Shown one piece after another: positions 1 to 64,000 of a stretch of DNA of 64,000 bases. Where the stretch lies: the NCBI RefSeq assembly GCF_019203965.1, contig NZ_CP076448.1, positions 1,937,001 to 2,001,000 of the forward strand, given 5' to 3'. A model generated the notes under the pieces. The model was not told where the DNA came from. It ran no database searches and saw nothing but the letters and a program-made list of their open reading frames with translations. This DNA comes from Elioraea tepida (GTDB lineage Bacteria > Pseudomonadota > Alphaproteobacteria > Acetobacterales > Acetobacteraceae). The translations under genes and the position numbers were made by a program. Positions within the stretch are counted from its first letter, which is position 1. The number at the start of each line of letters is the position of its first letter.

Positions 1-1
1 C

Positions 2-61
2 GCCGGCGTGAAGGGTGTCAAGGACCATCTCGTGGTCGGGCCGCTCTACGTCTATTCCTGA
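2..61 (+). CDS. C-terminal tail of a BON-domain-like protein (partial)
   Basis: Only the last 19 codons are in the window, ending GPLYVYS and a TGA stop. The fragment GVKGVKDHLVV resembles the closing strand of BON domains, small periplasmic or membrane-associated modules found in OsmY-like proteins. The fragment is too short for a firm family call, and the start lies upstream of the window. Confidence 0.35.
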   Translation, partial: AGVKGVKDHLVVGPLYVYS

Positions 62-194
62 TCGAGGCTCGGCAGCATCGAGGCCTGAAAACAGGCGTCT
101 GAGCCGGCGGGCGGGATCGGCCTCCTGCCCCCGATGACGCGCGCGCGGGCCGCGCGCTTCCCCGAACCGGGCGCTGTGCGCTAGCGGGGGGCGC

Positions 195-2045
<1,851 letters not shown>

Positions 2046-2142
2046 CGCTGTCGGCGTTGCCGGAACAGGTCTGGCGTGCCGACAGCCGCGGCCCGGACCG
2101 CGAGGTGGCCGCCCGCGGCCAAGCCCGCGCCGCCGCATCGCG

Positions 2143-2156
2143 CGACAACATTGTCA
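2143..2156. promoter_or_regulatory. palindrome shared by both cas operons, copy 1 (upstream of cas6)
   Basis: GACAACATTGTC (2144-2155) is an inverted repeat with five-base arms GACAA/TTGTC around CA, ending 43 bases before the cas6 ATG. The identical 12-mer lies at the same distance before cas2a. TTGTCA could double as a -35 element; a GGCTT(T)GC...CATC tract follows about 20 bases later at both sites. This suggests a shared promoter/operator. That is inference from position and identity, and the protein that binds it is unknown. Confidence 0.6.
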
Positions 2157-2198
2157 GGGCTGTGCGGATCGTGCAGGCTTTGCATCATTGTTCGTGCC

Positions 2199-3095
2199 AT
2201 GGCTTCGCATCCGCTTGCCTCGATCCTCCAAAGCTTTGATTTCCGCTTCGCGCCCGAGCGCGACATCCGCCTTCAGCCCTATTCCGGCTCGGCCTGGCGC
2301 GGCGCGTTTGGGTTCGCGCTGAAGCGGCTTCTCTGTGTGATGCGGCTTCGGCCCTGCGCGGGCTGCCCGCTTTCGGGCGTTTGCCTCTTCCCGGGCTTCT
2401 TCGGCGACGATCCCGAGCACGAGACGCCAAGGCCCTACATCCTTGCTCCGCAGCCGACGCCGCCGGGGGGGTGGATACGCGCAGGCGAGCCCTTCGCTGT
2501 GCGGCTCACGCTGATCGGCGGGGCGGCGCGCGCCGCGCCCTACGTCGCCCAGGCGCTTGTCGATGCGGCGGCGCGCGGGCTGGCACGCCAGCGTGTCCCC
2601 TTCGCCTGCCTCTCTGCCAGCGCCGCCGAGCCGATCACTCTGGGCGGTCCCTCTGGCAGCATCGAGGTCAACCAAGACCCGAGCGAACCACCATCGGCGC
2701 CGCGCACCGTCCGGCTGCGGCTTGCGACTCCGCTGCGCCTACGGCTTCGGGGGGATCTCGTCACCGGCCGAAGCCTCACCCCGGCACATATCCTCGAGGC
2801 GACGCTGCGCCGGGCGCGGCTGCTCGGCCTCGTCGAGCCAGAGCGCGACCTCTCCCAGCTGCGCGAGCTGGCGCGTCTGCTCGCCTGGCGCGACGCACGC
2901 TTCGGCTGGCTCGAGACGACGCGGTTTAGCTCGCGTCAGGACACGAAGATGCAGCTCGGTGGCATCGTCGGCGAGGCGTGGCTCGACCTCGCGCCCTCTC
3001 CAGAGCTCTGGCCCTGGTTCCGGCTCGCCTCCCTCCTCCATGTCGGGAAGGGGGCCTCGATGGGCTTCGGACGGATCGAGCTCCATGCCGAGTGA
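2199..3095 (+). CDS. cas6: CRISPR pre-crRNA processing endoribonuclease Cas6 (RAMP)
   Basis: This 298-residue protein should cut the long CRISPR transcript within each repeat to give crRNAs with a repeat-derived 5' handle. Early residues hold the cysteine-rich CAGCPLSGVCLFPGFFG segment followed by PRPYILAPQP, typical of the divergent Cas6 family of type III loci. The C-terminus carries the RAMP glycine-rich signature GKGASMGFGRIEL. The chosen ATG lies just downstream of the palindrome; a longer reading from 2076 would run through that site and lacks conserved content. It is the first gene of the interference operon and overlaps the next gene by 11 bases. Confidence 0.9.
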   Translation: MASHPLASILQSFDFRFAPERDIRLQPYSGSAWRGAFGFALKRLLCVMRLRPCAGCPLSGVCLFPGFFGDDPEHETPRPYILAPQPTPPGGWIRAGEPFAVRLTLIGGAARAAPYVAQALVDAAARGLARQRVPFACLSASAAEPITLGGPSGSIEVNQDPSEPPSAPRTVRLRLATPLRLRLRGDLVTGRSLTPAHILEATLRRARLLGLVEPERDLSQLRELARLLAWRDARFGWLETTRFSSRQDTKMQLGGIVGEAWLDLAPSPELWPWFRLASLLHVGKGASMGFGRIELHAE

Positions 3096-4191
3096 AACGA
3101 CGCTCACGCCGCCCCTGCGGCTGCTCGTGATCACCGGCCTGTCGCCGCAGGTGGTGACGGAGACGATCTGGGCGCTGGCGCAGCGGACGCCGCCTGCCCT
3201 GCCGAGCGAGATCATGCTCTTGACCACGCGGGCCGGCGCGGCGAAGGCGACCCGCTTGTTGCCGAGCGCATTGACGGCGCTGTCGCGACAGCTTGGCGTC
3301 GCCCTGCCCGCACCGGAGATCCGCGTGATGCGCGACCGGACGGGCCGGCCCCTCGATGACATCGCACGCGCAGAGGACAACCGCGCGGCGGCAGACTCGA
3401 TCACGGCCGCGATCCGCGCCGCCACCGCCGATCCCGCGATCCCCCTCCACGTCTCGATCGCCGGCGGGCGCAAGACGATGGGGTGCCTCGCTGCCATCGC
3501 GCTGTCCCTGTTCGGGCGCGAGCGCGACGAGCTGTCGCATGTGCTTGTGGAGGAGCGGTTCCAGGGGCGGGACGATTTCTTCTTCCCGCCCGAGCCTCCA
3601 CGTCGCTTGCCGCTTGAGGACGGCGGCGTGCTCGACACGGCGGAGGCGCACGTCGTGCTCGCCGAGGTTCCGTTCGTCCGGCTGCGCGGCCAGTGGCGTC
3701 CCGAGTCTGTCGGGTCGGGCTATGCGGAGGCGATCGCGGCCGCGCAGACCGCACTCGCTCCACCTCGTCTCGAGCTCGACACGACGACCATGACGGCGCG
3801 CTTTGGCATGACGTCGTGCCGGCTCAAGCCCTCGCTGTTCGGTATCCTCGTGTGGTTTGCGGAACGGGCGCGACGCGGCGAGGGAGCGGTGATCTGCCCG
3901 CACAAACTCGCTGGCGCGAAGGCGCTTGCCGCCGAGTGCCTCGCCGCGGTCACACGCCTCTGCGGCTCGGCCGATCACGAAGCCTGCCGTGCCGTCAGAC
4001 GTGGCGTCGCAGATGGGCTGCGGCGGGAGGTCCTGGCCGAGAAGGTCTCACGCCTCAATCGGCTGATCCGCGACCTGCTCGGGCCCGAGGGCGAACCGTA
4101 CCGGATTCGGGCGGAGGGGCGACGCCCGTTCACGGGCTATCGGCTCGCTCTGCCGGCGGAGGCGATCCGCATCATTCCGGAGGCACCGTGA
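3085..4191 (+). CDS. CARF-domain protein of the NE0113/TIGR02584 type with a winged-helix-like C-terminus
   Basis: A 368-residue protein. The first ~200 residues match the CRISPR-associated NE0113 family: LLVITGLSPQVVTETIWAL at the nucleotide-binding edge, then SIAGGRKTMG and LSHVLVEERF. These CARF folds bind cyclic oligoadenylate made by Cas10, and some relatives are called ring nucleases. The last ~140 residues end in SRLNRLIRDLLG...YRIRAEG...GYRLALP, which resembles the recognition helix and wing of OmpR/PhoB-type winged helices. I see no HEPN R-X4-6-H pair, so a regulator or ring nuclease fits better than an RNase. The start ATG lies inside the end of cas6, and the stop overlaps the cas10 GTG. 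The winged-helix assignment is inference. Confidence 0.75.
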   Translation: MPSETTLTPPLRLLVITGLSPQVVTETIWALAQRTPPALPSEIMLLTTRAGAAKATRLLPSALTALSRQLGVALPAPEIRVMRDRTGRPLDDIARAEDNRAAADSITAAIRAATADPAIPLHVSIAGGRKTMGCLAAIALSLFGRERDELSHVLVEERFQGRDDFFFPPEPPRRLPLEDGGVLDTAEAHVVLAEVPFVRLRGQWRPESVGSGYAEAIAAAQTALAPPRLELDTTTMTARFGMTSCRLKPSLFGILVWFAERARRGEGAVICPHKLAGAKALAAECLAAVTRLCGSADHEACRAVRRGVADGLRREVLAEKVSRLNRLIRDLLGPEGEPYRIRAEGRRPFTGYRLALPAEAIRIIPEAP

Positions 4192-6698
4192 CCGCTCGAC
4201 CCCTTACCCCGCGCGAGGCAGCGCTTGCAGGGCTTCTGCACGACCTCGGCAAGCTCGCCCAGCGCGCGCACCCGGACGAGACCGCCTTGCGCGATGCCTA
4301 TCGTGGCCAGGACTTCCAGGGTCTTGAGGCCGCGCTACTCCCGAGCGGCGAACACGGTCGCTACACCCACCGCCATGCGCTCTGGACCGATTTCTTCTTC
4401 GAGACGGTGCCGGCGCATTGGCCTGACGGGCTCGATCTCGAGCGGCTGCGCGGCGCGGCGATACGCCACCACAAGCCGGCCTGCGCGGAGGACTGGATCG
4501 TGGCGGAGGCCGACCGTCTTGCCTCGGGGCTCGAGCGCAAGAAGCGCGACGAGGAGGCGGAAGCAGCGGCGACGGGGCGTGCCGGCTTCCGCGAGGCCGA
4601 ACTCGTGGCGCTCGTGCCGCGGCTCGACCTCGGGCTCGGCGCTCCGCCGGCGCAGGCGTTTCGACACGCTGCCGAGCCGCTCACAGCCGCGTCGCTCCTG
4701 CCGACATCGCCGCAACCGGGCGGGCAGGCGGAACGACTGCGCCGTCTCTGGGATGCCTGGTGCGAGGGCTGGCAGGGCTTCGCGCTCCGCGAGGGGCTCC
4801 CGGCGTACCGTTTCGAGCAGTCGCTGATCGCGCTCTCGGAACGGCTCCTCTGGGCCGTCCCGTCCTCGACGGTGGATCAGCCGGACGTGTCGCTGCACGA
4901 CCATGCGCTCGCGGTCGCGGCGATCGGGTCGGCGCTCGCTGCCTTCCATGCCGCCGCCGGAGACTGGGCGGAGGCGAGCATCAGGAACCGCAGACAGCCG
5001 AAGTTCCGGCTGGTCGCGCTCGATCTTTCGGGGATCCAGTCCGCCCTGTTCCGGCTTGCCGGATCCTCGGGTGCTGCGCGGGTGTTGCGCGCGCGCTCCT
5101 TCCTGATCGCGGAACTCGTCGCCTCGGCCGTGCAGGCGGTGCGCGAACGCCTCGGCGCGCCTGCGGCGAGCGTTCTGATCTCCGCGGGCGGCAAGGCGGA
5201 ACTCCTGGTCGCCGCGACCGCCGACCTCGAGGCCCGACTCGAGGACGCCCGAGCGGAGCTCGACCGCTGGATGATCGCGCACTGGCAGGGAGACCTCGCG
5301 CTCAATCTGGCCGCGAGCGAGCCGTTCCCGGCGACCGTTTTCGAGGAGCGTGGCCGCGGTTTCCCCGCGGTGCGTGCCGGGCTCGCGGCACGGCTCGAGG
5401 AGGCGAAGCACCGCCCGTTCCAGGGCTGGCGCAGCGGCGGGCCGGACTTCGTCGGCACCGGCGTGATCGCCGCCCCCTTCGGCGCAGACGGAGCCTGCGT
5501 GACCTGTGGGGTGAGGCCTGCGGTGGTGCAAACCGCGCTCGATGGCGCGAGCCGCTGCGTTGTCTGCGACGCCGCCTATCGCTTCGGCCAACGCTTGCCG
5601 AAGGTGCAGGGCTTCGCTTTGGTCGACCATGCGGCGATGGACGGCGAGGATGCCGCGGCCGAAACCGTCCCGATGCCGTTCGGGTTTGCCCTTGTGCCGT
5701 GGCTGGCGCGCGGGGCGGAGGCGAAACGGACGGTCACCTTCGACGTCAAGGGCGACGCCGGAAGCGCCTTGCCGCGGCCGAAGGCATATGTGCCGCTCAT
5801 CGACGACCCCGAGGCGCCGCGCTACCGCGCGCTCGGGCTCGACGCGCGCGGGACGCTCGAGGCGCCCCCCGAGGCCGGAGACTTGATGACCTTCGCGCAC
5901 ATCGCCGCGGAAGCCCTCGAGGAGGATGAGCACGGAGGGTTCCGCGGGCGGGCGCTGCTCGGCATCCTCAAGGCGGATGTCGATCGCCTGGGGCAGATCT
6001 TCACCCGAGGCCTTGGCGAGGATCGGTCGCCTGCGCGAACCGCTCAGCTCTCCCGTCTGATCGACGGCTATTTCGCCCGGCGCCTGCCCGCCCTGCTCGA
6101 GCGTGCCTTCCCCGCGACCTACACCGTCTACGCCGGGGGCGACGACCTGCTGCTCGTCACACCCTGGCGGCACGCGCTTCCGCTCGCGCTCGAGCTGCGG
6201 GAGGATTTCTCAGCCTTCGCCGGCGGCAACCCGAATCTCTCCCTCTCCGCAGGGATCGCCTTCGTGCATCCGCAGCACCCGATCGCTCTCGCCGCGGCCG
6301 AGGCAGAGGAGATGCTCGAGGGGGCGAAGGACGCAGGGCGGAACCGGCTTGGCCTGTTCGGACGCGCCCTGTCCTGGGCGGAGGCGAAGGCGACGCTCGT
6401 GCTTGCGGAGGCGCTCGATTCCGCGCTGCGGGATGAAAGCCTGCCGCCGACCTTCCTGCACCGCATGCGCGGGTTTGCCGCGATGCGCGACCGCGTCGGA
6501 ACTGATTCGGAACGGAGCGGTGATCGGGCCTGGGCGGCCCGCTGGGGCTACCAGCGCGCGCGTTTCCTCGACCGGGCGAAGAGGGAGGCGCGCGAGGAGC
6601 TCGCGCAGCTGCTCGACCGGGCCGTTCCGCCCCCAGGCGTCGCGGTCGAGGCAGACACCGAGATCGCAATGACCATCGCGCTGTGGCGCAACCGGTGA
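4188..6698 (+). CDS. cas10: type III-A CRISPR Cas10/Csm1 (HD nuclease and cyclic oligoadenylate synthase)
   Basis: The 836-residue signature subunit of the Csm complex. The N-terminal HD domain has GLLHDLGK (His18, Asp19) and RHHKP, expected to cut single-stranded DNA. A treble-clef-like zinc knuckle has CVTC (437-440) and CVVC (457-460). The second Palm domain has the GGDD motif at 650-653, which makes cyclic oligoadenylates when target RNA is bound. LHDHALAVAAIGSAL is a typical Csm1 helix. Both activities look intact. The GTG start overlaps the previous stop as GTGA, which implies coupled translation. A messenger product would feed the two CARF proteins of this operon. Confidence 0.96.
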   Translation: MTARPLTPREAALAGLLHDLGKLAQRAHPDETALRDAYRGQDFQGLEAALLPSGEHGRYTHRHALWTDFFFETVPAHWPDGLDLERLRGAAIRHHKPACAEDWIVAEADRLASGLERKKRDEEAEAAATGRAGFREAELVALVPRLDLGLGAPPAQAFRHAAEPLTAASLLPTSPQPGGQAERLRRLWDAWCEGWQGFALREGLPAYRFEQSLIALSERLLWAVPSSTVDQPDVSLHDHALAVAAIGSALAAFHAAAGDWAEASIRNRRQPKFRLVALDLSGIQSALFRLAGSSGAARVLRARSFLIAELVASAVQAVRERLGAPAASVLISAGGKAELLVAATADLEARLEDARAELDRWMIAHWQGDLALNLAASEPFPATVFEERGRGFPAVRAGLAARLEEAKHRPFQGWRSGGPDFVGTGVIAAPFGADGACVTCGVRPAVVQTALDGASRCVVCDAAYRFGQRLPKVQGFALVDHAAMDGEDAAAETVPMPFGFALVPWLARGAEAKRTVTFDVKGDAGSALPRPKAYVPLIDDPEAPRYRALGLDARGTLEAPPEAGDLMTFAHIAAEALEEDEHGGFRGRALLGILKADVDRLGQIFTRGLGEDRSPARTAQLSRLIDGYFARRLPALLERAFPATYTVYAGGDDLLLVTPWRHALPLALELREDFSAFAGGNPNLSLSAGIAFVHPQHPIALAAAEAEEMLEGAKDAGRNRLGLFGRALSWAEAKATLVLAEALDSALRDESLPPTFLHRMRGFAAMRDRVGTDSERSGDRAWAARWGYQRARFLDRAKREAREELAQLLDRAVPPPGVAVEADTEIAMTIALWRNR

Positions 6699-6712
6699 GA
6701 GGAGCGAGCGGA

Positions 6713-7258
6713 ATGACGAAGACGCATGGATATGGCGGGCCAAGGGGCAACGGCCCACCCGCCCAGCGTCATGGGGGAGGAGGCCCCGGCGCTGGCGCGG
6801 GCCAGGGCGCGCAGAGCGACCGGAAGCGCGAAATCGAACAGGCGCTGCGGCCACCGCAGCAGCCGCCCGCCTATTTCGCGCCCAACAGCCGGGCGGTCCG
6901 GCCAGAGCTTCTCGATGCGGAGGCAGAAAAAACTGCCAGGGACCTGGCGCAGATCCCGGCAAACCAACTGCGGCGCTTCTACGCCGAAGCCATGGCGCTG
7001 AAGCGCCGGATCGACCTCGCCCCCGACACCATCTCGGACGACGACGTGCGGGCGCAGATGGCGCTGCTGAAGGCCAAGGCCGCGTACACCTGCCGCCGCC
7101 AGGAGAAGTATCCAATCGAACTCGTGCGCTTCTTCGCGCGCCACGCCGCCGCCGTGCGGGGCAAGGACGATTTCCGCCGCGGCTTCCAGCCGCATTTCGA
7201 GGCCGTGATGGCCTATCACCGTGTCTATGAGGTCGAGAAGGGGGGAGGTGAGGGATGA
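6713..7258 (+). CDS. csm2: type III-A Csm small subunit Csm2
   Basis: A 181-residue protein with a glycine/proline-rich flexible N-terminus of about 50 residues and a helical C-terminal domain. Segments such as QIPANQLRRFYAEAMALKRR, QMALLKAKAAYTCRRQ and ELVRFFARHAAAV are characteristic of Csm2, which lines the belly of the Csm effector filament along the crRNA-target duplex. Its place between cas10 and csm3 supports this. GAGAGGAGCG lies before the ATG at 6713; an in-frame ATG at 6683 lies inside cas10 and is less likely. The disordered N-terminal extension is longer than in common Csm2 proteins. Confidence 0.85.
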   Translation: MTKTHGYGGPRGNGPPAQRHGGGGPGAGAGQGAQSDRKREIEQALRPPQQPPAYFAPNSRAVRPELLDAEAEKTARDLAQIPANQLRRFYAEAMALKRRIDLAPDTISDDDVRAQMALLKAKAAYTCRRQEKYPIELVRFFARHAAAVRGKDDFRRGFQPHFEAVMAYHRVYEVEKGGGEG

Positions 7259-8034
7259 TCGAGCTCAGAGAGAAGGGGCGTGTGCGGATTGAGGGGAAGC
7301 TCCTCCTCCTCTCCGGCCTGCATATCGGCGCCGGAAAGGACAGTGTCGAGATCGGCGGCATCGACAACCCGGTGATCAAGCACCCCTTCACGGGAGAGCC
7401 CTACATCCCCGGCTCGTCGATCAAGGGGCGGTTGCGCTTCCTCATGGAATGGGCCTTCGATGCGATCCGCAACGATGGTCACGCCTGGGGCTATGATGAC
7501 GGCCAGCCGGTCGACCCGAACGACCCGGTGCTCCGGATCTTCGGCAATGCGCTCAAGGATTGGAAGGGCGGGCCGACGCGGCTGATCGTGCGCGACTGCC
7601 CGCTCACCGCGGACGATCGCAAGCGCTACAGCGAGGCGCCCGATCGCTTCTTCGAGGAGAAGACCGAGGTTCTGATCGACCGGATCGCCGGCAAGGCGCG
7701 TGACGGGGTCGGCCCGCGGCGGACGGAACGCGTCCCCGCAGGCGTCAGGTTCGAGGTCGAGCTCGTCTTCCGCCTCTACGACACGGGCGATGGCGGAGTG
7801 CGCGACCTCGCCTGTCTGAACTGGACCCTGCTTGGGCTCTGGCTGCTCGAGCAGGACGCGCTGGGGGGCTCGGGCTCGCGCGGCTACGGGCGGATACGCT
7901 TCGAGGACCTGCACCTCGTCGCGCCGGGCGATGTCCGCCACGCCCTCGACAACCGCTTCCGCGGGCACCGTTTTGACCGCCACACACCGCCCGCGATCGT
8001 CTCGGCGGAGGCGCTCTTCCCCAAGGCTGCGTGA
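7255..8034 (+). CDS. csm3: type III-A Csm backbone RAMP protein Csm3 (target-RNA nuclease)
   Basis: A 259-residue backbone subunit. Repeated copies along the crRNA cut bound target RNA every six nucleotides. SGLHIGAG and GEPYIPGSSIKGRLR are the Csm3 RAMP motifs, and Asp37 in GGIDNPVIK aligns with the catalytic aspartate known from other Csm3 proteins, so slicing should be intact. A late GSGSRGYGRIRF is the second glycine-rich loop. It starts with an ATG that overlaps the csm2 stop by four bases, and its stop shares a base with the csm4 ATG. Confidence 0.95.
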   Translation: MIELREKGRVRIEGKLLLLSGLHIGAGKDSVEIGGIDNPVIKHPFTGEPYIPGSSIKGRLRFLMEWAFDAIRNDGHAWGYDDGQPVDPNDPVLRIFGNALKDWKGGPTRLIVRDCPLTADDRKRYSEAPDRFFEEKTEVLIDRIAGKARDGVGPRRTERVPAGVRFEVELVFRLYDTGDGGVRDLACLNWTLLGLWLLEQDALGGSGSRGYGRIRFEDLHLVAPGDVRHALDNRFRGHRFDRHTPPAIVSAEALFPKAA

Positions 8035-9038
8035 TGCCGCTCCGTCGCTTCCGCCTCGCCCTCGACACGGCTTCCGCCTTCGGCACGCCGCCGACCTCGG
8101 GCACGCTGTTTGGGCATCTCGCTTGGGCGAAGCGCGCGCGCGAGGGGCGCGACGCCCTGCGCGCCTGGCTTGCGCGCCTTCCTCACGAGCCGTTCCTGAT
8201 CTCCGACCTCCTGCCGGCCGATCACCTGCCGCGCCCGCTTCTCCCCGCCTCGGGCGGCGTGCGGGCGCAGCCGGAGGAGCGGAGGCCCACGCCGGCCTCG
8301 ATCCGCGCCGCCGATGCCGCGAAGACGCTGAAGAAGCGACGCTACATCACGCTCGAGGACTGGCGGCGCCTGCGCATCGGTGCGACCGCCGCGGCGCTCG
8401 ACCTGCTGCTTGCGCCGCGCGACGAGCCGCTCCCCGACCCGCCCTTCCTCCGCCCCAAGCGCGTGCCGCACAACCGGATCGACCGGCAGTCGGGCAAGAC
8501 GCCTGAGGCGGGCGGCGGCGGCCTGTGGTTCGCAGACGAGTGGTGGCCATCGCCCAGGCGCGAGGGGGAGCGTTCCGTCAGCGCCGACCTCTACATCGAC
8601 AGTGGTCTCGAGCCCTCGGAGGTGGAGGCGCTGCTTGCGCATGTCGGGGAGATCGGCTTTGGGCGCGACGCTGCGTTCGGCCGCGGGCGGTTCCGCGTCG
8701 AGGGGTCGGAACCGGCGGGGTGGCTCTCGGAACCGCCTGCAGGGGCGGGGACGCGGCGGATGCTCTCCCTCTCCCAGGGCGTGATCACCCGCAACATGGC
8801 GCACGCCCGATGGCGACGCTTCGTTCTGTTCGGCAAGCTCGGGCGAGAGATGATGGCGGAAGGCAAGCGCCCCTGGAAACTGCCGCTCGTTCTCGCCGAA
8901 GCCGGCGCGACCTTCGCCCCGGCCGACCCGGGTCCGTTCGGCGCCTGGGTCACCGGCCTGCATCAGGATGACGACCCCACAGACCCGATCGGCCACAACG
9001 CCTTCCACCTCGCCATTCCCTACACGGAGGCGCCCTGA
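8034..9038 (+). CDS. csm4: type III-A Csm RAMP protein Csm4 (5'-handle capping subunit)
   Basis: A 334-residue subunit expected to hold the crRNA 5' handle and join Cas10 to the Csm3 backbone. FGTPPTSGTLFGHLAWA near the start is the conserved Csm4 element. The middle RPKRVPHNRIDRQSGKTPEAGG...LWF block and GEIGFGRDAAFGRGRF RAMP loop fit the family. ATG at 8034 overlaps the csm3 stop as TGATG; a GTG one codon earlier is possible. The stop overlaps csm5 in the same way. Confidence 0.92.
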   Translation: MPLRRFRLALDTASAFGTPPTSGTLFGHLAWAKRAREGRDALRAWLARLPHEPFLISDLLPADHLPRPLLPASGGVRAQPEERRPTPASIRAADAAKTLKKRRYITLEDWRRLRIGATAAALDLLLAPRDEPLPDPPFLRPKRVPHNRIDRQSGKTPEAGGGGLWFADEWWPSPRREGERSVSADLYIDSGLEPSEVEALLAHVGEIGFGRDAAFGRGRFRVEGSEPAGWLSEPPAGAGTRRMLSLSQGVITRNMAHARWRRFVLFGKLGREMMAEGKRPWKLPLVLAEAGATFAPADPGPFGAWVTGLHQDDDPTDPIGHNAFHLAIPYTEAP

Positions 9039-10186
9039 TGGCAGCGGTGGTGACGAAACAGAGGACGGTGACGCGGATCCTCCTCCACTGTGTGCCGCTC
9101 ACCCCGCTTCATGTCGGTGACGGGACGGAACTCAGCCTCGACGAGTATCTTCTCGAGACGGCGGAGGAAGAGGGACAGTCCCCCAGGCTCTGCCGGTTCG
9201 ACCCGGTCGAGGCCATGCGCCGGATGACGGCGGAGGAACGGACGCGTTTTCGCACTGCCCTCGACTCGGGAAGGCTCGCCGACGCATCGAAGGCGCTGAG
9301 AAGCGCCGGCAAACGGTGCATCGTCGAACGCGTGCCGGTCTCGCCGCGCTCACGCGCCGAGCTCGAGAAGGCTCTCAACGATCCATCCAGCCTGCGCAGC
9401 GGCGGCGTGCGTGCCTTCGTCCGCTCGGGGGGGCGGCCCTACATTCCCGGCTCCTCGATCAAGGGGGCGTTCCGGACCGCTCTTGCGAGCGCCCGCTTGC
9501 CGCGCGACCAGAGGCCCCACGCATGGACGCACGAGCTGGCCCTACAGGCCGCGCTCGGCCTCGACCCGGGCGATACCTCGACCGATCCGCTTCGTTTCCT
9601 CGGCGTGGCGGACGCGGAGCTGCCCGCAGGAGCGCTCATGATCGACCGCGCCGAGATCATCAAGCGCGGCGGCTCGCCCGGCCCCTCGAAAATCCAGATG
9701 CACTATGAGCGCACGTGCGCGCGCAGTCACGACCCCGCGGATCGGACCAGGTTCGAGGTCGGACTCACCCTCGACTCGCGCCTCGGCCTTGATCGGAAGC
9801 GGCTCTTCCAGCTGACGTCGCGCTTCCACTGGTCGATCTGGCAAGGCGAGCGCGAGCGGTTCTTCCGCGACCATCCCCGCACCTGCGACGCGATGGATCG
9901 GCTTCTCAGGGCGGTCAAACTCCCGGGGGAACGAACGGCTGCCGTGGCCGGCCTCGAGGAGGCGACGAATTTCGTTCTCCTCCGCCTCGGCCGGTTCGGC
10001 CATTTCGAGAGCAAATCGCTCGAGCACGTGCGCCGCGGCCACGTTCCCCAGGCCCGCGAGCGCGATCGCAAGATCCGACAGCCCGGCGAATGGGGATCGA
10101 CCCGAACCGTCACGCGCCTACACGACGGCACCCCGATCCCCTTCGGCTGGGTGCTCGGCTATGAGAAGGACTACGAAATCCTGTGA
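9038..10186 (+). CDS. csm5: type III-A Csm RAMP protein Csm5 (3'-end subunit)
   Basis: A 382-residue RAMP protein that would cap the 3' end of the crRNA and help its maturation. CVPLTPLHVGDGTE and RPYIPGSSIKGAFRTAL are the two family motifs, and the C-terminal GHFESKSLEHVRRG with TRLHDGTPIPFGWV matches Csm5. It is read through a TGATG junction from csm4, and its own stop overlaps the GTG of the Csm6-type gene. With csm1-4 it completes the III-A effector set. Confidence 0.92.
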   Translation: MAAVVTKQRTVTRILLHCVPLTPLHVGDGTELSLDEYLLETAEEEGQSPRLCRFDPVEAMRRMTAEERTRFRTALDSGRLADASKALRSAGKRCIVERVPVSPRSRAELEKALNDPSSLRSGGVRAFVRSGGRPYIPGSSIKGAFRTALASARLPRDQRPHAWTHELALQAALGLDPGDTSTDPLRFLGVADAELPAGALMIDRAEIIKRGGSPGPSKIQMHYERTCARSHDPADRTRFEVGLTLDSRLGLDRKRLFQLTSRFHWSIWQGERERFFRDHPRTCDAMDRLLRAVKLPGERTAAVAGLEEATNFVLLRLGRFGHFESKSLEHVRRGHVPQARERDRKIRQPGEWGSTRTVTRLHDGTPIPFGWVLGYEKDYEIL

Positions 10187-11448
10187 CGACTTTGCTCGTC
10201 GCTTCCGTCGGCGGCTCAACTGACCCCATCGTCAGCGCGCTTGTCGCCTCGCGTCCCGACGTCGCGCTCTTCGTTGTCACCGCCCAGAAGGGAACACAGC
10301 CCGGGTCGGCGGAAAAGGTTCCGGGGATCCTCGAAAAAGCCGGGCTTTCTGCGCTGCGGCACGAGCTCCTCGTGGTTCCGGCCGACGACCCCGAGTCCAT
10401 CTTCCTCGCCCTGCGCGAGACGCTGCGCGACCTCCGCCGCCAGCACCCCAAGGCGCGCCTTGTCCTCGACTACACGGGCGGAACGAAATCGATGTCGACG
10501 GCGATGTTCCAATGCGCTCTGGCCACACCGGGCGTCGAGGTGCAGTTCATGGCCGGGCAACGCGACACGCTCGACAAGGTCACGCCCGGAACCGAACGGC
10601 CGACCCAGATCCCGATCGATTGGCTTCTTGCCGAGCGCACGGAGGCGCAGCTCCGCGCCTATTGGCGAGGCTTCGCCTATGCCGCCTGCGCTGCCGGCGC
10701 CAAGGGGCTTCTTGAGAACCTCGAGCATAACGAGAAGGCCCCCGAGGCAGTGCGCCAGCGCCTGCGCGACCTCGCCGCGGCGGCCCGTGCCTTCGACGCC
10801 TGGGACCGGTTCCGCCACGATGAGGCGGCCAAGGTGCTCGCCACCCTCCTGCCACGCCACCCCGAACTCGAGCAATTCCAGAAGCTCGCGGAGAGGTGCC
10901 GCGACAGCGAACCGCAGCGGATCGCCGATCTCTGGCGCAACGCCGAACGCTGCGCCGCTTCGGAGCGCTATGACGACGCGATCGCCCGCGCCTATCGCCT
11001 GATCGAGTGGGTGGGGCAGTGGCAGCTCACATCGCGGCACGGGATCGACGTCGGTCGGATCGACTGGTCGCGGATCACCGAGAGCGAGGTGCAGCGTGCC
11101 GGGCTCCAGGATCGCCACGCGAGCCGCGCGAAGACGCTCTCGGGCCTCGTCCAGACCCTGAAGCTCGCGGCTGCGAAGGACGAAGAGGGCGAGATCGCCC
11201 GGTTCCTGCGCGACGACTTCCCAGGCAAGAAGGGGAAGGACGGCGAAGGGCGCCTGCGCGACATGCTCGATCTTCGCAACCGGTCAATCCTCGCCCACGG
11301 GCAGATGCCATTGGGCAAGGCGGACTGGGACCGGTTCCTCGCGTTCATGGAGGTTTTCCGCCGCCAGGTCGTGACCCCGCTCCTGCGCTCCGCCGGGGCG
11401 GAGCCTGATCCGCCGCAGCTGCCACAGCGCCCACCCGACACGCTCTGA
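10183..11448 (+). CDS. csm6: CARF-HEPN ribonuclease, Csm6-type (TIGR02710/Cas02710 family)
   Basis: A 421-residue ancillary RNase. The N-terminal CARF domain starts TTLLVASVGGSTDPIV and includes VLDYTGGTKSMSTAMF, the expected ligand-binding loop for cyclic oligoadenylate. The C-terminal HEPN domain carries R365-N-R-S-I-L-A-H372, the catalytic R-X4-6-H motif that becomes a non-specific RNase when ligand binds the CARF part. The GTG start overlaps csm5 (GTGA). It is the last gene of the interference operon, followed by a 67-base gap with a new copy of the palindrome. The exact Csm6 versus Csx1 label is a naming issue; the domain layout is clear. Confidence 0.88.
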   Translation: MTTLLVASVGGSTDPIVSALVASRPDVALFVVTAQKGTQPGSAEKVPGILEKAGLSALRHELLVVPADDPESIFLALRETLRDLRRQHPKARLVLDYTGGTKSMSTAMFQCALATPGVEVQFMAGQRDTLDKVTPGTERPTQIPIDWLLAERTEAQLRAYWRGFAYAACAAGAKGLLENLEHNEKAPEAVRQRLRDLAAAARAFDAWDRFRHDEAAKVLATLLPRHPELEQFQKLAERCRDSEPQRIADLWRNAERCAASERYDDAIARAYRLIEWVGQWQLTSRHGIDVGRIDWSRITESEVQRAGLQDRHASRAKTLSGLVQTLKLAAAKDEEGEIARFLRDDFPGKKGKDGEGRLRDMLDLRNRSILAHGQMPLGKADWDRFLAFMEVFRRQVVTPLLRSAGAEPDPPQLPQRPPDTL

Positions 11449-11462
11449 ATCCCCCGCGCGCA

Positions 11463-11476
11463 CGACAACATTGTCG
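11463..11476. promoter_or_regulatory. palindrome shared by both cas operons, copy 2 (upstream of cas2a)
   Basis: CGACAACATTGTCG is an inverted repeat with six-base arms around CA; its core 12-mer equals the one before cas6. It ends 39 bases before the cas2a ATG, in the only sizeable gap between the interference and adaptation genes. A GGCTTGCGCATC tract follows, like the one at copy 1. It suggests the adaptation operon has its own promoter under the same control as the interference operon (inference). Confidence 0.6.
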
Positions 11477-11515
11477 CGGTTTTCTCGGGCGGGTGGCTTG
11501 CGCATCCTCCCTTCC

Positions 11516-11800
11516 ATGACGCAACGCGCCCTCCATCTCGTCGCCTATGACGTGACGAGCCCGAAACGCCTCCGCCGCGCGCTGCACATCGTGCGCGCCT
11601 ATGCGGTGGGGGGCCAGAAATCGGCGCACGAGTGTTTCCTGAGCGAGGGGGAGCGGCACGCTCTCATGGCGCGCCTGCGCCGCGTGCTTCACCCGGCGCA
11701 GGATCGGCTGCTCGCGCTTCGGCTCGATCCGCGCCAGCGGCAGCGCTGCCTCGGCATTGCTCGCGCCCCCTCCGCCAAGCCCTTCTTGATCGTTGGGTGA
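11516..11800 (+). CDS. cas2: CRISPR adaptation protein Cas2 (first copy, Cas2a)
   Basis: A 94-residue ferredoxin-like protein that bridges two Cas1 dimers in the spacer-integration complex. HLVAYDVTSPKRLRR at the N-terminus holds the conserved first-strand aspartate; VGGQKSAHECFLSEGE is the Cas2 second strand and following loop. It opens the adaptation operon, five bases ahead of cas1. A second, differently sequenced Cas2 closes the operon at 13580. Confidence 0.92.
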   Translation: MTQRALHLVAYDVTSPKRLRRALHIVRAYAVGGQKSAHECFLSEGERHALMARLRRVLHPAQDRLLALRLDPRQRQRCLGIARAPSAKPFLIVG

Positions 11801-11805
11801 GGGCG

Positions 11806-12795
11806 ATGACCACGCTGTTCATCGACCGACGCGACGCGGCAATCGAGGCGGAGGGAGGGACGCTGGTCATCCGCTCCGGCGAGGAGGGCCCCTGGCGCAC
11901 GCCGCTTGCTCTGCTCGAGCGCGTGGTTCTGCGCGGCCCGGCACAGATCACCACGGGCGCGATCGGCGCGATCGCTGCCGCGGGCTGCGGCCTCTTTGTG
12001 CTGAGCGGCCGGCGCAGCGAGCCGGCTGGGATGCTCGTTGGCCGGCCGCACAACGATGCCGCGATCCGGCTCGGCCAGTATCGTCTCGCGACCGAGCCGG
12101 AGAGCCGGCGGCGAATCGCAGCGCTGATCGTCCGCCACAAGCTCGTGGGCCAGGCGCGCGTCTTGCGGGGGGCGCTCGCGCAGCGGCCCGACAGGCGGCT
12201 TGCGCTTCGCCGCGGCATCGAGGCCATCGCCGAGCTGCTGGAGCGTCTGCGCTCCGACGAGGGCCGTTCGGAGAACCGGCTCTCCGGCCTCGAGGGGGCG
12301 GCCGCTGCGGCCTATTTCGAGGCCTATACGAGCCTGTTTCCGCCCTCGCTCGGCTTCGTCGGGCGCAACCGCCGACCGCCGCGCGACCCGGTGAACGCGG
12401 TGCTCTCGCTTGCCTACACGCTCGGTCATTTCGAGGCCGTGCGCGAGGCGCATCTCGCCGGGCTCGACCCGGGCGTTGGGTTCCTCCACGCGCTCGCGCC
12501 TGGGCGCGACAGCCTCGCCTGCGATCTTGTCGAGCCGCTTCGGCCGCTCATCGATCGCTGGGTGTGGCGGCTGTTCGCCGACGAGGTGTTGCGCGGCGCG
12601 CATTTCAGCCGCGACGGCGAGGCCTGCCTGCTCGGCAAGGCGGGGCGGCTTGCCTTCTACGCCGCCTGGGAGGAAGCGTTCCTTGTGCCGCGTCGGCTGC
12701 TCCGGCGCGGGCTTCGGCCGCTCGTCCGCGCCGCTCGAGCGGCGGCGCAGGCGCTTCCTGACGGTGTTTTCGATGCTGCAGGCCCTGCATCTTGA
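11806..12795 (+). CDS. cas1: CRISPR integrase Cas1 (catalytic copy, Cas1a)
   Basis: This 329-residue metal-dependent integrase inserts new spacers at the leader end. The N-terminal beta domain ends at about residue 75. The helical domain shows SGLEGAAAAAYFEAY (metal Glu), NAVLSLAYTLGHFEAV, and GLDPGVGFLHALAPGRDSLACDLVEPLRP with the conserved His and Asp, so catalysis looks intact. Its last 23 bases overlap the next gene, which is a Cas1 relative, so the two are probably translated together. Confidence 0.95.
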   Translation: MTTLFIDRRDAAIEAEGGTLVIRSGEEGPWRTPLALLERVVLRGPAQITTGAIGAIAAAGCGLFVLSGRRSEPAGMLVGRPHNDAAIRLGQYRLATEPESRRRIAALIVRHKLVGQARVLRGALAQRPDRRLALRRGIEAIAELLERLRSDEGRSENRLSGLEGAAAAAYFEAYTSLFPPSLGFVGRNRRPPRDPVNAVLSLAYTLGHFEAVREAHLAGLDPGVGFLHALAPGRDSLACDLVEPLRPLIDRWVWRLFADEVLRGAHFSRDGEACLLGKAGRLAFYAAWEEAFLVPRRLLRRGLRPLVRAARAAAQALPDGVFDAAGPAS

Positions 12796-13570
12796 CGGGG
12801 CCGAGCATCCGGTCGCCGTGCTCCTCGAAGGGCCTGCGCTCAAGCTCCGGCGCCACGGCATCGCCGATGTCTTCGCGCCCCTGCCGCGGCTTGCGCGCGT
12901 GGTGGTGCACGGGCCGCGCGTGCAGTGGCGCACCGAGGCCCTGCTTGGGTGCCTCGAGGCGGGCGTGCCGGTTCTGTTCCTTGGCCGCCGCTCGGGCCTC
13001 GTCGGCGCCCTGGTGCCGCTTCGGCCGCCGTCGACGCGGGCTGACCTCGCCGCTCTCCTGGACGGCGCCGCCGCCGTGCCGGGCTTCCGACGCCGGCTCG
13101 AGGATTTCTGCGCGGCGGAGGAACGCGCCGCGATCCTCGCCCTGGCGGGTGCGGGGCGCGAGCGGTGCCGCGAGCCGGGGCCCGATCTGCGCGCGTCCGT
13201 GGTGCGGCGGCAGTTCCTCGAGTCTTGCGCCGCTCCGGCGGCGGCCGCGATCGTGGAGCTGATGCAAGGGCTGGCGTCAGCGATGGTGGCCGAGTCGCTC
13301 GCGCGCCGCGGCGTTGGCCCGCAGTTCCTTGCGCGCCGAAGCGGCGGCTTCCCGCTCGCCGAGTCGCTCGGGCGTGTGCTCGCGTGGCGTCTTCTTCCCG
13401 CGATCCGGTCGCTCGCCGGAACGGCCGAGCTCGACCCGGGGGGCGCTTTGACCGCCGCCTCGCGGCGCGACGCGATCGCCGCCTTCGAGACGGCCGGCCT
13501 TGCGCCCGCGCGTGACCAGCTGCTTGCGCGGCTCGCGGCGGTGCTTGCCGAGACACTCTATTCGGAGTGA
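12773..13570 (+). CDS. degenerate Cas1-like protein without the catalytic residues (Cas1b)
   Basis: A 265-residue protein. LKLRRHGIADVFAPLPRLARV and LGCLEAGVPVLFLGRRSGLVG match the Cas1 N-terminal beta domain, and a shortened helical domain follows. In the stretch matching Cas1a's GFLH...SLACDLVEP, this protein reads QFLARRSGGFPLAESLGRV, so His is replaced by Ala and the Asp-containing motif is gone. I find no clear counterpart of the catalytic Glu. It begins inside cas1a and ends nine bases before cas2b. A structural or scaffold role in a mixed Cas1 complex is possible. The reading frame is open and codon use is normal, so it does not look like decay. Confidence 0.75.
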   Translation: MLQALHLDGAEHPVAVLLEGPALKLRRHGIADVFAPLPRLARVVVHGPRVQWRTEALLGCLEAGVPVLFLGRRSGLVGALVPLRPPSTRADLAALLDGAAAVPGFRRRLEDFCAAEERAAILALAGAGRERCREPGPDLRASVVRRQFLESCAAPAAAAIVELMQGLASAMVAESLARRGVGPQFLARRSGGFPLAESLGRVLAWRLLPAIRSLAGTAELDPGGALTAASRRDAIAAFETAGLAPARDQLLARLAAVLAETLYSE

Positions 13571-13579
13571 GGGGGCGCG

Positions 13580-13927
13580 ATGCCGGTGAATGCGCGCCGG
13601 GCCTGGATCATCGGCTATGACATCACCTCGCCGAAGCGTCTTCGGCGTGTGGCGCGGTTTCTTGAGCGTCGTGCGCTGCGGGTTCAGTTTTCCTTGTTTC
13701 TTGGGTTATGGACGGAGGCGGAGTTTGAGGAGGTGTGGTTGGGCCTGTCCTGTTTGATCAATCCGCGGCGTGATGACGTTCGCGCCTGGCCTGTGCCTGA
13801 GGCGGCCGAGGTGGTGTCGATCGGGTGTGGGTTGCCGGAGGGGATTGTGGTTGGGGAGGCGCGGTCGCGCGGGTTTGCGCGTGTGGGCGGTGCCCTTCGT
13901 TCGGGCGGTGGTGGGGTTGGTGTGTGA
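13580..13927 (+). CDS. cas2: CRISPR adaptation protein Cas2 (second copy, Cas2b)
   Basis: A 115-residue Cas2 with RAWIIGYDITSPKRLRRVARF, including the conserved first-strand Asp, and LRVQFSLFLGLWTEAEFEEV. It shares the YDxTSPKRLRR core with Cas2a but differs elsewhere and has a glycine-rich tail (GGALRSGGGGVGV) of uncertain function. From about 13670 the DNA is visibly richer in T than the genes before it. The gene runs directly into the CRISPR leader. The 3' part of the gene and the leader recur, inverted, beside array 2. Confidence 0.9.
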   Translation: MPVNARRAWIIGYDITSPKRLRRVARFLERRALRVQFSLFLGLWTEAEFEEVWLGLSCLINPRRDDVRAWPVPEAAEVVSIGCGLPEGIVVGEARSRGFARVGGALRSGGGGVGV

Positions 13928-14017
13928 GCGGTTTGGAGGACAGGTTTGCGCGCCCGCCTCGGATGTGCGAAGCTTGTGTGGAGCTCATTGACATCGTTGG
14001 GTTTTTCGAGGGGGAGC
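13636..14017 (+). repeat. 382-base segment (cas2b 3' part plus leader) duplicated in inverted form at 57988-58369
   Basis: Aligning this stretch with the reverse strand of 57988-58369 by eye gives equal length and only three mismatches (one in cas2b, two in or beside the leader). Similarity stops abruptly at 13636 and continues on the other side into the CRISPR repeats. It is therefore a recent duplication or a recombination junction that carried a leader and the end of cas2b to a second array. Confidence 0.9.
13928..14017 (+). promoter_or_regulatory. CRISPR leader of array 1
   Basis: Ninety bases between the cas2b stop and the first repeat. It contains TTGACA at 13988-13993 and a T5 run followed by GAGGGGGAGC next to the repeat, both kept in the array 2 leader. 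As the leader it should hold the array promoter and the integration anchor. I do not see a good -10 box spaced from TTGACA, so its exact function is open. Confidence 0.75.
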
Positions 14018-17000
14018 CTTCCAAAGCAGACCCGATCTTCAGGGGGTCAAAACGCGCTAGCCCAACAAGCCGCCTGACCGCGGCGACTTCCAAAGCAGAC
14101 CCGATCTTCAGGGGGTCAAAACAGTATCTGGGGCAAACACGTTTCGCCTCCAAGGTCTTCCAAAGCAGACCCGATCTTCAGGGGGTCAAAACCTTTGTCA
14201 AAGAAGCTATCCTTAGAAACTGGCTTCCAAAGCAGACCCGATCTTCAGGGGGTCAAAACGAAGATCTGGATCAAGAGCCCGAACATCTGTCACTTCCAAA
14301 GCAGACCCGATCTTCAGGGGGTCAAAACGCGTAGGCGGCGTCGACATATTTCTTTTTGTATCTTCCAAAGCAGACCCGATCTTCAGGGGGTCAAAACCCA
14401 GATAACCACCACGCCATGCCCGTGCCGTGCAGCTTCCAAAGCAGACCCGATCTTCAGGGGGTCAAAACGATGAAACGGCGCATTGCTGTAGCTCCCTTGC
14501 TCTTCCAAAGCAGACCCGATCTTCAGGGGGTCAAAACGTCGGGAGCGTAGACCCGACGCCTCCAAGGCTGCCCTTCCAAAGCAGACCCGATCTTCAGGGG
14601 GTCAAAACTCCGGCCCGAGATCGGAGAGCGCCTCGAACACATCCTTCCAAAGCAGACCCGATCTTCAGGGGGTCAAAACCTTCCGCCTCAGCAGCACGTT
14701 GCATTGCGTAGGCTTCCAAAGCAGACCCGATCTTCAGGGGGTCAAAACTTAGTCAGCATCGGTGTGTTCCCTTTTGCTTCCTTCCAAAGCAGACCCGATC
14801 TTCAGGGGGTCAAAACCACGCAGGAGCACACGCTAAACACAGCCGCGCTCTTCCAAAGCAGACCCGATCTTCAGGGGGTCAAAACCGGAGTTCGGCGGGG
14901 GTCATGATTGACTCGACCTGGCCTTCCAAAGCAGACCCGATCTTCAGGGGGTCAAAACCAGCCTCGACACCATAGCTGACAGGGTCAAGGGCTTCCAAAG
15001 CAGACCCGATCTTCAGGGGGTCAAAACGTGTTCGATATTGACGAAACTTCGCCTTTGGGCGCTTCCAAAGCAGACCCGATCTTCAGGGGGTCAAAACCTG
15101 GTGCGGTAGGGCCCGTGCCAGTCGGGGGCTCTTCCAAAGCAGACCCGATCTTCAGGGGGTCAAAACGCATCGCACCGGGGGTGGGCTGTCACCACCACTT
15201 CCAAAGCAGACCCGATCTTCAGGGGGTCAAAACCTTGATGCTTAGGACCTAAACCCCCACCGCTCGTCTTCCAAAGCAGACCCGATCTTCAGGGGGTCAA
15301 AACAAGACGAAACTCGTCAATAATCTTCACCCAATCACTTCCAAAGCAGACCCGATCTTCAGGGGGTCAAAACCAACGGCCGCAATGTCGCGAGCGGCCG
15401 CAAGAAACTTCCAAAGCAGACCCGATCTTCAGGGGGTCAAAACACTACGGGTCATCTTTTGTCTCCCTTGCTACTGCCTTCCAAAGCAGACCCGATCTTC
15501 AGGGGGTCAAAACCCGCGAGACCACGGAATGCCACCACGCTTGCGGCGCTTCCAAAGCAGACCCGATCTTCAGGGGGTCAAAACCGCGACGATGCGTCCG
15601 GCCTCGTCTCGGATTGCCTTCCAAAGCAGACCCGATCTTCAGGGGGTCAAAACACACGCATCGCGTAGGCGGCATCAACGTACCTTTTTTCTTCCAAAGC
15701 AGACCCGATCTTCAGGGGGTCAAAACAGATGCTTCCATTATGGTCAACAGTATCGAACCCTTCCAAAGCAGACCCGATCTTCAGGGGGTCAAAACACTAC
15801 GGGTCATCTTTTGTCTCCCTTGCTACTGCCTTCCAAAGCAGACCCGATCTTCAGGGGGTCAAAACCGCCGGACGTCTGGGGGTCAGTCGAAGGTGGGGGT
15901 CTTCCAAAGCAGACCCGATCTTCAGGGGGTCAAAACGAAAGCCTTGGCGTCGATCTCGCCGCCGATGCCTTCCAAAGCAGACCCGATCTTCAGGGGGTCA
16001 AAACTCACTGTCACGGACTTATACCCAGGCAAAGACTTCCAAAGCAGACCCGATCTTCAGGGGGTCAAAACGTGGTGGCGGGGTGAGGGGGTGCGGCGCG
16101 CTCGCCACTTCCAAAGCAGACCCGATCTTCAGGGGGTCAAAACCCTGTCAGCATCCGGTATCCCGCATCGCGGGCCTTCCAAAGCAGACCCGATCTTCAG
16201 GGGGTCAAAACCGGAAGCCTTTGCCTGGATAGACAACGAAGCGAAGCTTCCAAAGCAGACCCGATCTTCAGGGGGTCAAAACCCGCCCACGTCACGCATG
16301 TCCACATCTCCGTCTTCCAAAGCAGACCCGATCTTCAGGGGGTCAAAACATCCACGAACCATCCGCGTTGTCGGCAACGAAGCCTTCCAAAGCAGACCCG
16401 ATCTTCAGGGGGTCAAAACCCAAGGTCAAGATAGGCGAATCCTTCGCTCGCCCTTCCAAAGCAGACCCGATCTTCAGGGGGTCAAAACTACTGCCGCGCG
16501 ATCCCTGTAGGCTTGAGCTTCCGCTTCCAAAGCAGACCCGATCTTCAGGGGGTCAAAACGCGAATCTCGTCCAGCACAAGCGGCAAAGGCACGGACTTCC
16601 AAAGCAGACCCGATCTTCAGGGGGTCAAAACGGCCGCGCGTCACGGCCCTCCCCCGCCACAGCGGCCTTCCAAAGCAGACCCGATCTTCAGGGGGTCAAA
16701 ACCCACTGAAGCTCGATAACGTGGACAGCGTTCTCAACTTCCAAAGCAGACCCGATCTTCAGGGGGTCAAAACCTCACGCTCGGCGCGCAGCTCCCAAGC
16801 CGCTGCCTTCCAAAGCAGACCCGATCTTCAGGGGGTCAAAACACCGGAGTCCATATTTATCCTCCACCGTTTCCGCCTTCCAAAGCAGACCCGATCTTCA
16901 GGGGGTCAAAACAACAGTCGGCCGACCTGACGACCCGGACGGCCTCTTCCAAAGCAGACCCGATCTTCAGGGGGTCAAAACAGCTTGGCCTTCTGCATTT

Positions 17001-17259
17001 CCTCGGTAGTCAGCCTTCCAAAGCAGACCCGATCTTCAGGGGGTCAAAACTCTTGCGCCAACTTCGCTACCTTGACTTCCTCGCTTCCAAAGCAGACCCG
17101 ATCTTCAGGGGGTCAAAACAAAGAGCCGGTCGCTTTTGTCAGCGACCTTCTCTTCCAAAGCAGACCCGATCTTCAGGGGGTCAAAACGCCGAACGCATCC
17201 GGATTAAGCGCCGCGGCTACCTTCCAAAGCAGACCCGATCTTCAGGGGGTCATAACGGC

Positions 17260-17285
17260 GGAAGCGGGTCAATCGACCCGCTTCC
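17260..17285. other. perfect 11-bp hairpin inside a spacer of array 1
   Basis: Within the spacer at 17257-17287, GGAAGCGGGTC pairs exactly with GACCCGCTTCC around the loop AATC. A stem this long is well above chance for a 31-base spacer. It looks like a terminator stem captured from an invader, although no T run is included. Confidence 0.8.
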
Positions 17286-17393
17286 AACTTCCAAAGCAGA
17301 CCCGATCTTCAGGGGGTCAAAACCATCACGAGTAAACATCTCGATTCTCCCTTTGCCTTCCAAAGCAGACCCGATCTTCAGGGGGTCAAAACG

Positions 17394-17421
17394 GGGGGAG
17401 GGACCATCGAGTCCCTCCCCC
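17394..17421. other. perfect 11-bp hairpin in the last spacer of array 1
   Basis: GGGGGAGGGAC (17394-17404) pairs exactly with GTCCCTCCCCC (17411-17421) around CATCGA. It lies between the last normal repeat and the degenerate terminal repeat. It may be a captured terminator or may now end array transcription. No T tract follows, so it is not a standard intrinsic terminator. Confidence 0.8.
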
Positions 17422-17460
17422 GAAGCTTCTAAACCAGACCCGATCCTCAGCGGGCAAAAC

Positions 17461-17808
17461 ACGCACGCGATCAGCAGCACCAGCCGCGCAAAGCCCAACC
17501 GAGACCAAAGCCCCACACGTCACACCCCGTCCCCGATCACGCAGCAACGCACGGCGCCAGGCCCCACCGCGAGCCCAAGCGTCTCGGCGTCAAAACCCAA
17601 GACGGCCGAAAAGTGACAGCCAACCAGGGCCGCGCCTCCACGCGCGCGAGCCCCGCCCGAGCGCCCGTCACATGCCCCAGCGCACGGCAACAACTCGCCG
17701 CGACGACGATCGCTCTTCCGACCGGAGAAGGTGACGAGCCGAAACGACCGGCACCGCGCACGGCGCCGCCGCAACCGCCCGGCCTGCCCATTAGCCCAAG
17801 GCGGTGCG
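17461..17808. other. gap between array 1 and tRNA-Ala: nothing recognised
   Basis: A GC-rich 348-base stretch. Short open frames exist on both strands, for example 17520-17774 on the minus strand, but none has a family motif or a good ribosome site. I see no integrase, att-like repeat of the tRNA end, or transposon end. Confidence 0.5.
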
Positions 17809-17884
<76 letters not shown>

Positions 17885-18047
17885 ACGTCAACCCTGCGTT
17901 CGCAACCCCGCTCTTATCAGCGCCGCCTGAGCCGAAGTCAACACGCCCCCGCCCCCATGACCACGAAGCGTCCACCCCCCGCGCGTTGATCACACCTCCT
18001 CCCGCCTGTAGGGTCCGCCCCAGCCCCGCCACCCGCAGGACGGACGT

Positions 18048-18338
18048 ATGGTTGCCCTCCTCTGGCTCATCGACACCGTGCTCAGCCTCTACACCTGGGC
18101 GGTGATCATCGCCGTGATCCTCTCTCTGCTCGCCACCTTCGGCATCCTCGACACCCGAAACCGAATCGTCTGGGCGCTTGGCGACTTTTTCGAAAGACTC
18201 ACCGAACCGGCGCTTCGGCCGATCCGTCGCGTCCTGCCCAACCTCGGCGGCATCGACCTCTCGCCGCTCGTCCTGATCCTGCTGCTCCAGGCCGCCCAGA
18301 TCTTCCTCAAAACCACGATTGCCCCAGCGCTGCTGTGA
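18048..18338 (+). CDS. YggT family membrane protein
   Basis: A 96-residue integral membrane protein with two hydrophobic blocks (about residues 5-32 and 70-92) around FERLTEPALRPIRRVLPNLGGIDLSPL, the diagnostic YggT motif. Relatives are linked to osmotic stress or protein insertion, but the function is not settled. It begins a tightly overlapping set: its stop shares GTGA with the DUF167 gene. Confidence 0.9.
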   Translation: MVALLWLIDTVLSLYTWAVIIAVILSLLATFGILDTRNRIVWALGDFFERLTEPALRPIRRVLPNLGGIDLSPLVLILLLQAAQIFLKTTIAPALL

Positions 18339-18625
18339 GCACGCAAGCCGCTTCCGGCCTCACGGTCACCCTCAGGGTCACGCCGCGGGCACGCCGCGCC
18401 GGCCTGCGCGGACGCGCCCCCGATGGCACGCTGCGCTTCGCCGTCACCGAGCCGCCCGAAGACGGCAGGGCAAACGAGGCGCTGCTTCGCCTTCTCGCCG
18501 ACACGCTCGGCGTTCCGCCCTCGGCCTGCCGCCTCGTCTCGGGCGGCGCGAGCCGGCAGAAGCGGGTCCATGTCGCCGGTGACCCCGCCGCGCTCGCGGC
18601 ACGGCTCACAGCGTTGACGCCATGA
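18335..18625 (+). CDS. DUF167 (YggU) family protein
   Basis: A 96-residue soluble protein. [39 protein letters not shown] and [15 protein letters not shown] are the three DUF167 motifs. The role is unknown. It commonly follows yggT, as here. The GTG start overlaps the yggT stop, and its own stop overlaps the folD ATG (ATGA), so the three are likely one transcript. Confidence 0.9.
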
Positions 18626-19482
18626 CCGCGCGCGTGATCGACGGCAGGGCGGTGGCCGCACGGCTGAGGGAACGGCTCGCTGCAGAAATCGCCTCCCTTC
18701 CCTTCGCGCCGAAGCTCGTCGTGCTTCTGGTCGGCGACGACCCAGTCTCCGCTGTCTACGTCCGGAACAAGGACAAGGCGGCGCGAGCCGCGGGGTTCAC
18801 AAGCGAGACCGAGCGCCTGTCCGCGGCCACCACCGAGGCGGCCCTGCTCGCCCGGATCGCCGCGCTGAACGACGACCCGGAGGTCGACGGAATCCTCGTC
18901 CAGCTCCCCCTTCCTCGCCACATCCGCACGGAAGCGGTGCTTGATGCGATCGACCCGGCGAAGGATGTCGACGGCTTCCATCCGCTCAACGCAGGCCTGC
19001 TCGCGATCGGCCGCCCCGCGCTTGTTCCCTGCACCCCGAAGGGCGTCATGACCCTGCTCGCCGAAGCGGGCGTGCCGGTCGCGGGCGCGCGCGCGGTGGT
19101 GATCGGCCGGTCGAACATCGTCGGCAGGCCGATGGCCGCCCTGCTCACCCTCGCCGACGCCACCGTGACGCTCGCCCACAGCCGCACCCGCGACCTCGCC
19201 GCCGAGTGCCGACGCGCCGAGATCCTCGTCGTCGCCGCCGGGCGCCCAGGCCTTGTGCGGGGAGACTGGGTGGCGCCCGGAGCGTGCGTGATCGATGTCG
19301 GCATCAATCGCCTCGCCGACGGCCGCCTCGCCGGCGATGTCGCCTATGCCGAGGCGCTGCCGCACGCGGGCTGGATCACGCCCGTTCCGGGCGGGGTGGG
19401 GCCGATGACCATCGCCACCCTGCTTGCGAACACGCTGGCCGCGGCCCGGGCGAGGCGGGGCGTGGGAGCGATCGCGGCATGA
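18622..19482 (+). CDS. folD: bifunctional methylenetetrahydrofolate dehydrogenase/methenyltetrahydrofolate cyclohydrolase FolD
   Basis: A 286-residue cytosolic enzyme that interconverts methylene-, methenyl- and formyl-tetrahydrofolate with NADP, supplying one-carbon units for purines. [18 protein letters not shown] holds the catalytic tyrosine and lysine. [20 protein letters not shown], the NADP motif [12 protein letters not shown] and the closing [16 protein letters not shown] are all present, and the length is normal. purF downstream on the same strand uses formyl-folate chemistry indirectly, but the two are not in one operon. Confidence 0.97.
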
Positions 19483-19718
19483 TCCTCTGGCGCCTTCTGC
19501 AGGCGATCGCCGTTCTCGCGCTCATTGCCTGCCTCGACCTTGCGACCAAGGCGACGCCGCTCCGTGGCGAAGGCTGGAATGCCGGGCGCCTGCTCTACGC
19601 CGGGTCGGGCATCGTCACGGCGCTGACCTTGTTCGCTCTCGCCGCCATCGGCATCGGGCAAGCGCGTCTGAGGGCGCAGCTCGAGCGGATCGAGGCAGCG
19701 CTGAGCAAACGCGACTGA
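19479..19718 (+). CDS. small two-segment membrane protein of unknown function
   Basis: This 79-residue protein starts at an ATG overlapping the folD stop (ATGA). Two hydrophobic segments (about 5-22 and 40-62) are followed by a charged helix [17 protein letters not shown] that could form a short coiled coil. I do not recognise a family. The overlap with folD supports a real, co-transcribed gene. Confidence 0.7.
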
Positions 19719-19879
19719 AGGGCCGTTCGGAGCCCGAGGCTTGCGCGTCGCTCGCGCAGCCGGAGAACCGCGCCCCGGCGCCTTCGCCGCCCGGTCAGGC
19801 TGCGCGGCGCCGCCCACGCCGAGGCCGCCGCTCCCGTGCGCTGGGTGGCCCCTCCGCGGCCCCGGCGTCGCAGCCTCCG

Positions 19880-20368
19880 TCAGCCCGGCCGTGCCGGCAC
19901 GCCGAGCTTGTGGTGGATCGCCGCGACGAGCTCGGGCTCGAGGCCGAGCTTCGCCGCAAGCGCCTCGAGCCACGCGAACTCCGCCTCCTGGTCGAGATCG
20001 ACCGCCTCGACCGAGGCGATGTAGAGCTCCACGGCGCGGCGGCGGCTTCCGGCGGCACCGGCCGCGACCGCCTCGAGGTCGAGCGGGGCGCGGAACTCGC
20101 GGCTGATCCAGTCCATCACGTCAGGGTCGAACTCGGCGCAGCCGATCCGATCGAGCAGGCGCTCGCGCTCAGCGTCGGTGATCCGACCATCCGACTTGGC
20201 GGCGGCGATCATCGCCCGGATCAGCCCAAGCGCATGGTCCGACGCGGCCGGGCCGTGCGGCATGATCGCCCCGTCATGCCCAGGCCGGTTCTCCACGGCG
20301 AGCACATGCTGGGCTGCGGCCGAGATCCGGGCGAGCAGCGGGTCGTAGCAGCGCGGATGGGGCTTCAT
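19880..20368 (-). CDS. TerB/DUF533-like protein
   Basis: A 162-residue soluble protein. After a variable N-terminus come ALGLIRAMIAAAKSDGRITDAERERLL and DLDQEAEFAWLEALAAKLGLEPELVAAIHHKLG, the acidic helical pattern shared by DUF533 and tellurite-resistance TerB-like domains. No membrane segment is seen. It lies alone between two oppositely facing genes. The role is unknown, and the tellurite label should not be taken as function. Confidence 0.75.
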   Translation of the reverse strand: MKPHPRCYDPLLARISAAAQHVLAVENRPGHDGAIMPHGPAASDHALGLIRAMIAAAKSDGRITDAERERLLDRIGCAEFDPDVMDWISREFRAPLDLEAVAAGAAGSRRRAVELYIASVEAVDLDQEAEFAWLEALAAKLGLEPELVAAIHHKLGVPARPG

Positions 20369-20472
20369 AGGCTGGCCTCCCGGGTCGATGACAGGAAGGC
20401 TACGGAACCGTGACGGAGCCCGCCTTGACCTCGCTCAAGCGCGGCCAGGGCGGAGCCGTGCCGGCCGGCGCG

Positions 20473-21708
20473 TCAGAGCGCCCCGCCCTTCCGCCCCGCC
20501 ATCGCGCCGAGGCGGAGCCTGAGCGCGTTGAGGCGTATGAAGCCCTTGGCATCGGCCTGGTCGTAGGCGCCCTGGTCGTCCTCGAACGTCACGTACTTCA
20601 TCGCGTAAAGGCTGTGCGGGCTCTCGCGGCCCGCCACCATCACATTGCCCTTGTAGAGCTTGAGCCGCACACGCCCGGTAACATGCGCCTGCGAGGCGTC
20701 GATCGCGGCCTGCAGCATCCGCCGCTCCGGCGCGAACCAGAAGCCGTTGTAGATCAGCTCGGCATAGCGGGGCATCAGCTCGTCCTTGAGGTGGGCCACG
20801 CCGCGGTCGAGCGTGATGCTCTCGATCGCTCGGTGCGCCACGGCAAGGATCGTGCCGCCCGGTGTCTCGTAGACGCCGCGGCTCTTCATGCCGACGAAGC
20901 GGTTCTCGACAAGGTCGAGCCGGCCGATCCCGTTCTCCCGCCCGAGCGCGTTGAGACGCGCAAGCAGCGACGCGGGCGAGAGCGCCTCGCCATTGATCGC
21001 CACCGGGTCCCCTTCCTTGAAGTCGATCGCGATCTCGGTCACCCGGTCGGGGGCGGCCATCGGCGAGACAGTGCGCTGGTAGACGATCTCGTCCGCTTCC
21101 TGGGCCGGGTCCTCGAGGATCTTTCCCTCCGAGGAGGAGTGCAGAAGGTTGGCGTCGACCGAGAACGGCGCCTCGCCGCGCTTGTCCTTGGCGATCGGGA
21201 TCTGGTGCTTCTCGGCGAACTCGAGCAGCGCTGTGCGCGAGGTCAGCGTCCACTCGCGCCACGGCGCGATCACCGTCACGTCGGGCTTCAGCGCGTAGTA
21301 GCTGAGCTCGAACCGGACCTGGTCGTTGCCCTTGCCGGTCGCGCCATGGGCCACCGCGTCGGCGCCGACCGCTTCTGCGATCTCGATCTGGCGCTTGGCG
21401 ATCAAGGGCCGAGCAATCGAGGTGCCGAGGAGATAGAGGCCCTCGTAGACGGCGTTGGCGCGGAACATCGGGAAGACGAAGTCGCGCACGAACTCCTCGC
21501 GCAGGTCCTCGACGAAGATGTTCTCCTCGCGGATGCCGAGCAGCCGCGCCTTCTCCCGCGCCGGCCCGAGCTCCTCCCCCTGGCCGAGATCGGCCGTGAA
21601 GGTCACCACCTCGCAGCCGTAGGTCTCCTGGAGCCACTTGAGGATCACGGAGGTGTCGAGCCCGCCCGAATAGGCGAGCACGACCTTCTTGACGGACGTC
21701 TTCGACAT
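20473..21708 (-). CDS. argG: argininosuccinate synthase ArgG
   Basis: A 411-residue enzyme that joins citrulline and aspartate with ATP in arginine synthesis. [19 protein letters not shown] is the PP-loop ATP motif; [22 protein letters not shown] and [13 protein letters not shown]-like elements complete the family pattern. The start MSKTSVKK is chosen because homologues begin there; a longer open frame upstream lacks similarity. It is transcribed alone, away from cvpA. Confidence 0.97.
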
Positions 21709-21870
21709 GGCCGGTGTTCCGCTCTGTCGCGAGGGAGAGGCGCCTTCAAGCACGCGCCCCGCCACACCGCAAGACCGCCCTCCGGGGCGAGCGCGGCGTG
21801 GTTCCCTCTGTGCCACCGCTGCTCTAGAAGCGAGGGCTATGCTGAACGACACCCGCGGAGCCTGCCCGCC

Positions 21871-22503
21871 GTGACCGCAAGCCTCTGGCTCGACCTCGGC
21901 GTCCTTGCGGTTCTCCTCGTCTCGGGCCTGCTTGCGATGCTCCGCGGCTTCGTCCGCGAGCTGCTCGGCATCGGCGCCTGGCTGGGCGCCGCTCTGGCGG
22001 GCCTGTTCCTTCATCCCCTCCTCGCGCCGCATCTCCACCCCTGGCTCGCACCGGGGCTGATCGCGAACCTCGCCGCGGGCGGGGCGATCTTCCTCGTCGT
22101 CTTGATCCTTCTGTCGCTGCTCGCGCGCTTTCTCTCCGACAGGGTGCGGGACAGCGCCGCCGGCAGCATCGACCGCACGCTCGGCCTCGTCTTCGGCCTC
22201 GTGCGGGGTGTCGCTCTCGTCTGCTTCGCCTATATTGCGGTGGCGTTCCTCGCCGGGGAGAGGGCGCGCTGGCCGGGCTGGCTCAAGGAGTCGCAGAGCG
22301 TGCGTTTCGCCGAGCCGGGTGCGGCCTGGATCGTGGCGCAGCTCCCGCCGGGGCTGTTGCCGCCGCCGCCTTCGGGCAGCGCGCGGCCGCCTGCGGTGGA
22401 GCAGCTCCTCCGTCCCGCCCCGGCGCGGCCGCCCGAGCGCGGCGAGGGCTACCGGCCGGAGGAACGTCGTGACCTCGACCGTCTGCTCAACACGACACGC
22501 TGA
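21871..22503 (+). CDS. cvpA: CvpA family membrane protein
   Basis: A 210-residue protein with four membrane segments in the first ~130 residues ([20 protein letters not shown], then [20 protein letters not shown]) and a proline-rich soluble tail. It matches CvpA, named for colicin V production and linked to envelope stress. A GTG start at 21871 is preferred because the MT-type reading SLWLDLG aligns with the family start. It precedes purF by 18 bases, an arrangement also common in other proteobacteria. Confidence 0.88.
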
Positions 22504-22521
22504 GGAAGGGGTGCGAGAGGG

Positions 22522-24033
22522 ATGCCGACGGACCGCCGATCACCCGAGCCGCGCGAGCCGGTCGAGCCGGCGGCCTTCGCCCCGGCGGATGACGACCACC
22601 CTCGCGAGGAGTGCGGCGTCTTCGGCGTCTGGGCCGCGGCCGACGCCGCGGCTCTGACCGCGCTGGGCCTGCATGCGCTTCAGCATCGCGGCCAGGAGGC
22701 GGCCGGGATCGTCAGCTTCGACGGCGAACGCTTCCACAGCCACCGCGCCCTCGGCCTTGTCGGCGACACCTTCTCCGACGCCCGCGTCATCGCCTCCCTG
22801 CCCGGGCGGGCGGCGATCGGCCACAACCGCTACGCCACGACCGGCGACACGGTTCTGCGCAACGTCCAGCCGCTCTATGCCGATTTCGAGTTCGGCGGCT
22901 TTGCCGTCGGCCACAACGGCAACCTCACCAACGCCACCCAGCTCCGCCGCGCGCTTGTGCGGCGCGGCTGCCTGTTCCAGTCGACGACCGACAGCGAGGT
23001 GTTCGTCCACCTGATCGCGATCAGCCTCTACTCGACGGTGGTCGACCGGCTGATCGACGCGCTGAAGCAGGTCCAGGGCGCTTATTCGCTTGTTGCCCTG
23101 ACGGCGGAGGCGATGATCGGCGTGCGCGACCCGTTCGGCGTGCGCCCGCTGATCCTCGGCCGGTTGCCCTCGCCAGCGAAGGAAGGCGGCTGGGTGCTCG
23201 CCTCCGAGACCTGCGCGCTCGACATCGTGGGCGCGAGCTTCGTGCGCGATGTCGAGCCGGGCGAGATCGTGGTGATCGACGACAACGGCGTGCGCAGCAT
23301 CAAGCCCTGGGCGAAGCAGGCCTCGCGCTTCTGCATTTTCGAGTTCATCTACTTCTCGCGCCCCGACAGCGTGGTCGAGGGAACGCCCGTCTACGAGGTG
23401 CGCAAGCGCATCGGCGCGGAGCTCGCGCGCGAGAGCCACGTGCCGGCCGACCTGGTCGTTCCGGTTCCCGATAGCGGCGTTCCGGCCGCGATCGGCTATG
23501 CGGCGGAGGCGGGTCTTCCCTTCGAGCTCGGCATCATCCGCAACCACTATGTCGGCCGCACCTTCATCGAGCCGACGGACAGCATCCGCCATCTCGGCGT
23601 CAAGCTGAAGCACAGCGCCAACCGCTCGCTGATCGCGGGCAAGCGCGTGGTGCTCGTCGATGATTCGATCGTTCGCGGAACGACCTCGCGCAAGATCGTC
23701 GAGATGGTGCGTGCCGCCGGGGCGGCGGAGGTGCACATGCGGATCTCCTCGCCGCCGACGACGCATTCCTGCTTCTACGGCATCGACACGCCGGAGCGCG
23801 ACAAATTGCTTGCCGCGCGGAACGATGTCGCGGCGATGGCGCGGATCATCGGCGTCGACAGCCTCGCCTTCATCTCGATCGACGGTCTCTATTGCGCCGT
23901 CGCAGGGGTGGCGCGTGACCCCGCACGGCCGCAGTTCTGCGACGCCTGCTTCACCGGCGACTACCCGATTCCGCTCGTCGACCTCGCCTCGCCCGCGAAC
24001 GACCGACAGCTTTCGCTGCTCGCGGAAGGATGA
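22522..24033 (+). CDS. purF: amidophosphoribosyltransferase PurF
   Basis: A 503-residue enzyme that starts purine synthesis by moving ammonia from glutamine to PRPP. A propeptide of about 32 residues precedes the N-terminal nucleophile Cys in [28 protein letters not shown] and GHNGNLTN form the glutaminase site. The PRPP-binding loop is [17 protein letters not shown]. Length is normal. Its stop overlaps the following SDR gene by four bases, although that gene has no obvious link to purines. Confidence 0.97.
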
Positions 24034-24740
24034 GCGACAAGCCGCTTGCCGGGCGCGTCGCCCTCGTCACCGGCGCCTCGCGCGGCCTCGGTGCCGCGAT
24101 CGCGGTGGTGCTCGGCGCCGCCGGCGCGCAGGTGGTCGCGCTCGCGCGGAACGCCGCTGCGCTCGAGGAGACGGACGATGCGATCCGCGCGGCGGGCGGC
24201 GCCCCGGCCTCTCTGCTCGCGCTCGACCTCGCGCGCGGCGAGGATGTGGACATGATCGGGCCGACGATCGCCCAGCGCTTCGGCCGGCTCGACATCGTCG
24301 TCGGCAACGCCGCCGTGCTCGGGCGTCTTGGGCCCGTGACGCACCTGCCGGCGAAGGACTGGGCCGAGGTGATGGCGGTGAACCTCACCGCGAACTGGCA
24401 TCTGATGCGCACCACCGAGCCGCTGCTCCGCGCCTCGGATGCCGGGCGCGCGGTGTTCGTTACCTCCCGCCGCGCCGCGCAACCCAAGGCCTATTGGGGC
24501 GCCTATGGCGCGTCGAAGGCGGCGCTCGAACACCTCGCCATCACCTGGGCGCAGGAACTCGCGATCACGCCCGTGAAGGTGAACCTGTTCGACCCTGGCA
24601 TCGTCCGCACGCGGATGCGCGCCGCCGCCATGCCCGGCGAGAACCCGATGACCGTCCCCGCGCCGGAGGAGGTCGCGCCGAAGGTGCTGCCGCTCTGCCT
24701 GCCGAGCGAGACGCGCTCGGGCGAGATCATCCGTGCCTGA
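24030..24740 (+). CDS. short-chain dehydrogenase/reductase
   Basis: A 236-residue Rossmann oxidoreductase. VALVTGASRGLGAAIA is the NAD(P) glycine motif, VGNAAVLG replaces the usual NNAG, and YGASKAALEHL contains the catalytic Tyr-X3-Lys. A serine in VFVTSRR precedes it. The substrate is unknown. Translation is coupled to purF (ATGA) and overlaps the following epimerase gene by eight bases. Confidence 0.88.
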   Translation: MSDKPLAGRVALVTGASRGLGAAIAVVLGAAGAQVVALARNAAALEETDDAIRAAGGAPASLLALDLARGEDVDMIGPTIAQRFGRLDIVVGNAAVLGRLGPVTHLPAKDWAEVMAVNLTANWHLMRTTEPLLRASDAGRAVFVTSRRAAQPKAYWGAYGASKAALEHLAITWAQELAITPVKVNLFDPGIVRTRMRAAAMPGENPMTVPAPEEVAPKVLPLCLPSETRSGEIIRA

Positions 24741-25719
24741 GGCGACTCTCGTCACCGGCACGTCGGGCTTCGTCGGGCTCGCCGTTGCGGAGGCGCTCGT
24801 GGCGCGCGGCGACACGGTGGTGGCGTTCGACCGCGCGCCTCTGCCTGAAGAGGCGCGGTCGCGGCTCGCCTCGCTTCCGGGGCGGATCATTCCGGTCGAG
24901 GGAGATGTCCGCTCCCGCTCCGACCTTGCCAATGCCTTCGCCGCCGCGCCCGTGGGGCGCGTTCTGCACGCGGCCGTCATCACCGCAGGGCAGGAGCGCG
25001 AGCGTCGCGATGCCGAGACGATCGCCTCGGTGAACCTGCTCGGCGCGATCGCCGTGCTCGAGGCGGCGGTCGCGCACCGCGTCCGACGCCTCGTCTATCC
25101 CTCCTCGGTCGCGGTCTACGGCCGTCCGGCGGAGGGCGATGCCGCCTTTAGGGAGGACGGCACCTGGCCGCGTCCGGTGCTTCTCTATGGCATCACCAAG
25201 CTCGCCGCCGAGCAGGCGCTCGCGCGGCTTGCGCGCGCACACGGCCTCTCCTTCGCCGCCGCGCGCCTTGCCTCGCTGTTCGGGCCGTGGGAGCGGGATA
25301 CCGGCGTGCGCGACACGCTCTCGCCCCATCTCTCCGCCATCGGCTGCGCGCTTGCGGGGCGCGAGGCGGTGCTGAATCCGCCCACGCGGGGGGACCATCT
25401 CTACGTCCGCGACGCCGCCCGAGGGCTGATCGGCCTGCTCGATTCCCCCGCACTTGCGCATGACCTCTTCAACCTCGGCAGCGGTCGGGCGACCTCCGTT
25501 GCCGAGTTCTGCGACGCCCTTGCCGCCCGGGTTCGGGGCTTCCGCTGGCGTCTTGCGCGCGACGGCGAGGAGGCGAACGTGGTCACGCACGTGCCGTTCG
25601 ACCGCCCGCCGATGGACATCTCCCGCCTTGCCGCCGCGACCGGCTTTGCCCCGCGGTTTGACCTTGACGCGGCGGCGGCGGACGCGCTCGCCTTCTTCTC
25701 GGCTCAGCCCTCGGCGTAG
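24733..25719 (+). CDS. NAD-dependent epimerase/dehydratase family protein
   Basis: A 328-residue extended SDR. TLVTGTSGFVGLAVAEAL binds NAD, VYPSSVAVYG supplies the serine and YGITKLAAEQ the Tyr-X3-Lys. Such proteins act on nucleotide sugars, but the substrate is not clear. The GTG start lies inside the SDR gene before it. The 3' end overlaps the convergent der gene by 16 bases. Confidence 0.85.
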   Translation: MPEATLVTGTSGFVGLAVAEALVARGDTVVAFDRAPLPEEARSRLASLPGRIIPVEGDVRSRSDLANAFAAAPVGRVLHAAVITAGQERERRDAETIASVNLLGAIAVLEAAVAHRVRRLVYPSSVAVYGRPAEGDAAFREDGTWPRPVLLYGITKLAAEQALARLARAHGLSFAAARLASLFGPWERDTGVRDTLSPHLSAIGCALAGREAVLNPPTRGDHLYVRDAARGLIGLLDSPALAHDLFNLGSGRATSVAEFCDALAARVRGFRWRLARDGEEANVVTHVPFDRPPMDISRLAAATGFAPRFDLDAAAADALAFFSAQPSA

Positions 25720-27077
25720 GGGTTCTTCGTGCCACGCAGGCTGAGCCTGATCGGCACGCCCTGGAGACCGAAGTCGTCGCGGATCGCGTTCACGAGGTAG
25801 CGGGCATAGGCGTCCGGCAGAAGCTCGCTCCGCGTGCCGAAGATCACGAAGGTGGGGGGGCGCGCCTTCGCCTGGGTGATGTAGCGAAGCTTGAGCCGGC
25901 GCCCGTCGACGAGCGGCGGCGGGTGGCGCGCGATCGCCGCCTCGAACCAGCGGTTCAACTCCCCCGTCGGCACGCGCGTGTTCCAGGCGTCGTAGGCCTT
26001 CCACACGGCCGGCACCAGCTTCTCGACGCCGGCGCCCGTGAGCGCCGAGAGCGGAACAACGGGCATGCCCCTCAGCTGCGCGAGCGAGGCCTCGAGCCTG
26101 TCGGCGAGCAGCCGGCGTGCGGCATCGCGCTCCGCGATAGGCACGAGGTCCCACTTGTTGAGAGCGATCACCAGCGCGCGCCCTTCGCGCTCGGCAAGAG
26201 TCGCGATCGCGATGTCCTGGCCCTCGAGGGGCGCGAGCGCGTCGAGCACGAGCACGACGACCTCCGCCTCCTTGAGCGACCGGATCGTTTCGGCAGTGGA
26301 GAGACGTTCGAGCTCCCCCGTCACACGGGCGCGCTTGCGAAGACCTGCCGTGTCGACGAGGCGAACGAGCCGTCCCTCGGGGTCGCGCCAGGGGGTGGCG
26401 ACCGAATCGCGGGTGATGCCCGGCTCGGGGCCCGTCAGCATCCGCTCCTCCCCGAGCAGGCGGTTGACGAGGGTGGACTTGCCGGCGTTCGGCCGGCCGA
26501 CCACGGCGAGCCTGAGCGGCCGCTCCCGCCCGGCCTGCGCTTCTGCCTCCTCCGCGTCGTCCTCCGGCGGCGGGCCGAGCAGCTCCGCCACCCGCGCGTG
26601 CAGCTCGCCTAAGCCCTCGCCATGCTCGGCCGAGATCGCCACCGGCTCGCCGAGACCGAGCGCATAGGCCTCCGCCACCCCGCCCGCGGCGGCGCGCCCC
26701 TCCGCCTTGTTGACCACGACCACGAGGGGGCGGCCCTTGCGGCGCAGCCAGGCGGCGAAGTGTTCGTCGGCCGGGGTGAGCCCGGCGCGGCCGTCGATCA
26801 CGAACAGGACGAGATCGGCCTGGTCCACCGCCCGCTCGCTGCCTGCGGTCATCCGCCCCGCGATCGTCTCGGGGGGCGCCTCCTCGAGGCCGGCCGTGTC
26901 GACCAGGGTGACGTCGCGGCCGCCGACGATCGCCTCCGCCTCCTTCCGGTCGCGCGTCACGCCCGGCTGGTCGTGGACGATCGCGAGACGACGGCGCGCG
27001 AGCCGGTTGAACAGGGTGGACTTGCCGACATTCGGCCGCCCGACGATGGCGACGACGGGGCGGGGGCGCTCGGCCAC
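25704..27077 (-). CDS. der: GTPase Der (EngA), ribosome assembly
   Basis: A 457-residue double GTPase needed for late 50S assembly. The first G domain has GRPNVGKSTLFNRL, DTAGLEE and NKAE; the second has GRPNAGKSTLVNRLLG, DTAGLRKRARV and NKWD. The KH-like C-terminal domain holds LKLRYITQAKARPPTFVIFG. A GTG at 27077 is chosen because VAERPRPVVAIVGRPN aligns with the family start and it follows the bamB stop by a few bases. The order yfgM-bamB-der matches other proteobacteria. Confidence 0.96.
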   Translation of the reverse strand: MAERPRPVVAIVGRPNVGKSTLFNRLARRRLAIVHDQPGVTRDRKEAEAIVGGRDVTLVDTAGLEEAPPETIAGRMTAGSERAVDQADLVLFVIDGRAGLTPADEHFAAWLRRKGRPLVVVVNKAEGRAAAGGVAEAYALGLGEPVAISAEHGEGLGELHARVAELLGPPPEDDAEEAEAQAGRERPLRLAVVGRPNAGKSTLVNRLLGEERMLTGPEPGITRDSVATPWRDPEGRLVRLVDTAGLRKRARVTGELERLSTAETIRSLKEAEVVVLVLDALAPLEGQDIAIATLAEREGRALVIALNKWDLVPIAERDAARRLLADRLEASLAQLRGMPVVPLSALTGAGVEKLVPAVWKAYDAWNTRVPTGELNRWFEAAIARHPPPLVDGRRLKLRYITQAKARPPTFVIFGTRSELLPDAYARYLVNAIRDDFGLQGVPIRLSLRGTKNPYAEG

Positions 27078-27082
27078 GGGCG

Positions 27083-28414
27083 TCAGCGCAGCGCGACGAT
27101 GGTCGCGTCGTCGGCGAGGAGAAGAAGCGTGCCGTCTGCCACCGCGGGCGGCACGGAAACGCCGTCGGGCAGGCGCTGCCGGCCGAGAATCTCGCCCGTG
27201 TAGGGCGAGACGGCGATCGCCAGGGCGGAGGAGGAGGCGAGCACCAGCCGATCCCCAACCAGGGCGGGGCCGGTCCAGAGGATCCGGTTGCGGCGTCGGC
27301 GCTCGTCCTCGAACCGCGGCAGGGGCGTCACCCAGCGGGCGCGGCCGTCGGTTCGGCTGAGGCAGACGAGCTCCTCTGCGGCGCTGACGAGGAAGATCCA
27401 GTCGCCGGCGATCCAGGGGCTCTCGCGTCCGGGCAGGTCGCGTTCCCAGATCCGCCGCCCCGTGCGCATGTCGAGCGCGACCATCGCTCCGGCAGCGCCG
27501 ATGACGAAGCCGCGCCCGCGATCGATCGCCGGCCGCGCCATCACGGCGGAAAGGTCGGCGATCGAGGGCCGTCCCCTCCCTCCGCCGGTGGTCTCCGACC
27601 ACACGACGCGCCCGCTGTCGAGCCGCAGAGCGGTGATGTCCCCGTTGCCGAAGCCGGCGAGGACGAAGCCCTGGTCGACCGCGGGGGTCGGCGAGGCAAG
27701 AAGCGTCGTCGTCTCCGCCGGGCCGCGGTGGGTCCACACTGTCTCGCCGCTCGCCGCCGCGACGCACACAACCTGCCCCTCGACGCAGAGCACGACGACG
27801 CGCTCCCCCGTGGTGGTGACGGCGCCGCGCGAGGGGCTCGGCAGCCTCTCGCGCCAGAGGATCTCACCGGTCGCCGGCGCGAGTGCGAGGAGCTCGCCGT
27901 AGCCGGTCGCGGCATAGACGCGGGCGCCGTCGGTCGCGACACCGCCGCCGAGGATCTCGCGCGACGCTCCCTCTGGCCGTGTCGCGACCTGCCAGAGCGA
28001 GCGACCCGTTGCGAGGTCGAGGCCAGTGATCCGCGCCTCGGCATCGGCGGCGAAGACCCGGCCATCCATCACCACGGGGGGAGACATCAGCCTGCGCCTG
28101 AGCGACGCGCCGCTGCCGATCGAGGAGCGCCAGGCGACGGCGAGCCGGTCGCCCGCCTCGAGATGGCCCATCACGTTGGCCGGGGACCCGCCCGGAACCG
28201 GCCAGTCGCTGTTGCGCACAGGCGGCGGCAGGGCGATCTCGACCGACGCCATCGCCTCGTCGGGCTCAAGCGCCAACTCGCCCGGGAGCACGGCGCGACG
28301 CTCGCCGGGAAGCGGGGTCTTGGTCGGGCCGAACCAGTCGTCCCAGAGGCTGCAGCCGCCGAGGGCGAGGGGAGAGAGGGAGAGGCCGGTGAGCAGGGCG
28401 CGGCGTCGCGGCAT
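27083..28414 (-). CDS. bamB: outer-membrane assembly lipoprotein BamB-like (PQQ-like beta-propeller)
   Basis: A 443-residue lipoprotein with signal peptide and lipobox LALGGC. The rest is a beta-propeller with repeated strands such as GLDLATGRSLWQV, ALAPATGEILWRE and ALDMRTGRRIWERD, the PQQ-type repeat used by BamB to support BamA in outer-membrane protein insertion. Its place between a YfgM-like gene and der supports BamB over a quinoprotein dehydrogenase. No dehydrogenase catalytic motif is seen. Confidence 0.9.
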   Translation of the reverse strand: MPRRRALLTGLSLSPLALGGCSLWDDWFGPTKTPLPGERRAVLPGELALEPDEAMASVEIALPPPVRNSDWPVPGGSPANVMGHLEAGDRLAVAWRSSIGSGASLRRRLMSPPVVMDGRVFAADAEARITGLDLATGRSLWQVATRPEGASREILGGGVATDGARVYAATGYGELLALAPATGEILWRERLPSPSRGAVTTTGERVVVLCVEGQVVCVAAASGETVWTHRGPAETTTLLASPTPAVDQGFVLAGFGNGDITALRLDSGRVVWSETTGGGRGRPSIADLSAVMARPAIDRGRGFVIGAAGAMVALDMRTGRRIWERDLPGRESPWIAGDWIFLVSAAEELVCLSRTDGRARWVTPLPRFEDERRRRNRILWTGPALVGDRLVLASSSALAIAVSPYTGEILGRQRLPDGVSVPPAVADGTLLLLADDATIVALR

Positions 28415-28424
28415 GCGCGTCCCC

Positions 28425-29084
28425 TCAGCTCCCCGAAGCGGCGCCGGTGAGAGCGCCGAGCGTTTCGGCGGCGCGGGCGCGCAACGCCGCCGGGGCGTCC
28501 TCGGCCTCGGCGAGCCCGCGCAGGATCGCCACTGCCCGCTCGCGCTGGCCCCGGCGCTCGGCCAGCACGGCCTCGAGCTCGCGCGCCGAGAAGCGGAACG
28601 CCCCGTCGGGACGGTCGAGCGGCGCGAGCCGCGCTGACAGAGCGGCAGGGTCGCCGGAATCCGCCTGGTGCAGGACCGACATCAGAGCGGCGAGGTCGCG
28701 ATAGGGCTGCGGGGTTGCGGCGTCGACGGCGAGCTGGTCCCACATCGCGATCGCGATGTCGCGCTCGCCGGCGCGCGCCCGGGCGGCGGCCTCCTGAAGG
28801 CGGGCCAGAAGCCGGTATCCGGTGGGAGCCTGAGCGTGAAGCGCGGCGAACTGAGCGATCGCCGCGGCTGTATCCTGGCTCTCGGCGGCGCGCATCGCGG
28901 CGAGATAGCGCGTCGCGGCGGCCGCGGCCTCGCGCGCCTCGTACCATCGCCACCCCTGCCAGCCGGCAGCGCCGAGCACGGCGGCGAGCACCACGGCGGT
29001 CGCGGCCCAGCCGTAGCGGTCCCACAGCCGCTTGAGGCGCTCGCGCCTGAGGTCCTCCTCGACCTCGGTGAAGATGTCGGTCAC
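28425..29084 (-). CDS. YfgM-like membrane-anchored TPR protein
   Basis: A 219-residue protein: short cytosolic N-terminus DIFTEVEEDLRRERLKRLWDRYG, one membrane segment (about residues 27-45), then helical TPR-like repeats rich in alanine facing the periplasm. This layout and the neighbouring bamB match YfgM, a helper of envelope protein folding at the Sec translocon. The GTG start is weak but the N-terminus is conserved in pattern. Confidence 0.82.
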   Translation of the reverse strand: MTDIFTEVEEDLRRERLKRLWDRYGWAATAVVLAAVLGAAGWQGWRWYEAREAAAAATRYLAAMRAAESQDTAAAIAQFAALHAQAPTGYRLLARLQEAAARARAGERDIAIAMWDQLAVDAATPQPYRDLAALMSVLHQADSGDPAALSARLAPLDRPDGAFRFSARELEAVLAERRGQRERAVAILRGLAEAEDAPAALRARAAETLGALTGAASGS

Positions 29085-29255
29085 GCTGTTCCTCCGGGCC
29101 GCCTGTCCGGCGCGCAGGCCCCCTCGCGCGAGGCTGCGCCCTCTGCGCCCCGCACAGGGCGGCGGACAATAGCCACCGGGCGCTTCGGGCGCAAACCGTG
29201 CGCTCGGCCGGGCCTTGACCCTTCCTTAAGCGCCGGCCGCCAGGATCGCCACGCC

Positions 29256-29726
29256 ATGGCTCCGACGCGCGCACGCACGCTCGCCCTGCTCGCTCTCGCG
29301 GGCGGGCTTGCCGCGGCTTGCGCCGACTCGCCCGTCCCGCGCGAGTCGCTCGCCGGCGCGCCTTTCTCCCTCTGGCTCGCCGGCACGAACGTGGGAAGCC
29401 ACGTCGTGTTTCAGCGCAGTGTGTTTGACGCGGTCTATTCCTTCGTCACCGGCAAGGACTGCTCGCTGGTCAACCTCGAGCGTCGCGGCGAGTACTGCCG
29501 CAGTGTCGCCGTGGCGTCGCCCGAGCCCTTCTGCGTGCGCACGATCGGCGAGGTCGACTGCTGGACGGTCGCCAACCCCTATGGCCCGCAGCGGCCGGTG
29601 ACCGACACGCCGGCGAGGCCAGCGTCACGTGAGGCGCTGCGCTGGAGCCTCTCGCCGTTCCGCCCTTCGCCGCCCACCCAGGGCGAGGCGGGCGGCAGCG
29701 CGAGTTCCTCGGGCGGCCAGGAGTGA
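29256..29726 (+). CDS. hypothetical lipoprotein
   Basis: A 156-residue protein with a signal peptide and a possible lipobox ending AAAC (about residue 23). The mature part has four further cysteines (KDCSLVN, RGEYCRSV, PFCVRT, VDCWTV), probably disulfides, and a Pro/Ser/Gly-rich tail. I do not recognise a family. Its last 148 bases overlap the opposite-strand pyruvate-kinase-like gene. Confidence 0.65.
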   Translation: MAPTRARTLALLALAGGLAAACADSPVPRESLAGAPFSLWLAGTNVGSHVVFQRSVFDAVYSFVTGKDCSLVNLERRGEYCRSVAVASPEPFCVRTIGEVDCWTVANPYGPQRPVTDTPARPASREALRWSLSPFRPSPPTQGEAGGSASSSGGQE

Positions 29727-31171
29727 AGCGCGCCGAAGCGTGCCGTCTTCTTGCGCTGGTGCCGGTCCATGCGTCGCAGCACGTCGGCGAGGAAGCGCAC
29801 GCCGGCGGCGAGATGCGGGCCCTTGTTCAGCATCACGCATTCTGCCCGCTGCGCCATCGCGGCGTCGGTCGCCTCGGCCCGGCTCGGCAGGCCCTCGCGC
29901 ACCAGGCTGTCGAGCACCTGGGTCGCCCAGACCACCGGAACGCGCGCGGCTTCGGCGATCCAGAGGATCTCCTCCTGGATCTCCGACATGCGCGCGAAGC
30001 CGAGCTCGACCGCGAGGTCGCCACGCGCGATCATCACCGCAACCGGCCCGCGGGCCAGCGCCGTGACGATCAGCCGCGGCAGGTTGCGCACGGCGAGCGG
30101 GGTCTCGATCTTCAGCACCATCGGCAGAGGCGGGCGGCCCGGGCGCCTGAGCGCGAGCTCGCCCGAGAGCAGCGCGACGTCCTCGGGGCGCTGCACGAAG
30201 GAGTAGCCGACGCTGTCGGCGATCTCCGCGACCACGTCGAGGTCGGCGCGGTCCTTCTCCGTCAGTGGTGCCAGGGCGAGGCCGAGCTCGGGCACGTTCA
30301 CCCCCTTGCCAGGGCGAAGCCGCTCTCCCTTGGCGCGCGCATGGACCACGATGAGGACCGCGCGTCCTGGCGCCGCTGCGGTCACGGCGAGGCCAATCCT
30401 GCCGTCGTTGATCCACACCTCAGCACCGGGGGAGAGGGAATCGACCACGGCGGGGTGGGAGAGGGTCGCGATCACCGGGTCGGCTGAATCCGCGCGGGAG
30501 AGGTCGCGCACGAGAACGACCCTGTCGCCGCGCCTGAGCCGCACCGGCTCCGCCGCGTGCACGCTGGCGAGGCGGAGTTTCGGGCCGGCTATGTCCATCA
30601 GCACCGTGCAGCCGCCAGGCGCCGACTCCTCACGCACCAGCGCCGCCATCGCCCGCCAGGCTTGGGCGTCGTCATGGGCGCAGTTGATTCGGGCGCAGGT
30701 CATGCCGGCCTCAATGAGGGAACGGACCAGCGCCCTGTCCTCGGCCGCCTCGGAGGGGAGAGTGACCATGATCCTCGCCCGCGCGCCGATCCGGTCGGGG
30801 CCGAAGAAGCGGCGCTGGGCCTGGCGCAGGGCGGCGCCGGAAACCGCGATCTTGCCCGGGCGCCAGCGCCCGGGGCGGGGGGCGCCGACAAGCCGCCCGA
30901 GCGTGGCGCAGACCGACTCAAGGCTCGCCATCACATGCCCTTCGAGGCGGCCGAGCGAGGAGAGGCCGAAGGCGGCGAGCGACTCCTGCAGGTCGCTGAT
31001 GTCGTGGCGTCGAAGCGCGAGATAGCAGGCGAGGTTGTGGGCTGCCGGCAGGGCCCGGGCCGGCAGTCGGGCGCCGCTCCAGCCGGCGAGGATCGCGGCT
31101 GCCTCGTCACGCACGGCGGCGCGCAGGGCCTCGATCTCTCGGAACAGCTCGGCTGGGGTGAGGGTCGTCAT
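29579..31171 (-). CDS. pyruvate kinase family protein, atypical and lacking the C-terminal domain
   Basis: A 530-residue protein. About 115 N-terminal residues are outside the usual family. The barrel then shows ARIMVTLPSEA, GMTCARINCAHD, LMDIAGPKLRL, VLKIETPLAVRNL, MIARGDLAVELG and ATQVLDSLVREGLPSRAEATDAA, which match pyruvate kinase active-site blocks. The regulatory C-terminal domain of common pyruvate kinases is absent; an odd Pro/Arg tail follows instead. It may be a catalytic variant or use another enol phosphate. Start MTTLTPAEL is chosen over upstream codons that lack similarity. Confidence 0.78.
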   Translation of the reverse strand: MTTLTPAELFREIEALRAAVRDEAAAILAGWSGARLPARALPAAHNLACYLALRRHDISDLQESLAAFGLSSLGRLEGHVMASLESVCATLGRLVGAPRPGRWRPGKIAVSGAALRQAQRRFFGPDRIGARARIMVTLPSEAAEDRALVRSLIEAGMTCARINCAHDDAQAWRAMAALVREESAPGGCTVLMDIAGPKLRLASVHAAEPVRLRRGDRVVLVRDLSRADSADPVIATLSHPAVVDSLSPGAEVWINDGRIGLAVTAAAPGRAVLIVVHARAKGERLRPGKGVNVPELGLALAPLTEKDRADLDVVAEIADSVGYSFVQRPEDVALLSGELALRRPGRPPLPMVLKIETPLAVRNLPRLIVTALARGPVAVMIARGDLAVELGFARMSEIQEEILWIAEAARVPVVWATQVLDSLVREGLPSRAEATDAAMAQRAECVMLNKGPHLAAGVRFLADVLRRMDRHQRKKTARFGALHSWPPEELALPPASPWVGGEGRNGERLQRSASRDAGLAGVSVTGRCGP

Positions 31172-31349
31172 CGTTGCGGCTATCGGGCTTGCCTGGCCGA
31201 ATGGGAGGCTGCCTCGATCGCGCGCGCAAGCGCAGGCGCATGACGGCTCGGTCTGGGCGGCGAGCGAGCCGGATACCGGCCGCGGCCGTTCTGCTCTAGG
31301 CTCGGCCGGTCTGACGTTGTTCGGAGGATGCGCCATACCATTCCGTTCG

Positions 31350-32441
31350 ATGCCGCGCTGTGCGGAAAAGGAGATCGCCCCCGAGGACAAGCCCTGCCGG
31401 CACCTCCCTGCGCGCCTGCCGCTCTGGGGGGATGGCCGCCGGGGGGCGATCGGCATTCTCGGCGGGTCGTTCAACCCTGCCCACGAGGGGCACCGCCATA
31501 TCGCTCTCGCGGCGCTCAAGCGTCTTGGGCTGCGTGCGGTGTGGCTGATGGTCAGCCCCGGCAATCCGCTGAAACCCACCGATGGCATGGGCGTCTTCGA
31601 GGACAGGCTCGCCTCGGCAACGGTGATCGCCGGCGGCCACCCGAGGATCGTGCCGACCGACATCGAAGCGCGCATCGGCACACGCTACACGCGGCAGACG
31701 CTTGCGGTGCTTCGGCGTCGCTTCCGGCGCGCCCGGCTTGTCTGGTTGATGGGGGCGGACAACCAGGTGCAGATCCCGCGCTGGCAGGGCTGGAGGCGGA
31801 TCTTCGGCATGGTTCCGGTGGTGGTATTCCCACGCCCGGGCTGGACACGGGCGGCGCTTTCGGGCCTTGCGACGCGGCGCATGGCGAGGGCGCGCAGGCG
31901 AGCGGCCGCGGCGCGCGCCCTGCCGTGGCTCGAGGCGCCGGCCTGGGTGTTCCTGCCGGGACGCGAGCACCCGGCCTCGGCGACGATGATCCGTGCCGCC
32001 CGCGCCGCCGCGCGTGGGGAGGGGGCCGACGTGCGTCGGCCGAGGCGTGCGCCGACGCCGAAGCGCGTCACGGACGGTGCCATCACTCGTCCAGGACTCG
32101 AGCCCCTGACGCGCCTCGTGGTCGAGAGCCTGGAGTCCGACAAGGCGGAGGACGTCGTGGTGCTCGATCTCACGGGTAAGGCCGCCTTCGCCGACCGGAT
32201 GGTGGTCGCCTCCGGCCTCGCCAACCGGCAGATCCAGGCGATGGCGGAACACCTCGTCGAGAAGCTCGAGAGGGCCGGGGTTGCCCGGGTGCACACCGAG
32301 GGGCTCGGCAGTTCCGACTGGGTGCTGATCGATGCGGGCGACATCGTCGTGCACCTGTTCCGGCCGGAGACGCGAGCGCTCTATGCGCTCGAGAAGATGT
32401 GGGGCGTGACGCTGCCCGGGGAGGAGGCGGCGCGCGGCTGA
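31350..32441 (+). CDS. NadD-RsfS fusion: nicotinate-nucleotide adenylyltransferase joined to ribosomal silencing factor
   Basis: One open frame of 363 residues covers two proteins normally encoded separately. Residues ~35-215 are NadD: IGILGGSFNPAHEGHRHIAL (nucleotidyl-transferase HxGH-type motif), GADNQVQIPRW and HPASATMIRAA. Residues ~250-360 are RsfS: EDVVVLDLTGKAAFADRMVVASG, GLGSSDWVLIDAGDIVVHLF and YALEKMWG. About 35 residues rich in Arg link them, with no stop between. NadD makes the NAD precursor; RsfS binds uL14 and blocks subunit joining in starvation. An internal GTG near 32030 could also give free RsfS. Fusion versus internal start cannot be decided here. Confidence 0.85.
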   Translation: MPRCAEKEIAPEDKPCRHLPARLPLWGDGRRGAIGILGGSFNPAHEGHRHIALAALKRLGLRAVWLMVSPGNPLKPTDGMGVFEDRLASATVIAGGHPRIVPTDIEARIGTRYTRQTLAVLRRRFRRARLVWLMGADNQVQIPRWQGWRRIFGMVPVVVFPRPGWTRAALSGLATRRMARARRRAAAARALPWLEAPAWVFLPGREHPASATMIRAARAAARGEGADVRRPRRAPTPKRVTDGAITRPGLEPLTRLVVESLESDKAEDVVVLDLTGKAAFADRMVVASGLANRQIQAMAEHLVEKLERAGVARVHTEGLGSSDWVLIDAGDIVVHLFRPETRALYALEKMWGVTLPGEEAARG

Positions 32442-32451
32442 CGCGCCCCGC

Positions 32452-33138
32452 TCAGGCGTGGGCGCGCTCGACGACTCGCCCGTCCTCCATCGCCACCACG
32501 CGATCGGCGATGTCGAGGATCCGCGGGTCATGCGTCACGAGCAGGATCGTGCGTCCCTGTTGCTTGGCGAGGTCGCGGAGGAGGTGCATCGTTTCGCCCC
32601 CGGTTCGGCCGTCGAGCGCGGCGGTGGGTTCGTCGGCAAGCACGAGGCCGGGGGCGTGCACGAGCGCGCGGGCGATCGCGACCCGTTGGCGCTGCCCGCC
32701 CGAGAGGGTGGCGGGATAGGCCTCCGTCTTGTCGGCGAGGCCGACGGAGGCGAGCGCCGCATCCGCCCGAGCGAGCCGTTCCGCTTCGTCGAGGGAGGGA
32801 TCAAGTTCGAGCGCCATCGCCACGTTCTGCCGCGCGGTGAGAAAGCCGAGCAGGTTGTGGTGCTGGAAGATGAAGCCGATCCGCCTGCGCAACGCCACGC
32901 GTTCGGCCTCTGTTGCGCCGGCAAGCTCGGTGCCGAGCACGCGGCAGGAGCCCTCCTGGACGGCCCGAAGCGCGCCGACGAGGGTGAGCAGCGTGGTCTT
33001 TCCAGACCCGGACGGGCCGGTGAGAAGCACGATCTCGCCAGGCGCGACGGCGAGGGTGAGGTCCTCGAGCACCGGCTTCGCGAGGCCGCCATCGCCGAAG
33101 CGATGCGTCAGGCCGCGGACGTCGATCGCCCAGTCCAT
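32452..33138 (-). CDS. ABC exporter ATPase, DevA type
   Basis: A 228-residue ATPase with Walker A GPSGSGKTTL, signature LSGGQRQRVAIARAL, Walker B LVLADEPTAALD and a switch His in LVTHDPR. It follows the permease by seven bases and belongs to the DevBCA/MacB-like group of exporters coupled to a periplasmic adaptor. The substrate is unknown; a local TetR regulator suggests an inducible exporter. Confidence 0.9.
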   Translation of the reverse strand: MDWAIDVRGLTHRFGDGGLAKPVLEDLTLAVAPGEIVLLTGPSGSGKTTLLTLVGALRAVQEGSCRVLGTELAGATEAERVALRRRIGFIFQHHNLLGFLTARQNVAMALELDPSLDEAERLARADAALASVGLADKTEAYPATLSGGQRQRVAIARALVHAPGLVLADEPTAALDGRTGGETMHLLRDLAKQQGRTILLVTHDPRILDIADRVVAMEDGRVVERAHA

Positions 33139-33145
33139 CACGCCC

Positions 33146-34318
33146 TCAGAACATGTCCGCTGGGTTGGCGTCGCGCAGCTTGCGGATCGCGAGCAGGCCG
33201 GAGACGACGCACATGCCGAAGACGAGCACGAACACGAGCACGCTCTTCTCGAGATCGAGCGTGAGTGGGATGAAGATCTTCGCGGTCGCGAGCGCGTAGA
33301 GCCCCTTCGAGGCAAGCCAGCCCGGAACGTAGCCGGCAATGGCGAGGATCGCGGCCGCCCCCATCACCACGCGGGCGAGATAGAGGTTCGAGTAGCCCAT
33401 CGCCTTCAGCGTGGCGTACTCGCCGAGGTGGCGCGAGATGTCGCTGAACAGGATCTGGTAGACGATCACGCAGCCGACGACGAGGCCGATCACCACGCCA
33501 AGCCCGAAGATGAAGCCGATCGGTGCGACGTCGGCCCAGTAACGTTTCTCGAAAGCGACGAGCTCGGCATGGGTGAGAACCATCACGTCGGGCCCGAGCA
33601 GGGTCGCGATCCGCGTCTTAACCTCCGCCGCCTCCGCGCCGGAGGAGAGGAAGATCGCGCCGAGATCGACATGGTCGCGCGTCCGGTTGGGGAACAGCGA
33701 GAGGAAGGTGGTGTCGGAGACGATCGCGTGCCCTTCCGCGCCGAAGGTGGGCCCAAGCCGGAACAGCCCGCCGACCTCGACGCGCCGGTTGTTGAGCTCG
33801 CCCCAGAGGCGGCCCTCGCGGAGCAGCTCGGGGATCGGCCCGAAGACAGGCTTGCCGCGCTCGTCGAACAGGATCACGTCGCGCTTTCGGATCGCCTCGA
33901 GCCCCGCCTCGTCGAGCCCGTCGAAGGCGAGCAGGCCGGAGACGGGGTCGATCCCGAACACGAGCAGGGTGCGCTTGAGCGCCGTCTCGGGGTTCTTCCA
34001 GGCGGCATTGCCAACATAGAGGGGCGTGACCCGGGCGACCCCCTCGACGCCGAGCGCCTGCATCAGCCGCGCGCGCGGGAACGCTTGGGTGCGCCAGAGC
34101 GCCTCGGTCTGGGTGTTCAGGATGTAGAGATCGGCCGTCATGCCTTCTTGGGGCTTCACCGCGCTGTCGAACAGCGCGTCCATGAAGCCGAGCTGCATGA
34201 AGATGAGGAGGCAGGCGAACAGCACGCCGGAGAGGGCGGCGGCGAGACGCGCCGGCTCGTGGCGGAGCTGGCGCCACGCGAGCCGCGCGGGCAGAAGCCA
34301 GCGTGCCGCACCGGTCAT
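33146..34318 (-). CDS. ABC exporter permease, DevC type
   Basis: A 390-residue permease with an N-terminal membrane segment (SGVLFACLLIFMQLGFMDAL), a large periplasmic domain and three C-terminal membrane segments with FtsX-like features such as GEYATLKAMGYS. It matches the DevC family, which works with a DevB adaptor and DevA ATPase. The genes lie in the order tetR, devB, devC, devA in the direction of transcription. Confidence 0.9.
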   Translation of the reverse strand: MTGAARWLLPARLAWRQLRHEPARLAAALSGVLFACLLIFMQLGFMDALFDSAVKPQEGMTADLYILNTQTEALWRTQAFPRARLMQALGVEGVARVTPLYVGNAAWKNPETALKRTLLVFGIDPVSGLLAFDGLDEAGLEAIRKRDVILFDERGKPVFGPIPELLREGRLWGELNNRRVEVGGLFRLGPTFGAEGHAIVSDTTFLSLFPNRTRDHVDLGAIFLSSGAEAAEVKTRIATLLGPDVMVLTHAELVAFEKRYWADVAPIGFIFGLGVVIGLVVGCVIVYQILFSDISRHLGEYATLKAMGYSNLYLARVVMGAAAILAIAGYVPGWLASKGLYALATAKIFIPLTLDLEKSVLVFVLVFGMCVVSGLLAIRKLRDANPADMF

Positions 34319-34345
34319 TGCGCCGCCCCCCTCATCGCGCTCCCC

Positions 34346-35386
34346 TCACGGCGCGATCCTCACCTGCACCTGCATGTTCGACCGGCGCGCGAGGGCGGCC
34401 ACACCCTCCGGGTCGAGGGCGAGGCGGACCTCGACCACGCGCGCATCGACCGCCGCCACCGGGTCGGGCGAGACGATCGTGCTTCGCCCCACGGTCCAGC
34501 CGATCTCGCGCACCGAAGCCCCATAGGTCCGCGGGTCGCCCGGCACGACGACGGCGGCACGCGCTCCCTGGCGCACGCGCGGCAGGTCGGTCTCGAACAC
34601 CTCGGCCACGACATCGAGGGCGGAGAGGTCGGCGAGTTCGAGCACACCGTCCTCACCCACCTTCTCGCCGGGGCGGGCGAAGATCTTGAGAATTCGCCCA
34701 GAGATCGGCGCGATGAGCTTCGCGGTGTCGCGCTCGGCCCGCGCCTGGGCGACGGCGGCGCGCGCTGCGGCCACCTCTGCCTCGGCGATGGTGACGTCCT
34801 CCGGCCGCGGGGCGAGAAGTGTGGCAAGATCGGCCTCGGCGCGGGCGCGCTCGGCCGCGGCCTGGGCGGCGGCGAAACGGGCACGATCCCAGGCGGCTTC
34901 GGCTCCGGCGGCGCTGGCAAGCAGGCGACGGGCGCGGTCGGCGTCGCGCCGCGCGCTCTCCTCGGCGGCGGCGGCGGCGGCGACGCGCGCACGCGCGGCG
35001 GCGATCTCGGTGTCGCGGCCGGCGGCCAGAAGCTTGGCGCGCCGCGCCTCGGCGAGCGCGAGATTCGCCTCGGCCTGGGCAAGCGCCGCCTCCTTCCTCG
35101 GCAGGTCGTCGAAGATGGCAAGGATCGCTCCCTTCTCGACCTCCTCTCCCTCGCTGACGAGCACGTCGAGCACGCGCACCCCTTCCGCCCCGCCCGGGCG
35201 CGTGACGCGTCGGATTCGGCTCGCGGGCTCCACCCGGCCCAAGGCCCCCACGCCGGCCGGCGCGTCGGCGCGGGCCGCGGCCGCAGGAGCGGGACGGTCG
35301 AGCGCAAGCGGTTCGCCGAACAGGGCAAGGCCGGCGAGCGGCACCGCCACGAGCGCGGCTGCGGCAAGCATGAGCCAGCGCGTCAT
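34346..35386 (-). CDS. HlyD/DevB-type membrane fusion protein
   Basis: A 346-residue periplasmic adaptor. One N-terminal membrane anchor (MLAAAALVAVPLAGLALFG), a lipoyl half-motif (VLVSEGEEVEKGAILAIFDD), a long alanine-rich coiled coil (about 95-225) and a second half with ISGRILKIFARPGEKVGEDG. It should connect the DevCA exporter to an outer-membrane channel not found in this window. Its ATG overlaps the stop of the TetR gene (ATGA). Confidence 0.9.
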   Translation of the reverse strand: MTRWLMLAAAALVAVPLAGLALFGEPLALDRPAPAAAARADAPAGVGALGRVEPASRIRRVTRPGGAEGVRVLDVLVSEGEEVEKGAILAIFDDLPRKEAALAQAEANLALAEARRAKLLAAGRDTEIAAARARVAAAAAAEESARRDADRARRLLASAAGAEAAWDRARFAAAQAAAERARAEADLATLLAPRPEDVTIAEAEVAAARAAVAQARAERDTAKLIAPISGRILKIFARPGEKVGEDGVLELADLSALDVVAEVFETDLPRVRQGARAAVVVPGDPRTYGASVREIGWTVGRSTIVSPDPVAAVDARVVEVRLALDPEGVAALARRSNMQVQVRIAP

Positions 35387-35973
35387 CGGCCCGCCCCGCC
35401 TGTCGACGCCCCCTCGAGTGTCGCGAGCCGCGTAAGCGTCGCCTCGATCGCCTCGGCCTCCGCCTTGGTCGGCCGCCAGAGCGAGAACACTTTGGCGAGG
35501 AACAGCCCATCCGCCGCCACCTGGATCGCGAGCGCGTGGCCGGGCGGCAGCCCGTCGGCGGCGAGGATGGCGCGAATGCGCGCATGCTCTTCGCGGATCG
35601 GGTCGATCAGCGCCGGGTGATGCGCATGGGCGGCGAGCAGGGCGGCGGCGATGCGGAGGTCGCGCGCTTCGCGCTCGGGCGGCGAATGCAGCGCCCAGGC
35701 GATGGTGGCGCGGGCGGCCCTTCCTGGCCCTTCTGGCATGGCCGAGACGATGCCGTCGAAGATCGCGCGCATCTCGGCTGCAAGCCGGTCGACGAGCGCG
35801 GTGAGCAGCGCTTCCTTGGAGCGGTAGTGGTGCAGAAGCCCGCCTTTGGAGATGTCGGCGGCGGCGGCGACGGCGTCGAGGGTGAGCGCGCCGACGCCGC
35901 GGTCAGCGACGATCTGCTCGGCGGCATCGAGGAGGCGGGTGCGCGTGTCGTCGCGTTCGTTGCGGTGCAGCAT
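35383..35973 (-). CDS. TetR family transcriptional regulator
   Basis: A 196-residue regulator. The N-terminal helix-turn-helix reads TRTRLLDAAEQIVADRGVGALTLDAVAAAADISKGGLLHHYRSKEALL, a clear TetR pattern; the ligand domain is unassigned. It is the first gene of the exporter operon and probably represses it. The ATG at 35973 is preferred to an upstream in-frame ATG because the helix-turn-helix begins at a normal distance from it. A palindrome lies 35 bases upstream. Confidence 0.9.
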   Translation of the reverse strand: MLHRNERDDTRTRLLDAAEQIVADRGVGALTLDAVAAAADISKGGLLHHYRSKEALLTALVDRLAAEMRAIFDGIVSAMPEGPGRAARATIAWALHSPPEREARDLRIAAALLAAHAHHPALIDPIREEHARIRAILAADGLPPGHALAIQVAADGLFLAKVFSLWRPTKAEAEAIEATLTRLATLEGASTGGAGR

Positions 35974-36007
35974 GGCGCTCCCATACCATCTGGTCGGTCG
36001 GTAGGCA

Positions 36008-36021
36008 ACCGTCCGGACGGT
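36008..36021. promoter_or_regulatory. candidate TetR operator, 14-base perfect palindrome
   Basis: ACCGTCCGGACGGT reads the same on both strands and lies in the gap between the TetR start and the divergent epimerase gene. A related GGTCGGTCGGT tract sits just beside it. TetR-family operators are usually palindromes near their own promoter, so self-regulation is likely, but this is inferred. Confidence 0.5.
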
Positions 36022-36101
36022 CGGGCAGGTCGGCGCGGTCATGGCTTGCGGAGCGTCGTCGATGCGGCGATGGTCCGCCCGATCCTTCGCAGACGAGCCC
36101 C

Positions 36102-37097
36102 ATGACGATCCTGGTCACCGGCGCGGCCGGGTTCATCGGCTTCCACCTCGCCCGCGCCCTGCTCGCCCGCGGCGAGCGCGTGATCGGCGTCGACAACGTG
36201 AACGACTACTACGACCCGGCGCTGAAGGAGGCCCGGCTCGCGGTGCTCGAAGCCGAGCTGGGCTTCACCTTCGTCCGCGGCGACCTCGCCGACCATGCCG
36301 CGGTGCTCGCGCTTGCCGAGCGCTTTCCCGGCATCGACCGGATCGTCCATCTCGCCGCCCAGGCAGGGGTGCGCTACGCCGAGGTGAACCCGTGGGCCTA
36401 TGTCGATGCCAACGCGATGGGCCAAGTGGCGATTCTCGAGCTCGCGCGGCGGCTCGGGCGCCTTTCCCACGTGCTCTACGCCTCCTCCTCCTCGGTCTAT
36501 GGCGGCAACACCAAGCTCCCCTTCTCCGAGACCGACCCGGTGGAGCGCCCCTTTTCTCTCTATGCCGCGACCAAGCGCGGGGCGGAGCTCATAGCCGCGG
36601 CCTATGCCCACCTCCACGGCATCCCCTCGACGGGGCTTCGCTTCTTCACCGTCTACGGCCCCTGGGGCCGGCCTGACATGGCCGCCTACCTGTTCGCGAA
36701 AGCGATCACCGAGGGACGGCCGATCACCGTCTTCGGCGAGGGCAAGCTCACGCGCGACTTCACCTATATCGACGACATCGTCGCCGGGATCCTCGGCTGC
36801 CTGGATGCCGGTCCGGCCGTGGCCGCGCGCCCGGACGAGCCGGGCGGGCCGCCGCACCGCGTCTACAACCTGGGCAATCACCGCTCCGAGCCGCTCTCGC
36901 GCTACATCGGCCTGATCGAGGAGGCGCTTGGGCGGCGCGCGATCGTCGAGCACAAGCCGCGGCCGCGCGCCGACGTGCCCGAGACCTATGCCGACATCAC
37001 CCGGGCGCGCGAGGACTTCGGCTTCGACCCGGCCACACCGATCGACCTCGGCATCCCCAGCTTCATCGCCTGGTTCCGCGCCTGGCACGGGGTGTAG
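36102..37097 (+). CDS. NAD-dependent nucleotide-sugar epimerase, UDP-glucuronate 4-epimerase-like
   Basis: A 331-residue extended [24 protein letters not shown] binds [20 protein letters not shown] is typical of UDP-glucuronate 4-epimerases; [18 protein letters not shown] and [10 protein letters not shown] give the Ser and Tyr-X3-Lys. The [14 protein letters not shown] block fits the same group. It would supply UDP-galacturonate for surface glycans, consistent with the glycosyltransferase group downstream. Confidence 0.88.
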
Positions 37098-37222
37098 CGG
37101 CCAGTCCGGCCGGGTCTCTGGGTTGCGACGCCCCGCCCCCGCCCCATCTCCGCTGCGGCTGGCTTCGCGCCCGCGGCCGTGCTAGGGCGCGGCCCGAGAC
37201 CGTTGACCCCGCGAGGACCCCG

Positions 37223-38644
37223 ATGCCCGAGAGCCCGATGCCGACCCAAGGCCCTGACTATGTCGTGAAGGACATCTCGCTCGCCGAGTGGGGTCGCAAG
37301 GAGATCGCCATCGCCGAGACGGAGATGCCGGGGCTGATGGCGATCCGCGAGGAGTACGGGCCGAAGAAACCGCTCGCCGGGGCGCGAATCGCCGGCTGCC
37401 TGCACATGACGATCCAGACCGCGGTGCTGATCGAGACGCTGAAGGCGCTCGGCGCCGATGTGCGCTGGTCCTCCTGCAACATCTTCTCGACCCAGGACCA
37501 TGCGGCGGCGGCGATCGCCGCGGGCGGCACGCCCGTCTTCGCCGTCAAGGGCGAGACGCTCACCGAGTACTGGGACTATGTGCGGCGAACGCTCGAGTGG
37601 CACGACGGCGGCACGCCGAACATGCTGCTCGATGACGGCGGCGACCTCACGCTGTTCGTGCACCAGGGCCTGCGGGCCGAACGCGGCGACCGCGCCTTCC
37701 TCGACAGCCCGACCAACGAGGAGGAGGAGGTGTTCTTCGGGCTCATCCGGCGCACGCTCGCCGAGAAGCCCGGCTGGTTCGCGACCCTTGCTGCGAACAT
37801 CCGCGGCGTTTCGGAGGAGACGACGACGGGCGTGCACCGGCTCTACCAGATGGAGAAGGAGGGGCGTCTCCTCTTCCCCGCCATCAACGTCAATGACAGC
37901 GTCACCAAGTCGAAGTTCGACAATCTCTACGGCTGCCGCGAGAGCCTCGTCGATGGCATACGCCGTGGCACCGATGTGATGATGGCAGGCAAGGTGGCGG
38001 TGGTCGCCGGCTTCGGCGATGTCGGCAAGGGATCGGCGGCGAGCCTGCGCAACGCTGGCTGCCGCGTGCTCGTGACCGAGATCGACCCGATCTGCGCGCT
38101 GCAGGCGGCGATGGAAGGATACGAGGTCGTGACGATGGAGGAGGCCGCGCCGCGCGCCGACATCTTCGTCACCGCCACCGGAAACGTCGATGTCATCACG
38201 CTCGACCACATGCGGGCGATGAAACACCGGGCGATCGTCTGCAATATCGGCCACTTCGACAGCGAGATTCAGGTCGCGGCGCTCAGGAACTTCAAGTGGC
38301 ACAACATCAAGCCGCAGGTTGACGAGATCGAGTTCCCCGACGGCAAGCGGATCATTCTGCTCTCCGAGGGCAGGCTTGTGAATCTCGGCAACGCCACCGG
38401 CCACCCGTCCTTCGTGATGTCCTCCTCCTTCTCCAACCAGACGCTCGCGCAGATCGAGCTCTGGACCAACCCGGGAAAGTACGAGCGCAAGGTCTACGTT
38501 CTGCCCAAGGCGCTCGACGAGAAGGTGGCGATGCTTCATCTCGCCAAGCTCGGGGCGAAGCTGACGGTTCTGACGCCGAAACAGGCGGCCTATATCGGCG
38601 TGCCGCAGTCTGGGCCGTTCAAGCCCGACACCTACCGCTACTGA
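37223..38644 (+). CDS. ahcY: adenosylhomocysteinase AhcY
   Basis: A 473-residue cytosolic enzyme that splits S-adenosylhomocysteine into adenosine and homocysteine, relieving inhibition of methyltransferases. [33 protein letters not shown], the NAD motif [16 protein letters not shown] and the C-terminal PFKPDTYRY are all present. Length is normal for the long bacterial form. I looked for an upstream S-adenosylhomocysteine riboswitch and did not see a convincing one. Confidence 0.97.
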
Positions 38645-38678
38645 GCCTCGCGCTGCCGAGGCCGGCTCGCGTGCGGCC

Positions 38679-39101
38679 ATGACCCTGTTCACCGCCTCCG
38701 TCGCCCTGTTCGCGACCGCCCTCCTCCTGGGAGGAATGGTGATGTTCGCCGCGGTGGTGGCGCCGGTGGTGTTCCGCGCGCTTGAGCCGGCTCCTGCCGG
38801 GCGGTTCCTGAGGCAGTTCTTCCCCCTCTACTACGTCTACGGCGCGGCGCTCGCCGGTGCCGCGGCCTTCGCCTTCGTGCCGCTCGCCTGGGAGGCGGCG
38901 GTGGTGATGGCGGTGGTTGCGGCTGGTTTCGTGTTCGCCCGCCAGGGGCTGATGCCGCGGATCAACGCCTATCGCGACGCAGAGCTCGCGGGCGACGAAG
39001 GCGCCAAGAAGCCCTTCGCGCGCCTGCATGGTCTCTCGGTCGCCATCAACCTCGCGCAGATGCTGCTTGTCGCGGCGGTTTTGATCACGTTTGCCCTCTG
39101 A
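38679..39101 (+). CDS. DUF4149-like membrane protein
   Basis: A 140-residue protein with four hydrophobic segments (ALFATALLLGGMVMFAAVVAP, AALAGAAAFAFVPL, AAVVMAVVAAGFVFA and the C-terminus) and a cytosolic RQGLMPRINAYRD loop, the pattern of DUF4149/TMEM205-like proteins. Function is unknown. The stop overlaps the next ATG (TGATG). Confidence 0.8.
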   Translation: MTLFTASVALFATALLLGGMVMFAAVVAPVVFRALEPAPAGRFLRQFFPLYYVYGAALAGAAAFAFVPLAWEAAVVMAVVAAGFVFARQGLMPRINAYRDAELAGDEGAKKPFARLHGLSVAINLAQMLLVAAVLITFAL

Positions 39102-40012
39102 TGCGGCTCGCCCCCGGTGTCACCTTCGCCGTCCCGCTCTACAACAAGGCTCCCTGGATACGCGCGACCCTCGACTCGATCGCCGCCCAGCGCGGCGACT
39201 TCGCGCGCGAGATCGTGGTGGTCGACGACGGCTCGACCGATGGCGGGGCGGGGCTTGTGGCGGAATGGGCGAGCGGCCGCGACGATGTCCGTCTCCTGAG
39301 GCAGGAGAACGCCGGCTCCGCGGCGGCATCGAATGCCTGCCTTGCCGCCGCGCGATTCTCTGCCGTCAAGTTCGTCGATGCCGACGACCTGCTGCATCCG
39401 GACGCAACCGCCGTCCTGCTCGAGGCGCTGCGGCGCGAGCCGACCGCCGTGCTCGCCTTCGCCGATCGGATGACCTTTCCCGACGGCACTCTGCCTCCGA
39501 TGCCGCCGCGCGCTCCACTCCCGCCGCGTCGAGTCGACGATGCGCTCGCGCGGGTGATCCGCAATTCCCTTTTCAACCCGACCCAGATCCTCGTGCGCAC
39601 GGAGGTCGCGCGCGCCGTCGGCGGCTGCGATGAACGCGTGCTCTACTCGCAGGAATACGGTCTCTCACTGCGCCTCGCCGCGGCCGGCCCCTTCGTGCAT
39701 GTTCCCGAGACGCTCGCGTTCCAGCGCGTCGGCATCGACGGCAATCTCTCGGCCGATCAGGGCGGACAGCTCGCGCGTGCGACCCGCGCGCTCGGGCTTT
39801 TCCTTGCAGACAAGCCCGACCTGCCGGTCTCCCTGCGACGACTCGCCGCGCGCCGGGCGGCCGGGCGCGCCTGGCTGTGGCGACGGCGGCACCAAGGCGA
39901 GACTTTTCTGTCTCCCTGGTCGCTGCGAAGGCTCGCGGCGTGGCTGCCGCCGCGCGACACGGCTGCCTTCGTTCTGGCCTCTGCCGAGGCGATCCAGCCG
40001 CCGCAGCGATGA
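39101..40012 (+). CDS. family 2 glycosyltransferase
   Basis: A 303-residue GT-A enzyme. VTFAVPLYNKAPWIRATLDSIAAQ and EIVVVDDGSTDGG form the nucleotide-sugar site; VKFVDADDLLHPDA carries the DxD metal motif. There is no membrane segment. It is coupled to the methyltransferase by ATGA, so it probably adds or modifies a sugar in a surface polysaccharide. Confidence 0.9.
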   Translation: MRLAPGVTFAVPLYNKAPWIRATLDSIAAQRGDFAREIVVVDDGSTDGGAGLVAEWASGRDDVRLLRQENAGSAAASNACLAAARFSAVKFVDADDLLHPDATAVLLEALRREPTAVLAFADRMTFPDGTLPPMPPRAPLPPRRVDDALARVIRNSLFNPTQILVRTEVARAVGGCDERVLYSQEYGLSLRLAAAGPFVHVPETLAFQRVGIDGNLSADQGGQLARATRALGLFLADKPDLPVSLRRLAARRAAGRAWLWRRRHQGETFLSPWSLRRLAAWLPPRDTAAFVLASAEAIQPPQR

Positions 40013-40752
40013 CGCCCTCCCCCTACGACCGGCGCTTCTACGACCTCCTTACGGCGACCGCAGACCCCTCCGCAGCGGTCGTGGTGCCGAAGCTTCTCGC
40101 TCTCGCTCCTGTCGCCTCAGTCGTCGATGTCGGCTGCGGCACGGGGGGCTGGATCGCCGCCTTCCTCGCAGCGGGAGTCGCTGACACGCTCGGGGTGGAC
40201 GGGCCTTGGGTGGCTGAGGATCAGCTGCGCATCCCGCCCGCGCATTTCCGCCGCGCCGATCTCAGCCAACCGCTTCACTTCGATCGCCGCTTCGATCTCG
40301 CCCTCGCCCTTGAGGTGGCGGAGCATCTGCCGCCCGACCGGGCCGAAGGGTTCGTCGCCGATCTGCTCGCCGCTGCCCCGCTTGTCCTCTTTTCCGCCGC
40401 CGTTCCAGGCCAGGGTGGGGAGGGGCATGTGAACGAGCAGTGGCCGGACTGGTGGGCGGACCGCTTCGCCCGCCTCGGTGCCCGCTGCCTGGACCCGTTC
40501 CGCCACGCTCTGTGGCGGGACGACCGGGTGGCGTGGTGGTACCGCCAGAACATGCTTCTGTTCGCGACGGATGAGGCGCTGGCGCGCTGGCCCGCTCTTG
40601 CCGCCCAGCCTGTGGCACGAGAGCCGCTTGCCCTGATCCATCCAGAGCTCTGGGCCCTCCTCCGGCGCCGCGCCGAACCCGGCTTCGGGCGCTGGCTCAA
40701 GGGCTTCGGCCCGGCGCTTCGCCGCAGCCTCGGCCTGCCGCGGGGGCGCTGA
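40009..40752 (+). CDS. class I SAM-dependent methyltransferase
   Basis: A 247-residue enzyme. VVDVGCGTGGWIAAFL is motif I, LGVDGPWV motif II, LALALEVAEHLPPDRA the post-I/III region. Similar proteins sit beside glycosyltransferases and methylate sugars or lipids. It is translationally coupled to the upstream glycosyltransferase and is two bases before asnB. Confidence 0.88.
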   Translation: MTPSPYDRRFYDLLTATADPSAAVVVPKLLALAPVASVVDVGCGTGGWIAAFLAAGVADTLGVDGPWVAEDQLRIPPAHFRRADLSQPLHFDRRFDLALALEVAEHLPPDRAEGFVADLLAAAPLVLFSAAVPGQGGEGHVNEQWPDWWADRFARLGARCLDPFRHALWRDDRVAWWYRQNMLLFATDEALARWPALAAQPVAREPLALIHPELWALLRRRAEPGFGRWLKGFGPALRRSLGLPRGR

Positions 40753-40754
40753 GC

Positions 40755-42641
40755 ATGTGCGGTTTCGCAGGCCTCCTCGACCCTCAGCGACGGCAGGGCG
40801 AAGCGCTCGCGCTTGCTGTTGCGATGGCTGAGCGGATCTGCCACCGCGGCCCGGACGATGACGGCGCCTGGGCGGATCCGGAAGCCGGGCTCGCCTTCGC
40901 CTTCCGGCGGCTTGCCATACTCGACCTCACGCCCGCGGGGCATCAGCCCATGTCCTCTGCGGACGGCCGCTTCGTCATCGTCTTCAACGGCGAGATTTAC
41001 AACCACCGGGAGCTGCGCCGCGGTCTCGCCATCCCGTGGCGCGGCCGGTCCGACACGGAGGCGCTCGTCGAATCGATCGCTGCCCGCGGCCTTGACGAGA
41101 CGCTCGCCCGCGCCGACGGCATGTTCGCCTTCGCGCTGTGGGACAGGCGCGACCGCGTGCTGCATCTCGCGCGCGACCGCTTCGGCGAGAAGCCGCTTTA
41201 CATCGCGCGGCTTGCGGCCGCTCTCGCCTTCGCCTCCGAGGCGAAATGCTTCTCCGCCCTGCCCGCGCTTGACCGCACGCCGGACGAGGAGGCGCTCGCC
41301 GGTTTCCTGCGCTTTGGCTATATCCCCGCCCCCCGATCGGCCTGGCGCAGCGTGCGCAAGCTCAGGGCAGGGGAGGTCCTCTCCGTCCCGCTCGACCGCG
41401 CCGGTGACCCGCCGGAGCCCAGGCTCTACTGGGACGCCGTTGCGGAGGCGGAACGCGCGGCGGCAGCACCCTTCCGCGGCTCTGCCGACGAGGCGGTGGC
41501 GGAGGTCCGCGCACGCCTCCGCGCAGCGGTCGCAAGCCGGCTCGAATCGGACGTACCCTTGGGCGCTTTCCTCTCCGGCGGCATCGACTCCTCGATCGTG
41601 GTCGCGGCGATGGCGGCAATCGGCGCGCGGCCGAAAAGCTTCACCATCGCCTTCCCGGGAACCCCCTACGACGAGGCCCCGCATGCCGCAGCGATCGCCC
41701 GCGAGCTCGGCACCGACCATCACGTCCTGCCCGTCGCGGAGGCCGAGGCGATCGCCGTCGCGCCAACCCTCGTCGAGACCTATGACGAGCCCTTCGCCGA
41801 TGCCTCAGCCCTGCCGACGCTTCTGCTTGCGCGTCTGACCCGCTCCCACGTCACGGTCGCGCTTTCGGGCGATGCCGGGGACGAACTCTTCGCAGGCTAT
41901 CCGCGCCTGCATGCGGCGGCAGCCGTCTGGCGCCGGGCGTCCATCCTTCCCGCTCAACTGCGTCGCCTCGCGCGTGGCCTCGCCCGCGCCGCGCCGCCCG
42001 GAAGCTTCACCTGGGGCCGGCTGCTCGCCCAGCTCTCTGCGCGGATGCCGCTCTCGCCTGCCGAAGCGGCACAAGGCACGGTGCAGCGCTGGCCGCCGGA
42101 ACACCGTCTCGCGACCGCCGCTGCGCCCGGCCTCGGCCTGTCGCCGCAGCCGAAGCTCTCCCCGCTGCGCACGGCGATGCTGCAGGACCTGCGGACCTAC
42201 CTGCCGGACGATCTGATGGTGAAGGTCGACCGCGCGGCGATGAGCGTCTCGCTCGAGCCGCGCGCGCCGCTGCTTGCGATCGAGTTCGTGCGTTTCTGCT
42301 GGTCCCTGCCTGAGGCGCTTCTGACCGACGCAGGCGACGGCTTCACCGGCGCCAAGGCCCTGCTTCGGCGTGCGCTCTCCTTCGACCTTCCACGCACCCT
42401 GTTCGAACGACCAAAGCAAGGATTCGAGCCTCCCGTTGGGCTGTGGCTCCGCAGCCCGCTGCGCGGCTGGGCAGAGGCGCTTCTGGCACAGCCTCGGCTC
42501 GCTCGTTCCGGCCTGATCGCCCGCCCTGGGCTTATCCGCCGCATCTGGGCCGAACATCTTTCCGGGCGCAGGTCCCACACGCACAGGCTGTGGACGCTTC
42601 TGATGCTCCTCGCTTGGGCCGAGCGTGAGGGGATCCACTGA
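40755..42641 (+). CDS. asnB: asparagine synthase (glutamine-hydrolysing) AsnB
   Basis: A 628-residue amidotransferase. The N-terminal nucleophile Cys2 (MCGFAGLLD) and NGEIYNHRELR give the glutaminase; FLSGGIDSSIVVAAM is the PP-loop for aspartate activation. AsnB paralogues of this length often lie in exopolysaccharide clusters and may amidate a sugar acid rather than free aspartate; the glycosyltransferase and methyltransferase upstream favour that. The stop codon is the edge of a MITE-like element. Confidence 0.9.
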   Translation: MCGFAGLLDPQRRQGEALALAVAMAERICHRGPDDDGAWADPEAGLAFAFRRLAILDLTPAGHQPMSSADGRFVIVFNGEIYNHRELRRGLAIPWRGRSDTEALVESIAARGLDETLARADGMFAFALWDRRDRVLHLARDRFGEKPLYIARLAAALAFASEAKCFSALPALDRTPDEEALAGFLRFGYIPAPRSAWRSVRKLRAGEVLSVPLDRAGDPPEPRLYWDAVAEAERAAAAPFRGSADEAVAEVRARLRAAVASRLESDVPLGAFLSGGIDSSIVVAAMAAIGARPKSFTIAFPGTPYDEAPHAAAIARELGTDHHVLPVAEAEAIAVAPTLVETYDEPFADASALPTLLLARLTRSHVTVALSGDAGDELFAGYPRLHAAAAVWRRASILPAQLRRLARGLARAAPPGSFTWGRLLAQLSARMPLSPAEAAQGTVQRWPPEHRLATAAAPGLGLSPQPKLSPLRTAMLQDLRTYLPDDLMVKVDRAAMSVSLEPRAPLLAIEFVRFCWSLPEALLTDAGDGFTGAKALLRRALSFDLPRTLFERPKQGFEPPVGLWLRSPLRGWAEALLAQPRLARSGLIARPGLIRRIWAEHLSGRRSHTHRLWTLLMLLAWAEREGIH

Positions 42642-42736
42642 GCGGGTTCCACACGAGTGGAAACCGGCCAACACATACTCTTCGACCGTCTTCACGGACT
42701 GAGCTGATTCCAGCCGTGTGCGATCTGCTCTGAGCG
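42639..42736 (-). mobile_element. MITE-like element, copy A
   Basis: About 95 bases that, read on the minus strand, begin AGAGCAGATCGCACACGGCT and end near GGTTTCCACTCGTG...GCTCA. The same start and the same terminal stem-loop occur in the element at 61806-61902. It has no coding content. It begins at the TGA of asnB, so it may have supplied or replaced the original sequence there. TGAGCGG appears at both borders. Confidence 0.65.
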
Positions 42737-42942
42737 GCACCTGCGGCGCGGGCGCTCCTCTCTTCCACGCCCTCCGGCAATGCCCGCGCCGGGGCAGGCG
42801 CCAGCCCCGCCCGGGGGGAGAAGCTGCGGATCACGGCCGATCGCTGCGCGTAAGAAACGTAACCGATCTGTCGTGCGCGGGGCGGACGAGCCGGCTATCG
42901 TCCTCAACTACCGACTTCGAGCCTCCAGAACAGAGGGACACC

Positions 42943-44052
42943 ATGCCGGGACGCTCAACCTCCGTCGCACTCCTCTTCATCGCCGCCCTGGTCGGCGGCG
43001 AGGCCGCGGCAGGGCCGCTCGTCGACCGCCCGATCATCATCGCCCATCGCGGCGCCTCCGGTTACCTGCCCGAGCATACGCTCGAGGCCTACCGGCTCGG
43101 CATACGCCAGGGGGCGGATTTCATCGAGCCTGACCTGTTCCTCACGCGCGACGGCAAACTGGTCGCCCTGCACGACGACACGCTGAACGCGACGACGAAC
43201 ATCGAGGCCCTTGCCGCCACGCGGCCTGACTGGTTCGCGCGTGGCCGGGACGTCGGCGGGCGTCGACTCTACTATGTGTTTGACTTCGACTTCGACGAGA
43301 TCCGTGAGCTCACCGCCCGCTCGCGCGGCACGGCCGGTTACTCGCGGCCCGGCAACGGGTTCTATGACGGAACCGAACCATTCCGGGTGCCGAGCTTCGC
43401 CGAGGTGCTCGAGGTCTCCTACGATCATTTCCGCGAGACCGGACAGGTCGTCGGCGTCTATCCCGAGCTGAAGTTCACCTCCGCCCTGCCCCCGGCGGAC
43501 GGGCTCGCCTATCTGCGCGCCATGGCGGATGCGACGCTTGCCGAACTCGCCGATCCGCGCTGGGGCGGCTTCTTCGACGGCAGCCGCGGGAACGTGTTCA
43601 TCCAGTCCTTCATCCCCGCCGTGCTTCAGTACGCCAGGGATCTGACGACGCTGCCGCTGATCGCCCTCACCTTCACCCTGCCAAACGGGGCCGGTTTCCC
43701 ACCCGTTCCCACCTGCCCCACGACCCCGGAAGCGGCGGCCGCGCTTGCCTCCTTCGCGCAAGGGATCGGCGTGAACGCCGCCGCGGCGACCGAGGCCTGC
43801 ATTGCCGCCGCGCACGAGGCGGGCCTCTTGGTGCACGTCTACACGCTCACCGACCGGGCTGAGGATTATCGCCTGTTCCTCGAGCGCGGCGTCGACGGGA
43901 TCTTCAGCAACCACCCCGATATCGGTGTCGGCGTGCGCAACGCTCTGTTCCCTGTGCCCGAACCAGCCTCGCTCGCCATCCTCGGCGCCGGGCTGTTCGG
44001 ACTGCTCGGCGTGTCCTTCGCGCGGCGCGGTTCGGGGGCGGTCACGCGCTGA
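42943..44052 (+). CDS. secreted glycerophosphodiester phosphodiesterase with PEP-CTERM anchor
   Basis: A 369-residue exported enzyme. A signal peptide (about 22 residues) precedes IIIAHRGASGYLPEHTLEAY and ADFIEPDLFLTRDGKLVALHD, the HRG and E-x-D metal site of GlpQ-like enzymes that release glycerol phosphate. The C-terminus VPEPASLAILGAGLFGLLG followed by ARRGS is a PEP-CTERM signal: a VPEP motif, membrane helix and basic tail recognised by exosortase. The protein would be processed at the cell surface. The exosortase is not in this window. Confidence 0.93.
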   Translation: MPGRSTSVALLFIAALVGGEAAAGPLVDRPIIIAHRGASGYLPEHTLEAYRLGIRQGADFIEPDLFLTRDGKLVALHDDTLNATTNIEALAATRPDWFARGRDVGGRRLYYVFDFDFDEIRELTARSRGTAGYSRPGNGFYDGTEPFRVPSFAEVLEVSYDHFRETGQVVGVYPELKFTSALPPADGLAYLRAMADATLAELADPRWGGFFDGSRGNVFIQSFIPAVLQYARDLTTLPLIALTFTLPNGAGFPPVPTCPTTPEAAAALASFAQGIGVNAAAATEACIAAAHEAGLLVHVYTLTDRAEDYRLFLERGVDGIFSNHPDIGVGVRNALFPVPEPASLAILGAGLFGLLGVSFARRGSGAVTR

Positions 44053-44413
44053 ACTTCACGAGGGGCACCGGCCCTCGGGCATCCGGTCGCGCCACATCGC
44101 GCGCGCCATCGCTCACGGGTTCTGCGAGGACCGCTCTCGCCGCCCTACTGCGGGGGAAGAGCGGTTCGAGCCCTTGGCGCGGGCACGCCGCCGCTTCGCC
44201 TGATCCTGAGTCGCACAGAACGGTTCAGTGCACGCGAAGGATTTCATTCTTTCGAGTCAAGACCGCGTGTCAGCAATACGTCACCGATATTTCGTCGAGC
44301 TGAAAAGCGGCAAGCGGCCGACGTGCCCTATACGAACGCATGACCGCGCGCGAGATGGGCCTCAGACTTGGGGGCCCGCCCTCCCCGGTCATCTTGGGAA
44401 AGGGACCTTGGAT
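44053..44413. other. 361-base gap upstream of the phosphatase; weak regulatory motif only
   Basis: No gene is recognised. At 44266-44284 the sequence CGTGTCAGCAATACGTCAC resembles both the direct-repeat pattern of a Pho box (GTCA at an 11-base spacing) and, more loosely, the CGTGTCGGAA motif near another PEP-CTERM gene at 61587. Neither match is strong. Confidence 0.35.
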
Positions 44414-45943
44414 ATGCTGACGAGACGTCATCTGGTCGCCGCGGTCGCTGCCGGTGCGATCGCGGTCTCGATCGGGGCGGCAGACGCTGCGCCGGTCAAG
44501 AACGTGATGCTGTTCATCTCCGACGGCGCCTCCTGGGGCACCTGGGACATGGCGTCCTACTGGGCGACGGGGGAGCAGCGCGGCCAAGCCTATCAGAACT
44601 TCCCGGTACGGCTCGGCATGACGACCTATCCGCTGAACACCTCGAGCACGCCGACGAACACGGGAACGCCGCAGATCTCCTACGATCCCACGCGGGCATG
44701 GGACACGACCCCGAACGCGGGCAGCTTCGGCGGGCGGCCCTCCTTCTTCAACGGCTACGACTACATCAAGCGCAACTATCCCGACTCGGCAGCGGCCGGC
44801 ACCGCGCTCGCGACCGGCGCCAAGACCTACAACAACGCAATCAACTTCGACGATTACGGGAATCCTCTTCCCTACATCACCCAGGAGGCGAAGGCGCTCG
44901 GCCGCGCCACGGGCGTGGTGACGTCGGTGCCGTTCAGCCACGCCACACCGGCCGTGTTCGGGTCGCAGAACATCAGCCGCAACAACTACCATCAGATCGC
45001 CGAGCAGATGCTCGCCAACCCTGATCTCGACCTGATCATGGGCGCGGGGCACCCGCTCTACAACTCGAACGGTCAGGCGCGGTCGACACCGAGCGAGACC
45101 TACATGACGGTCGACCAGCTCACCCGGCTGCAGTCCGGTGACCCGATCTACAACCGCACCCTCATCACCTCGCTCGACGAGTTCCGGGCGATGGCGGATG
45201 GAAGCGTCGTCCCGACCGGGCGGGTTATCGGCCTCGCCGAGGTGGGCGACACGCTTCAGGCGAACCGGAACCGGCCGGTCGATCCGTCCGTCATCTCGGT
45301 CGCGAGCGGCAATGCCTCCGGCGTGCCGTTCAACACCAACGTGCCGACCCTGGTGGAGATGACGGCGGGGGCCATCAACTATCTCTCGCGCAACCCTGAC
45401 GGTTTCTTCCTCATGGTCGAGGGCGGGGCGGTCGACTGGATGGCGCATGCGAACAACACGGCCCGGATCATCGAGGAGCAGGTGGATTTCGACCGATCGG
45501 TCGCGTGGGCGATCAACTGGGTCGAGGAATATTCGAACTGGAATGAGACGCTCCTGATCGTTCTCACCGACCATGGCAACGGCATGCCGATGGGCCCTCA
45601 GTCCGATCGCATCCCGTTCCAGCCGATCGAGAACCGCGGTCAGGGGAACCTCCCCGGTGTTCTCTGGCACTATGGCACGCACACCAACGAGGTGACTCTG
45701 CTTTGGGCCAAAGGTGCGGGTGCGGAGCGGCTGTATGACTTCGTCGTCGGTGTCGACCAAGGCCTCGTTGAGTTCCTTCAGTTCAACGACGGGCGCTACA
45801 TCGACAACACCGCCATCTACCCGATCATGCGCATGGCGATGATGGGTCAGCCCGTGCCCGAGCCTGCCTCGGTCGCGCTCATGCTGATGGGCCTTGCCGG
45901 GCTCGGCGCCGTCGCCCGCCGCGCGCGCCGCGCAACGGCCTGA
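44414..45943 (+). CDS. secreted alkaline phosphatase with PEP-CTERM anchor
   Basis: A 509-residue PhoA-family enzyme. After a signal peptide (about 25 residues), VMLFISDGASWG holds the first metal Asp; DSAAAGTALATGAKTYNNAI contains the active-site Ser; GGAVDWMAHANN and LTDHGNG supply metal ligands. The end VPEPASVALMLMGLAGLGAVARRARRA is a PEP-CTERM signal. With the neighbouring phosphodiesterase it forms a two-gene set for freeing phosphate outside the cell. Confidence 0.93.
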   Translation: MLTRRHLVAAVAAGAIAVSIGAADAAPVKNVMLFISDGASWGTWDMASYWATGEQRGQAYQNFPVRLGMTTYPLNTSSTPTNTGTPQISYDPTRAWDTTPNAGSFGGRPSFFNGYDYIKRNYPDSAAAGTALATGAKTYNNAINFDDYGNPLPYITQEAKALGRATGVVTSVPFSHATPAVFGSQNISRNNYHQIAEQMLANPDLDLIMGAGHPLYNSNGQARSTPSETYMTVDQLTRLQSGDPIYNRTLITSLDEFRAMADGSVVPTGRVIGLAEVGDTLQANRNRPVDPSVISVASGNASGVPFNTNVPTLVEMTAGAINYLSRNPDGFFLMVEGGAVDWMAHANNTARIIEEQVDFDRSVAWAINWVEEYSNWNETLLIVLTDHGNGMPMGPQSDRIPFQPIENRGQGNLPGVLWHYGTHTNEVTLLWAKGAGAERLYDFVVGVDQGLVEFLQFNDGRYIDNTAIYPIMRMAMMGQPVPEPASVALMLMGLAGLGAVARRARRATA

Positions 45944-46131
45944 GAAGGGCCGCAGGTTCAGTGTCCCGTTCGGTCCTCCCTGCGGCACAGCGAGGGCCTG
46001 ATGTCAGGGGCGGAGTGTGCGTCGGACGCACCATCCGCCCCCTTCCCCTCGGTTCCACCGTCCGCCGAGCCGGATCGGAACGACCCGACGCCGTCCGCCC
46101 GGCCTCTCGCTTTCCTTGCGTCGCCGCCCGG

Positions 46132-47133
46132 TCAGTCGAGCCGCGCGCCCGATCGTCGCACCACCTCGGCCCAGCGCGTCGTCTCGGCAGCGATGAAGGC
46201 GCGGAAGGCCTCGGGTGTTGCGCTCATCGGCTCCGCCCCGACCTCCTCGAGCCGGGAGACGAGGCTGCCCCCCGGGCCCGTCATTGCCGCGAGCTCCCGG
46301 GCGAGACGCGCCACCACAGGTTCGGGCGTTCCGGCCGGGGCGAACACGCCGAACCAGGCGCCGGTGACGAACTCCGGATAGCCGACCTCGCCGAAGGTCG
46401 GCACGCCGGGCACCGCCGGCATCCGCGCCCGCGAGGCGACCGCGAGCGCCCGCACCCCGCCCGAGGCGATCTGCCCTCGTACGCCGGGCACGAGTTCGAA
46501 CATCGCCTCGATCCGACCGGCCACGAGATCGGTCAGTGCCGGGGCGGAGCCGCGATAAGGAACATGCTCCATCTCGATCCCGGCGATCACCTTGAACAAT
46601 TCGCCGGCGAGATGAATCGAGGTGCCGTTGCCGGAGCTGCCGAAGCGTATGCGGTTCGGGTTCGCCTTGGCGTAGGCGACGAAGCCGGCGACGTCGGCCA
46701 CGGGGAGGCCGGTCGTGACCACGAGAATGTTCGGCACCGAAGCCACCGGGGCGATGGGAACGAAATCGGCGACCGGATCATAGGGCAGGCGCGCGAACAG
46801 CGCCGCATTGGCCGCATGCGTCCCTTGCGTGCCGAGGAGAAGCGTGTAGCCGTCGGGCGCGGAGCGGGCGACGTGTTCGGCGGCGATGTTGCCCGACGCG
46901 CCGGCGCGGTTCTCCACCACCACGCTCTGGCCAAGGGCGGCGGCGAGACGTTCGCCCACGAGCCGCCCGATCACATCAGCCGTTCCGCCTGCGGGGAAGC
47001 CGAGCACGAGCCGGATCGGACGTGACGGCCAGCCTTGGCCGAGCGCTCGGGGCGAGGCGAGGCCCGCAACCGCCGCGAGCGCGAGCGCCTGGCGTCGCGG
47101 GATCGTCGCATCCATCGAGCGGCCCTCCCTCAT
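46132..47133 (-). CDS. Bug family (tripartite tricarboxylate transporter) solute-binding protein
   Basis: A 333-residue periplasmic receptor with a signal peptide (RRQALALAAVAGLASPRALG). WPSRPIRLVLGFPAGGTADVIGRLV, VVENRAGASGNIAAEHVA and LLLGTQGTHAANAAL are hallmark Bug/TctC motifs. No TctA or TctB membrane partner is nearby, as is usual for orphan Bug proteins. The ligand, probably a carboxylate, is unknown. Confidence 0.9.
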   Translation of the reverse strand: MREGRSMDATIPRRQALALAAVAGLASPRALGQGWPSRPIRLVLGFPAGGTADVIGRLVGERLAAALGQSVVVENRAGASGNIAAEHVARSAPDGYTLLLGTQGTHAANAALFARLPYDPVADFVPIAPVASVPNILVVTTGLPVADVAGFVAYAKANPNRIRFGSSGNGTSIHLAGELFKVIAGIEMEHVPYRGSAPALTDLVAGRIEAMFELVPGVRGQIASGGVRALAVASRARMPAVPGVPTFGEVGYPEFVTGAWFGVFAPAGTPEPVVARLARELAAMTGPGGSLVSRLEEVGAEPMSATPEAFRAFIAAETTRWAEVVRRSGARLD

Positions 47134-47274
47134 GTCGAGGCATGCCGTGGCACGCGATCGTCTCCAGGCCCGCGCCCCGCTGTCAACCGCTGCTGTTCAG
47201 CCGCCAGGGCTTCCGCTAAGAGAGCGTTCAAGGGCCGGGAGGCCCAAGGCCGCTGGGAGAGAGGAACGTCACCG

Positions 47275-48369
47275 ATGAAGCGTCGTATCCTGGTCACGCG
47301 CGGCGCCGCCGCTGCCGCCGCCACCACAGCGCTCGCCGCCCCGGCGATCGCCCAGAGCGCCCCCGAGATCCGCTGGCGGCTCTCGAGCGCCTTCCCGCGC
47401 ACCTTCGACACGCTCTTCGGCCCCGCCGAGCTGATCGCGCGCCAGGTCGCCGCGATCACCGACAACCGGTTCCAGATCCGCGTCTTCCCCGCGGGCGAGA
47501 TCGTTCCCCCCTTCTCGACCCTCGAGGCGGCGCAGAACGGCACCGTCGAGATGACGCACGTGCCGAACTACTACTTCATCGGCAAGGAGCCGGCGCTCGC
47601 CTTCGAGACGGCGCTGCCCTGGGGCATGACCTTCCGCCAGCACAATGCCTGGTATTACCACGGCGGCGGGCAGGCGCTCCTGCGCGAGCTGATGCGCGAG
47701 TACAACGTCATCTCGTTCCTTGCCGGCAACACCGGCGCGCAGATGGGCGGCTTCTTCCGCAAGGAGCTGCGCACAGTGGCCGATCTGCAGGGGCTGAAGT
47801 TCCGGATCGCCGGCCTTGGCGGGCAGATCATGGCCCGGCTCGGGGCGACCCCGCAGCAGCTTGCTCTCGGCGAAGTCTACTCGGCGCTCGAGCGCGGCAC
47901 GATCGATGCGGCCGAGTTCGTCGGCCCCTACGACGACGAGCGGATCGGTCTGGTACGTGTGGCGCCCTTCTACTACTACCCGGGCTTCTGGGAGGGTGGG
48001 GCGGCGCTCTCGCTCAACATCCACCTGCCTGCGTGGGAGTCGCTTCCCGCCTCCTACAAGGCGGCGATCGAGACCGCCTGCGCGATGGCCAACGCCGACA
48101 TGATGGCGAAGTACGATGCGGTGAACGCCGCCGCGCTGCGACGGCTCGTCGCCCAAGGGGCGCAGCTCCGCGCCTTCCCGCGCGAGATCCTCGCCGAGGC
48201 CTGGAAGGCGGCGCACGCGATCTACGACGAGCTCGCGCGAACCAACGCCAAGTTCGCCCGCATCTATGAGAGCTGGAAGGTGTTCCGCGACGAGCAGTTC
48301 CTGTGGTTCCGCGTGGCCGAGCTGACCTACCAGAACTTCGCCTTCACCGCGGCCCAGACGGTGCGCTGA
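47275..48369 (+). CDS. TRAP transporter solute-binding protein DctP
   Basis: A 364-residue periplasmic protein with a twin-basic/Tat-like signal (MKRRILVTRGAAAAAATTAL). IRWRLSSAFPRTFDTLFG, VEMTHVPNYYFIGKEPALAFETALPWGM, LKFRIAGLGGQIMARLGATPQQL and ALERGTIDAAEFVGPYDD match the receptor group that takes alpha-keto or similar acids. It converges on the dctM-dctQ pair, with a terminator between. Confidence 0.92.
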   Translation: MKRRILVTRGAAAAAATTALAAPAIAQSAPEIRWRLSSAFPRTFDTLFGPAELIARQVAAITDNRFQIRVFPAGEIVPPFSTLEAAQNGTVEMTHVPNYYFIGKEPALAFETALPWGMTFRQHNAWYYHGGGQALLRELMREYNVISFLAGNTGAQMGGFFRKELRTVADLQGLKFRIAGLGGQIMARLGATPQQLALGEVYSALERGTIDAAEFVGPYDDERIGLVRVAPFYYYPGFWEGGAALSLNIHLPAWESLPASYKAAIETACAMANADMMAKYDAVNAAALRRLVAQGAQLRAFPREILAEAWKAAHAIYDELARTNAKFARIYESWKVFRDEQFLWFRVAELTYQNFAFTAAQTVR

Positions 48370-48407
48370 CGGGCGCGACCCGAGCGGCACTGGCCGGAGC
48401 GACGAGG

Positions 48408-48440
48408 GAAGGGTGGCCTGTTGGCCGCCCTTCTTTCGTT
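48408..48440 (+). terminator. intrinsic terminator after dctP, possibly bidirectional
   Basis: GAAGGGTGGCC pairs with GGCCGCCCTTC (one G-T pair) around TGTT, followed by TTTCGTT. It lies 39 bases after the dctP stop and just past the stop of the opposite-strand dctM gene. Confidence 0.75.
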
Positions 48441-48448
48441 CCAGGTGC

Positions 48449-49867
48449 TCAGTCGAACCGCAGCGGGATGTCCTCGGCCGCAGGCGGCAGGGGGATGTCG
48501 ATCGTCACCGTGGCCGGATCGATTCCTGTGCCGCCGGGGATGAAGGCGGTCACGCTCTCGGGCCAGGCGACCACGATCGCAACGAGAACGAGCTGCAACA
48601 GAAGGAACGGAATCGCACCGAGATAGATGTCGCGCGTGAGCACCGACGCCGGCGTGACCGAGCGGACGTAGAACAGCGCGAAGCCGAAGGGCGGGTGCAT
48701 GAAGGCTGTCTGCATGTTCACGCAGACCATCACGCCGAACCAGACGAGATCGATCCCGAGCGCCTTCGCCGTCGGGATCAACAGCGGCAGGATGATAAAG
48801 GCGATCTCGAAGAAGTCGAGGAAGAACGCCAACAGGAAGATGAACACGTTGACGAAGATGAGGAAGCCTGTCCGCCCGCCCGGCAGGTCGCTCAACAGGT
48901 CCTCGATCCAGTTCCCGCCCTCGACGCCTGCGAACACGAGGCTGAACACGGTGGCGCCGATCAGGATGAACACCACCATGGCGGTGATCTGCATCGTCGT
49001 CGCCATGCCCTGCCAGAGCAGGGCGGGGGTCAGACGCCGGTTGGCGGCGGCGAGCAGCATCGCCCCCACCGTGCCCATCGCGCCTGCCTCCGTCGGCGTC
49101 GCAAGACCGAGGATGATCGTCCCGAGCACGAGGAACATCAGCCCGAGCGACGGCAGGATCGCGCGCAGGATGGTCCAGGCGAGGCTGCTGCCGCGCAGCG
49201 TCCGCGCCTCCTCGGGCAATGGCGGAACCTTGCGCGGCGCCACCACAGCAAGGGCGAGCGTGTAGGCGAGGAACAGGAGCGTCTGCAGGATCGAGGGGCC
49301 GATCGCGCCGAGATACATGTCGCCGACCGACCGGCCGAGCACCTGCGCAAGCACGATCAGCACAAGCGAGGGCGGGATCACCTGCGTGATCGTGCCCGAG
49401 GCCGCCACCACGCCGGTGGCGTAGCGGGAGTCATAGCCGGTGCGCAGCATCGCCGGCATCGCGATCATCCCCATCGCGAGCACCGAGGCGGCGACGGTGC
49501 CGGTGATCGCGCCGAGCAGGGCGCCAACGAGGATCACCGCATAGCCGAGCCCGCCGGGCAGGGCACCGAAGAGCTGGCCCATGCCCTCGAGCAGGTCCTC
49601 GGCGAGGCCTGACCGTTCCAGGATCGCACCCATCAGGGTGAAGAAGGGGATGGCGAGCAACAGTTCGTTCGAGAGGATCTCGAACACCCGCGGCGGCAGG
49701 CCCTGCAGGAAGGCGGGCTGGAAGAAGCCAAGCTCGATGCCGAGGATCGCGAAGGAAAGGCCGCAGGCGACGAGGCTGAACGCCACCGGAAAGCCGATGA
49801 TCAGGAACAGAACAAGCCCCGCGAACATCAGCGGCGCCATCAGGTCGTAGGTGAGGAACCCGGCCAC
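48449..49867 (-). CDS. TRAP transporter large permease DctM
   Basis: A 472-residue inner-membrane protein with about a dozen hydrophobic segments. IPFFTLMGAILERSGLAEDLLEGM, GALLGAITGTVAASVLAMGMIAMP, YATGVVAASGTITQVIPPSLVLI and GLATPTEAGAMGTVGAM are DctM family blocks. A GTG at 49867 with AAGGAG seven bases upstream is chosen; the open frame continues upstream without similarity. It follows dctQ by 11 bases. Confidence 0.92.
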   Translation of the reverse strand: MAGFLTYDLMAPLMFAGLVLFLIIGFPVAFSLVACGLSFAILGIELGFFQPAFLQGLPPRVFEILSNELLLAIPFFTLMGAILERSGLAEDLLEGMGQLFGALPGGLGYAVILVGALLGAITGTVAASVLAMGMIAMPAMLRTGYDSRYATGVVAASGTITQVIPPSLVLIVLAQVLGRSVGDMYLGAIGPSILQTLLFLAYTLALAVVAPRKVPPLPEEARTLRGSSLAWTILRAILPSLGLMFLVLGTIILGLATPTEAGAMGTVGAMLLAAANRRLTPALLWQGMATTMQITAMVVFILIGATVFSLVFAGVEGGNWIEDLLSDLPGGRTGFLIFVNVFIFLLAFFLDFFEIAFIILPLLIPTAKALGIDLVWFGVMVCVNMQTAFMHPPFGFALFYVRSVTPASVLTRDIYLGAIPFLLLQLVLVAIVVAWPESVTAFIPGGTGIDPATVTIDIPLPPAAEDIPLRFD

Positions 49868-49878
49868 CAGTGGGCTCC

Positions 49879-50418
49879 TTACTGCAGCAGCCGGTTGTAG
49901 GTGGTGTCGAGCCGGTAGGCCCCGGCGAGCGCGGCGATACGCTTGGCAAGCTCGGCCAGCCCCTGCAGCGCCACGAGCGCGAAACCGAGCGGCAGCAGGG
50001 CTTTCACCGGCCAGCGGTAGAGCCCGCCCGGATTGTTCGAGAACTCGTTGCGGATCCAGCTCTCCCAGAAGAACGGCCAGGAGAGCCAGCCGAGCAGGAT
50101 CATCCCCGGCAGCAGGAACACCACGAGCCCGAAGAGGTCGATCGCCAGACGCCCGCGTTCGCCGGCGAGCACGTAGAGCAGGTCGACGCGCACATGCGCG
50201 CCGCGCTTGAGCGTCTCCGCCGCGCCAAGCAGCGCGATCGCGGCGAAGAGATACCATTGCACCTCGAGCCAGGCATTCGAGGTGAGGCCGAGAGCGTAGC
50301 GGCTCGTCGCATTGCCGGCCGAGATCAGAACCGCGAGCAGAACCGCGGCGGTGGCGAGCCTAGCGGAGGCGGCGCTCAGCCGGTCAGCGATCGACGCGAA
50401 ACGGATGAGCGCGCGCAC
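49879..50418 (-). CDS. TRAP transporter small permease DctQ
   Basis: A 179-residue protein with four membrane segments. NATSRYALGLTSNAWLEVQWYLFAAIALLGAAETLKRGAHVRVDLLY is the DctQ core. It works with DctM and the receptor DctP, which is encoded on the opposite strand just beyond dctM. Confidence 0.9.
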   Translation of the reverse strand: MRALIRFASIADRLSAASARLATAAVLLAVLISAGNATSRYALGLTSNAWLEVQWYLFAAIALLGAAETLKRGAHVRVDLLYVLAGERGRLAIDLFGLVVFLLPGMILLGWLSWPFFWESWIRNEFSNNPGGLYRWPVKALLPLGFALVALQGLAELAKRIAALAGAYRLDTTYNRLLQ

Positions 50419-50445
50419 GCGACTCGCCTCCCCGCGGCAGCCGCC

Positions 50446-51144
50446 TCAGCCCGTCTCGCGCTCGTAGCGCGCCCTGGTCTCGGCGTCTGGCGGGTAAAGG
50501 CCGGGAAGCGGCACGCCCTTCTCCACCTCGCGCATGATCCAGGCCTCGAGCTTCTCCTGCGCCTCGGCCTCGCGTGCCACCGCCTCGAGCAGGGCTTGGG
50601 GGATCAGCACCGCGCCGTCGTCGTCTGCGACCACGATGTCGCCTGGGAACACCGCCACCCCGCCGCAGCCGACCGGCTCCTCCCAAGTCACGAAGGTCAG
50701 CGAAGCGACCGACGGCGGCGCCACCTCGCCGGCGCACCAGACGGGAAGGGCGGTGGCCCGCACCCCGGCGCCGTCACGCACCGCGCCCTCGGTCACGAGC
50801 GCCGCCACCCCTTTCTTCGACATGCGCGCGCAGAGGATGTCGCCGAAGATCCCGGCATCGGTGATGCCCTCAGTGCCGGCCACCACCACGCAGCCCTCCG
50901 GCATCGCCTCGATCGCGCCGCGGGTCGAGCGCGGGGAGGACCAGCTCTCGGGCGTGGCGAGGTCCTCGCGCGCGGGGATGAAGCGCAGGGTGAAGGCTGG
51001 CCCCACAATGCGGGCCAGGCCGGGGCGAAGCGGCTTCGGCCCGCGCATCCACGTCCGACGCAGACCCTTCTTCAGCAGCACGGTGGTGAGCGTGGCTGTC
51101 GTGACATGCGCGAGCGTGTCGCGGATGGCCGGCGTGAGCGTCAT
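50446..51144 (-). CDS. RraA/HMG-aldolase family protein
   Basis: A 232-residue protein. GPAFTLRFIP, GCVVVAGTEGITDAGIFGDILCARMSKKGVAALVTEGAVRDGAGV and PGDIVVADDDGAVLIP match the RraA-like family, which contains both inhibitors of RNase E and aldolases for 4-hydroxy-4-methyl-2-oxoglutarate. The DGAVRD-type Arg-Asp pair needed by aldolases is present (EGAVRD). Lying next to a TRAP carboxylate importer favours an aldolase acting on an imported acid. Confidence 0.85.
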   Translation of the reverse strand: MTLTPAIRDTLAHVTTATLTTVLLKKGLRRTWMRGPKPLRPGLARIVGPAFTLRFIPAREDLATPESWSSPRSTRGAIEAMPEGCVVVAGTEGITDAGIFGDILCARMSKKGVAALVTEGAVRDGAGVRATALPVWCAGEVAPPSVASLTFVTWEEPVGCGGVAVFPGDIVVADDDGAVLIPQALLEAVAREAEAQEKLEAWIMREVEKGVPLPGLYPPDAETRARYERETG

Positions 51145-51249
51145 GGGCGCTTCCCCCTCAGCGGAACCTCGGGGAGAGGCATCAGCACGTCGCGGCCTGG
51201 CTGGCAAGCCACCCCTTGCGCCATCCGGCTCTGGCCCAACGTTCCGGGC

Positions 51250-51795
51250 ATGCCATGGTCGAGACGCACCCTGCCGCTTCTGCTGGTCGCACCGCTGGTC
51301 GCGCGCGCCGAGGCAGTGCCCTGGCCGCTGTTGCGCGAAGGCCGCGCGGCCGCGCTGCCCCGTCACGCCCTCGCTCCAGGCGTAGGTGACCCGCCAGGCT
51401 TCCGGCTCAGCAACTGCTCGACCCAGAGGACCCTCTCCGACGAGGGCCGGGCGCAGGCGCGGTCTCTCGGCGACCTGTTCCGGGCGAACGGCATCGCTGC
51501 TGCGACCGTGTTCTCGAGCGGCTGGTGCCGCTGCCTCGAGACGGCGGAGCTGCTCGCTCTCGGACCCGTGCGACGGGAGCCCGCGCTCGACAGTTTCTTC
51601 GCCGATCGCGGCGAGGGCGCGGCACGGACGGCGGCGCTGCGCGCCCTGCTCGCGGCCTCGCACGGCGGCCCGCTCGTGCTTGTCACGCACCAGGTGAACA
51701 TCACTGCGCTCACCGGCCTCGTACCCGCCTCCGGCGAGGCGGTGGTGGTGCGCACGGGCGGCGACCCTGAGGTGCTCGGCCGGTTCCGCGCCTGA
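51250..51795 (+). CDS. histidine phosphatase superfamily protein, exported
   Basis: A 181-residue protein with a signal peptide (about 20 residues). LPRHALAPGVGDP has the RH motif with the phosphorylated His, although RHA replaces the usual RHG; FSSGWCRCLETAELL and LVTHQVNI supply the second half of the site. It is likely a periplasmic phosphatase of unknown substrate. Confidence 0.85.
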   Translation: MPWSRRTLPLLLVAPLVARAEAVPWPLLREGRAAALPRHALAPGVGDPPGFRLSNCSTQRTLSDEGRAQARSLGDLFRANGIAAATVFSSGWCRCLETAELLALGPVRREPALDSFFADRGEGAARTAALRALLAASHGGPLVLVTHQVNITALTGLVPASGEAVVVRTGGDPEVLGRFRA

Positions 51796-51870
51796 CGCGC
51801 CCCCGTGACGGGAGGGCAGGCGGCTGCTACCTCGGCTCACGCCGGCTCACGCGCCCGAGGACCAAGCCCG

Positions 51871-52686
51871 ATGGACCTTCCGCCGCTCGTCTCGGCCCTC
51901 CTGCTCGGCATCGTCGAGGGGTTGACCGAGTTCATCCCCGTCTCCTCCACCGGGCATCTGATCCTGCTCGTCGACCTGCTCGGCTTCGCCGCCCCGCCGG
52001 GGAAGAGCTTCGAGATCGTGATCCAGCTCGGCGCCATCCTCGCCGTGATCCTGATCTACGCCCGCAAGCTCTGGGGCATCGCCGCCCGCCTGCCGCTCGG
52101 GGGGGCGGAGGGGCGGATGGCGCGCGCCTATGCCGCGAACGTGCTTCTCGCCTTCGTTCCGGCAATGGTGATCGGGGCGACGCTGTACGACACGATCACG
52201 AAACGACTGTTCGACCCGTGGGTGGTCTCGGTCGCGCTGATCGCCGGGGGCGTGGCGATCATCCTGATCGAGCGCTTCCGGCGCATCCCGCGCATCGAGA
52301 CGGTGGAGCGGATCGGCTGGGGTGCGGCGGTGCTGATCGGCTTCGGCCAGGTGCTCGCGATGGTGCCCGGCACCTCGCGCTCGGGAGCGACCATCATCAC
52401 CGCCCTCCTCGTCGGCGTCTCCCGCCCCGCGGCGGCGGAGTTCAGCTTCGTGCTCGCGATTCCGACCATGCTCGCCGCGGCGGTGTTCAGCCTCTACAAG
52501 AACTGGTCGGTGCTCTCCTTCGAGGGTGCTACGCTGATCGCAACAGGCTTCGCCTCCGCGTTCGTGGTGGCGTTCCTCGTCGTGCGAACGGTGATCGCCG
52601 TGATCGGGCGGATCGGCTTCGCGCCCTTCGGCTGGTATCGGATCGCCGTGGGGTCGCTGATGCTCGGGGTACTGTCGTTGCGCTAG
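51871..52686 (+). CDS. uppP: undecaprenyl-diphosphatase UppP (BacA)
   Basis: A 271-residue membrane enzyme that recycles the lipid carrier of peptidoglycan and glycan synthesis. GIVEGLTEFIPVSSTGHLIL and VPGTSRSGATI are its two active-site motifs, and eight or so membrane segments are seen. Length is normal. The 3' end is five bases from the opposite-strand acetoacetyl-CoA ligase. Confidence 0.95.
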   Translation: MDLPPLVSALLLGIVEGLTEFIPVSSTGHLILLVDLLGFAAPPGKSFEIVIQLGAILAVILIYARKLWGIAARLPLGGAEGRMARAYAANVLLAFVPAMVIGATLYDTITKRLFDPWVVSVALIAGGVAIILIERFRRIPRIETVERIGWGAAVLIGFGQVLAMVPGTSRSGATIITALLVGVSRPAAAEFSFVLAIPTMLAAAVFSLYKNWSVLSFEGATLIATGFASAFVVAFLVVRTVIAVIGRIGFAPFGWYRIAVGSLMLGVLSLR

Positions 52687-52690
52687 CGTG

Positions 52691-54646
52691 TCACTCGGCG
52701 AGCTCCGGGATCGCGCGGAACAGCTCGAGCGCCTCGGGGTTGGCCAGCGCCTCGACATTCTTCACCGGCCGCCCGTGCACCACGTCGCGCACCGCAAGCT
52801 CGGTGATCTTGCCCGAGCGCGTGCGGGGGATGTCGGGCACGGCGATGATCTTCGCCGGCACGTGCCGGGGCGAAGCGTTGTCGCGAATCACCCGCCGGAT
52901 GCGCTCGCGCAAGGCATCGTCGAGCACCTGGCCCTCCTTCAGGCGGACGAACAGGACCACGCGCACGTCGTTCTCCCACTCCTGCCCGATCACCAGAGCC
53001 TCCTGGATCTCCGGCAGCGTCTCAACCTGGCGGTAGATCTCGGCGGTGCCGATGCGCACGCCCCCCGGGTTCAGCACGGCATCGGAACGGCCGGTGATGA
53101 CGAGCCCCGCGACCCCGTCCTCATGCTCGATGATCTCGCACCAGTCGCCATGGTGCCACACGCCTGGGTAACGCTCGAAATAGGCGGCGCGGTAGCGCGC
53201 TCCGTCCGGGTCACCCCAGAAACAGACGGGCATCGAGGGGAAGGGCTTGAGGCAGACGAGCTCGCCCTTCCGCCCGCGCACCGGCCGCCCCGCCTCGTCG
53301 AACACCTCGACGGCGCAGCCCAAGGCGCGCATTGCGAGCTCGCCGCGGCGCACCGGCCCCTCGGGGTTGCCCAGAGCGAAGCAGCCGACGATGTCGGTGC
53401 CGCCCGAGATCGAGGCGAGGAGGAGGTCCTCCTTGATCTCGCGGTAAACGAAATCGAAGCTCTCCGGGATCAGGGGGCTTCCGGTGGAGAGCATGGTGCG
53501 GAGGCTCTCGAGCCGGTGGCTCGCACGGGGCTTGAGGCCCGCTTTTGCCACGCTGTCGATATATTTCGCGCTTGTGCCGAAGATCGTCATCCCCTCGCGG
53601 TCGGCGAGGTCGAACAGGGCGGAGGCAGAAGGGTAGAACGGGTTGCCGTCGAAGAGCAGAAGCGTCGCCCCGGCCATCAGGGCCGAGACCTGCCAGTTCC
53701 ACATCATCCACCCGAGCGTGGTGAAGTAGAACAACCGGTCATCGGGCTTGAGGTCGGTGTGCAGGAGGTGTTCGGAGGCGTGCTTGAGCAGCACCCCCCC
53801 CGCGCCGTGGACGATGCATTTCGGCTTCCCGGTCGTTCCGGAGGAATAGAGGATGTAGAGCGGGTGGTCGAACGGCAGGCGCTCGAAGGCGAGCGGCGCG
53901 CCCCGGTGCGGCTCCGTCCATGCCTCCCAGGTGACGGCCTTGGGCAGCGCGAGGGCTGCGTCGTCGCCGATGAACGGCACGATCACGAGGCGTTCGACCG
54001 AGCGGAGGCCCGCCATGATCTCGGCGATCTTCGCCGCGTTCCGGAACAGCTTGCCGCCGTAGCGGTAGCCGTCGGCGGCGATCAGCACGCGCGGCGCGAT
54101 CTGGCCGAAGCGGTCGAGCACCCCCGAGGGGCCGAAATCGGGGCTTGCCGAGGAGAAGGTGCCACCCGCGGCGTTGGTACCGATGAGGGCGGCGATCCCG
54201 TGCGGGATGTTGGGGAGGTAGGCGGCGACGCGATCGCCGAGCCTGAGGCCGTGCGCGCGCAGGGCGGCGGCGACGGCGGCGGTTTCCGCGCGGAGGCGGT
54301 CGCGGCTCCAGGCGAGTCGCTGCCCGTCCTCGCCGGTAAAGACGATCGCCTCCTTTTCGCCCGCGTGGCGGAGGATGTTTTCGGCGTAGCTGAGGCGGGC
54401 TTCGGGGAAGAAGCGCGCGCCCGGCATGGCCTCGGGGTTCTCGAGCGCCGCGTCGCCCTTGTGGCCGATGATTCGGGCGAAGTCCCACAGCGCGGTCCAG
54501 AAGCCGCCGATGTCCTCGACCGACCAGCGCCAGAGGGAGGCGACGTCGGGCACGGCGATGCCGCGCGCGCCGAGCCAGAGCCGGAAGGCGCGGAGATTGG
54601 TCGCCGCCGCGCGGACCGGATCGGGCCGCCAGAGGATCTCGCTCAT
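52691..54646 (-). CDS. acetoacetate-CoA ligase
   Basis: This 651-residue ANL-superfamily enzyme activates acetoacetate with ATP and CoA for use as a carbon source or in polyhydroxybutyrate turnover. ILYSSGTTGKPKCIVHGAGG is the AMP-binding motif; LGWMMWNWQVSALMAGATLLLFDG and SISGGTDIVGCF are typical of acetoacetyl-CoA synthetases; GEIYRQ-like TAEIYRQVETLP and RTRSGKITELAVRD close the C-terminal domain. Length matches the family. Confidence 0.93.
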   Translation of the reverse strand: MSEILWRPDPVRAAATNLRAFRLWLGARGIAVPDVASLWRWSVEDIGGFWTALWDFARIIGHKGDAALENPEAMPGARFFPEARLSYAENILRHAGEKEAIVFTGEDGQRLAWSRDRLRAETAAVAAALRAHGLRLGDRVAAYLPNIPHGIAALIGTNAAGGTFSSASPDFGPSGVLDRFGQIAPRVLIAADGYRYGGKLFRNAAKIAEIMAGLRSVERLVIVPFIGDDAALALPKAVTWEAWTEPHRGAPLAFERLPFDHPLYILYSSGTTGKPKCIVHGAGGVLLKHASEHLLHTDLKPDDRLFYFTTLGWMMWNWQVSALMAGATLLLFDGNPFYPSASALFDLADREGMTIFGTSAKYIDSVAKAGLKPRASHRLESLRTMLSTGSPLIPESFDFVYREIKEDLLLASISGGTDIVGCFALGNPEGPVRRGELAMRALGCAVEVFDEAGRPVRGRKGELVCLKPFPSMPVCFWGDPDGARYRAAYFERYPGVWHHGDWCEIIEHEDGVAGLVITGRSDAVLNPGGVRIGTAEIYRQVETLPEIQEALVIGQEWENDVRVVLFVRLKEGQVLDDALRERIRRVIRDNASPRHVPAKIIAVPDIPRTRSGKITELAVRDVVHGRPVKNVEALANPEALELFRAIPELAE

Positions 54647-54796
54647 GCCGTTCCTCCCTCGCCTCTTGAGCGGGCTGGAATGTCCTCTTCCGCCCCGGGC
54701 GAGGCAAGCGGCAAGGGCCCTTGCCCGGGGGGCAGGGCTTCGCTAGAAGGCCGCGTTCCCGACAGCGGGCGCGCCTGGCGCCCGTGCGCGACGGTT

Positions 54797-54872
54797 GGGG
54801 CCGTAGCTCAGTTGGGAGAGCGCGTGAATGGCATTCACGAGGTCAGGGGTTCGATTCCCCTCGGCTCCACCA
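54797..54872 (+). tRNA. tRNA-Ala (anticodon GGC)
   Basis: A 76-base cloverleaf with encoded CCA: acceptor GGGGCCG/CGGCTCC, D arm GCTC/GAGC, anticodon stem CGTGA/TCACG with loop ATGGCAT (anticodon GGC), and T arm AGGGG-TTCGATT-CCCCT. It reads GCC and GCT. It faces the other tRNA-Ala at 17809 in inverted orientation, each beside the old end of a CRISPR array. Confidence 0.95.
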
Positions 54873-55146
54873 GTCGGGATCGGGTGTGAGCCGGGCCTGA
54901 GGGTGGCCCCACAGCGGCCCCTCTTCGCGTTTGGCGAGTGCGTCCGCCCGTGAGGTTCAAGGCGGCATTGGGCTGGTTCTCCCGTCAGAGAGACGGTTTC
55001 GTTGCGAGTGTGGGCGGGTTCCCGGGCGCCTGAGGCGCGTGGAGCGCGGCCCGAGGTGTGGTCGCGCCTTGCGTGGTGTGCTCGTCACTCGTTGACGATC
55101 GGCTTTGCGTCGATAGGGCCGCCACTCGTGGCCCTTGGGCCTTCGC

Positions 55147-57987
55147 GATTCGAGCCCCTGAAGATCGGGTCTGCTTTGGAAGCCAAGCGGCTGCTCGATC
55201 AGCGCGCCGTGCCGGTTTTGACCCCCTGAAGATCGGGTCTGCTTTGGAAGGCGGGCCTACAACGCCGCGCTTGCTGCCGGCACTGAGTTTTGACCCCCTG
55301 AAGATCGGGTCTGCTTTGGAAGGGTTGCGATCGAGGCGTGGGTCGCCCGGCATCGCGTTTTGACCCCCTGAAGATCGGGTCTGCTTTGGAAGGATGGTGG
55401 CACGTGTGGCCACCACGGAGACGGTTGTGTTTTGACCCCCTGAAGATCGGGTCTGCTTTGGAAGGATGCAGAATATTGCGAAGAAGACGCGGCGGAGTTG
55501 TTTTGACCCCCTGAAGATCGGGTCTGCTTTGGAAGCGATACGCTTGATCAGTTTGGCTTCCCAGATAGTTTTGACCCCCTGCAGATCGGGTCTGCTTTGG
55601 AAGTTACTGCGCTCATCGCAACCGCCAACAAGGAGGCGTTTTGACCCCCTGAAGATCGGGTCTGCTTTGGAAGCGATGCGGCGGTCGCGGAGCTTACGCC
55701 CTACGCGAGTTTTGACCCCCTGAAGATCGGGTCTGCTTTGGAAGCTATGAGACTGACGCGCCTCCTGGCGAGACTGTTTTGACCCCCTGAAGATCGGGTC
55801 TGCTTTGGAAGCTGGGGCGCGAGGGGAACCCGATTCACCCGATCTGTTTTGACCCCCTGAAGATCGGGTCTGCTTTGGAAGAGATGAAGGAGGGGTCATG
55901 AACGATAATCTCGAGTTTTGACCCCCTGAAGATCGGGTCTGCTTTGGAAGCGCTAAGTATTGCCGTCGTGGGTATAGGTTTCTCAGTTTTGACCCCCTGA
56001 AGAACGGGTCTGCTTTGGAAGTCCTGGCCGAAAGGCGAAGGGTAGTGGCGAGCATGTGTTTTGACCCCCTGAAGATCGGGTCTGCTTTGGAAGGCGAAGG
56101 AGGCAGCCCACAACAAACAATACGTCGGTTTTGACCCCCTGAAGATCGGGTCTGCTTTGGAAGCCACATCGGCCGGGCTGATGAATGTGATGCCCAGGGT
56201 TTTGACCCCCTGAAGATCGGGTCTGCTTTGGAAGCAGGAGCGGCTCTAGGCTGATTGCGTCACGCCGGTTTTGACCCCCTGAAGATCGGGTCTGCTTTGG
56301 AAGGGCCGCATCATGGCTTTTCAAACCGTTGATCAGGTTTTGACCCCCTGAAGATCGGGTCTGCTTTGGAAGGCGATGCGTGTGGCGTCGAAAGTCGGCC
56401 GCATCATGTTTTGACCCCCTGAAGATCGGGTCTGCTTTGGAAGGGGCGAAGCCGACGTTCTTTTGAATCGGTTCGCCTGTTTTGACCCCCTGAAGATCGG
56501 GTCTGCTTTGGAAGGGAACGAAAGGGAACAAGACGATGCGTAAGATGATGTTTTGACCCCCTGAAGATCGGGTCTGCTTTGGAAGCGGATGTGCTGGCGA
56601 TGACTCTCGATCGTGTGAGTTTTGACCCCCTGAAGATCGGGTCTGCTTTGGAAGACGGAGGCCTGAATGCGCATCCGCCACCTTGTAGAGTTTTGACCCC
56701 CTGAAGATCGGGTCTGCTTTGGAAGGGCAGCCGTCGGCCGAGCTGCGCGCCTGCGGCTGGTTTTGACCCCCTGAAGATCGGGTCTGCTTTGGAAGGGCAA
56801 GCCGAAGCAGCACATGCTGCATCAGCATCGTTTTGACCCCCTGAAGATCGGGTCTGCTTTGGAAGGGCTTGCCTCGTGTCAAGCCTTGTCTTTGAGGCGT
56901 TTTGACCCCCTGAAGATCGGGTCTGCTTTGGAAGATTGAAGGGGTTCGGATGCTGAATCTCACTCCGCACGTTTTGACCCCCTGAAGATCGGGTCTGCTT
57001 TGGAAGATGCAGATATTCGGGCTCTTGACCCAGACCTTCCGCGTTTTGACCCCCTGAAGATCGGGTCTGCTTTGGAAGGAAGCGCCGAATGGCGCATGAT
57101 GCACCCATGCAACGTTTTGACCCCCTGAAGATCGGGTCTGCTTTGGAAGTCCGTGGTGGGAGTCGGCAACACCACGGTTCGTTTTGACCCCCTGAAGATC
57201 GGGTCTGCTTTGGAAGGCTGGAAGAGATGGTGCGTGCGCCGGGGGCAGCGTTTTGACCCCCTGAAGATCGGGTCTGCTTTGGAAGGTTCCCGTGGTGGCG
57301 CGCCAGTTTGGGGAGGTTACGTTTTGACCCCCTGAAGATCGGGTCTGCTTTGGAAGGAAGCGCAGGAAATGCTTGTGCGGCGACTGGGTTTTGACCCCCT
57401 GAAGATCGGGTCTGCTTTGGAAGTCACGAAGCCCGGCGCATGGGGCGCGGGGCAGTAGGTTTTGACCCCCTGAAGATCGGGTCTGCTTTGGAAGCCCTAC
57501 GCGCTTCAAGATTGTGAAGGGAATCCGATGTTTTGACCCCCTGAAGATCGGGTCTGCTTTGGAAGACTACCGTTTCAAGCGCGCCGCACTCTTGGCGGGT
57601 TTTGACCCCCTGAAGATCGGGTCTGCTTTGGAAGAGAGCCTTGAGATGATGCATCGATGCCCCGTTGGGTTTTGACCCCCTGAAGATCGGGTCTGCTTTG
57701 GAAGCTCGCACGGTCTGAGGCATGTGATGCCGAGGCCGAGGTTTTGACCCCCTGAAGATCGGGTCTGCTTTGGAAGCACGCGATCGGCGCGAAAGCGAAA
57801 CAAAAGCAGTTTTGACCCCCTGAAGATCGGGTCTGCTTTGGAAGGGCGCGCGCATTTGGGCAGGTCACGGGCCTGCCCGAGTTTTGACCCCCTGAAGATC
57901 GGGTCTGCTTTGGAAGAGAGCCGCGGGTTTCACATCTCGGCTCTCGAGCGCGTTTTGACCCCCTGAAGATCGGGTCTGCTTTGGAAG
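55147..57987 (-). CRISPR. CRISPR array 2: 41 repeats, 40 spacers
   Basis: The same 36-base repeat as array 1, here on the minus strand with the leader on the right. Single-base variants occur in the repeats at 55568 and 55986; the oldest repeat, 55147-55182, has a changed handle end (GATTCGAG in place of GTTTTGAC on the plus strand). Spacers are 31-36 bases. No cas gene set is attached, only a truncated cas2b copy, so this array must rely on the Cas proteins at 2-14 kb. Several spacers match or overlap the targets of array 1 spacers. Confidence 0.98.
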
Positions 57988-58077
57988 GCTCCCCCTCGAA
58001 AAACCCAACGATGTCAATGAGCTCCACACAATCTTCGCACATCCGAGGCGGGCGCGCAAACCTGTCCTCCAAACCTC
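57988..58077 (-). promoter_or_regulatory. CRISPR leader of array 2
   Basis: The reverse strand equals the array 1 leader except for two A/C changes. TTGACA and the T5-GAGGGGGAGC edge next to the first repeat are kept, so this array should be transcribed and able to receive spacers from the same adaptation proteins. Confidence 0.75.
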
Positions 58078-58369
58078 TCACACACCAACCCCACCACCGC
58101 CCGAACGAAGGGCACCGCCCACACGCGCAAACCCGCGCGACCGCGCCTCCCCAACCACAATCCCCTCCGGCAACCCACACCCGATCGACACCACCTCGGC
58201 CGCCTCAGGCACAGGCCAGGCGCGAACGTCATCACGCCGCGGATTGATCAAACAGGACAGGCCAAACCACACCTCCTCAAACTCCGCCTCCGTCCATAAC
58301 CCAAGAAACAAGGAAAACTGAACCCGCAGCGCACGACGCTCAAGAAACCGCGCCACACGCCGAAGACGC
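57988..58369 (-). repeat. inverted copy of the 13636-14017 segment
   Basis: The partner of the segment beside array 1, same length, three mismatches by eye. It ends abruptly inside cas2b. Together with the arrays it makes a long inverted repeat around about 40 kb of chromosome. Confidence 0.9.
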
Positions 58370-58371
58370 AT
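58078..58371 (-). pseudogene. 5'-truncated cas2b remnant beside array 2
   Basis: The minus strand reads LRRVARFLERRALRVQFSLF and the rest of Cas2b to its end with one change (Leu to Phe in VWLGLSC). The first 18 or so residues, including the conserved Asp of YDITSP, are missing; the sequence before it is unrelated. An ATG at 58371 could start a 97-residue fragment, but without the first strand it should not work as Cas2. Confidence 0.88.
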
Positions 58372-58605
58372 CCGCGAGCACCGAGCACCGGCGGCCGACA
58401 GGCAATGCTGCGGCGGTGTCGCGCGCCGCTACGGCATATCTCGCACGCCCTCGCGTCAGGACCTGACGGGTGCGCGCGGAGTGCCGGCGGCAGTTGCGCC
58501 GCGGCCCTCCGAGAGCGTCCATTGGCGAGCCGAACCATCCGAGCTGGGGGGCAGAGCATCCGATCGGCCTCGCGATCATGCGCGTGGGAACGCGGATGTC
58601 GCCTT

Positions 58606-59817
58606 TCACAGCATCTGCGCGGCCGCCCCCGCGGCGGCCGTCGTCGCCACCGCCGCCCAGGCGGGAACCCTCCAGAGAACGAGCGCTGCGAAGCACGCGA
58701 CCGCGATCGCGAAATCCTCAGGCGTCTTCACGCTCGAGAGGAAGATCGGGTCGTAGAGCGCCGCGAGCAGGATCCCCACCACAGCGGCGTTCACGCCGCG
58801 CAGCATGGCTTGGGCGGTGGGCTCTCCCCGAACCCGGTCCCAGAATGGCAGCATCCCGTAGATCAGGAGCAGACCGGGCAGGAAGATCGCCACGAGCGCG
58901 ATCGCCCCGCCGAGCACCCCGTTCGGGCTCGGGGTCGCGGCGGCGCCGAGGAAAGCGCCGAAGCTGAAGAGCGGGCCCGGCACGGCCTGGGCGACGCCAT
59001 AGCCGGCGAGGAAGGTATCGGCGCTCATCCAGCGCGGCACGAAACTCGTCTCGAGCAGCGGCAGCACGACATGCCCGCCGCCGAACACGAGCGCCCCGGC
59101 GCGGTAGGCCGCCTCGAACAGGGCGAGCGCATGTGGCCCCTCCGAGGCGAAGAGCGGAAGCGAGACGAGCAGCACCCCCGCAAGCACGAGCGACGCCACG
59201 CCGGTTCGCCCCGGTACCGCGGGCCGCAGCGTTCCCTCCCTGTGCGTCGCGCCGTCGCGCAGCACGAGAAGCCCAACACAGCCGCCAGCGACGATCACGC
59301 CGATCTGCGTCCAGGCGCTCGGCACGACGAGCAGAGCGAGCGTCGCCGCGACCGCGATCGTGCCGCGCGTCCGGTCGGGGCAGAGGCTCCCCGCCATGCT
59401 CCAGACGGCCTGCGCCACCACCGCGACCGCCACGAGCTTGAGGCCGTGCACCACGCCCGCGCCCACGCCGCCGGAGGCGAGGTCGACGCCGTGCGCGGCA
59501 AGGAGCATCACGATCGCGGACGGCAGGGTGAACCCGAGCCAGGCGGCGAGACCGCCCGCGAGCCCGCGGCGGAGGACGCCGATCGCGAAGCCGGTCTGGC
59601 TGCTCGCGGGCCCGGGCAGGAACTGGGCGAGCGCGACGAGGTCGGCATAGGCACGGTCCGTGATCCAGCCGCGGCGGGAGACGAACTCCTCGCGCAGATA
59701 GCCGATATGCGCCACAGGGCCCCCGAAGGAGGTCAGGCCGAGGCGGAGGAAGACGCCGAGGATCGCGGCGAAGCCGTCGCGCCGGCCTGGGGATGTGGCA
59801 TCGGGCACAGCGCTCAC
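58606..59817 (-). CDS. chrA: chromate transporter ChrA
   Basis: A 403-residue membrane protein with two homologous halves. FLRLGLTSFGGPVAHIGYLREEFV...LAQFLPGPASSQTGFAIG and FEAAYRAGALVFGGGHVVLPLLE...GYGVAQAVPGPLFSFGAFLG carry the paired FGGP/GGG and PGP motifs of the CHR superfamily. It would expel chromate, or in some hosts another anion. A GTG at 59817 is chosen since it overlaps the stop of the GMC gene (GTGA) and gives a normal length. Confidence 0.93.
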   Translation of the reverse strand: MSAVPDATSPGRRDGFAAILGVFLRLGLTSFGGPVAHIGYLREEFVSRRGWITDRAYADLVALAQFLPGPASSQTGFAIGVLRRGLAGGLAAWLGFTLPSAIVMLLAAHGVDLASGGVGAGVVHGLKLVAVAVVAQAVWSMAGSLCPDRTRGTIAVAATLALLVVPSAWTQIGVIVAGGCVGLLVLRDGATHREGTLRPAVPGRTGVASLVLAGVLLVSLPLFASEGPHALALFEAAYRAGALVFGGGHVVLPLLETSFVPRWMSADTFLAGYGVAQAVPGPLFSFGAFLGAAATPSPNGVLGGAIALVAIFLPGLLLIYGMLPFWDRVRGEPTAQAMLRGVNAAVVGILLAALYDPIFLSSVKTPEDFAIAVACFAALVLWRVPAWAAVATTAAAGAAAQML

Positions 59818-61436
59818 GCCGCCCGAGCGTCTTCGAGGATCATGTCGGAGGCTTTCTCGCCGATCATGATCGCCGCGGCGTTGGTGTTGCCCGAGACAAG
59901 GCTCGGCATGATCGAGCAATCGACCACGCGCAGGCCGGGCATCGCCTTCACTCGAAGCCGCTCGTCCACCACCGCGCGGGGATCAGGCCCCATCCGGCAG
60001 GTGCTTGTGGGGTGATAGACGGTGGAGGCGCGGGCGCGGATATGCGCCATCAGCGCTGCGTCATCGGTCGCCTCCGGACCGGGCTCGACTTCGGCCGCGA
60101 CATAGGGGCGGAGCGGCGGGGCGTGCAGGATCGCCCGGAGCTTCTTGAGGCCGGCGAGCAGCGTGGCGCGGTCGGTCTCCGTGGAGAGGTAGTTCATGCG
60201 GATCTCGGGCGGAGCGGCGGGGTCGCGCGAGGTGATGCGCACGCTGCCGCGGCTTTCGGGGCGGAGCTGGCAGACATGCGCCATGAAGCCCGGGAAGGGG
60301 TGAAGCCTGTCGCCCATCCGGTCGGTCGAGAAGGGGATGAAGTGAACCTGCACGTCGGGGGTCGCGAGCCGCGGGTCGGTGCGGAAGAAGGCGCCGGCGT
60401 GGCCGGCGGCGATCGCAAGCCACCCGGAGCGGGTCAGCAGCCACTCCAGGCCGAGCCTCACCCGGCCGATCAGGCTCGTCGTCATGTCGTTGAGCGTGAT
60501 CGGGCGGGTGCAGCGCATCACGCAGCGCGCCTGGAGATGGTCCTGCAGGTCGGTGCCGACGCCGGGGAGGTCCTTCACCACGGGGATACCGAGCGAGGCG
60601 AGGAGCTCCCCCGGCCCAAGGCCGGAGCGCTGCAGGATCGCTGGGCTGCCGAAGGCGCCGGCGGAGAGGATCACCTCGCGCCTCGCCCGAACCAGCTGTT
60701 CGACGCCGCCGCGGCGGAACACCACGCCCGCGGCGCGGCCGTCCTCGATCAGAACCCGGTCGGTCAGCGCCTCGGTGATGACGGTGAGGTTGCCGCGCCG
60801 CCGCGCCGGGTGGAGATAGGCCACCGCCGCAGAGCAGCGTCGGCCGCGGCGTGAGGTCGTCTGGAAATAGCCCACTCCCTCCTGCACCACGCCGTTGAAG
60901 TCGCGCGTGCGCGGCAGGCCCTCGTGAACGGCGGAGGCGATGAAGGCCTCCGTCAGTTCGTGCGTGTGCGGGTCTGACACGCTCAGGGGCCCGTCGCCGC
61001 CGTGCTGGTCGTCGGCGCCGCGGACATTAGCCTCGGCGCGTCGGAAGTAGGGGAGCACGTCGTCGGCCGACCAGCCGGGGTTGCCGAGCTGGCGCCAGTG
61101 GTCGAAGTCCTCCCTCTGGCCGCGGATGTAGACGAGGCCGTTGATCGAGGAGGAGCCGCCCAGGACCTTGCCGCGCGGCTGGTAGACCCGCCTTCCGTTC
61201 AGTTCCGCCTCCGGAGCGGTCTCGTACATCCAGTTGACGGTGCCCTTGCGGAACAGTTTCGCGTAGCCGAGGGGGATGTGGATCCAGAGGTCTCGGTCCT
61301 CCGGCCCTGCTTCAAGCACGGCGACGCTGTGGCGCCCGTCGGCCGAGAGGCGGTTCGCCAGCACGCAGCCGGCGCTGCCCGCGCCGACGATGACGAAGTC
61401 GAAGGTGCCGATGGTCGGTTCCTGGGGGTGCTGCAT
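59814..61436 (-). CDS. GMC family FAD-dependent oxidoreductase (choline dehydrogenase-like)
   Basis: A 540-residue flavoenzyme. FDFVIVGAGSAGCVLANRLS binds FAD; GKVLGGSSSINGLVYIRGQREDFD and AGAFGSPAILQRSGLGPG are the two GMC signatures; STVYHPTSTCRMG and LVSGNTNAAAIMIGEKA close the active-site region. It oxidises a primary or sugar alcohol of unknown identity. ATG at 61436 is chosen because the FAD motif follows at a normal distance. It is co-transcribed with chrA. Confidence 0.93.
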   Translation of the reverse strand: MQHPQEPTIGTFDFVIVGAGSAGCVLANRLSADGRHSVAVLEAGPEDRDLWIHIPLGYAKLFRKGTVNWMYETAPEAELNGRRVYQPRGKVLGGSSSINGLVYIRGQREDFDHWRQLGNPGWSADDVLPYFRRAEANVRGADDQHGGDGPLSVSDPHTHELTEAFIASAVHEGLPRTRDFNGVVQEGVGYFQTTSRRGRRCSAAVAYLHPARRRGNLTVITEALTDRVLIEDGRAAGVVFRRGGVEQLVRARREVILSAGAFGSPAILQRSGLGPGELLASLGIPVVKDLPGVGTDLQDHLQARCVMRCTRPITLNDMTTSLIGRVRLGLEWLLTRSGWLAIAAGHAGAFFRTDPRLATPDVQVHFIPFSTDRMGDRLHPFPGFMAHVCQLRPESRGSVRITSRDPAAPPEIRMNYLSTETDRATLLAGLKKLRAILHAPPLRPYVAAEVEPGPEATDDAALMAHIRARASTVYHPTSTCRMGPDPRAVVDERLRVKAMPGLRVVDCSIMPSLVSGNTNAAAIMIGEKASDMILEDARAA

Positions 61437-61766
61437 CCTGCCGCCGTTTCCTCGCCCGTCCCGGGGTTGCCCTTGTTGCCCCACATCACGCCACACGGTC
61501 TCGCCGAGGGCCAGGGGGCGTGCTTCGGGGCGATCGCCGGCGGCGTGATCCGACCCGGGCCTTCACCCTCAGGTGGAGGACGCGGGCGTGTCGGAACATC
61601 TTACAGTTCGGGTTCACACCCGTGGCGCGCGTCCGCAACGCTCTGGAGCTGCACGGTTTTCTCGTGCAACACGGATATTGCTGCGAAACTTCGCGGCTGG
61701 CGGAGAGAGGCCTTCCCGGCGGCGTGGCGACCGGAAAACAACACGCAGCGACACGGAGTAAGGCTC
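61437..61766. other. 330-base gap with a short conserved motif upstream of the broken PEP-CTERM gene
   Basis: No gene is recognised. At 61587-61605 the motif CGTGTCGGAACATCTTACA matches 16 of 19 bases at 62559-62577. A good ribosome site (GGAGTAAGG) lies just before the ATG at 61767. Confidence 0.45.
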
Positions 61767-62546
61767 ATGAAAAGGACAGTTCTGGCGGGGGTGGCGGCAG
61801 CGGGCCTAGAGCAGATCGCATACGGCTGGAAACAGCCGTAGGCGTGAAGATGCTCGCAAGATAAGGCCAGAGCGGTTTCCACTCATCTGGAAACCGCTCT
61901 AGCGCTCGCGTCACCGACCGCACAGGCGGCGCCAACGATCGGCACCACCGCCGCCAACAACGACGTCATCGGCCAAGTCAGGGGCTGGTTCGGTGCGCAG
62001 TGGTATCTGATCGCAGGCGCGACCACCACGGTCGAGGTGTTTTACATCGGCCGGGAGGCCCGCTGGGACAACACCTTCACGATCGGCGGGTCGACCTACG
62101 GGCCTTTCGCGAATACCAGTGGCATCTCGATGCTGTTCGGCGGAACGGAGGCGCCGCAGCAGCTGGCCAACGCGTCGATCAACCCCCGGCTGATCGAATT
62201 CTCCTTCACGACGCCGAACGATACCGTCACCAACGGCAGCAACCCGGGCCAGGCGTTCGCTCCGGAGTTCTGGTCGGCGGTCTACACCTGCGACCTCTCG
62301 GAGGCGAACCTCGCTACCTCCTGCGCCTGGGGCACGGGCAGCACGGCGAGCAGCGGCAACACACTGATCCTCGCTCTCGATGACGGTGGTGGCGGGCGGG
62401 ACGACAACCACGATGACCTCGTGATGGTCATCCGAATCTCGAACGGCAGGTTCGAGACTCCCGTTCCCGAGCCCGCCACGCTCGGGCCGCTCGGGGCAGG
62501 CCTGATCGGGCTCGGCTTCGTCGCCCGCCGACGCCGCAGGGCCTGA
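61767..62546 (+). pseudogene. PEP-CTERM exported protein, signal peptide interrupted by a MITE-like element
   Basis: The start reads MKRTVLAGVAAAGL, then the element at 61806-61902 adds an in-frame TAG. Removing 93 bases between the two CTAG borders restores the frame as ...AAGL-ALASPTAQA-APTIG, a textbook signal peptide with an AxA-type cleavage site. The mature part (GWFGAQWYLIAGATTTVEVFYIGREARWDN...) is a small secreted protein I do not otherwise recognise. It ends VPEPATLGPLGAGLIGLGFVA with a basic tail, a PEP-CTERM signal. As it stands the exported protein cannot be made from the normal start. Confidence 0.88.
61806..61902 (+). mobile_element. MITE-like element, copy B, inserted at CTAG
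   Basis: About 93 bases bordered by CTAG on both sides (61806-61809 and 61899-61902). The left part begins GAGCAGATCGCATACGGCTG and the right end is a stem-loop AGAGCGGTTTCCA/TGGAAACCGCTCT. It shares both parts with copy A at 42639. Insertion at CTAG with a TA duplication is the habit of IS630-type transposases, so it may be moved by one elsewhere in the genome (inference). No coding capacity. Confidence 0.75.
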
Positions 62547-62558
62547 CTGTTACAGAGC

Positions 62559-62577
62559 CGTGTCGGAAAACTTTACA
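62559..62577. promoter_or_regulatory. second copy of the CGTGTCGGAA motif
   Basis: CGTGTCGGAAAACTTTACA, 19 bases, lies 12 bases after the PEP-CTERM stop and just before the terminator. The other copy is before the same gene. The pair brackets the gene; function unknown. Confidence 0.4.
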
Positions 62578-62597
62578 CTCTGACGGGGTGACGTTCG

Positions 62598-62630
62598 GGG
62601 CGGTGCCGCAGGGCACCGCCCTTTTCGTTT
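62598..62630 (+). terminator. intrinsic terminator after the PEP-CTERM gene
   Basis: GGGCGGTGCC pairs perfectly with GGCACCGCCC around GCAG, followed by TTTTCGTTT. This strong stem and T run should end transcription of the broken PEP-CTERM gene. Confidence 0.88.
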
Positions 62631-62727
62631 GCGCTCGCGTCCGATCCCGGCTTGCCGTCGTCGCCCGGGGGGGTAGGAATGGGGCCTCGGCCCCGCCCCC
62701 AAAGCCCCTCTGGAGACCACACGCCCC

Positions 62728-64000
62728 ATGAACGGCGCCGAAAGCCTCGTCCACACCCTGCTCGCCTCTGGCGTCGACACCTGCTTCGCCAATCCCGGCA
62801 CCTCGGAGATGCACTTCGTCGCCGCGCTCGACCGGGTTCCGGGCATGCGCTGCGTGCTCGGCCTGTTCGAGGGGGTGGTGACGGGCGCGGCCGACGGCTA
62901 CGCCCGGATGGCCGGCAAGCCCGCCGCCACCCTGCTTCACTGCGGGCCCGGCCTCGCCAATGCGGCCGCGAACCTGCACAACGCCCGGCGCGCCCGCTCG
63001 CCCATGGTCAACGTGGTGGGTGACCATGCCACCTACCACCGCGCCTGGGATGCACCGCTCACGGCCGATGTCGAGGGGATCGCGCGGCCGTTCAGCGACT
63101 GGGTCAGAAGCGGGAGGAGCGCCGCCACCATCGCCGCGGACGGCGCCGCCGCGGTGCAGGCCGCCCGCACCGCCCCGGGCCAGATCGCGACCCTGATCCT
63201 TCCCGCCGACACGGCCTGGGGCGAGGCGGACGGCCCTGCCGCGCCGCTGCCGGTGCCGGCGCCCGCTCCCGCCTCGCCGCAGCAGATCGAGGGGGCGGCG
63301 CGGCTTCTGCATCGCGACGGCGCGAAGGTTCTGCTCCTGCTCGCCGGAGCGGCGCTCGCGGAGGCGGGCCAGCGCGCCGCGTCCCGGATCGCCGCCGCCA
63401 CCGGCGCCGGCCTGCGCGCCCAGATGTCGAACGCCCGGGTTGCCCGCGGCCAGGGGCGATACCCGATCGAGCGCGTGCCCTACCCGGTGGACCATGCCCT
63501 CGCCGCTCTCGCCCCCTACACCGCCTGCATCCTGGTCGGCGCCAAGCACCCGGTGGCCTTCTTCGCCTATCCGGGCAAGCCGAGCTCGCTGCTTCCCGAG
63601 GGCTGCACGGTGCACGTGCTCGCCCGGCCCGACCAGGACGTGGCCGGGGCGCTCGAGGCGCTCGCCGAGGAGGTGGCGCGCGGTGTGGCCCCGCCGCCCG
63701 CCAACGCAGGGCCGCGCCCCACGCCGCCCGGAGGGCCGGTGACCTGCGAGGGGATCGCCCGAACCGTCGCAGCCCTGATGCCCGAGGGCGCCATCGTGGT
63801 CGACGAAGGCGTGACCACGGGGCGCGGCTTCTTTGCCGAGACCCATGCCGCCCCGCCGCATGACTGGCTCCAGCTCACCGGCGGCTCGATCGGCGAGGGG
63901 CTGCCGCTCGCGCTCGGTGCCGCGATCGCCTGCCCCGACCGCAAGGTGATCGGGCTGCAGGCGGACGGCTCTGCCATGTACACGGTGCAGGCGCTGTGGA
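62728..64000 (+). CDS. thiamine-diphosphate-dependent enzyme, acetolactate synthase/benzoylformate decarboxylase-like (partial)
   Basis: The first 424 residues of an enzyme that runs off the window. AESLVHTLLASGVDTCFANPGTSEMHFVAALD contains the catalytic-type PGTSE and the later LFEGVVTGAADGYARMAGKPAATLLHCGPGLANAAANLHNA the activating Glu region. GGSIGEGLPLALGAAIACPDRKVIGLQADGSAMYT is the GDG-like diphosphate site, here ADGSAMYT. It is probably not the biosynthetic acetolactate synthase, given the divergence and absence of a small subunit nearby, but the rest of the gene is not visible. Confidence 0.85.
   Translation, partial: MNGAESLVHTLLASGVDTCFANPGTSEMHFVAALDRVPGMRCVLGLFEGVVTGAADGYARMAGKPAATLLHCGPGLANAAANLHNARRARSPMVNVVGDHATYHRAWDAPLTADVEGIARPFSDWVRSGRSAATIAADGAAAVQAARTAPGQIATLILPADTAWGEADGPAAPLPVPAPAPASPQQIEGAARLLHRDGAKVLLLLAGAALAEAGQRAASRIAAATGAGLRAQMSNARVARGQGRYPIERVPYPVDHALAALAPYTACILVGAKHPVAFFAYPGKPSSLLPEGCTVHVLARPDQDVAGALEALAEEVARGVAPPPANAGPRPTPPGGPVTCEGIARTVAALMPEGAIVVDEGVTTGRGFFAETHAAPPHDWLQLTGGSIGEGLPLALGAAIACPDRKVIGLQADGSAMYTVQALW

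Follow-up and report, generated by a model that had tools for sequence, protein, structure and literature searches.

Ordinary Cas1-Cas2 integrases are two-fold symmetric, yet have to insert their spacers in a single direction; of their four Cas1 subunits, two carry out no chemistry. What, then, does an adaptation operon do with a second cas1 whose product has lost its active site, and with a second cas2? The question is raised by an operon in a stretch of 64,000 nucleotides of Elioraea tepida DNA (contig NZ_CP076448.1; hereafter the window). A sequence-only reading had described a four-gene operon, cas2a-cas1a-cas1b-cas2b, at 11516-13927, and all of its frames are indeed open and intact:

11516-11800, plus strand: cas2a, 94 aa; motif GGQKSxHEC; PF09827, 1.8e-11
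11806-12795, plus strand: cas1a, catalytic Cas1 (E163, H228, D240, E243); PF01867, 2e-68
12773-13570, plus strand: cas1b, diverged non-catalytic Cas1; best profile PADLOC PDLC01185, 4e-8
13580-13927, plus strand: cas2b, 115 aa; motif VQxSLF; C-terminal tail variable; PF09827, 1.6e-12

Both Cas2 proteins pass the curated Pfam cut-off of PF09827 (44.5 bits for Cas2a and 47.8 bits for Cas2b, against 23.8), and Cas1a passes that of PF01867 (231 bits). Cas1a retains the Glu, His and Asp blocks, as had been proposed: E163 lies in the motif GLEG, H228 in FLH, and D240 and E243 in DLVEP, and in an alignment the four columns are invariant in 21 of 21 relatives. The start of cas1b lies inside the 3′ end of cas1a, with an overlap of 23 nt in the window. 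Cas2a is 93-94 residues long, with a fixed end point, in all 22 modules compared; it is the tail of Cas2b that varies.

The adaptation module lies directly 3′ of a type III-A effector operon, and a leader and a CRISPR array follow it; a second array lies further along the window:

2076-3095, plus strand: Cas6-like candidate gene, assigned by inspection; matches no NCBIfam model; conserved among relatives
3088-4191, plus strand: ring nuclease, Csm6 family; TIGR02584 (NE0113), 3.4e-51
4179-6698, plus strand: cas10/csm1 (type III-A); TIGR02578, 6e-145; start codon uncertain
6683-7258, plus strand: csm2; TIGR01870, 6.7e-13
7255-8034, plus strand: csm3; TIGR02582, 5.9e-58
8031-9038, plus strand: csm4; TIGR01903, 2.1e-14; 53.5 bits, slightly below the cut-off of 55
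9038-10186, plus strand: csm5; TIGR01899, 2.9e-11
10183-11448, plus strand: CARF protein, TIGR02710 family, 1.4e-46
13928-14017, plus strand: leader, between cas2b and the first array
14018-17461, plus strand: first CRISPR array, 50 repeats of 36 nt, the last degenerate (17426); 49 spacers of 31-37 nt, mean 33.6
55147-57987, minus strand: second CRISPR array, with the same repeat as the first; 41 repeats, 40 spacers
57988-58378, minus strand: leader copy with the 3′ part of a 5′-truncated cas2b, serving the second array

Cas10/Csm1, Csm2, Csm3 and Csm5 score above their cut-offs and Csm4 near its own, which assigns the effector to type III-A. Elsewhere, the effectors beside the module are of type III-A in the group to which the window belongs and in locus L076, and a Cmr2 of type III-B adjoins it in L080; a III-B effector is also present in two loci with a doubled cas2 and no cas1b, that of Aeromonas and L082 (see below). 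Thus, the module is not bound to one subtype. Two other loci of the same genome (L087 7909-9903; L088 8411-9160), a Cas4g/Cas1g fusion accompanied by an array of 72 repeats and a type II Cas1 accompanied by a short one, belong to other repeat types.

The copy of the leader and cas2b end beside the second array is 98.8% identical to its counterpart over 432 bp (blastn); it matches 13627-14018 and continues into the first repeat. Comparison of the 49 spacers of the first array with the 40 of the second revealed no identical spacer. Spacer 4 of the first array resembles spacer 27 of the second (90% identity over 30 nt, same orientation), as if they came from related viruses, and spacers 21 and 26 of the first array are identical, an internal duplication. 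Both arrays have therefore changed their spacers since the leader was copied, unless the leader alone was copied beside a pre-existing array.

Is Cas1b still a Cas1? In an alignment with Cas1a, a segment of about 50 residues that carries the catalytic Glu is deleted from Cas1b, FLA stands in place of FLH, with Ala for the catalytic His, and the DLxEP motif is absent. The beta domain, the FLA and the lack of DLxEP had been read from the window and are borne out by the alignment; the deletion of the Glu region is additional. The catalytic Glu, His and Asp/Glu are missing from all 20 Cas1b sequences aligned. The protein consists of a beta domain (about residues 1-86) followed by a shortened helical domain. 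Cas1b of the window matches PF01867 only in its N-terminal part (residues 23-83), with 15.9 bits, under the curated cut-off of 22.3, and has no match among the NCBIfam models; PF01867 was matched by all 16 Cas1b members scanned, at best with 7.7e-9. Profile comparison of Cas1a with Cas1b by hhalign aligned their beta domains (96%, E 3e-9). An AlphaFold model of Cas1b, computed from a 16-sequence alignment, had a pLDDT of 89.5 and a pTM of 0.83, and its top 50 Foldseek matches in the PDB were all Cas1 proteins or casposases (TM up to 0.72). For a far relative, about 20% identical and from the most divergent group, the model was of similar quality (pLDDT 90.1, pTM 0.87), and its best structural matches, too, were Cas1 proteins and casposases. 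Both models fit chains B/D of the E. coli structures 5DS4 and 5VVJ better than chains A/C (TM ~0.6 vs 0.43), a difference to which we attach no weight. By predicted fold and by profile, Cas1b is thus a genuine Cas1-fold protein, with an N-terminal beta domain and an all-helical domain, and the proposal that it is a Cas1 relative withstands the structural check.

A search of whole genomes and named contigs found carriers of Cas1b in three groups of Pseudomonadota: in Acetobacteraceae (Caldovatus, Crenalkalicoccus, Elioraea and Rhodovarius MAGs), in 8 of the 31 genomes of a second alphaproteobacterial order, and in another class of the phylum. The viral contigs and plasmids searched held no Cas1b relative. 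The candidates L005, L018-L021 and L029-L036 were rejected as other proteins or ordinary Cas1. Misassembly of the window is ruled out by the occurrence of the same module in independently sequenced Caldovatus, Crenalkalicoccus and Elioraea genomes. The order cas2a-cas1a-cas1b-cas2b is found in all 20 complete loci (three further loci are cut by contig ends), cas1b is always directly downstream of cas1a, and no Cas1b without the partner genes of the module was found where the contig is complete. The four-gene order, which the sequence-only reading had proposed to look for in other genomes, is therefore there, across the three groups.

The same loci bear on the maintenance of cas1b. Its frame is open in all 20 of them, so that the gene is not usually disrupted in relatives, and where cas1a is intact (19 loci), the start of cas1b overlaps its end by 4-26 nt in all but two. 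The twentieth locus (L010, in a Rhodovarius MAG) has a frameshifted cas1a (8957-10783) that runs into the cas1b frame; the same MAG holds a second copy of the module (L011), which is intact. The dN/dS of cas1b was 0.21-0.44 in six pairs. As judged from these ratios, cas1b is under purifying selection and not decaying, in agreement with the suggestion of the sequence-only reading that this nested frame is maintained.

Dimerization of Cas1 is the task of the beta domain in the structures known, while the active site lies in the helical domain. Among Acetobacteraceae, the mean pairwise identity of Cas1b is 0.77 in the beta domain and 0.53 in the helical domain, whereas Cas1a shows the opposite pattern (0.67 and 0.75, respectively). 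A beta domain better conserved than the helical domain is what is expected for a subunit kept for pairing rather than for chemistry. Cas1b is also co-inherited with its partners. Of all pairs among the four proteins, the correlation of distances is strongest between Cas1a and Cas1b (Spearman 0.89), to which shared ancestry is also expected to contribute.

Phylogenetic analysis places the Cas1a proteins of these modules in a single clade (97/97), separate from ordinary Cas1. Cas1b is monophyletic (support 100/100) and hence has a single origin. Cas2a and Cas2b form two distinct clades (95/87), whose members stand side by side in 22 modules. The Cas1a clade includes members with two Cas2 and no Cas1b, namely those of L082 and L083 (genomes G974 and G305), of the Aeromonas media plasmid pMC64A and of a Sphaerotilus plasmid. 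In both plasmids the order is cas2-cas1-cas2; in Allochromatium vinosum pALVIN01 (L091 5304-7023) it is cas2-cas2-cas1, again without cas1b, adjoining csm6 and csx16. Where Cas1b is lacking, as in Aeromonas, Sphaerotilus and Allochromatium, the two Cas2 copies still divide between the Cas2a and Cas2b clades, and upstream and downstream copies fall on the matching sides. Thus, the doubled Cas2 is separable from Cas1b. The position of the members without Cas1b among its carriers suggests repeated loss, in a tree in which several supports are below 95 and which resolves gain and loss of Cas1b only moderately. L082, L083, L089 and L090 have one Cas1 flanked by two Cas2, and the end branches of these Cas1 proteins are longer than those of most Cas1b carriers. 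The Sphaerotilus module (L089 1-7118) adjoins the BREX-2 genes pglX and pglW.

We consider it probable that the operon encodes a heteromeric type III spacer integrase, with Cas1b as a dedicated non-catalytic protomer paired with Cas1a, and with a Cas2a-Cas2b core. Each Cas1 dimer of the known integrases contains one inactive copy, which builds the wall of the repeat channel (PMC12259127); the non-catalytic Cas1 touches the repeat, and it may provide part of a ruler (PMC6895254). Since its active site is lost and its pairing domain is kept, Cas1b fits this idle position. We infer a physical pairing of Cas1a and Cas1b, with the following stoichiometry and placement: Cas1a would be the sole catalytic Cas1 of the complex; Cas1b would pair with it through the conserved beta domain and would fill the place of the idle Cas1 of an ordinary Cas1-Cas2 complex, as wall of the repeat channel and in contact with Cas2; Cas2a and Cas2b would form the central Cas2 pair; and the likely assembly would be two Cas1a-Cas1b pairs on a Cas2a-Cas2b core. 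This division of labour requires no asymmetry. It had been argued at the outset that a dead Cas1 implies an asymmetric complex, which does not follow, as known dimers already hold one inactive Cas1 (PMC12259127; PMC6895254). Some observations count against the dedicated partner. L082, L083, Sphaerotilus and Aeromonas keep both Cas2 proteins without Cas1b, which is thus not strictly needed there; a fast-evolving helical domain is less expected of a protein in tight contact with DNA; and the conserved beta domain fits dimerization, the partner not being thereby proven.

The doubled Cas2 lends itself to another, less probable reading: that the integrase is hard-wired to be asymmetric, Cas2a and Cas2b, perhaps with Cas1b at one end, fixing spacer orientation with no need for a helper that reads the PAM. 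The means by which spacers are oriented by a symmetric integrase is a stated question (PMC12259127), and such a role is favored by the two Cas2 clades kept together in 22 modules, by the recurrence of the same clades where Cas1b is missing, and by the uniform length and fixed end of Cas2a beside the variable tail of Cas2b; two pairs of related spacers also share their orientation, which is anecdotal. However, a search of phages for protospacers of the first array found none; an asymmetric placement of Cas1b is unsupported; and separate Cas2a and Cas2b homodimers are also conceivable. A direction-giving role, which the sequence-only reading had offered for the dead Cas1 and the second Cas2, is possible, and the Cas2a/Cas2b pair is the better candidate for it, as this pair also occurs without Cas1b; our hypothesis would be that any asymmetry is better placed there than in the dead Cas1. 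It is likewise somewhat doubtful that the integrase is obligately heteromeric and asymmetric at once, with Cas1a-Cas1b pairs and a non-identical Cas2 pair that would distinguish the leader from the spacer end and so orient type III spacers without a PAM-reading helper. Two further roles proposed for Cas1b fare less well. That it sets spacer length is unlikely, as the spacers are of ordinary length both here and in two loci that lack Cas1b (medians 34 and 32 nt). Recognition of RNA is unsupported, since no protein of the operon matches a reverse transcriptase model.

This last result also speaks against a separate task for Cas1b, such as the capture and hand-over of prespacers (ssDNA or RNA) or a link to the type III effector or to Cas6. 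The module has been seen only with III-A and III-B effectors and nearly all Cas1b members are basic, as such a task might have it, but neither an extra domain nor a conserved new catalytic motif was found in the Cas1b members, and we regard the idea as unlikely. Dead paralogues can serve as inhibitors, and the conserved part of Cas1b is the dimerization domain, so that Cas1b could be a negative regulator that restrains integration by poisoning Cas1a dimers, for example as a guard against self-targeting. The tight coupling of the cas1a stop to the cas1b start argues instead for steady co-production, and near-identical leaders with no spacer identical between the two arrays suggest that the arrays have turned over; a regulator is accordingly quite unlikely. 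It is hardly credible that Cas1b is a functionless, decaying duplicate: the helical domain does evolve fast, Cas1b is lost or absent in some relatives and cas1a is frameshifted in one MAG copy (L010), but the frame stays open throughout two orders and a further class, the dN/dS values are low and the predicted fold is confident.

The module can be set beside systems already described. With the canonical Cas1-Cas2 of E. coli type I-E and the Cas1-2/3 of P. aeruginosa it shares the Cas1 fold, the Cas2 fold and, in Cas1a, the catalytic Glu, His and Asp. Of the four Cas1 positions in the canonical complex, two are active and two inactive (PMC12259127). There, however, the idle and the active Cas1 are one polypeptide and Cas2 is a homodimer, whereas here each has its own gene. 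RT-Cas1 modules likewise combine a type III effector with adaptation genes of its own, but the present operon lacks any match to the reverse transcriptase models and Cas1a is not a fusion. The cas1b gene has been noticed before: the PADLOC-DB profile PDLC01185, labeled 'Cas1, diverged variant, second in the loci', a label that describes the same gene position, is the best profile for Cas1b of the window and of the distant relatives L073, L075 and L080 (4e-8 to 8e-15). The entry is a profile label only and says nothing of what the protein does, of its active site, of a surrounding module or of how widely it occurs. In the openly readable main texts covered, among them the 2025 CRISPR classification text, we found no account of cas1b, and none of the four-gene module and what it does.

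The four-gene module is thus a real, widespread and unexplained variant of the CRISPR adaptation machinery. As active and inactive Cas1 are encoded separately, and so are the two Cas2 proteins, every position is separately mutable, and both the role of the idle Cas1 and the way in which an integrase finds its direction become directly testable by the omission of single genes.

Follow-up and report, generated by a model that had tools for sequence, protein, structure and literature searches.

The 64,000-nucleotide stretch of the Elioraea tepida genome that was analysed (the window) contains a gene for a PEP-CTERM protein, spanning positions 61767 to 62546, that is interrupted by a small mobile element. 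The gene has both a signal peptide and a PEP-CTERM sorting tag, and the element, a MITE, sits within the signal-peptide codons and splits them. The description of the element as a 93-base unit with CTAG on both borders, made earlier from the sequence alone, is correct. The features of the locus are collected in Table 1.

Table 1. The interrupted PEP-CTERM gene and the element within it, in window positions
Feature	Position	Strand	Remark
MITE, CTAG to CTAG inclusive	61806..61902	.	93-bp unit and a single copy of the 4-base flank
Left CTAG, presumed target with TA duplicated	61806..61809	.	
Right CTAG	61899..61902	.	93 bp from left CTAG
Hairpin I of MITE, left module	61809..61855	+	similar in the 108-bp cousin of genome G162
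Hairpin II of MITE, right module	61869..61900	+	13-bp stem
5' piece of PEP-CTERM gene	61767..61808	+	first 14 codons, signal peptide start
3' piece of PEP-CTERM gene	61902..62546	+	open to its own stop; no other lesion
Two in-frame stops from MITE	61839..61847	+	TAG 61839-61841, TGA 61845-61847
PEP-CTERM sorting tag, TIGR02595	62463..62540	+	25.2 bits against a cut-off of 16
GGAG, likely ribosome-binding site of PEP-CTERM gene	61755..61758	+	read from sequence
TGTCGGAACATCTTACA, PEP-CTERM motif 1-like	61589..61605	+	one difference in last six bases (TTTACA)

With the element in place, translation from the ATG at 61767 reads MKRTVLAGVAAAGLEQIAYGWKQP, followed by a stop, a single A residue, and another stop. 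The sequence-only reading had recognized the in-frame TAG but missed the TGA behind it. Fusing the flanks at CTAG yields MKRTVLAGVAAAGLALASPTAQA, a 23-residue signal peptide, and then an open frame to 62546; removal of the element thus restores the gene, as had been proposed. The 3' part is free of other lesions, which points to a recent insertion. No in-frame ATG, GTG, or TTG lies between the TGA and the GTG at 62037, so an in-frame restart would not retain the signal peptide. Loss of the PEP-CTERM protein, also part of the original proposal, is supported at the level of the sequence. Intact homologues, whose existence in relatives had been suggested as a check, are found in two other Elioraea genomes with 58% and 59% aligned identity and carry signal peptides similar in length to that of the fused flanks. 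A syntenic empty allele was not found among the relatives because these homologues lie in other neighbourhoods. Likewise, the same element at the same site with diverged flanks was not seen, and no relative was found with the gene in the same neighbourhood.

Haft et al. (2006; PMC1569441) describe a 17-nucleotide motif 1 ending in TTTACA that precedes PEP-CTERM genes. A TGTCGGAA...TTACA motif that resembles it flanks the interrupted gene, once upstream at 61589-61605 and once at 62561-62577, about 15 bases past the stop. Loose forms of motif 1 occur near several PEP-CTERM genes among the E. tepida and Elioraea rosea PF-30 (G001) loci, while most loci are without one, and at one mismatch the motif is absent from a 400-kb sample of the E. 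tepida genome. Two more PEP-CTERM tags are present in the window, at 43954-44028 and 45854-45931.

The ends of the MITE read CTAGAGCAGATC and CTAGAGCGGTTTCC. The inverted repeat common to both is CTAGAGC plus scattered matches, and nothing longer. The element is predicted to fold into two hairpins at -49.4 kcal/mol, compared with -25.5 kcal/mol for shuffled sequences (z -7.2). An Rfam search of the window returned two tRNAs and nothing else. CTAG is scarce in this DNA, with 11 occurrences in the window against 54 expected from its trinucleotides. Three further CTAGAGC sites, at window positions 21821, 31293, and 56243 on the minus strand, are possibly decayed remnants; the one at 31293-31299 lies at the stop of a minus-strand open reading frame, 31296-32531.

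The E. tepida genome is a single contig of 3.37 Mb, and a search of it with the element gave 12 matches. Nine are at 97-100% identity, two are weaker at 82% and 76%, and the last is a partial, opposite-strand hit to a copy that the search had already returned. The nine recent copies hold their identity across 95-97 bases, have unrelated flanks, and in eight of nine cases carry CTAG at both edges. These copies, the fold, and the scarcity of CTAG in the window put the element far outside what chance would give. The copy in the PEP-CTERM gene is oriented as in L001, L002, L003, and L005. A length of 93 bp, the lack of a transposase gene, nine near-identical dispersed copies, and two older ones are as expected of a MITE. 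The 76% copy (L011, window 42640-42731) is older and without CTAG ends, and the gene adjoining it ends in TGA, perhaps a former TAG. Diverged relatives of the MITE are present in the genus mates E. rosea PF-30 and Elioraea MAG bin.267 (G002). Altogether 21 of 150 sampled family genomes, including E. tepida and these two, contain a match, and none was found in the plasmid collection. In genome G162, which represents a third genus, the 108-bp cousin resembles the MITE in its left hairpin and departs from it in the right one (CTAGAGCATGC...), which gives the family a modular, mosaic-like appearance (loci L126-L154).

Empty sites were sought by comparing the joined flanks of six other E. tepida copies with the two genus mates and with G122, a genome of another genus. 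The six genes are mltA-, rne-, caspase/WD40-, HIBADH-, dnaN-, and deacetylase-like, named from their protein sequences. Among the 18 orthologous loci found, the element is absent from all 17 that are readable; the remaining one (L074) stops short of the site. Several of the empty sites have C-TAG at the insertion point. Duplication of TA and duplication of CTAG are inseparable here because CTAG is the target in both cases. A second gene is also broken: a 98% copy (L005:1501-1597) interrupts a WD40/caspase-like gene that is open for 965 codons once its flanks are joined, and the match continues across the insertion site in three relatives.

The likely mover is an element of the IS630 family. 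The IS630-type catalytic domain PF13358 has 10 matches in the E. tepida genome. IS630, according to Tenzen and Ohtsubo (1991), prefers TA within CTAG as its target, and ISY100 of the same family is described as duplicating TA on insertion. The resident elements L077 and L078 start aligning exactly at CTAGAGCGG; at the two ends of the MITE stand CTAGAGCGG and CTAGAGCAG. The other end of L077 is CAGAGCGG, which reads TTCAGAGCGGAATC on the opposite strand, and one end of L079 reads TAAAGCGGTTTTCC. Against the link stand the right end of L077, TTCAGAGCGG, from which the expected TA is missing, and an L079 end given as TAAAGCGG. A second IS630 group (L080-L086) of about 1.17 kb comprises seven near-identical copies with CTAGTGG-like ends and CTAG at one or both edges. 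No full-length insertion sequence in the E. tepida genome proved to share the exact ends of the MITE; a search with CTAGAGCRGWTY for such an element gave 18 matches there, of which 17 are ends of MITE copies and the last is a lone site. The end match to a resident IS630-family element is short, which makes this family the likeliest, though unproven, kind of partner. Since the shared inverted repeat is only CTAGAGC plus scattered matches, the tie to any one IS630 element is suggestive.

The landing sites of the copies are instructive. Genes were called with a purpose-written, non-standard gene finder whose training set was 400 kb of the E. tepida genome in 20 pieces of 20 kb each. Ten E. tepida copies were counted, omitting L011 (76% identity, without CTAG) and L012, which is part of the L008 copy. 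In six of the ten (L002, L003, L007, L008, L009, and L010), the TAG at the element's end serves as stop codon for the neighbouring gene. Two lie inside genes, L001 in the PEP-CTERM gene and L005 in the WD40/caspase-like gene, and two are intergenic (L004 and L006). In G122, 13 of 20 copies occupy stop codons, with G or T as the base before TAG in four, and seven are away from any called stop. At L114, one of the 13, a second, forward gene extends into the opposite end of the copy. The 108-bp cousin of G162 occupies a stop-codon position in 12 of 30 loci among the matches listed (30 of 42), and scoring in that genome covered 40 of 163 first-look candidates. Six copies from G001, G002, and a further genome, G149, were left out of these counts (L013-L017 and L044). 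At L007:1501-1597 and, among those left out, at L014:1501-1593 of E. rosea, one CTAG palindrome apparently stops two convergent genes, and the element restores both stops.

The abundance of CTAG at stop codons may account for part of this pattern. The 400-kb E. tepida sample, which is 86% coding, has 78 CTAG sites, two of which are the ends of the dnaN copy; the remaining 76 divide into 15 stop codons, 18 sites within genes, and 43 intergenic sites. CTAG is therefore rare within genes and common between them and at stops, so that most copies are harmless. Once CTAGAGC-like sites are omitted, non-element CTAG serves as a stop in 14 of 70 cases in E. tepida, 0 of 5 in G122, and 5 of 28 in G162 (19 of 103 in total). 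One-sided Fisher tests of the stop-codon share give P values of 0.013, 0.015, and 0.058, respectively, and 1.2e-5 when pooled. A modest excess at stop codons beyond the CTAG preference is likely, and survivorship can contribute to it.

Stops that coincide with an element could also reflect truncation of genes that once ran further. This is not favoured for the six E. tepida genes, whose ends agree with those of relatives. Relatives without the element end dnaN with MRV and a stop in three of three cases and rne with WWRR and a stop in both readable ones. For the HIBADH, deacetylase, and mltA genes and the gene at L008, the last residue in relatives coincides or nearly so, mostly within -2 to +7, and one mltA homologue is about 23 residues longer. 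Because element-free relatives stop at the same point or close to it, the E. tepida stops look natural. Ten of the 13 G122 genes have homologues among the returned Elioraea loci, and nine of these agree within -2 to +6 residues. L115 has paralogues only, ending nine residues earlier, and L110, L117, and L123 have no homologue among the returned loci. One homologue of a G122 gene, L169 in G002, itself carries an element-like CTAGAGC where it stops.

The explanation that very probably holds is that an IS630/Tc1-mariner-type MITE inserted recently into a CTAG and broke the PEP-CTERM gene, and that most copies of it are harmless, those in C-TAG stop codons rebuilding the stop. An IS630-family transposase would move the MITE by cut and paste, inserting it into the TA of a CTAG and duplicating the TA. 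Since CTAG is present at each end of the element, a landing in a C-TAG stop would remake the stop and spare the protein. A landing in a coding CTAG breaks the gene, and here the secreted PEP-CTERM protein would no longer be made. The sequence-only reading of a recent MITE insertion is borne out by the nine near-identical copies, the CTAG on both sides of eight of them, and the empty orthologous sites elsewhere, with further support from the intact homologous PEP-CTERM genes and the resident IS630-family element with similar ends.

That reading had also suggested a possibly reversible, phase-like loss, in which precise exit and return of the element would toggle the surface protein. The fused flanks are in frame at CTAG, and the downstream codons are intact after a recent insertion, as a switch would need. 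However, no empty allele was seen, the direct repeats are just 4 bp, and the other copies lie at unrelated genes. Excision of Tc1/mariner-type elements by cut and paste usually leaves a footprint. In addition, no exosortase (PF09721) was found in the E. tepida genome at an E value of 0.001, which would remove the usual route of the product; G001 and G002 have one each. PEP-CTERM tags number 16 in E. tepida versus 27 and 40 in the two genus mates. With no exosortase found, the PEP-CTERM gene may be dispensable and pseudogene formation is a simpler account than a switch; together with the fewer tags, the insertion better fits a declining sorting system. The suggestion of reversibility is therefore unsupported, and a switch is highly improbable. 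Most likely the gene was dispensable, and its loss is either fixed or still segregating.

The tandem arrangement of two hairpins, and the different right hairpin of the G162 cousin, would also suit a palindromic repeat of the REP/BIME kind whose mover is a RAYT (IS200/IS605-like) and not an IS630 transposase, and GTAG REPs are described as supplying a terminal TAG as a stop codon. A single hairpin ending in GTAG is not what the MITE presents: it has two hairpins and CTAG on both sides, as opposed to GTAG at one end, and IS630-family elements that sit at CTAG and have ends resembling those of the MITE are present in the E. tepida genome. A RAYT-moved repeat is unlikely. Slightly less unlikely, and compatible with the IS630-type MITE explanation, is that copies at stop codons are retained because their hairpins help the host through 3' end protection or termination. 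Strong hairpins immediately past the stop and the pooled excess over other CTAG sites would fit such a benefit; yet purging of harmful copies together with the CTAG preference may account for most of that excess, the per-genome numbers are small, and the sites are not conserved between genera, all 17 readable orthologous loci being empty. A broader proposal, that a CTAG-seeking family of the Acetobacterales uses TAG stops, including two-gene CTAG palindromes, as a safe harbour, rebuilding the stop on one strand or both, enriched beyond the CTAG preference, and placing behind the gene a strong hairpin perhaps useful to host mRNA, is tentative and on balance doubtful.

The insertion is real, recent, and mostly ordinary. 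The MITE shows cleanly how a small mobile element can multiply while doing little damage to a genome that is GC-rich and dense in genes, as its four-base target is scarce within genes and common at stops, and its ends restore the stop. It also marks a recent, checkable loss of a PEP-CTERM gene in a genome without a detected exosortase. A limited literature search returned no description of stop-codon landing by an IS630-type MITE.

Several known systems resemble this MITE in part. RUP, the repeat unit of pneumococcus, which is associated with IS630-Spn1, is likewise about 100 bp long and non-coding, with TA ends and short terminal repeats that resemble those of an IS630 element in its own genome (PMC2229807). 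It differs in sequence and host and is described as intergenic, and a CTAG target and stop-codon landing go unmentioned in the accessible part of that source. IS630 has the same target tetranucleotide, CTAG (Tenzen and Ohtsubo, 1991), but is autonomous and encodes its transposase. MITEPsy1 of Pseudomonas syringae, of 100 nt, inserts at CTAG or YTAA and has been shown to be mobile; it differs in its 4-nt duplication, IS5-like parent, and 18-nt inverted repeats (PMC3189936). The ends of GTAG-tagged REPs often provide the TAG stop of flanking reading frames (PMC3733652). These REPs differ in being 20-40-bp palindromes that are linked to RAYTs and have GTAG at one end. The BOX repeat of S. pneumoniae is modular and composed of boxA, boxB, and boxC. 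It is reported to encode the stop in 36 coding sequences without strong evidence of truncation, although it is not described, in the accessible part of the source, as an element that targets CTAG (PMC3049150). Repeat-supplied stop codons are thus already known from GTAG REPs and from pneumococcal BOX.
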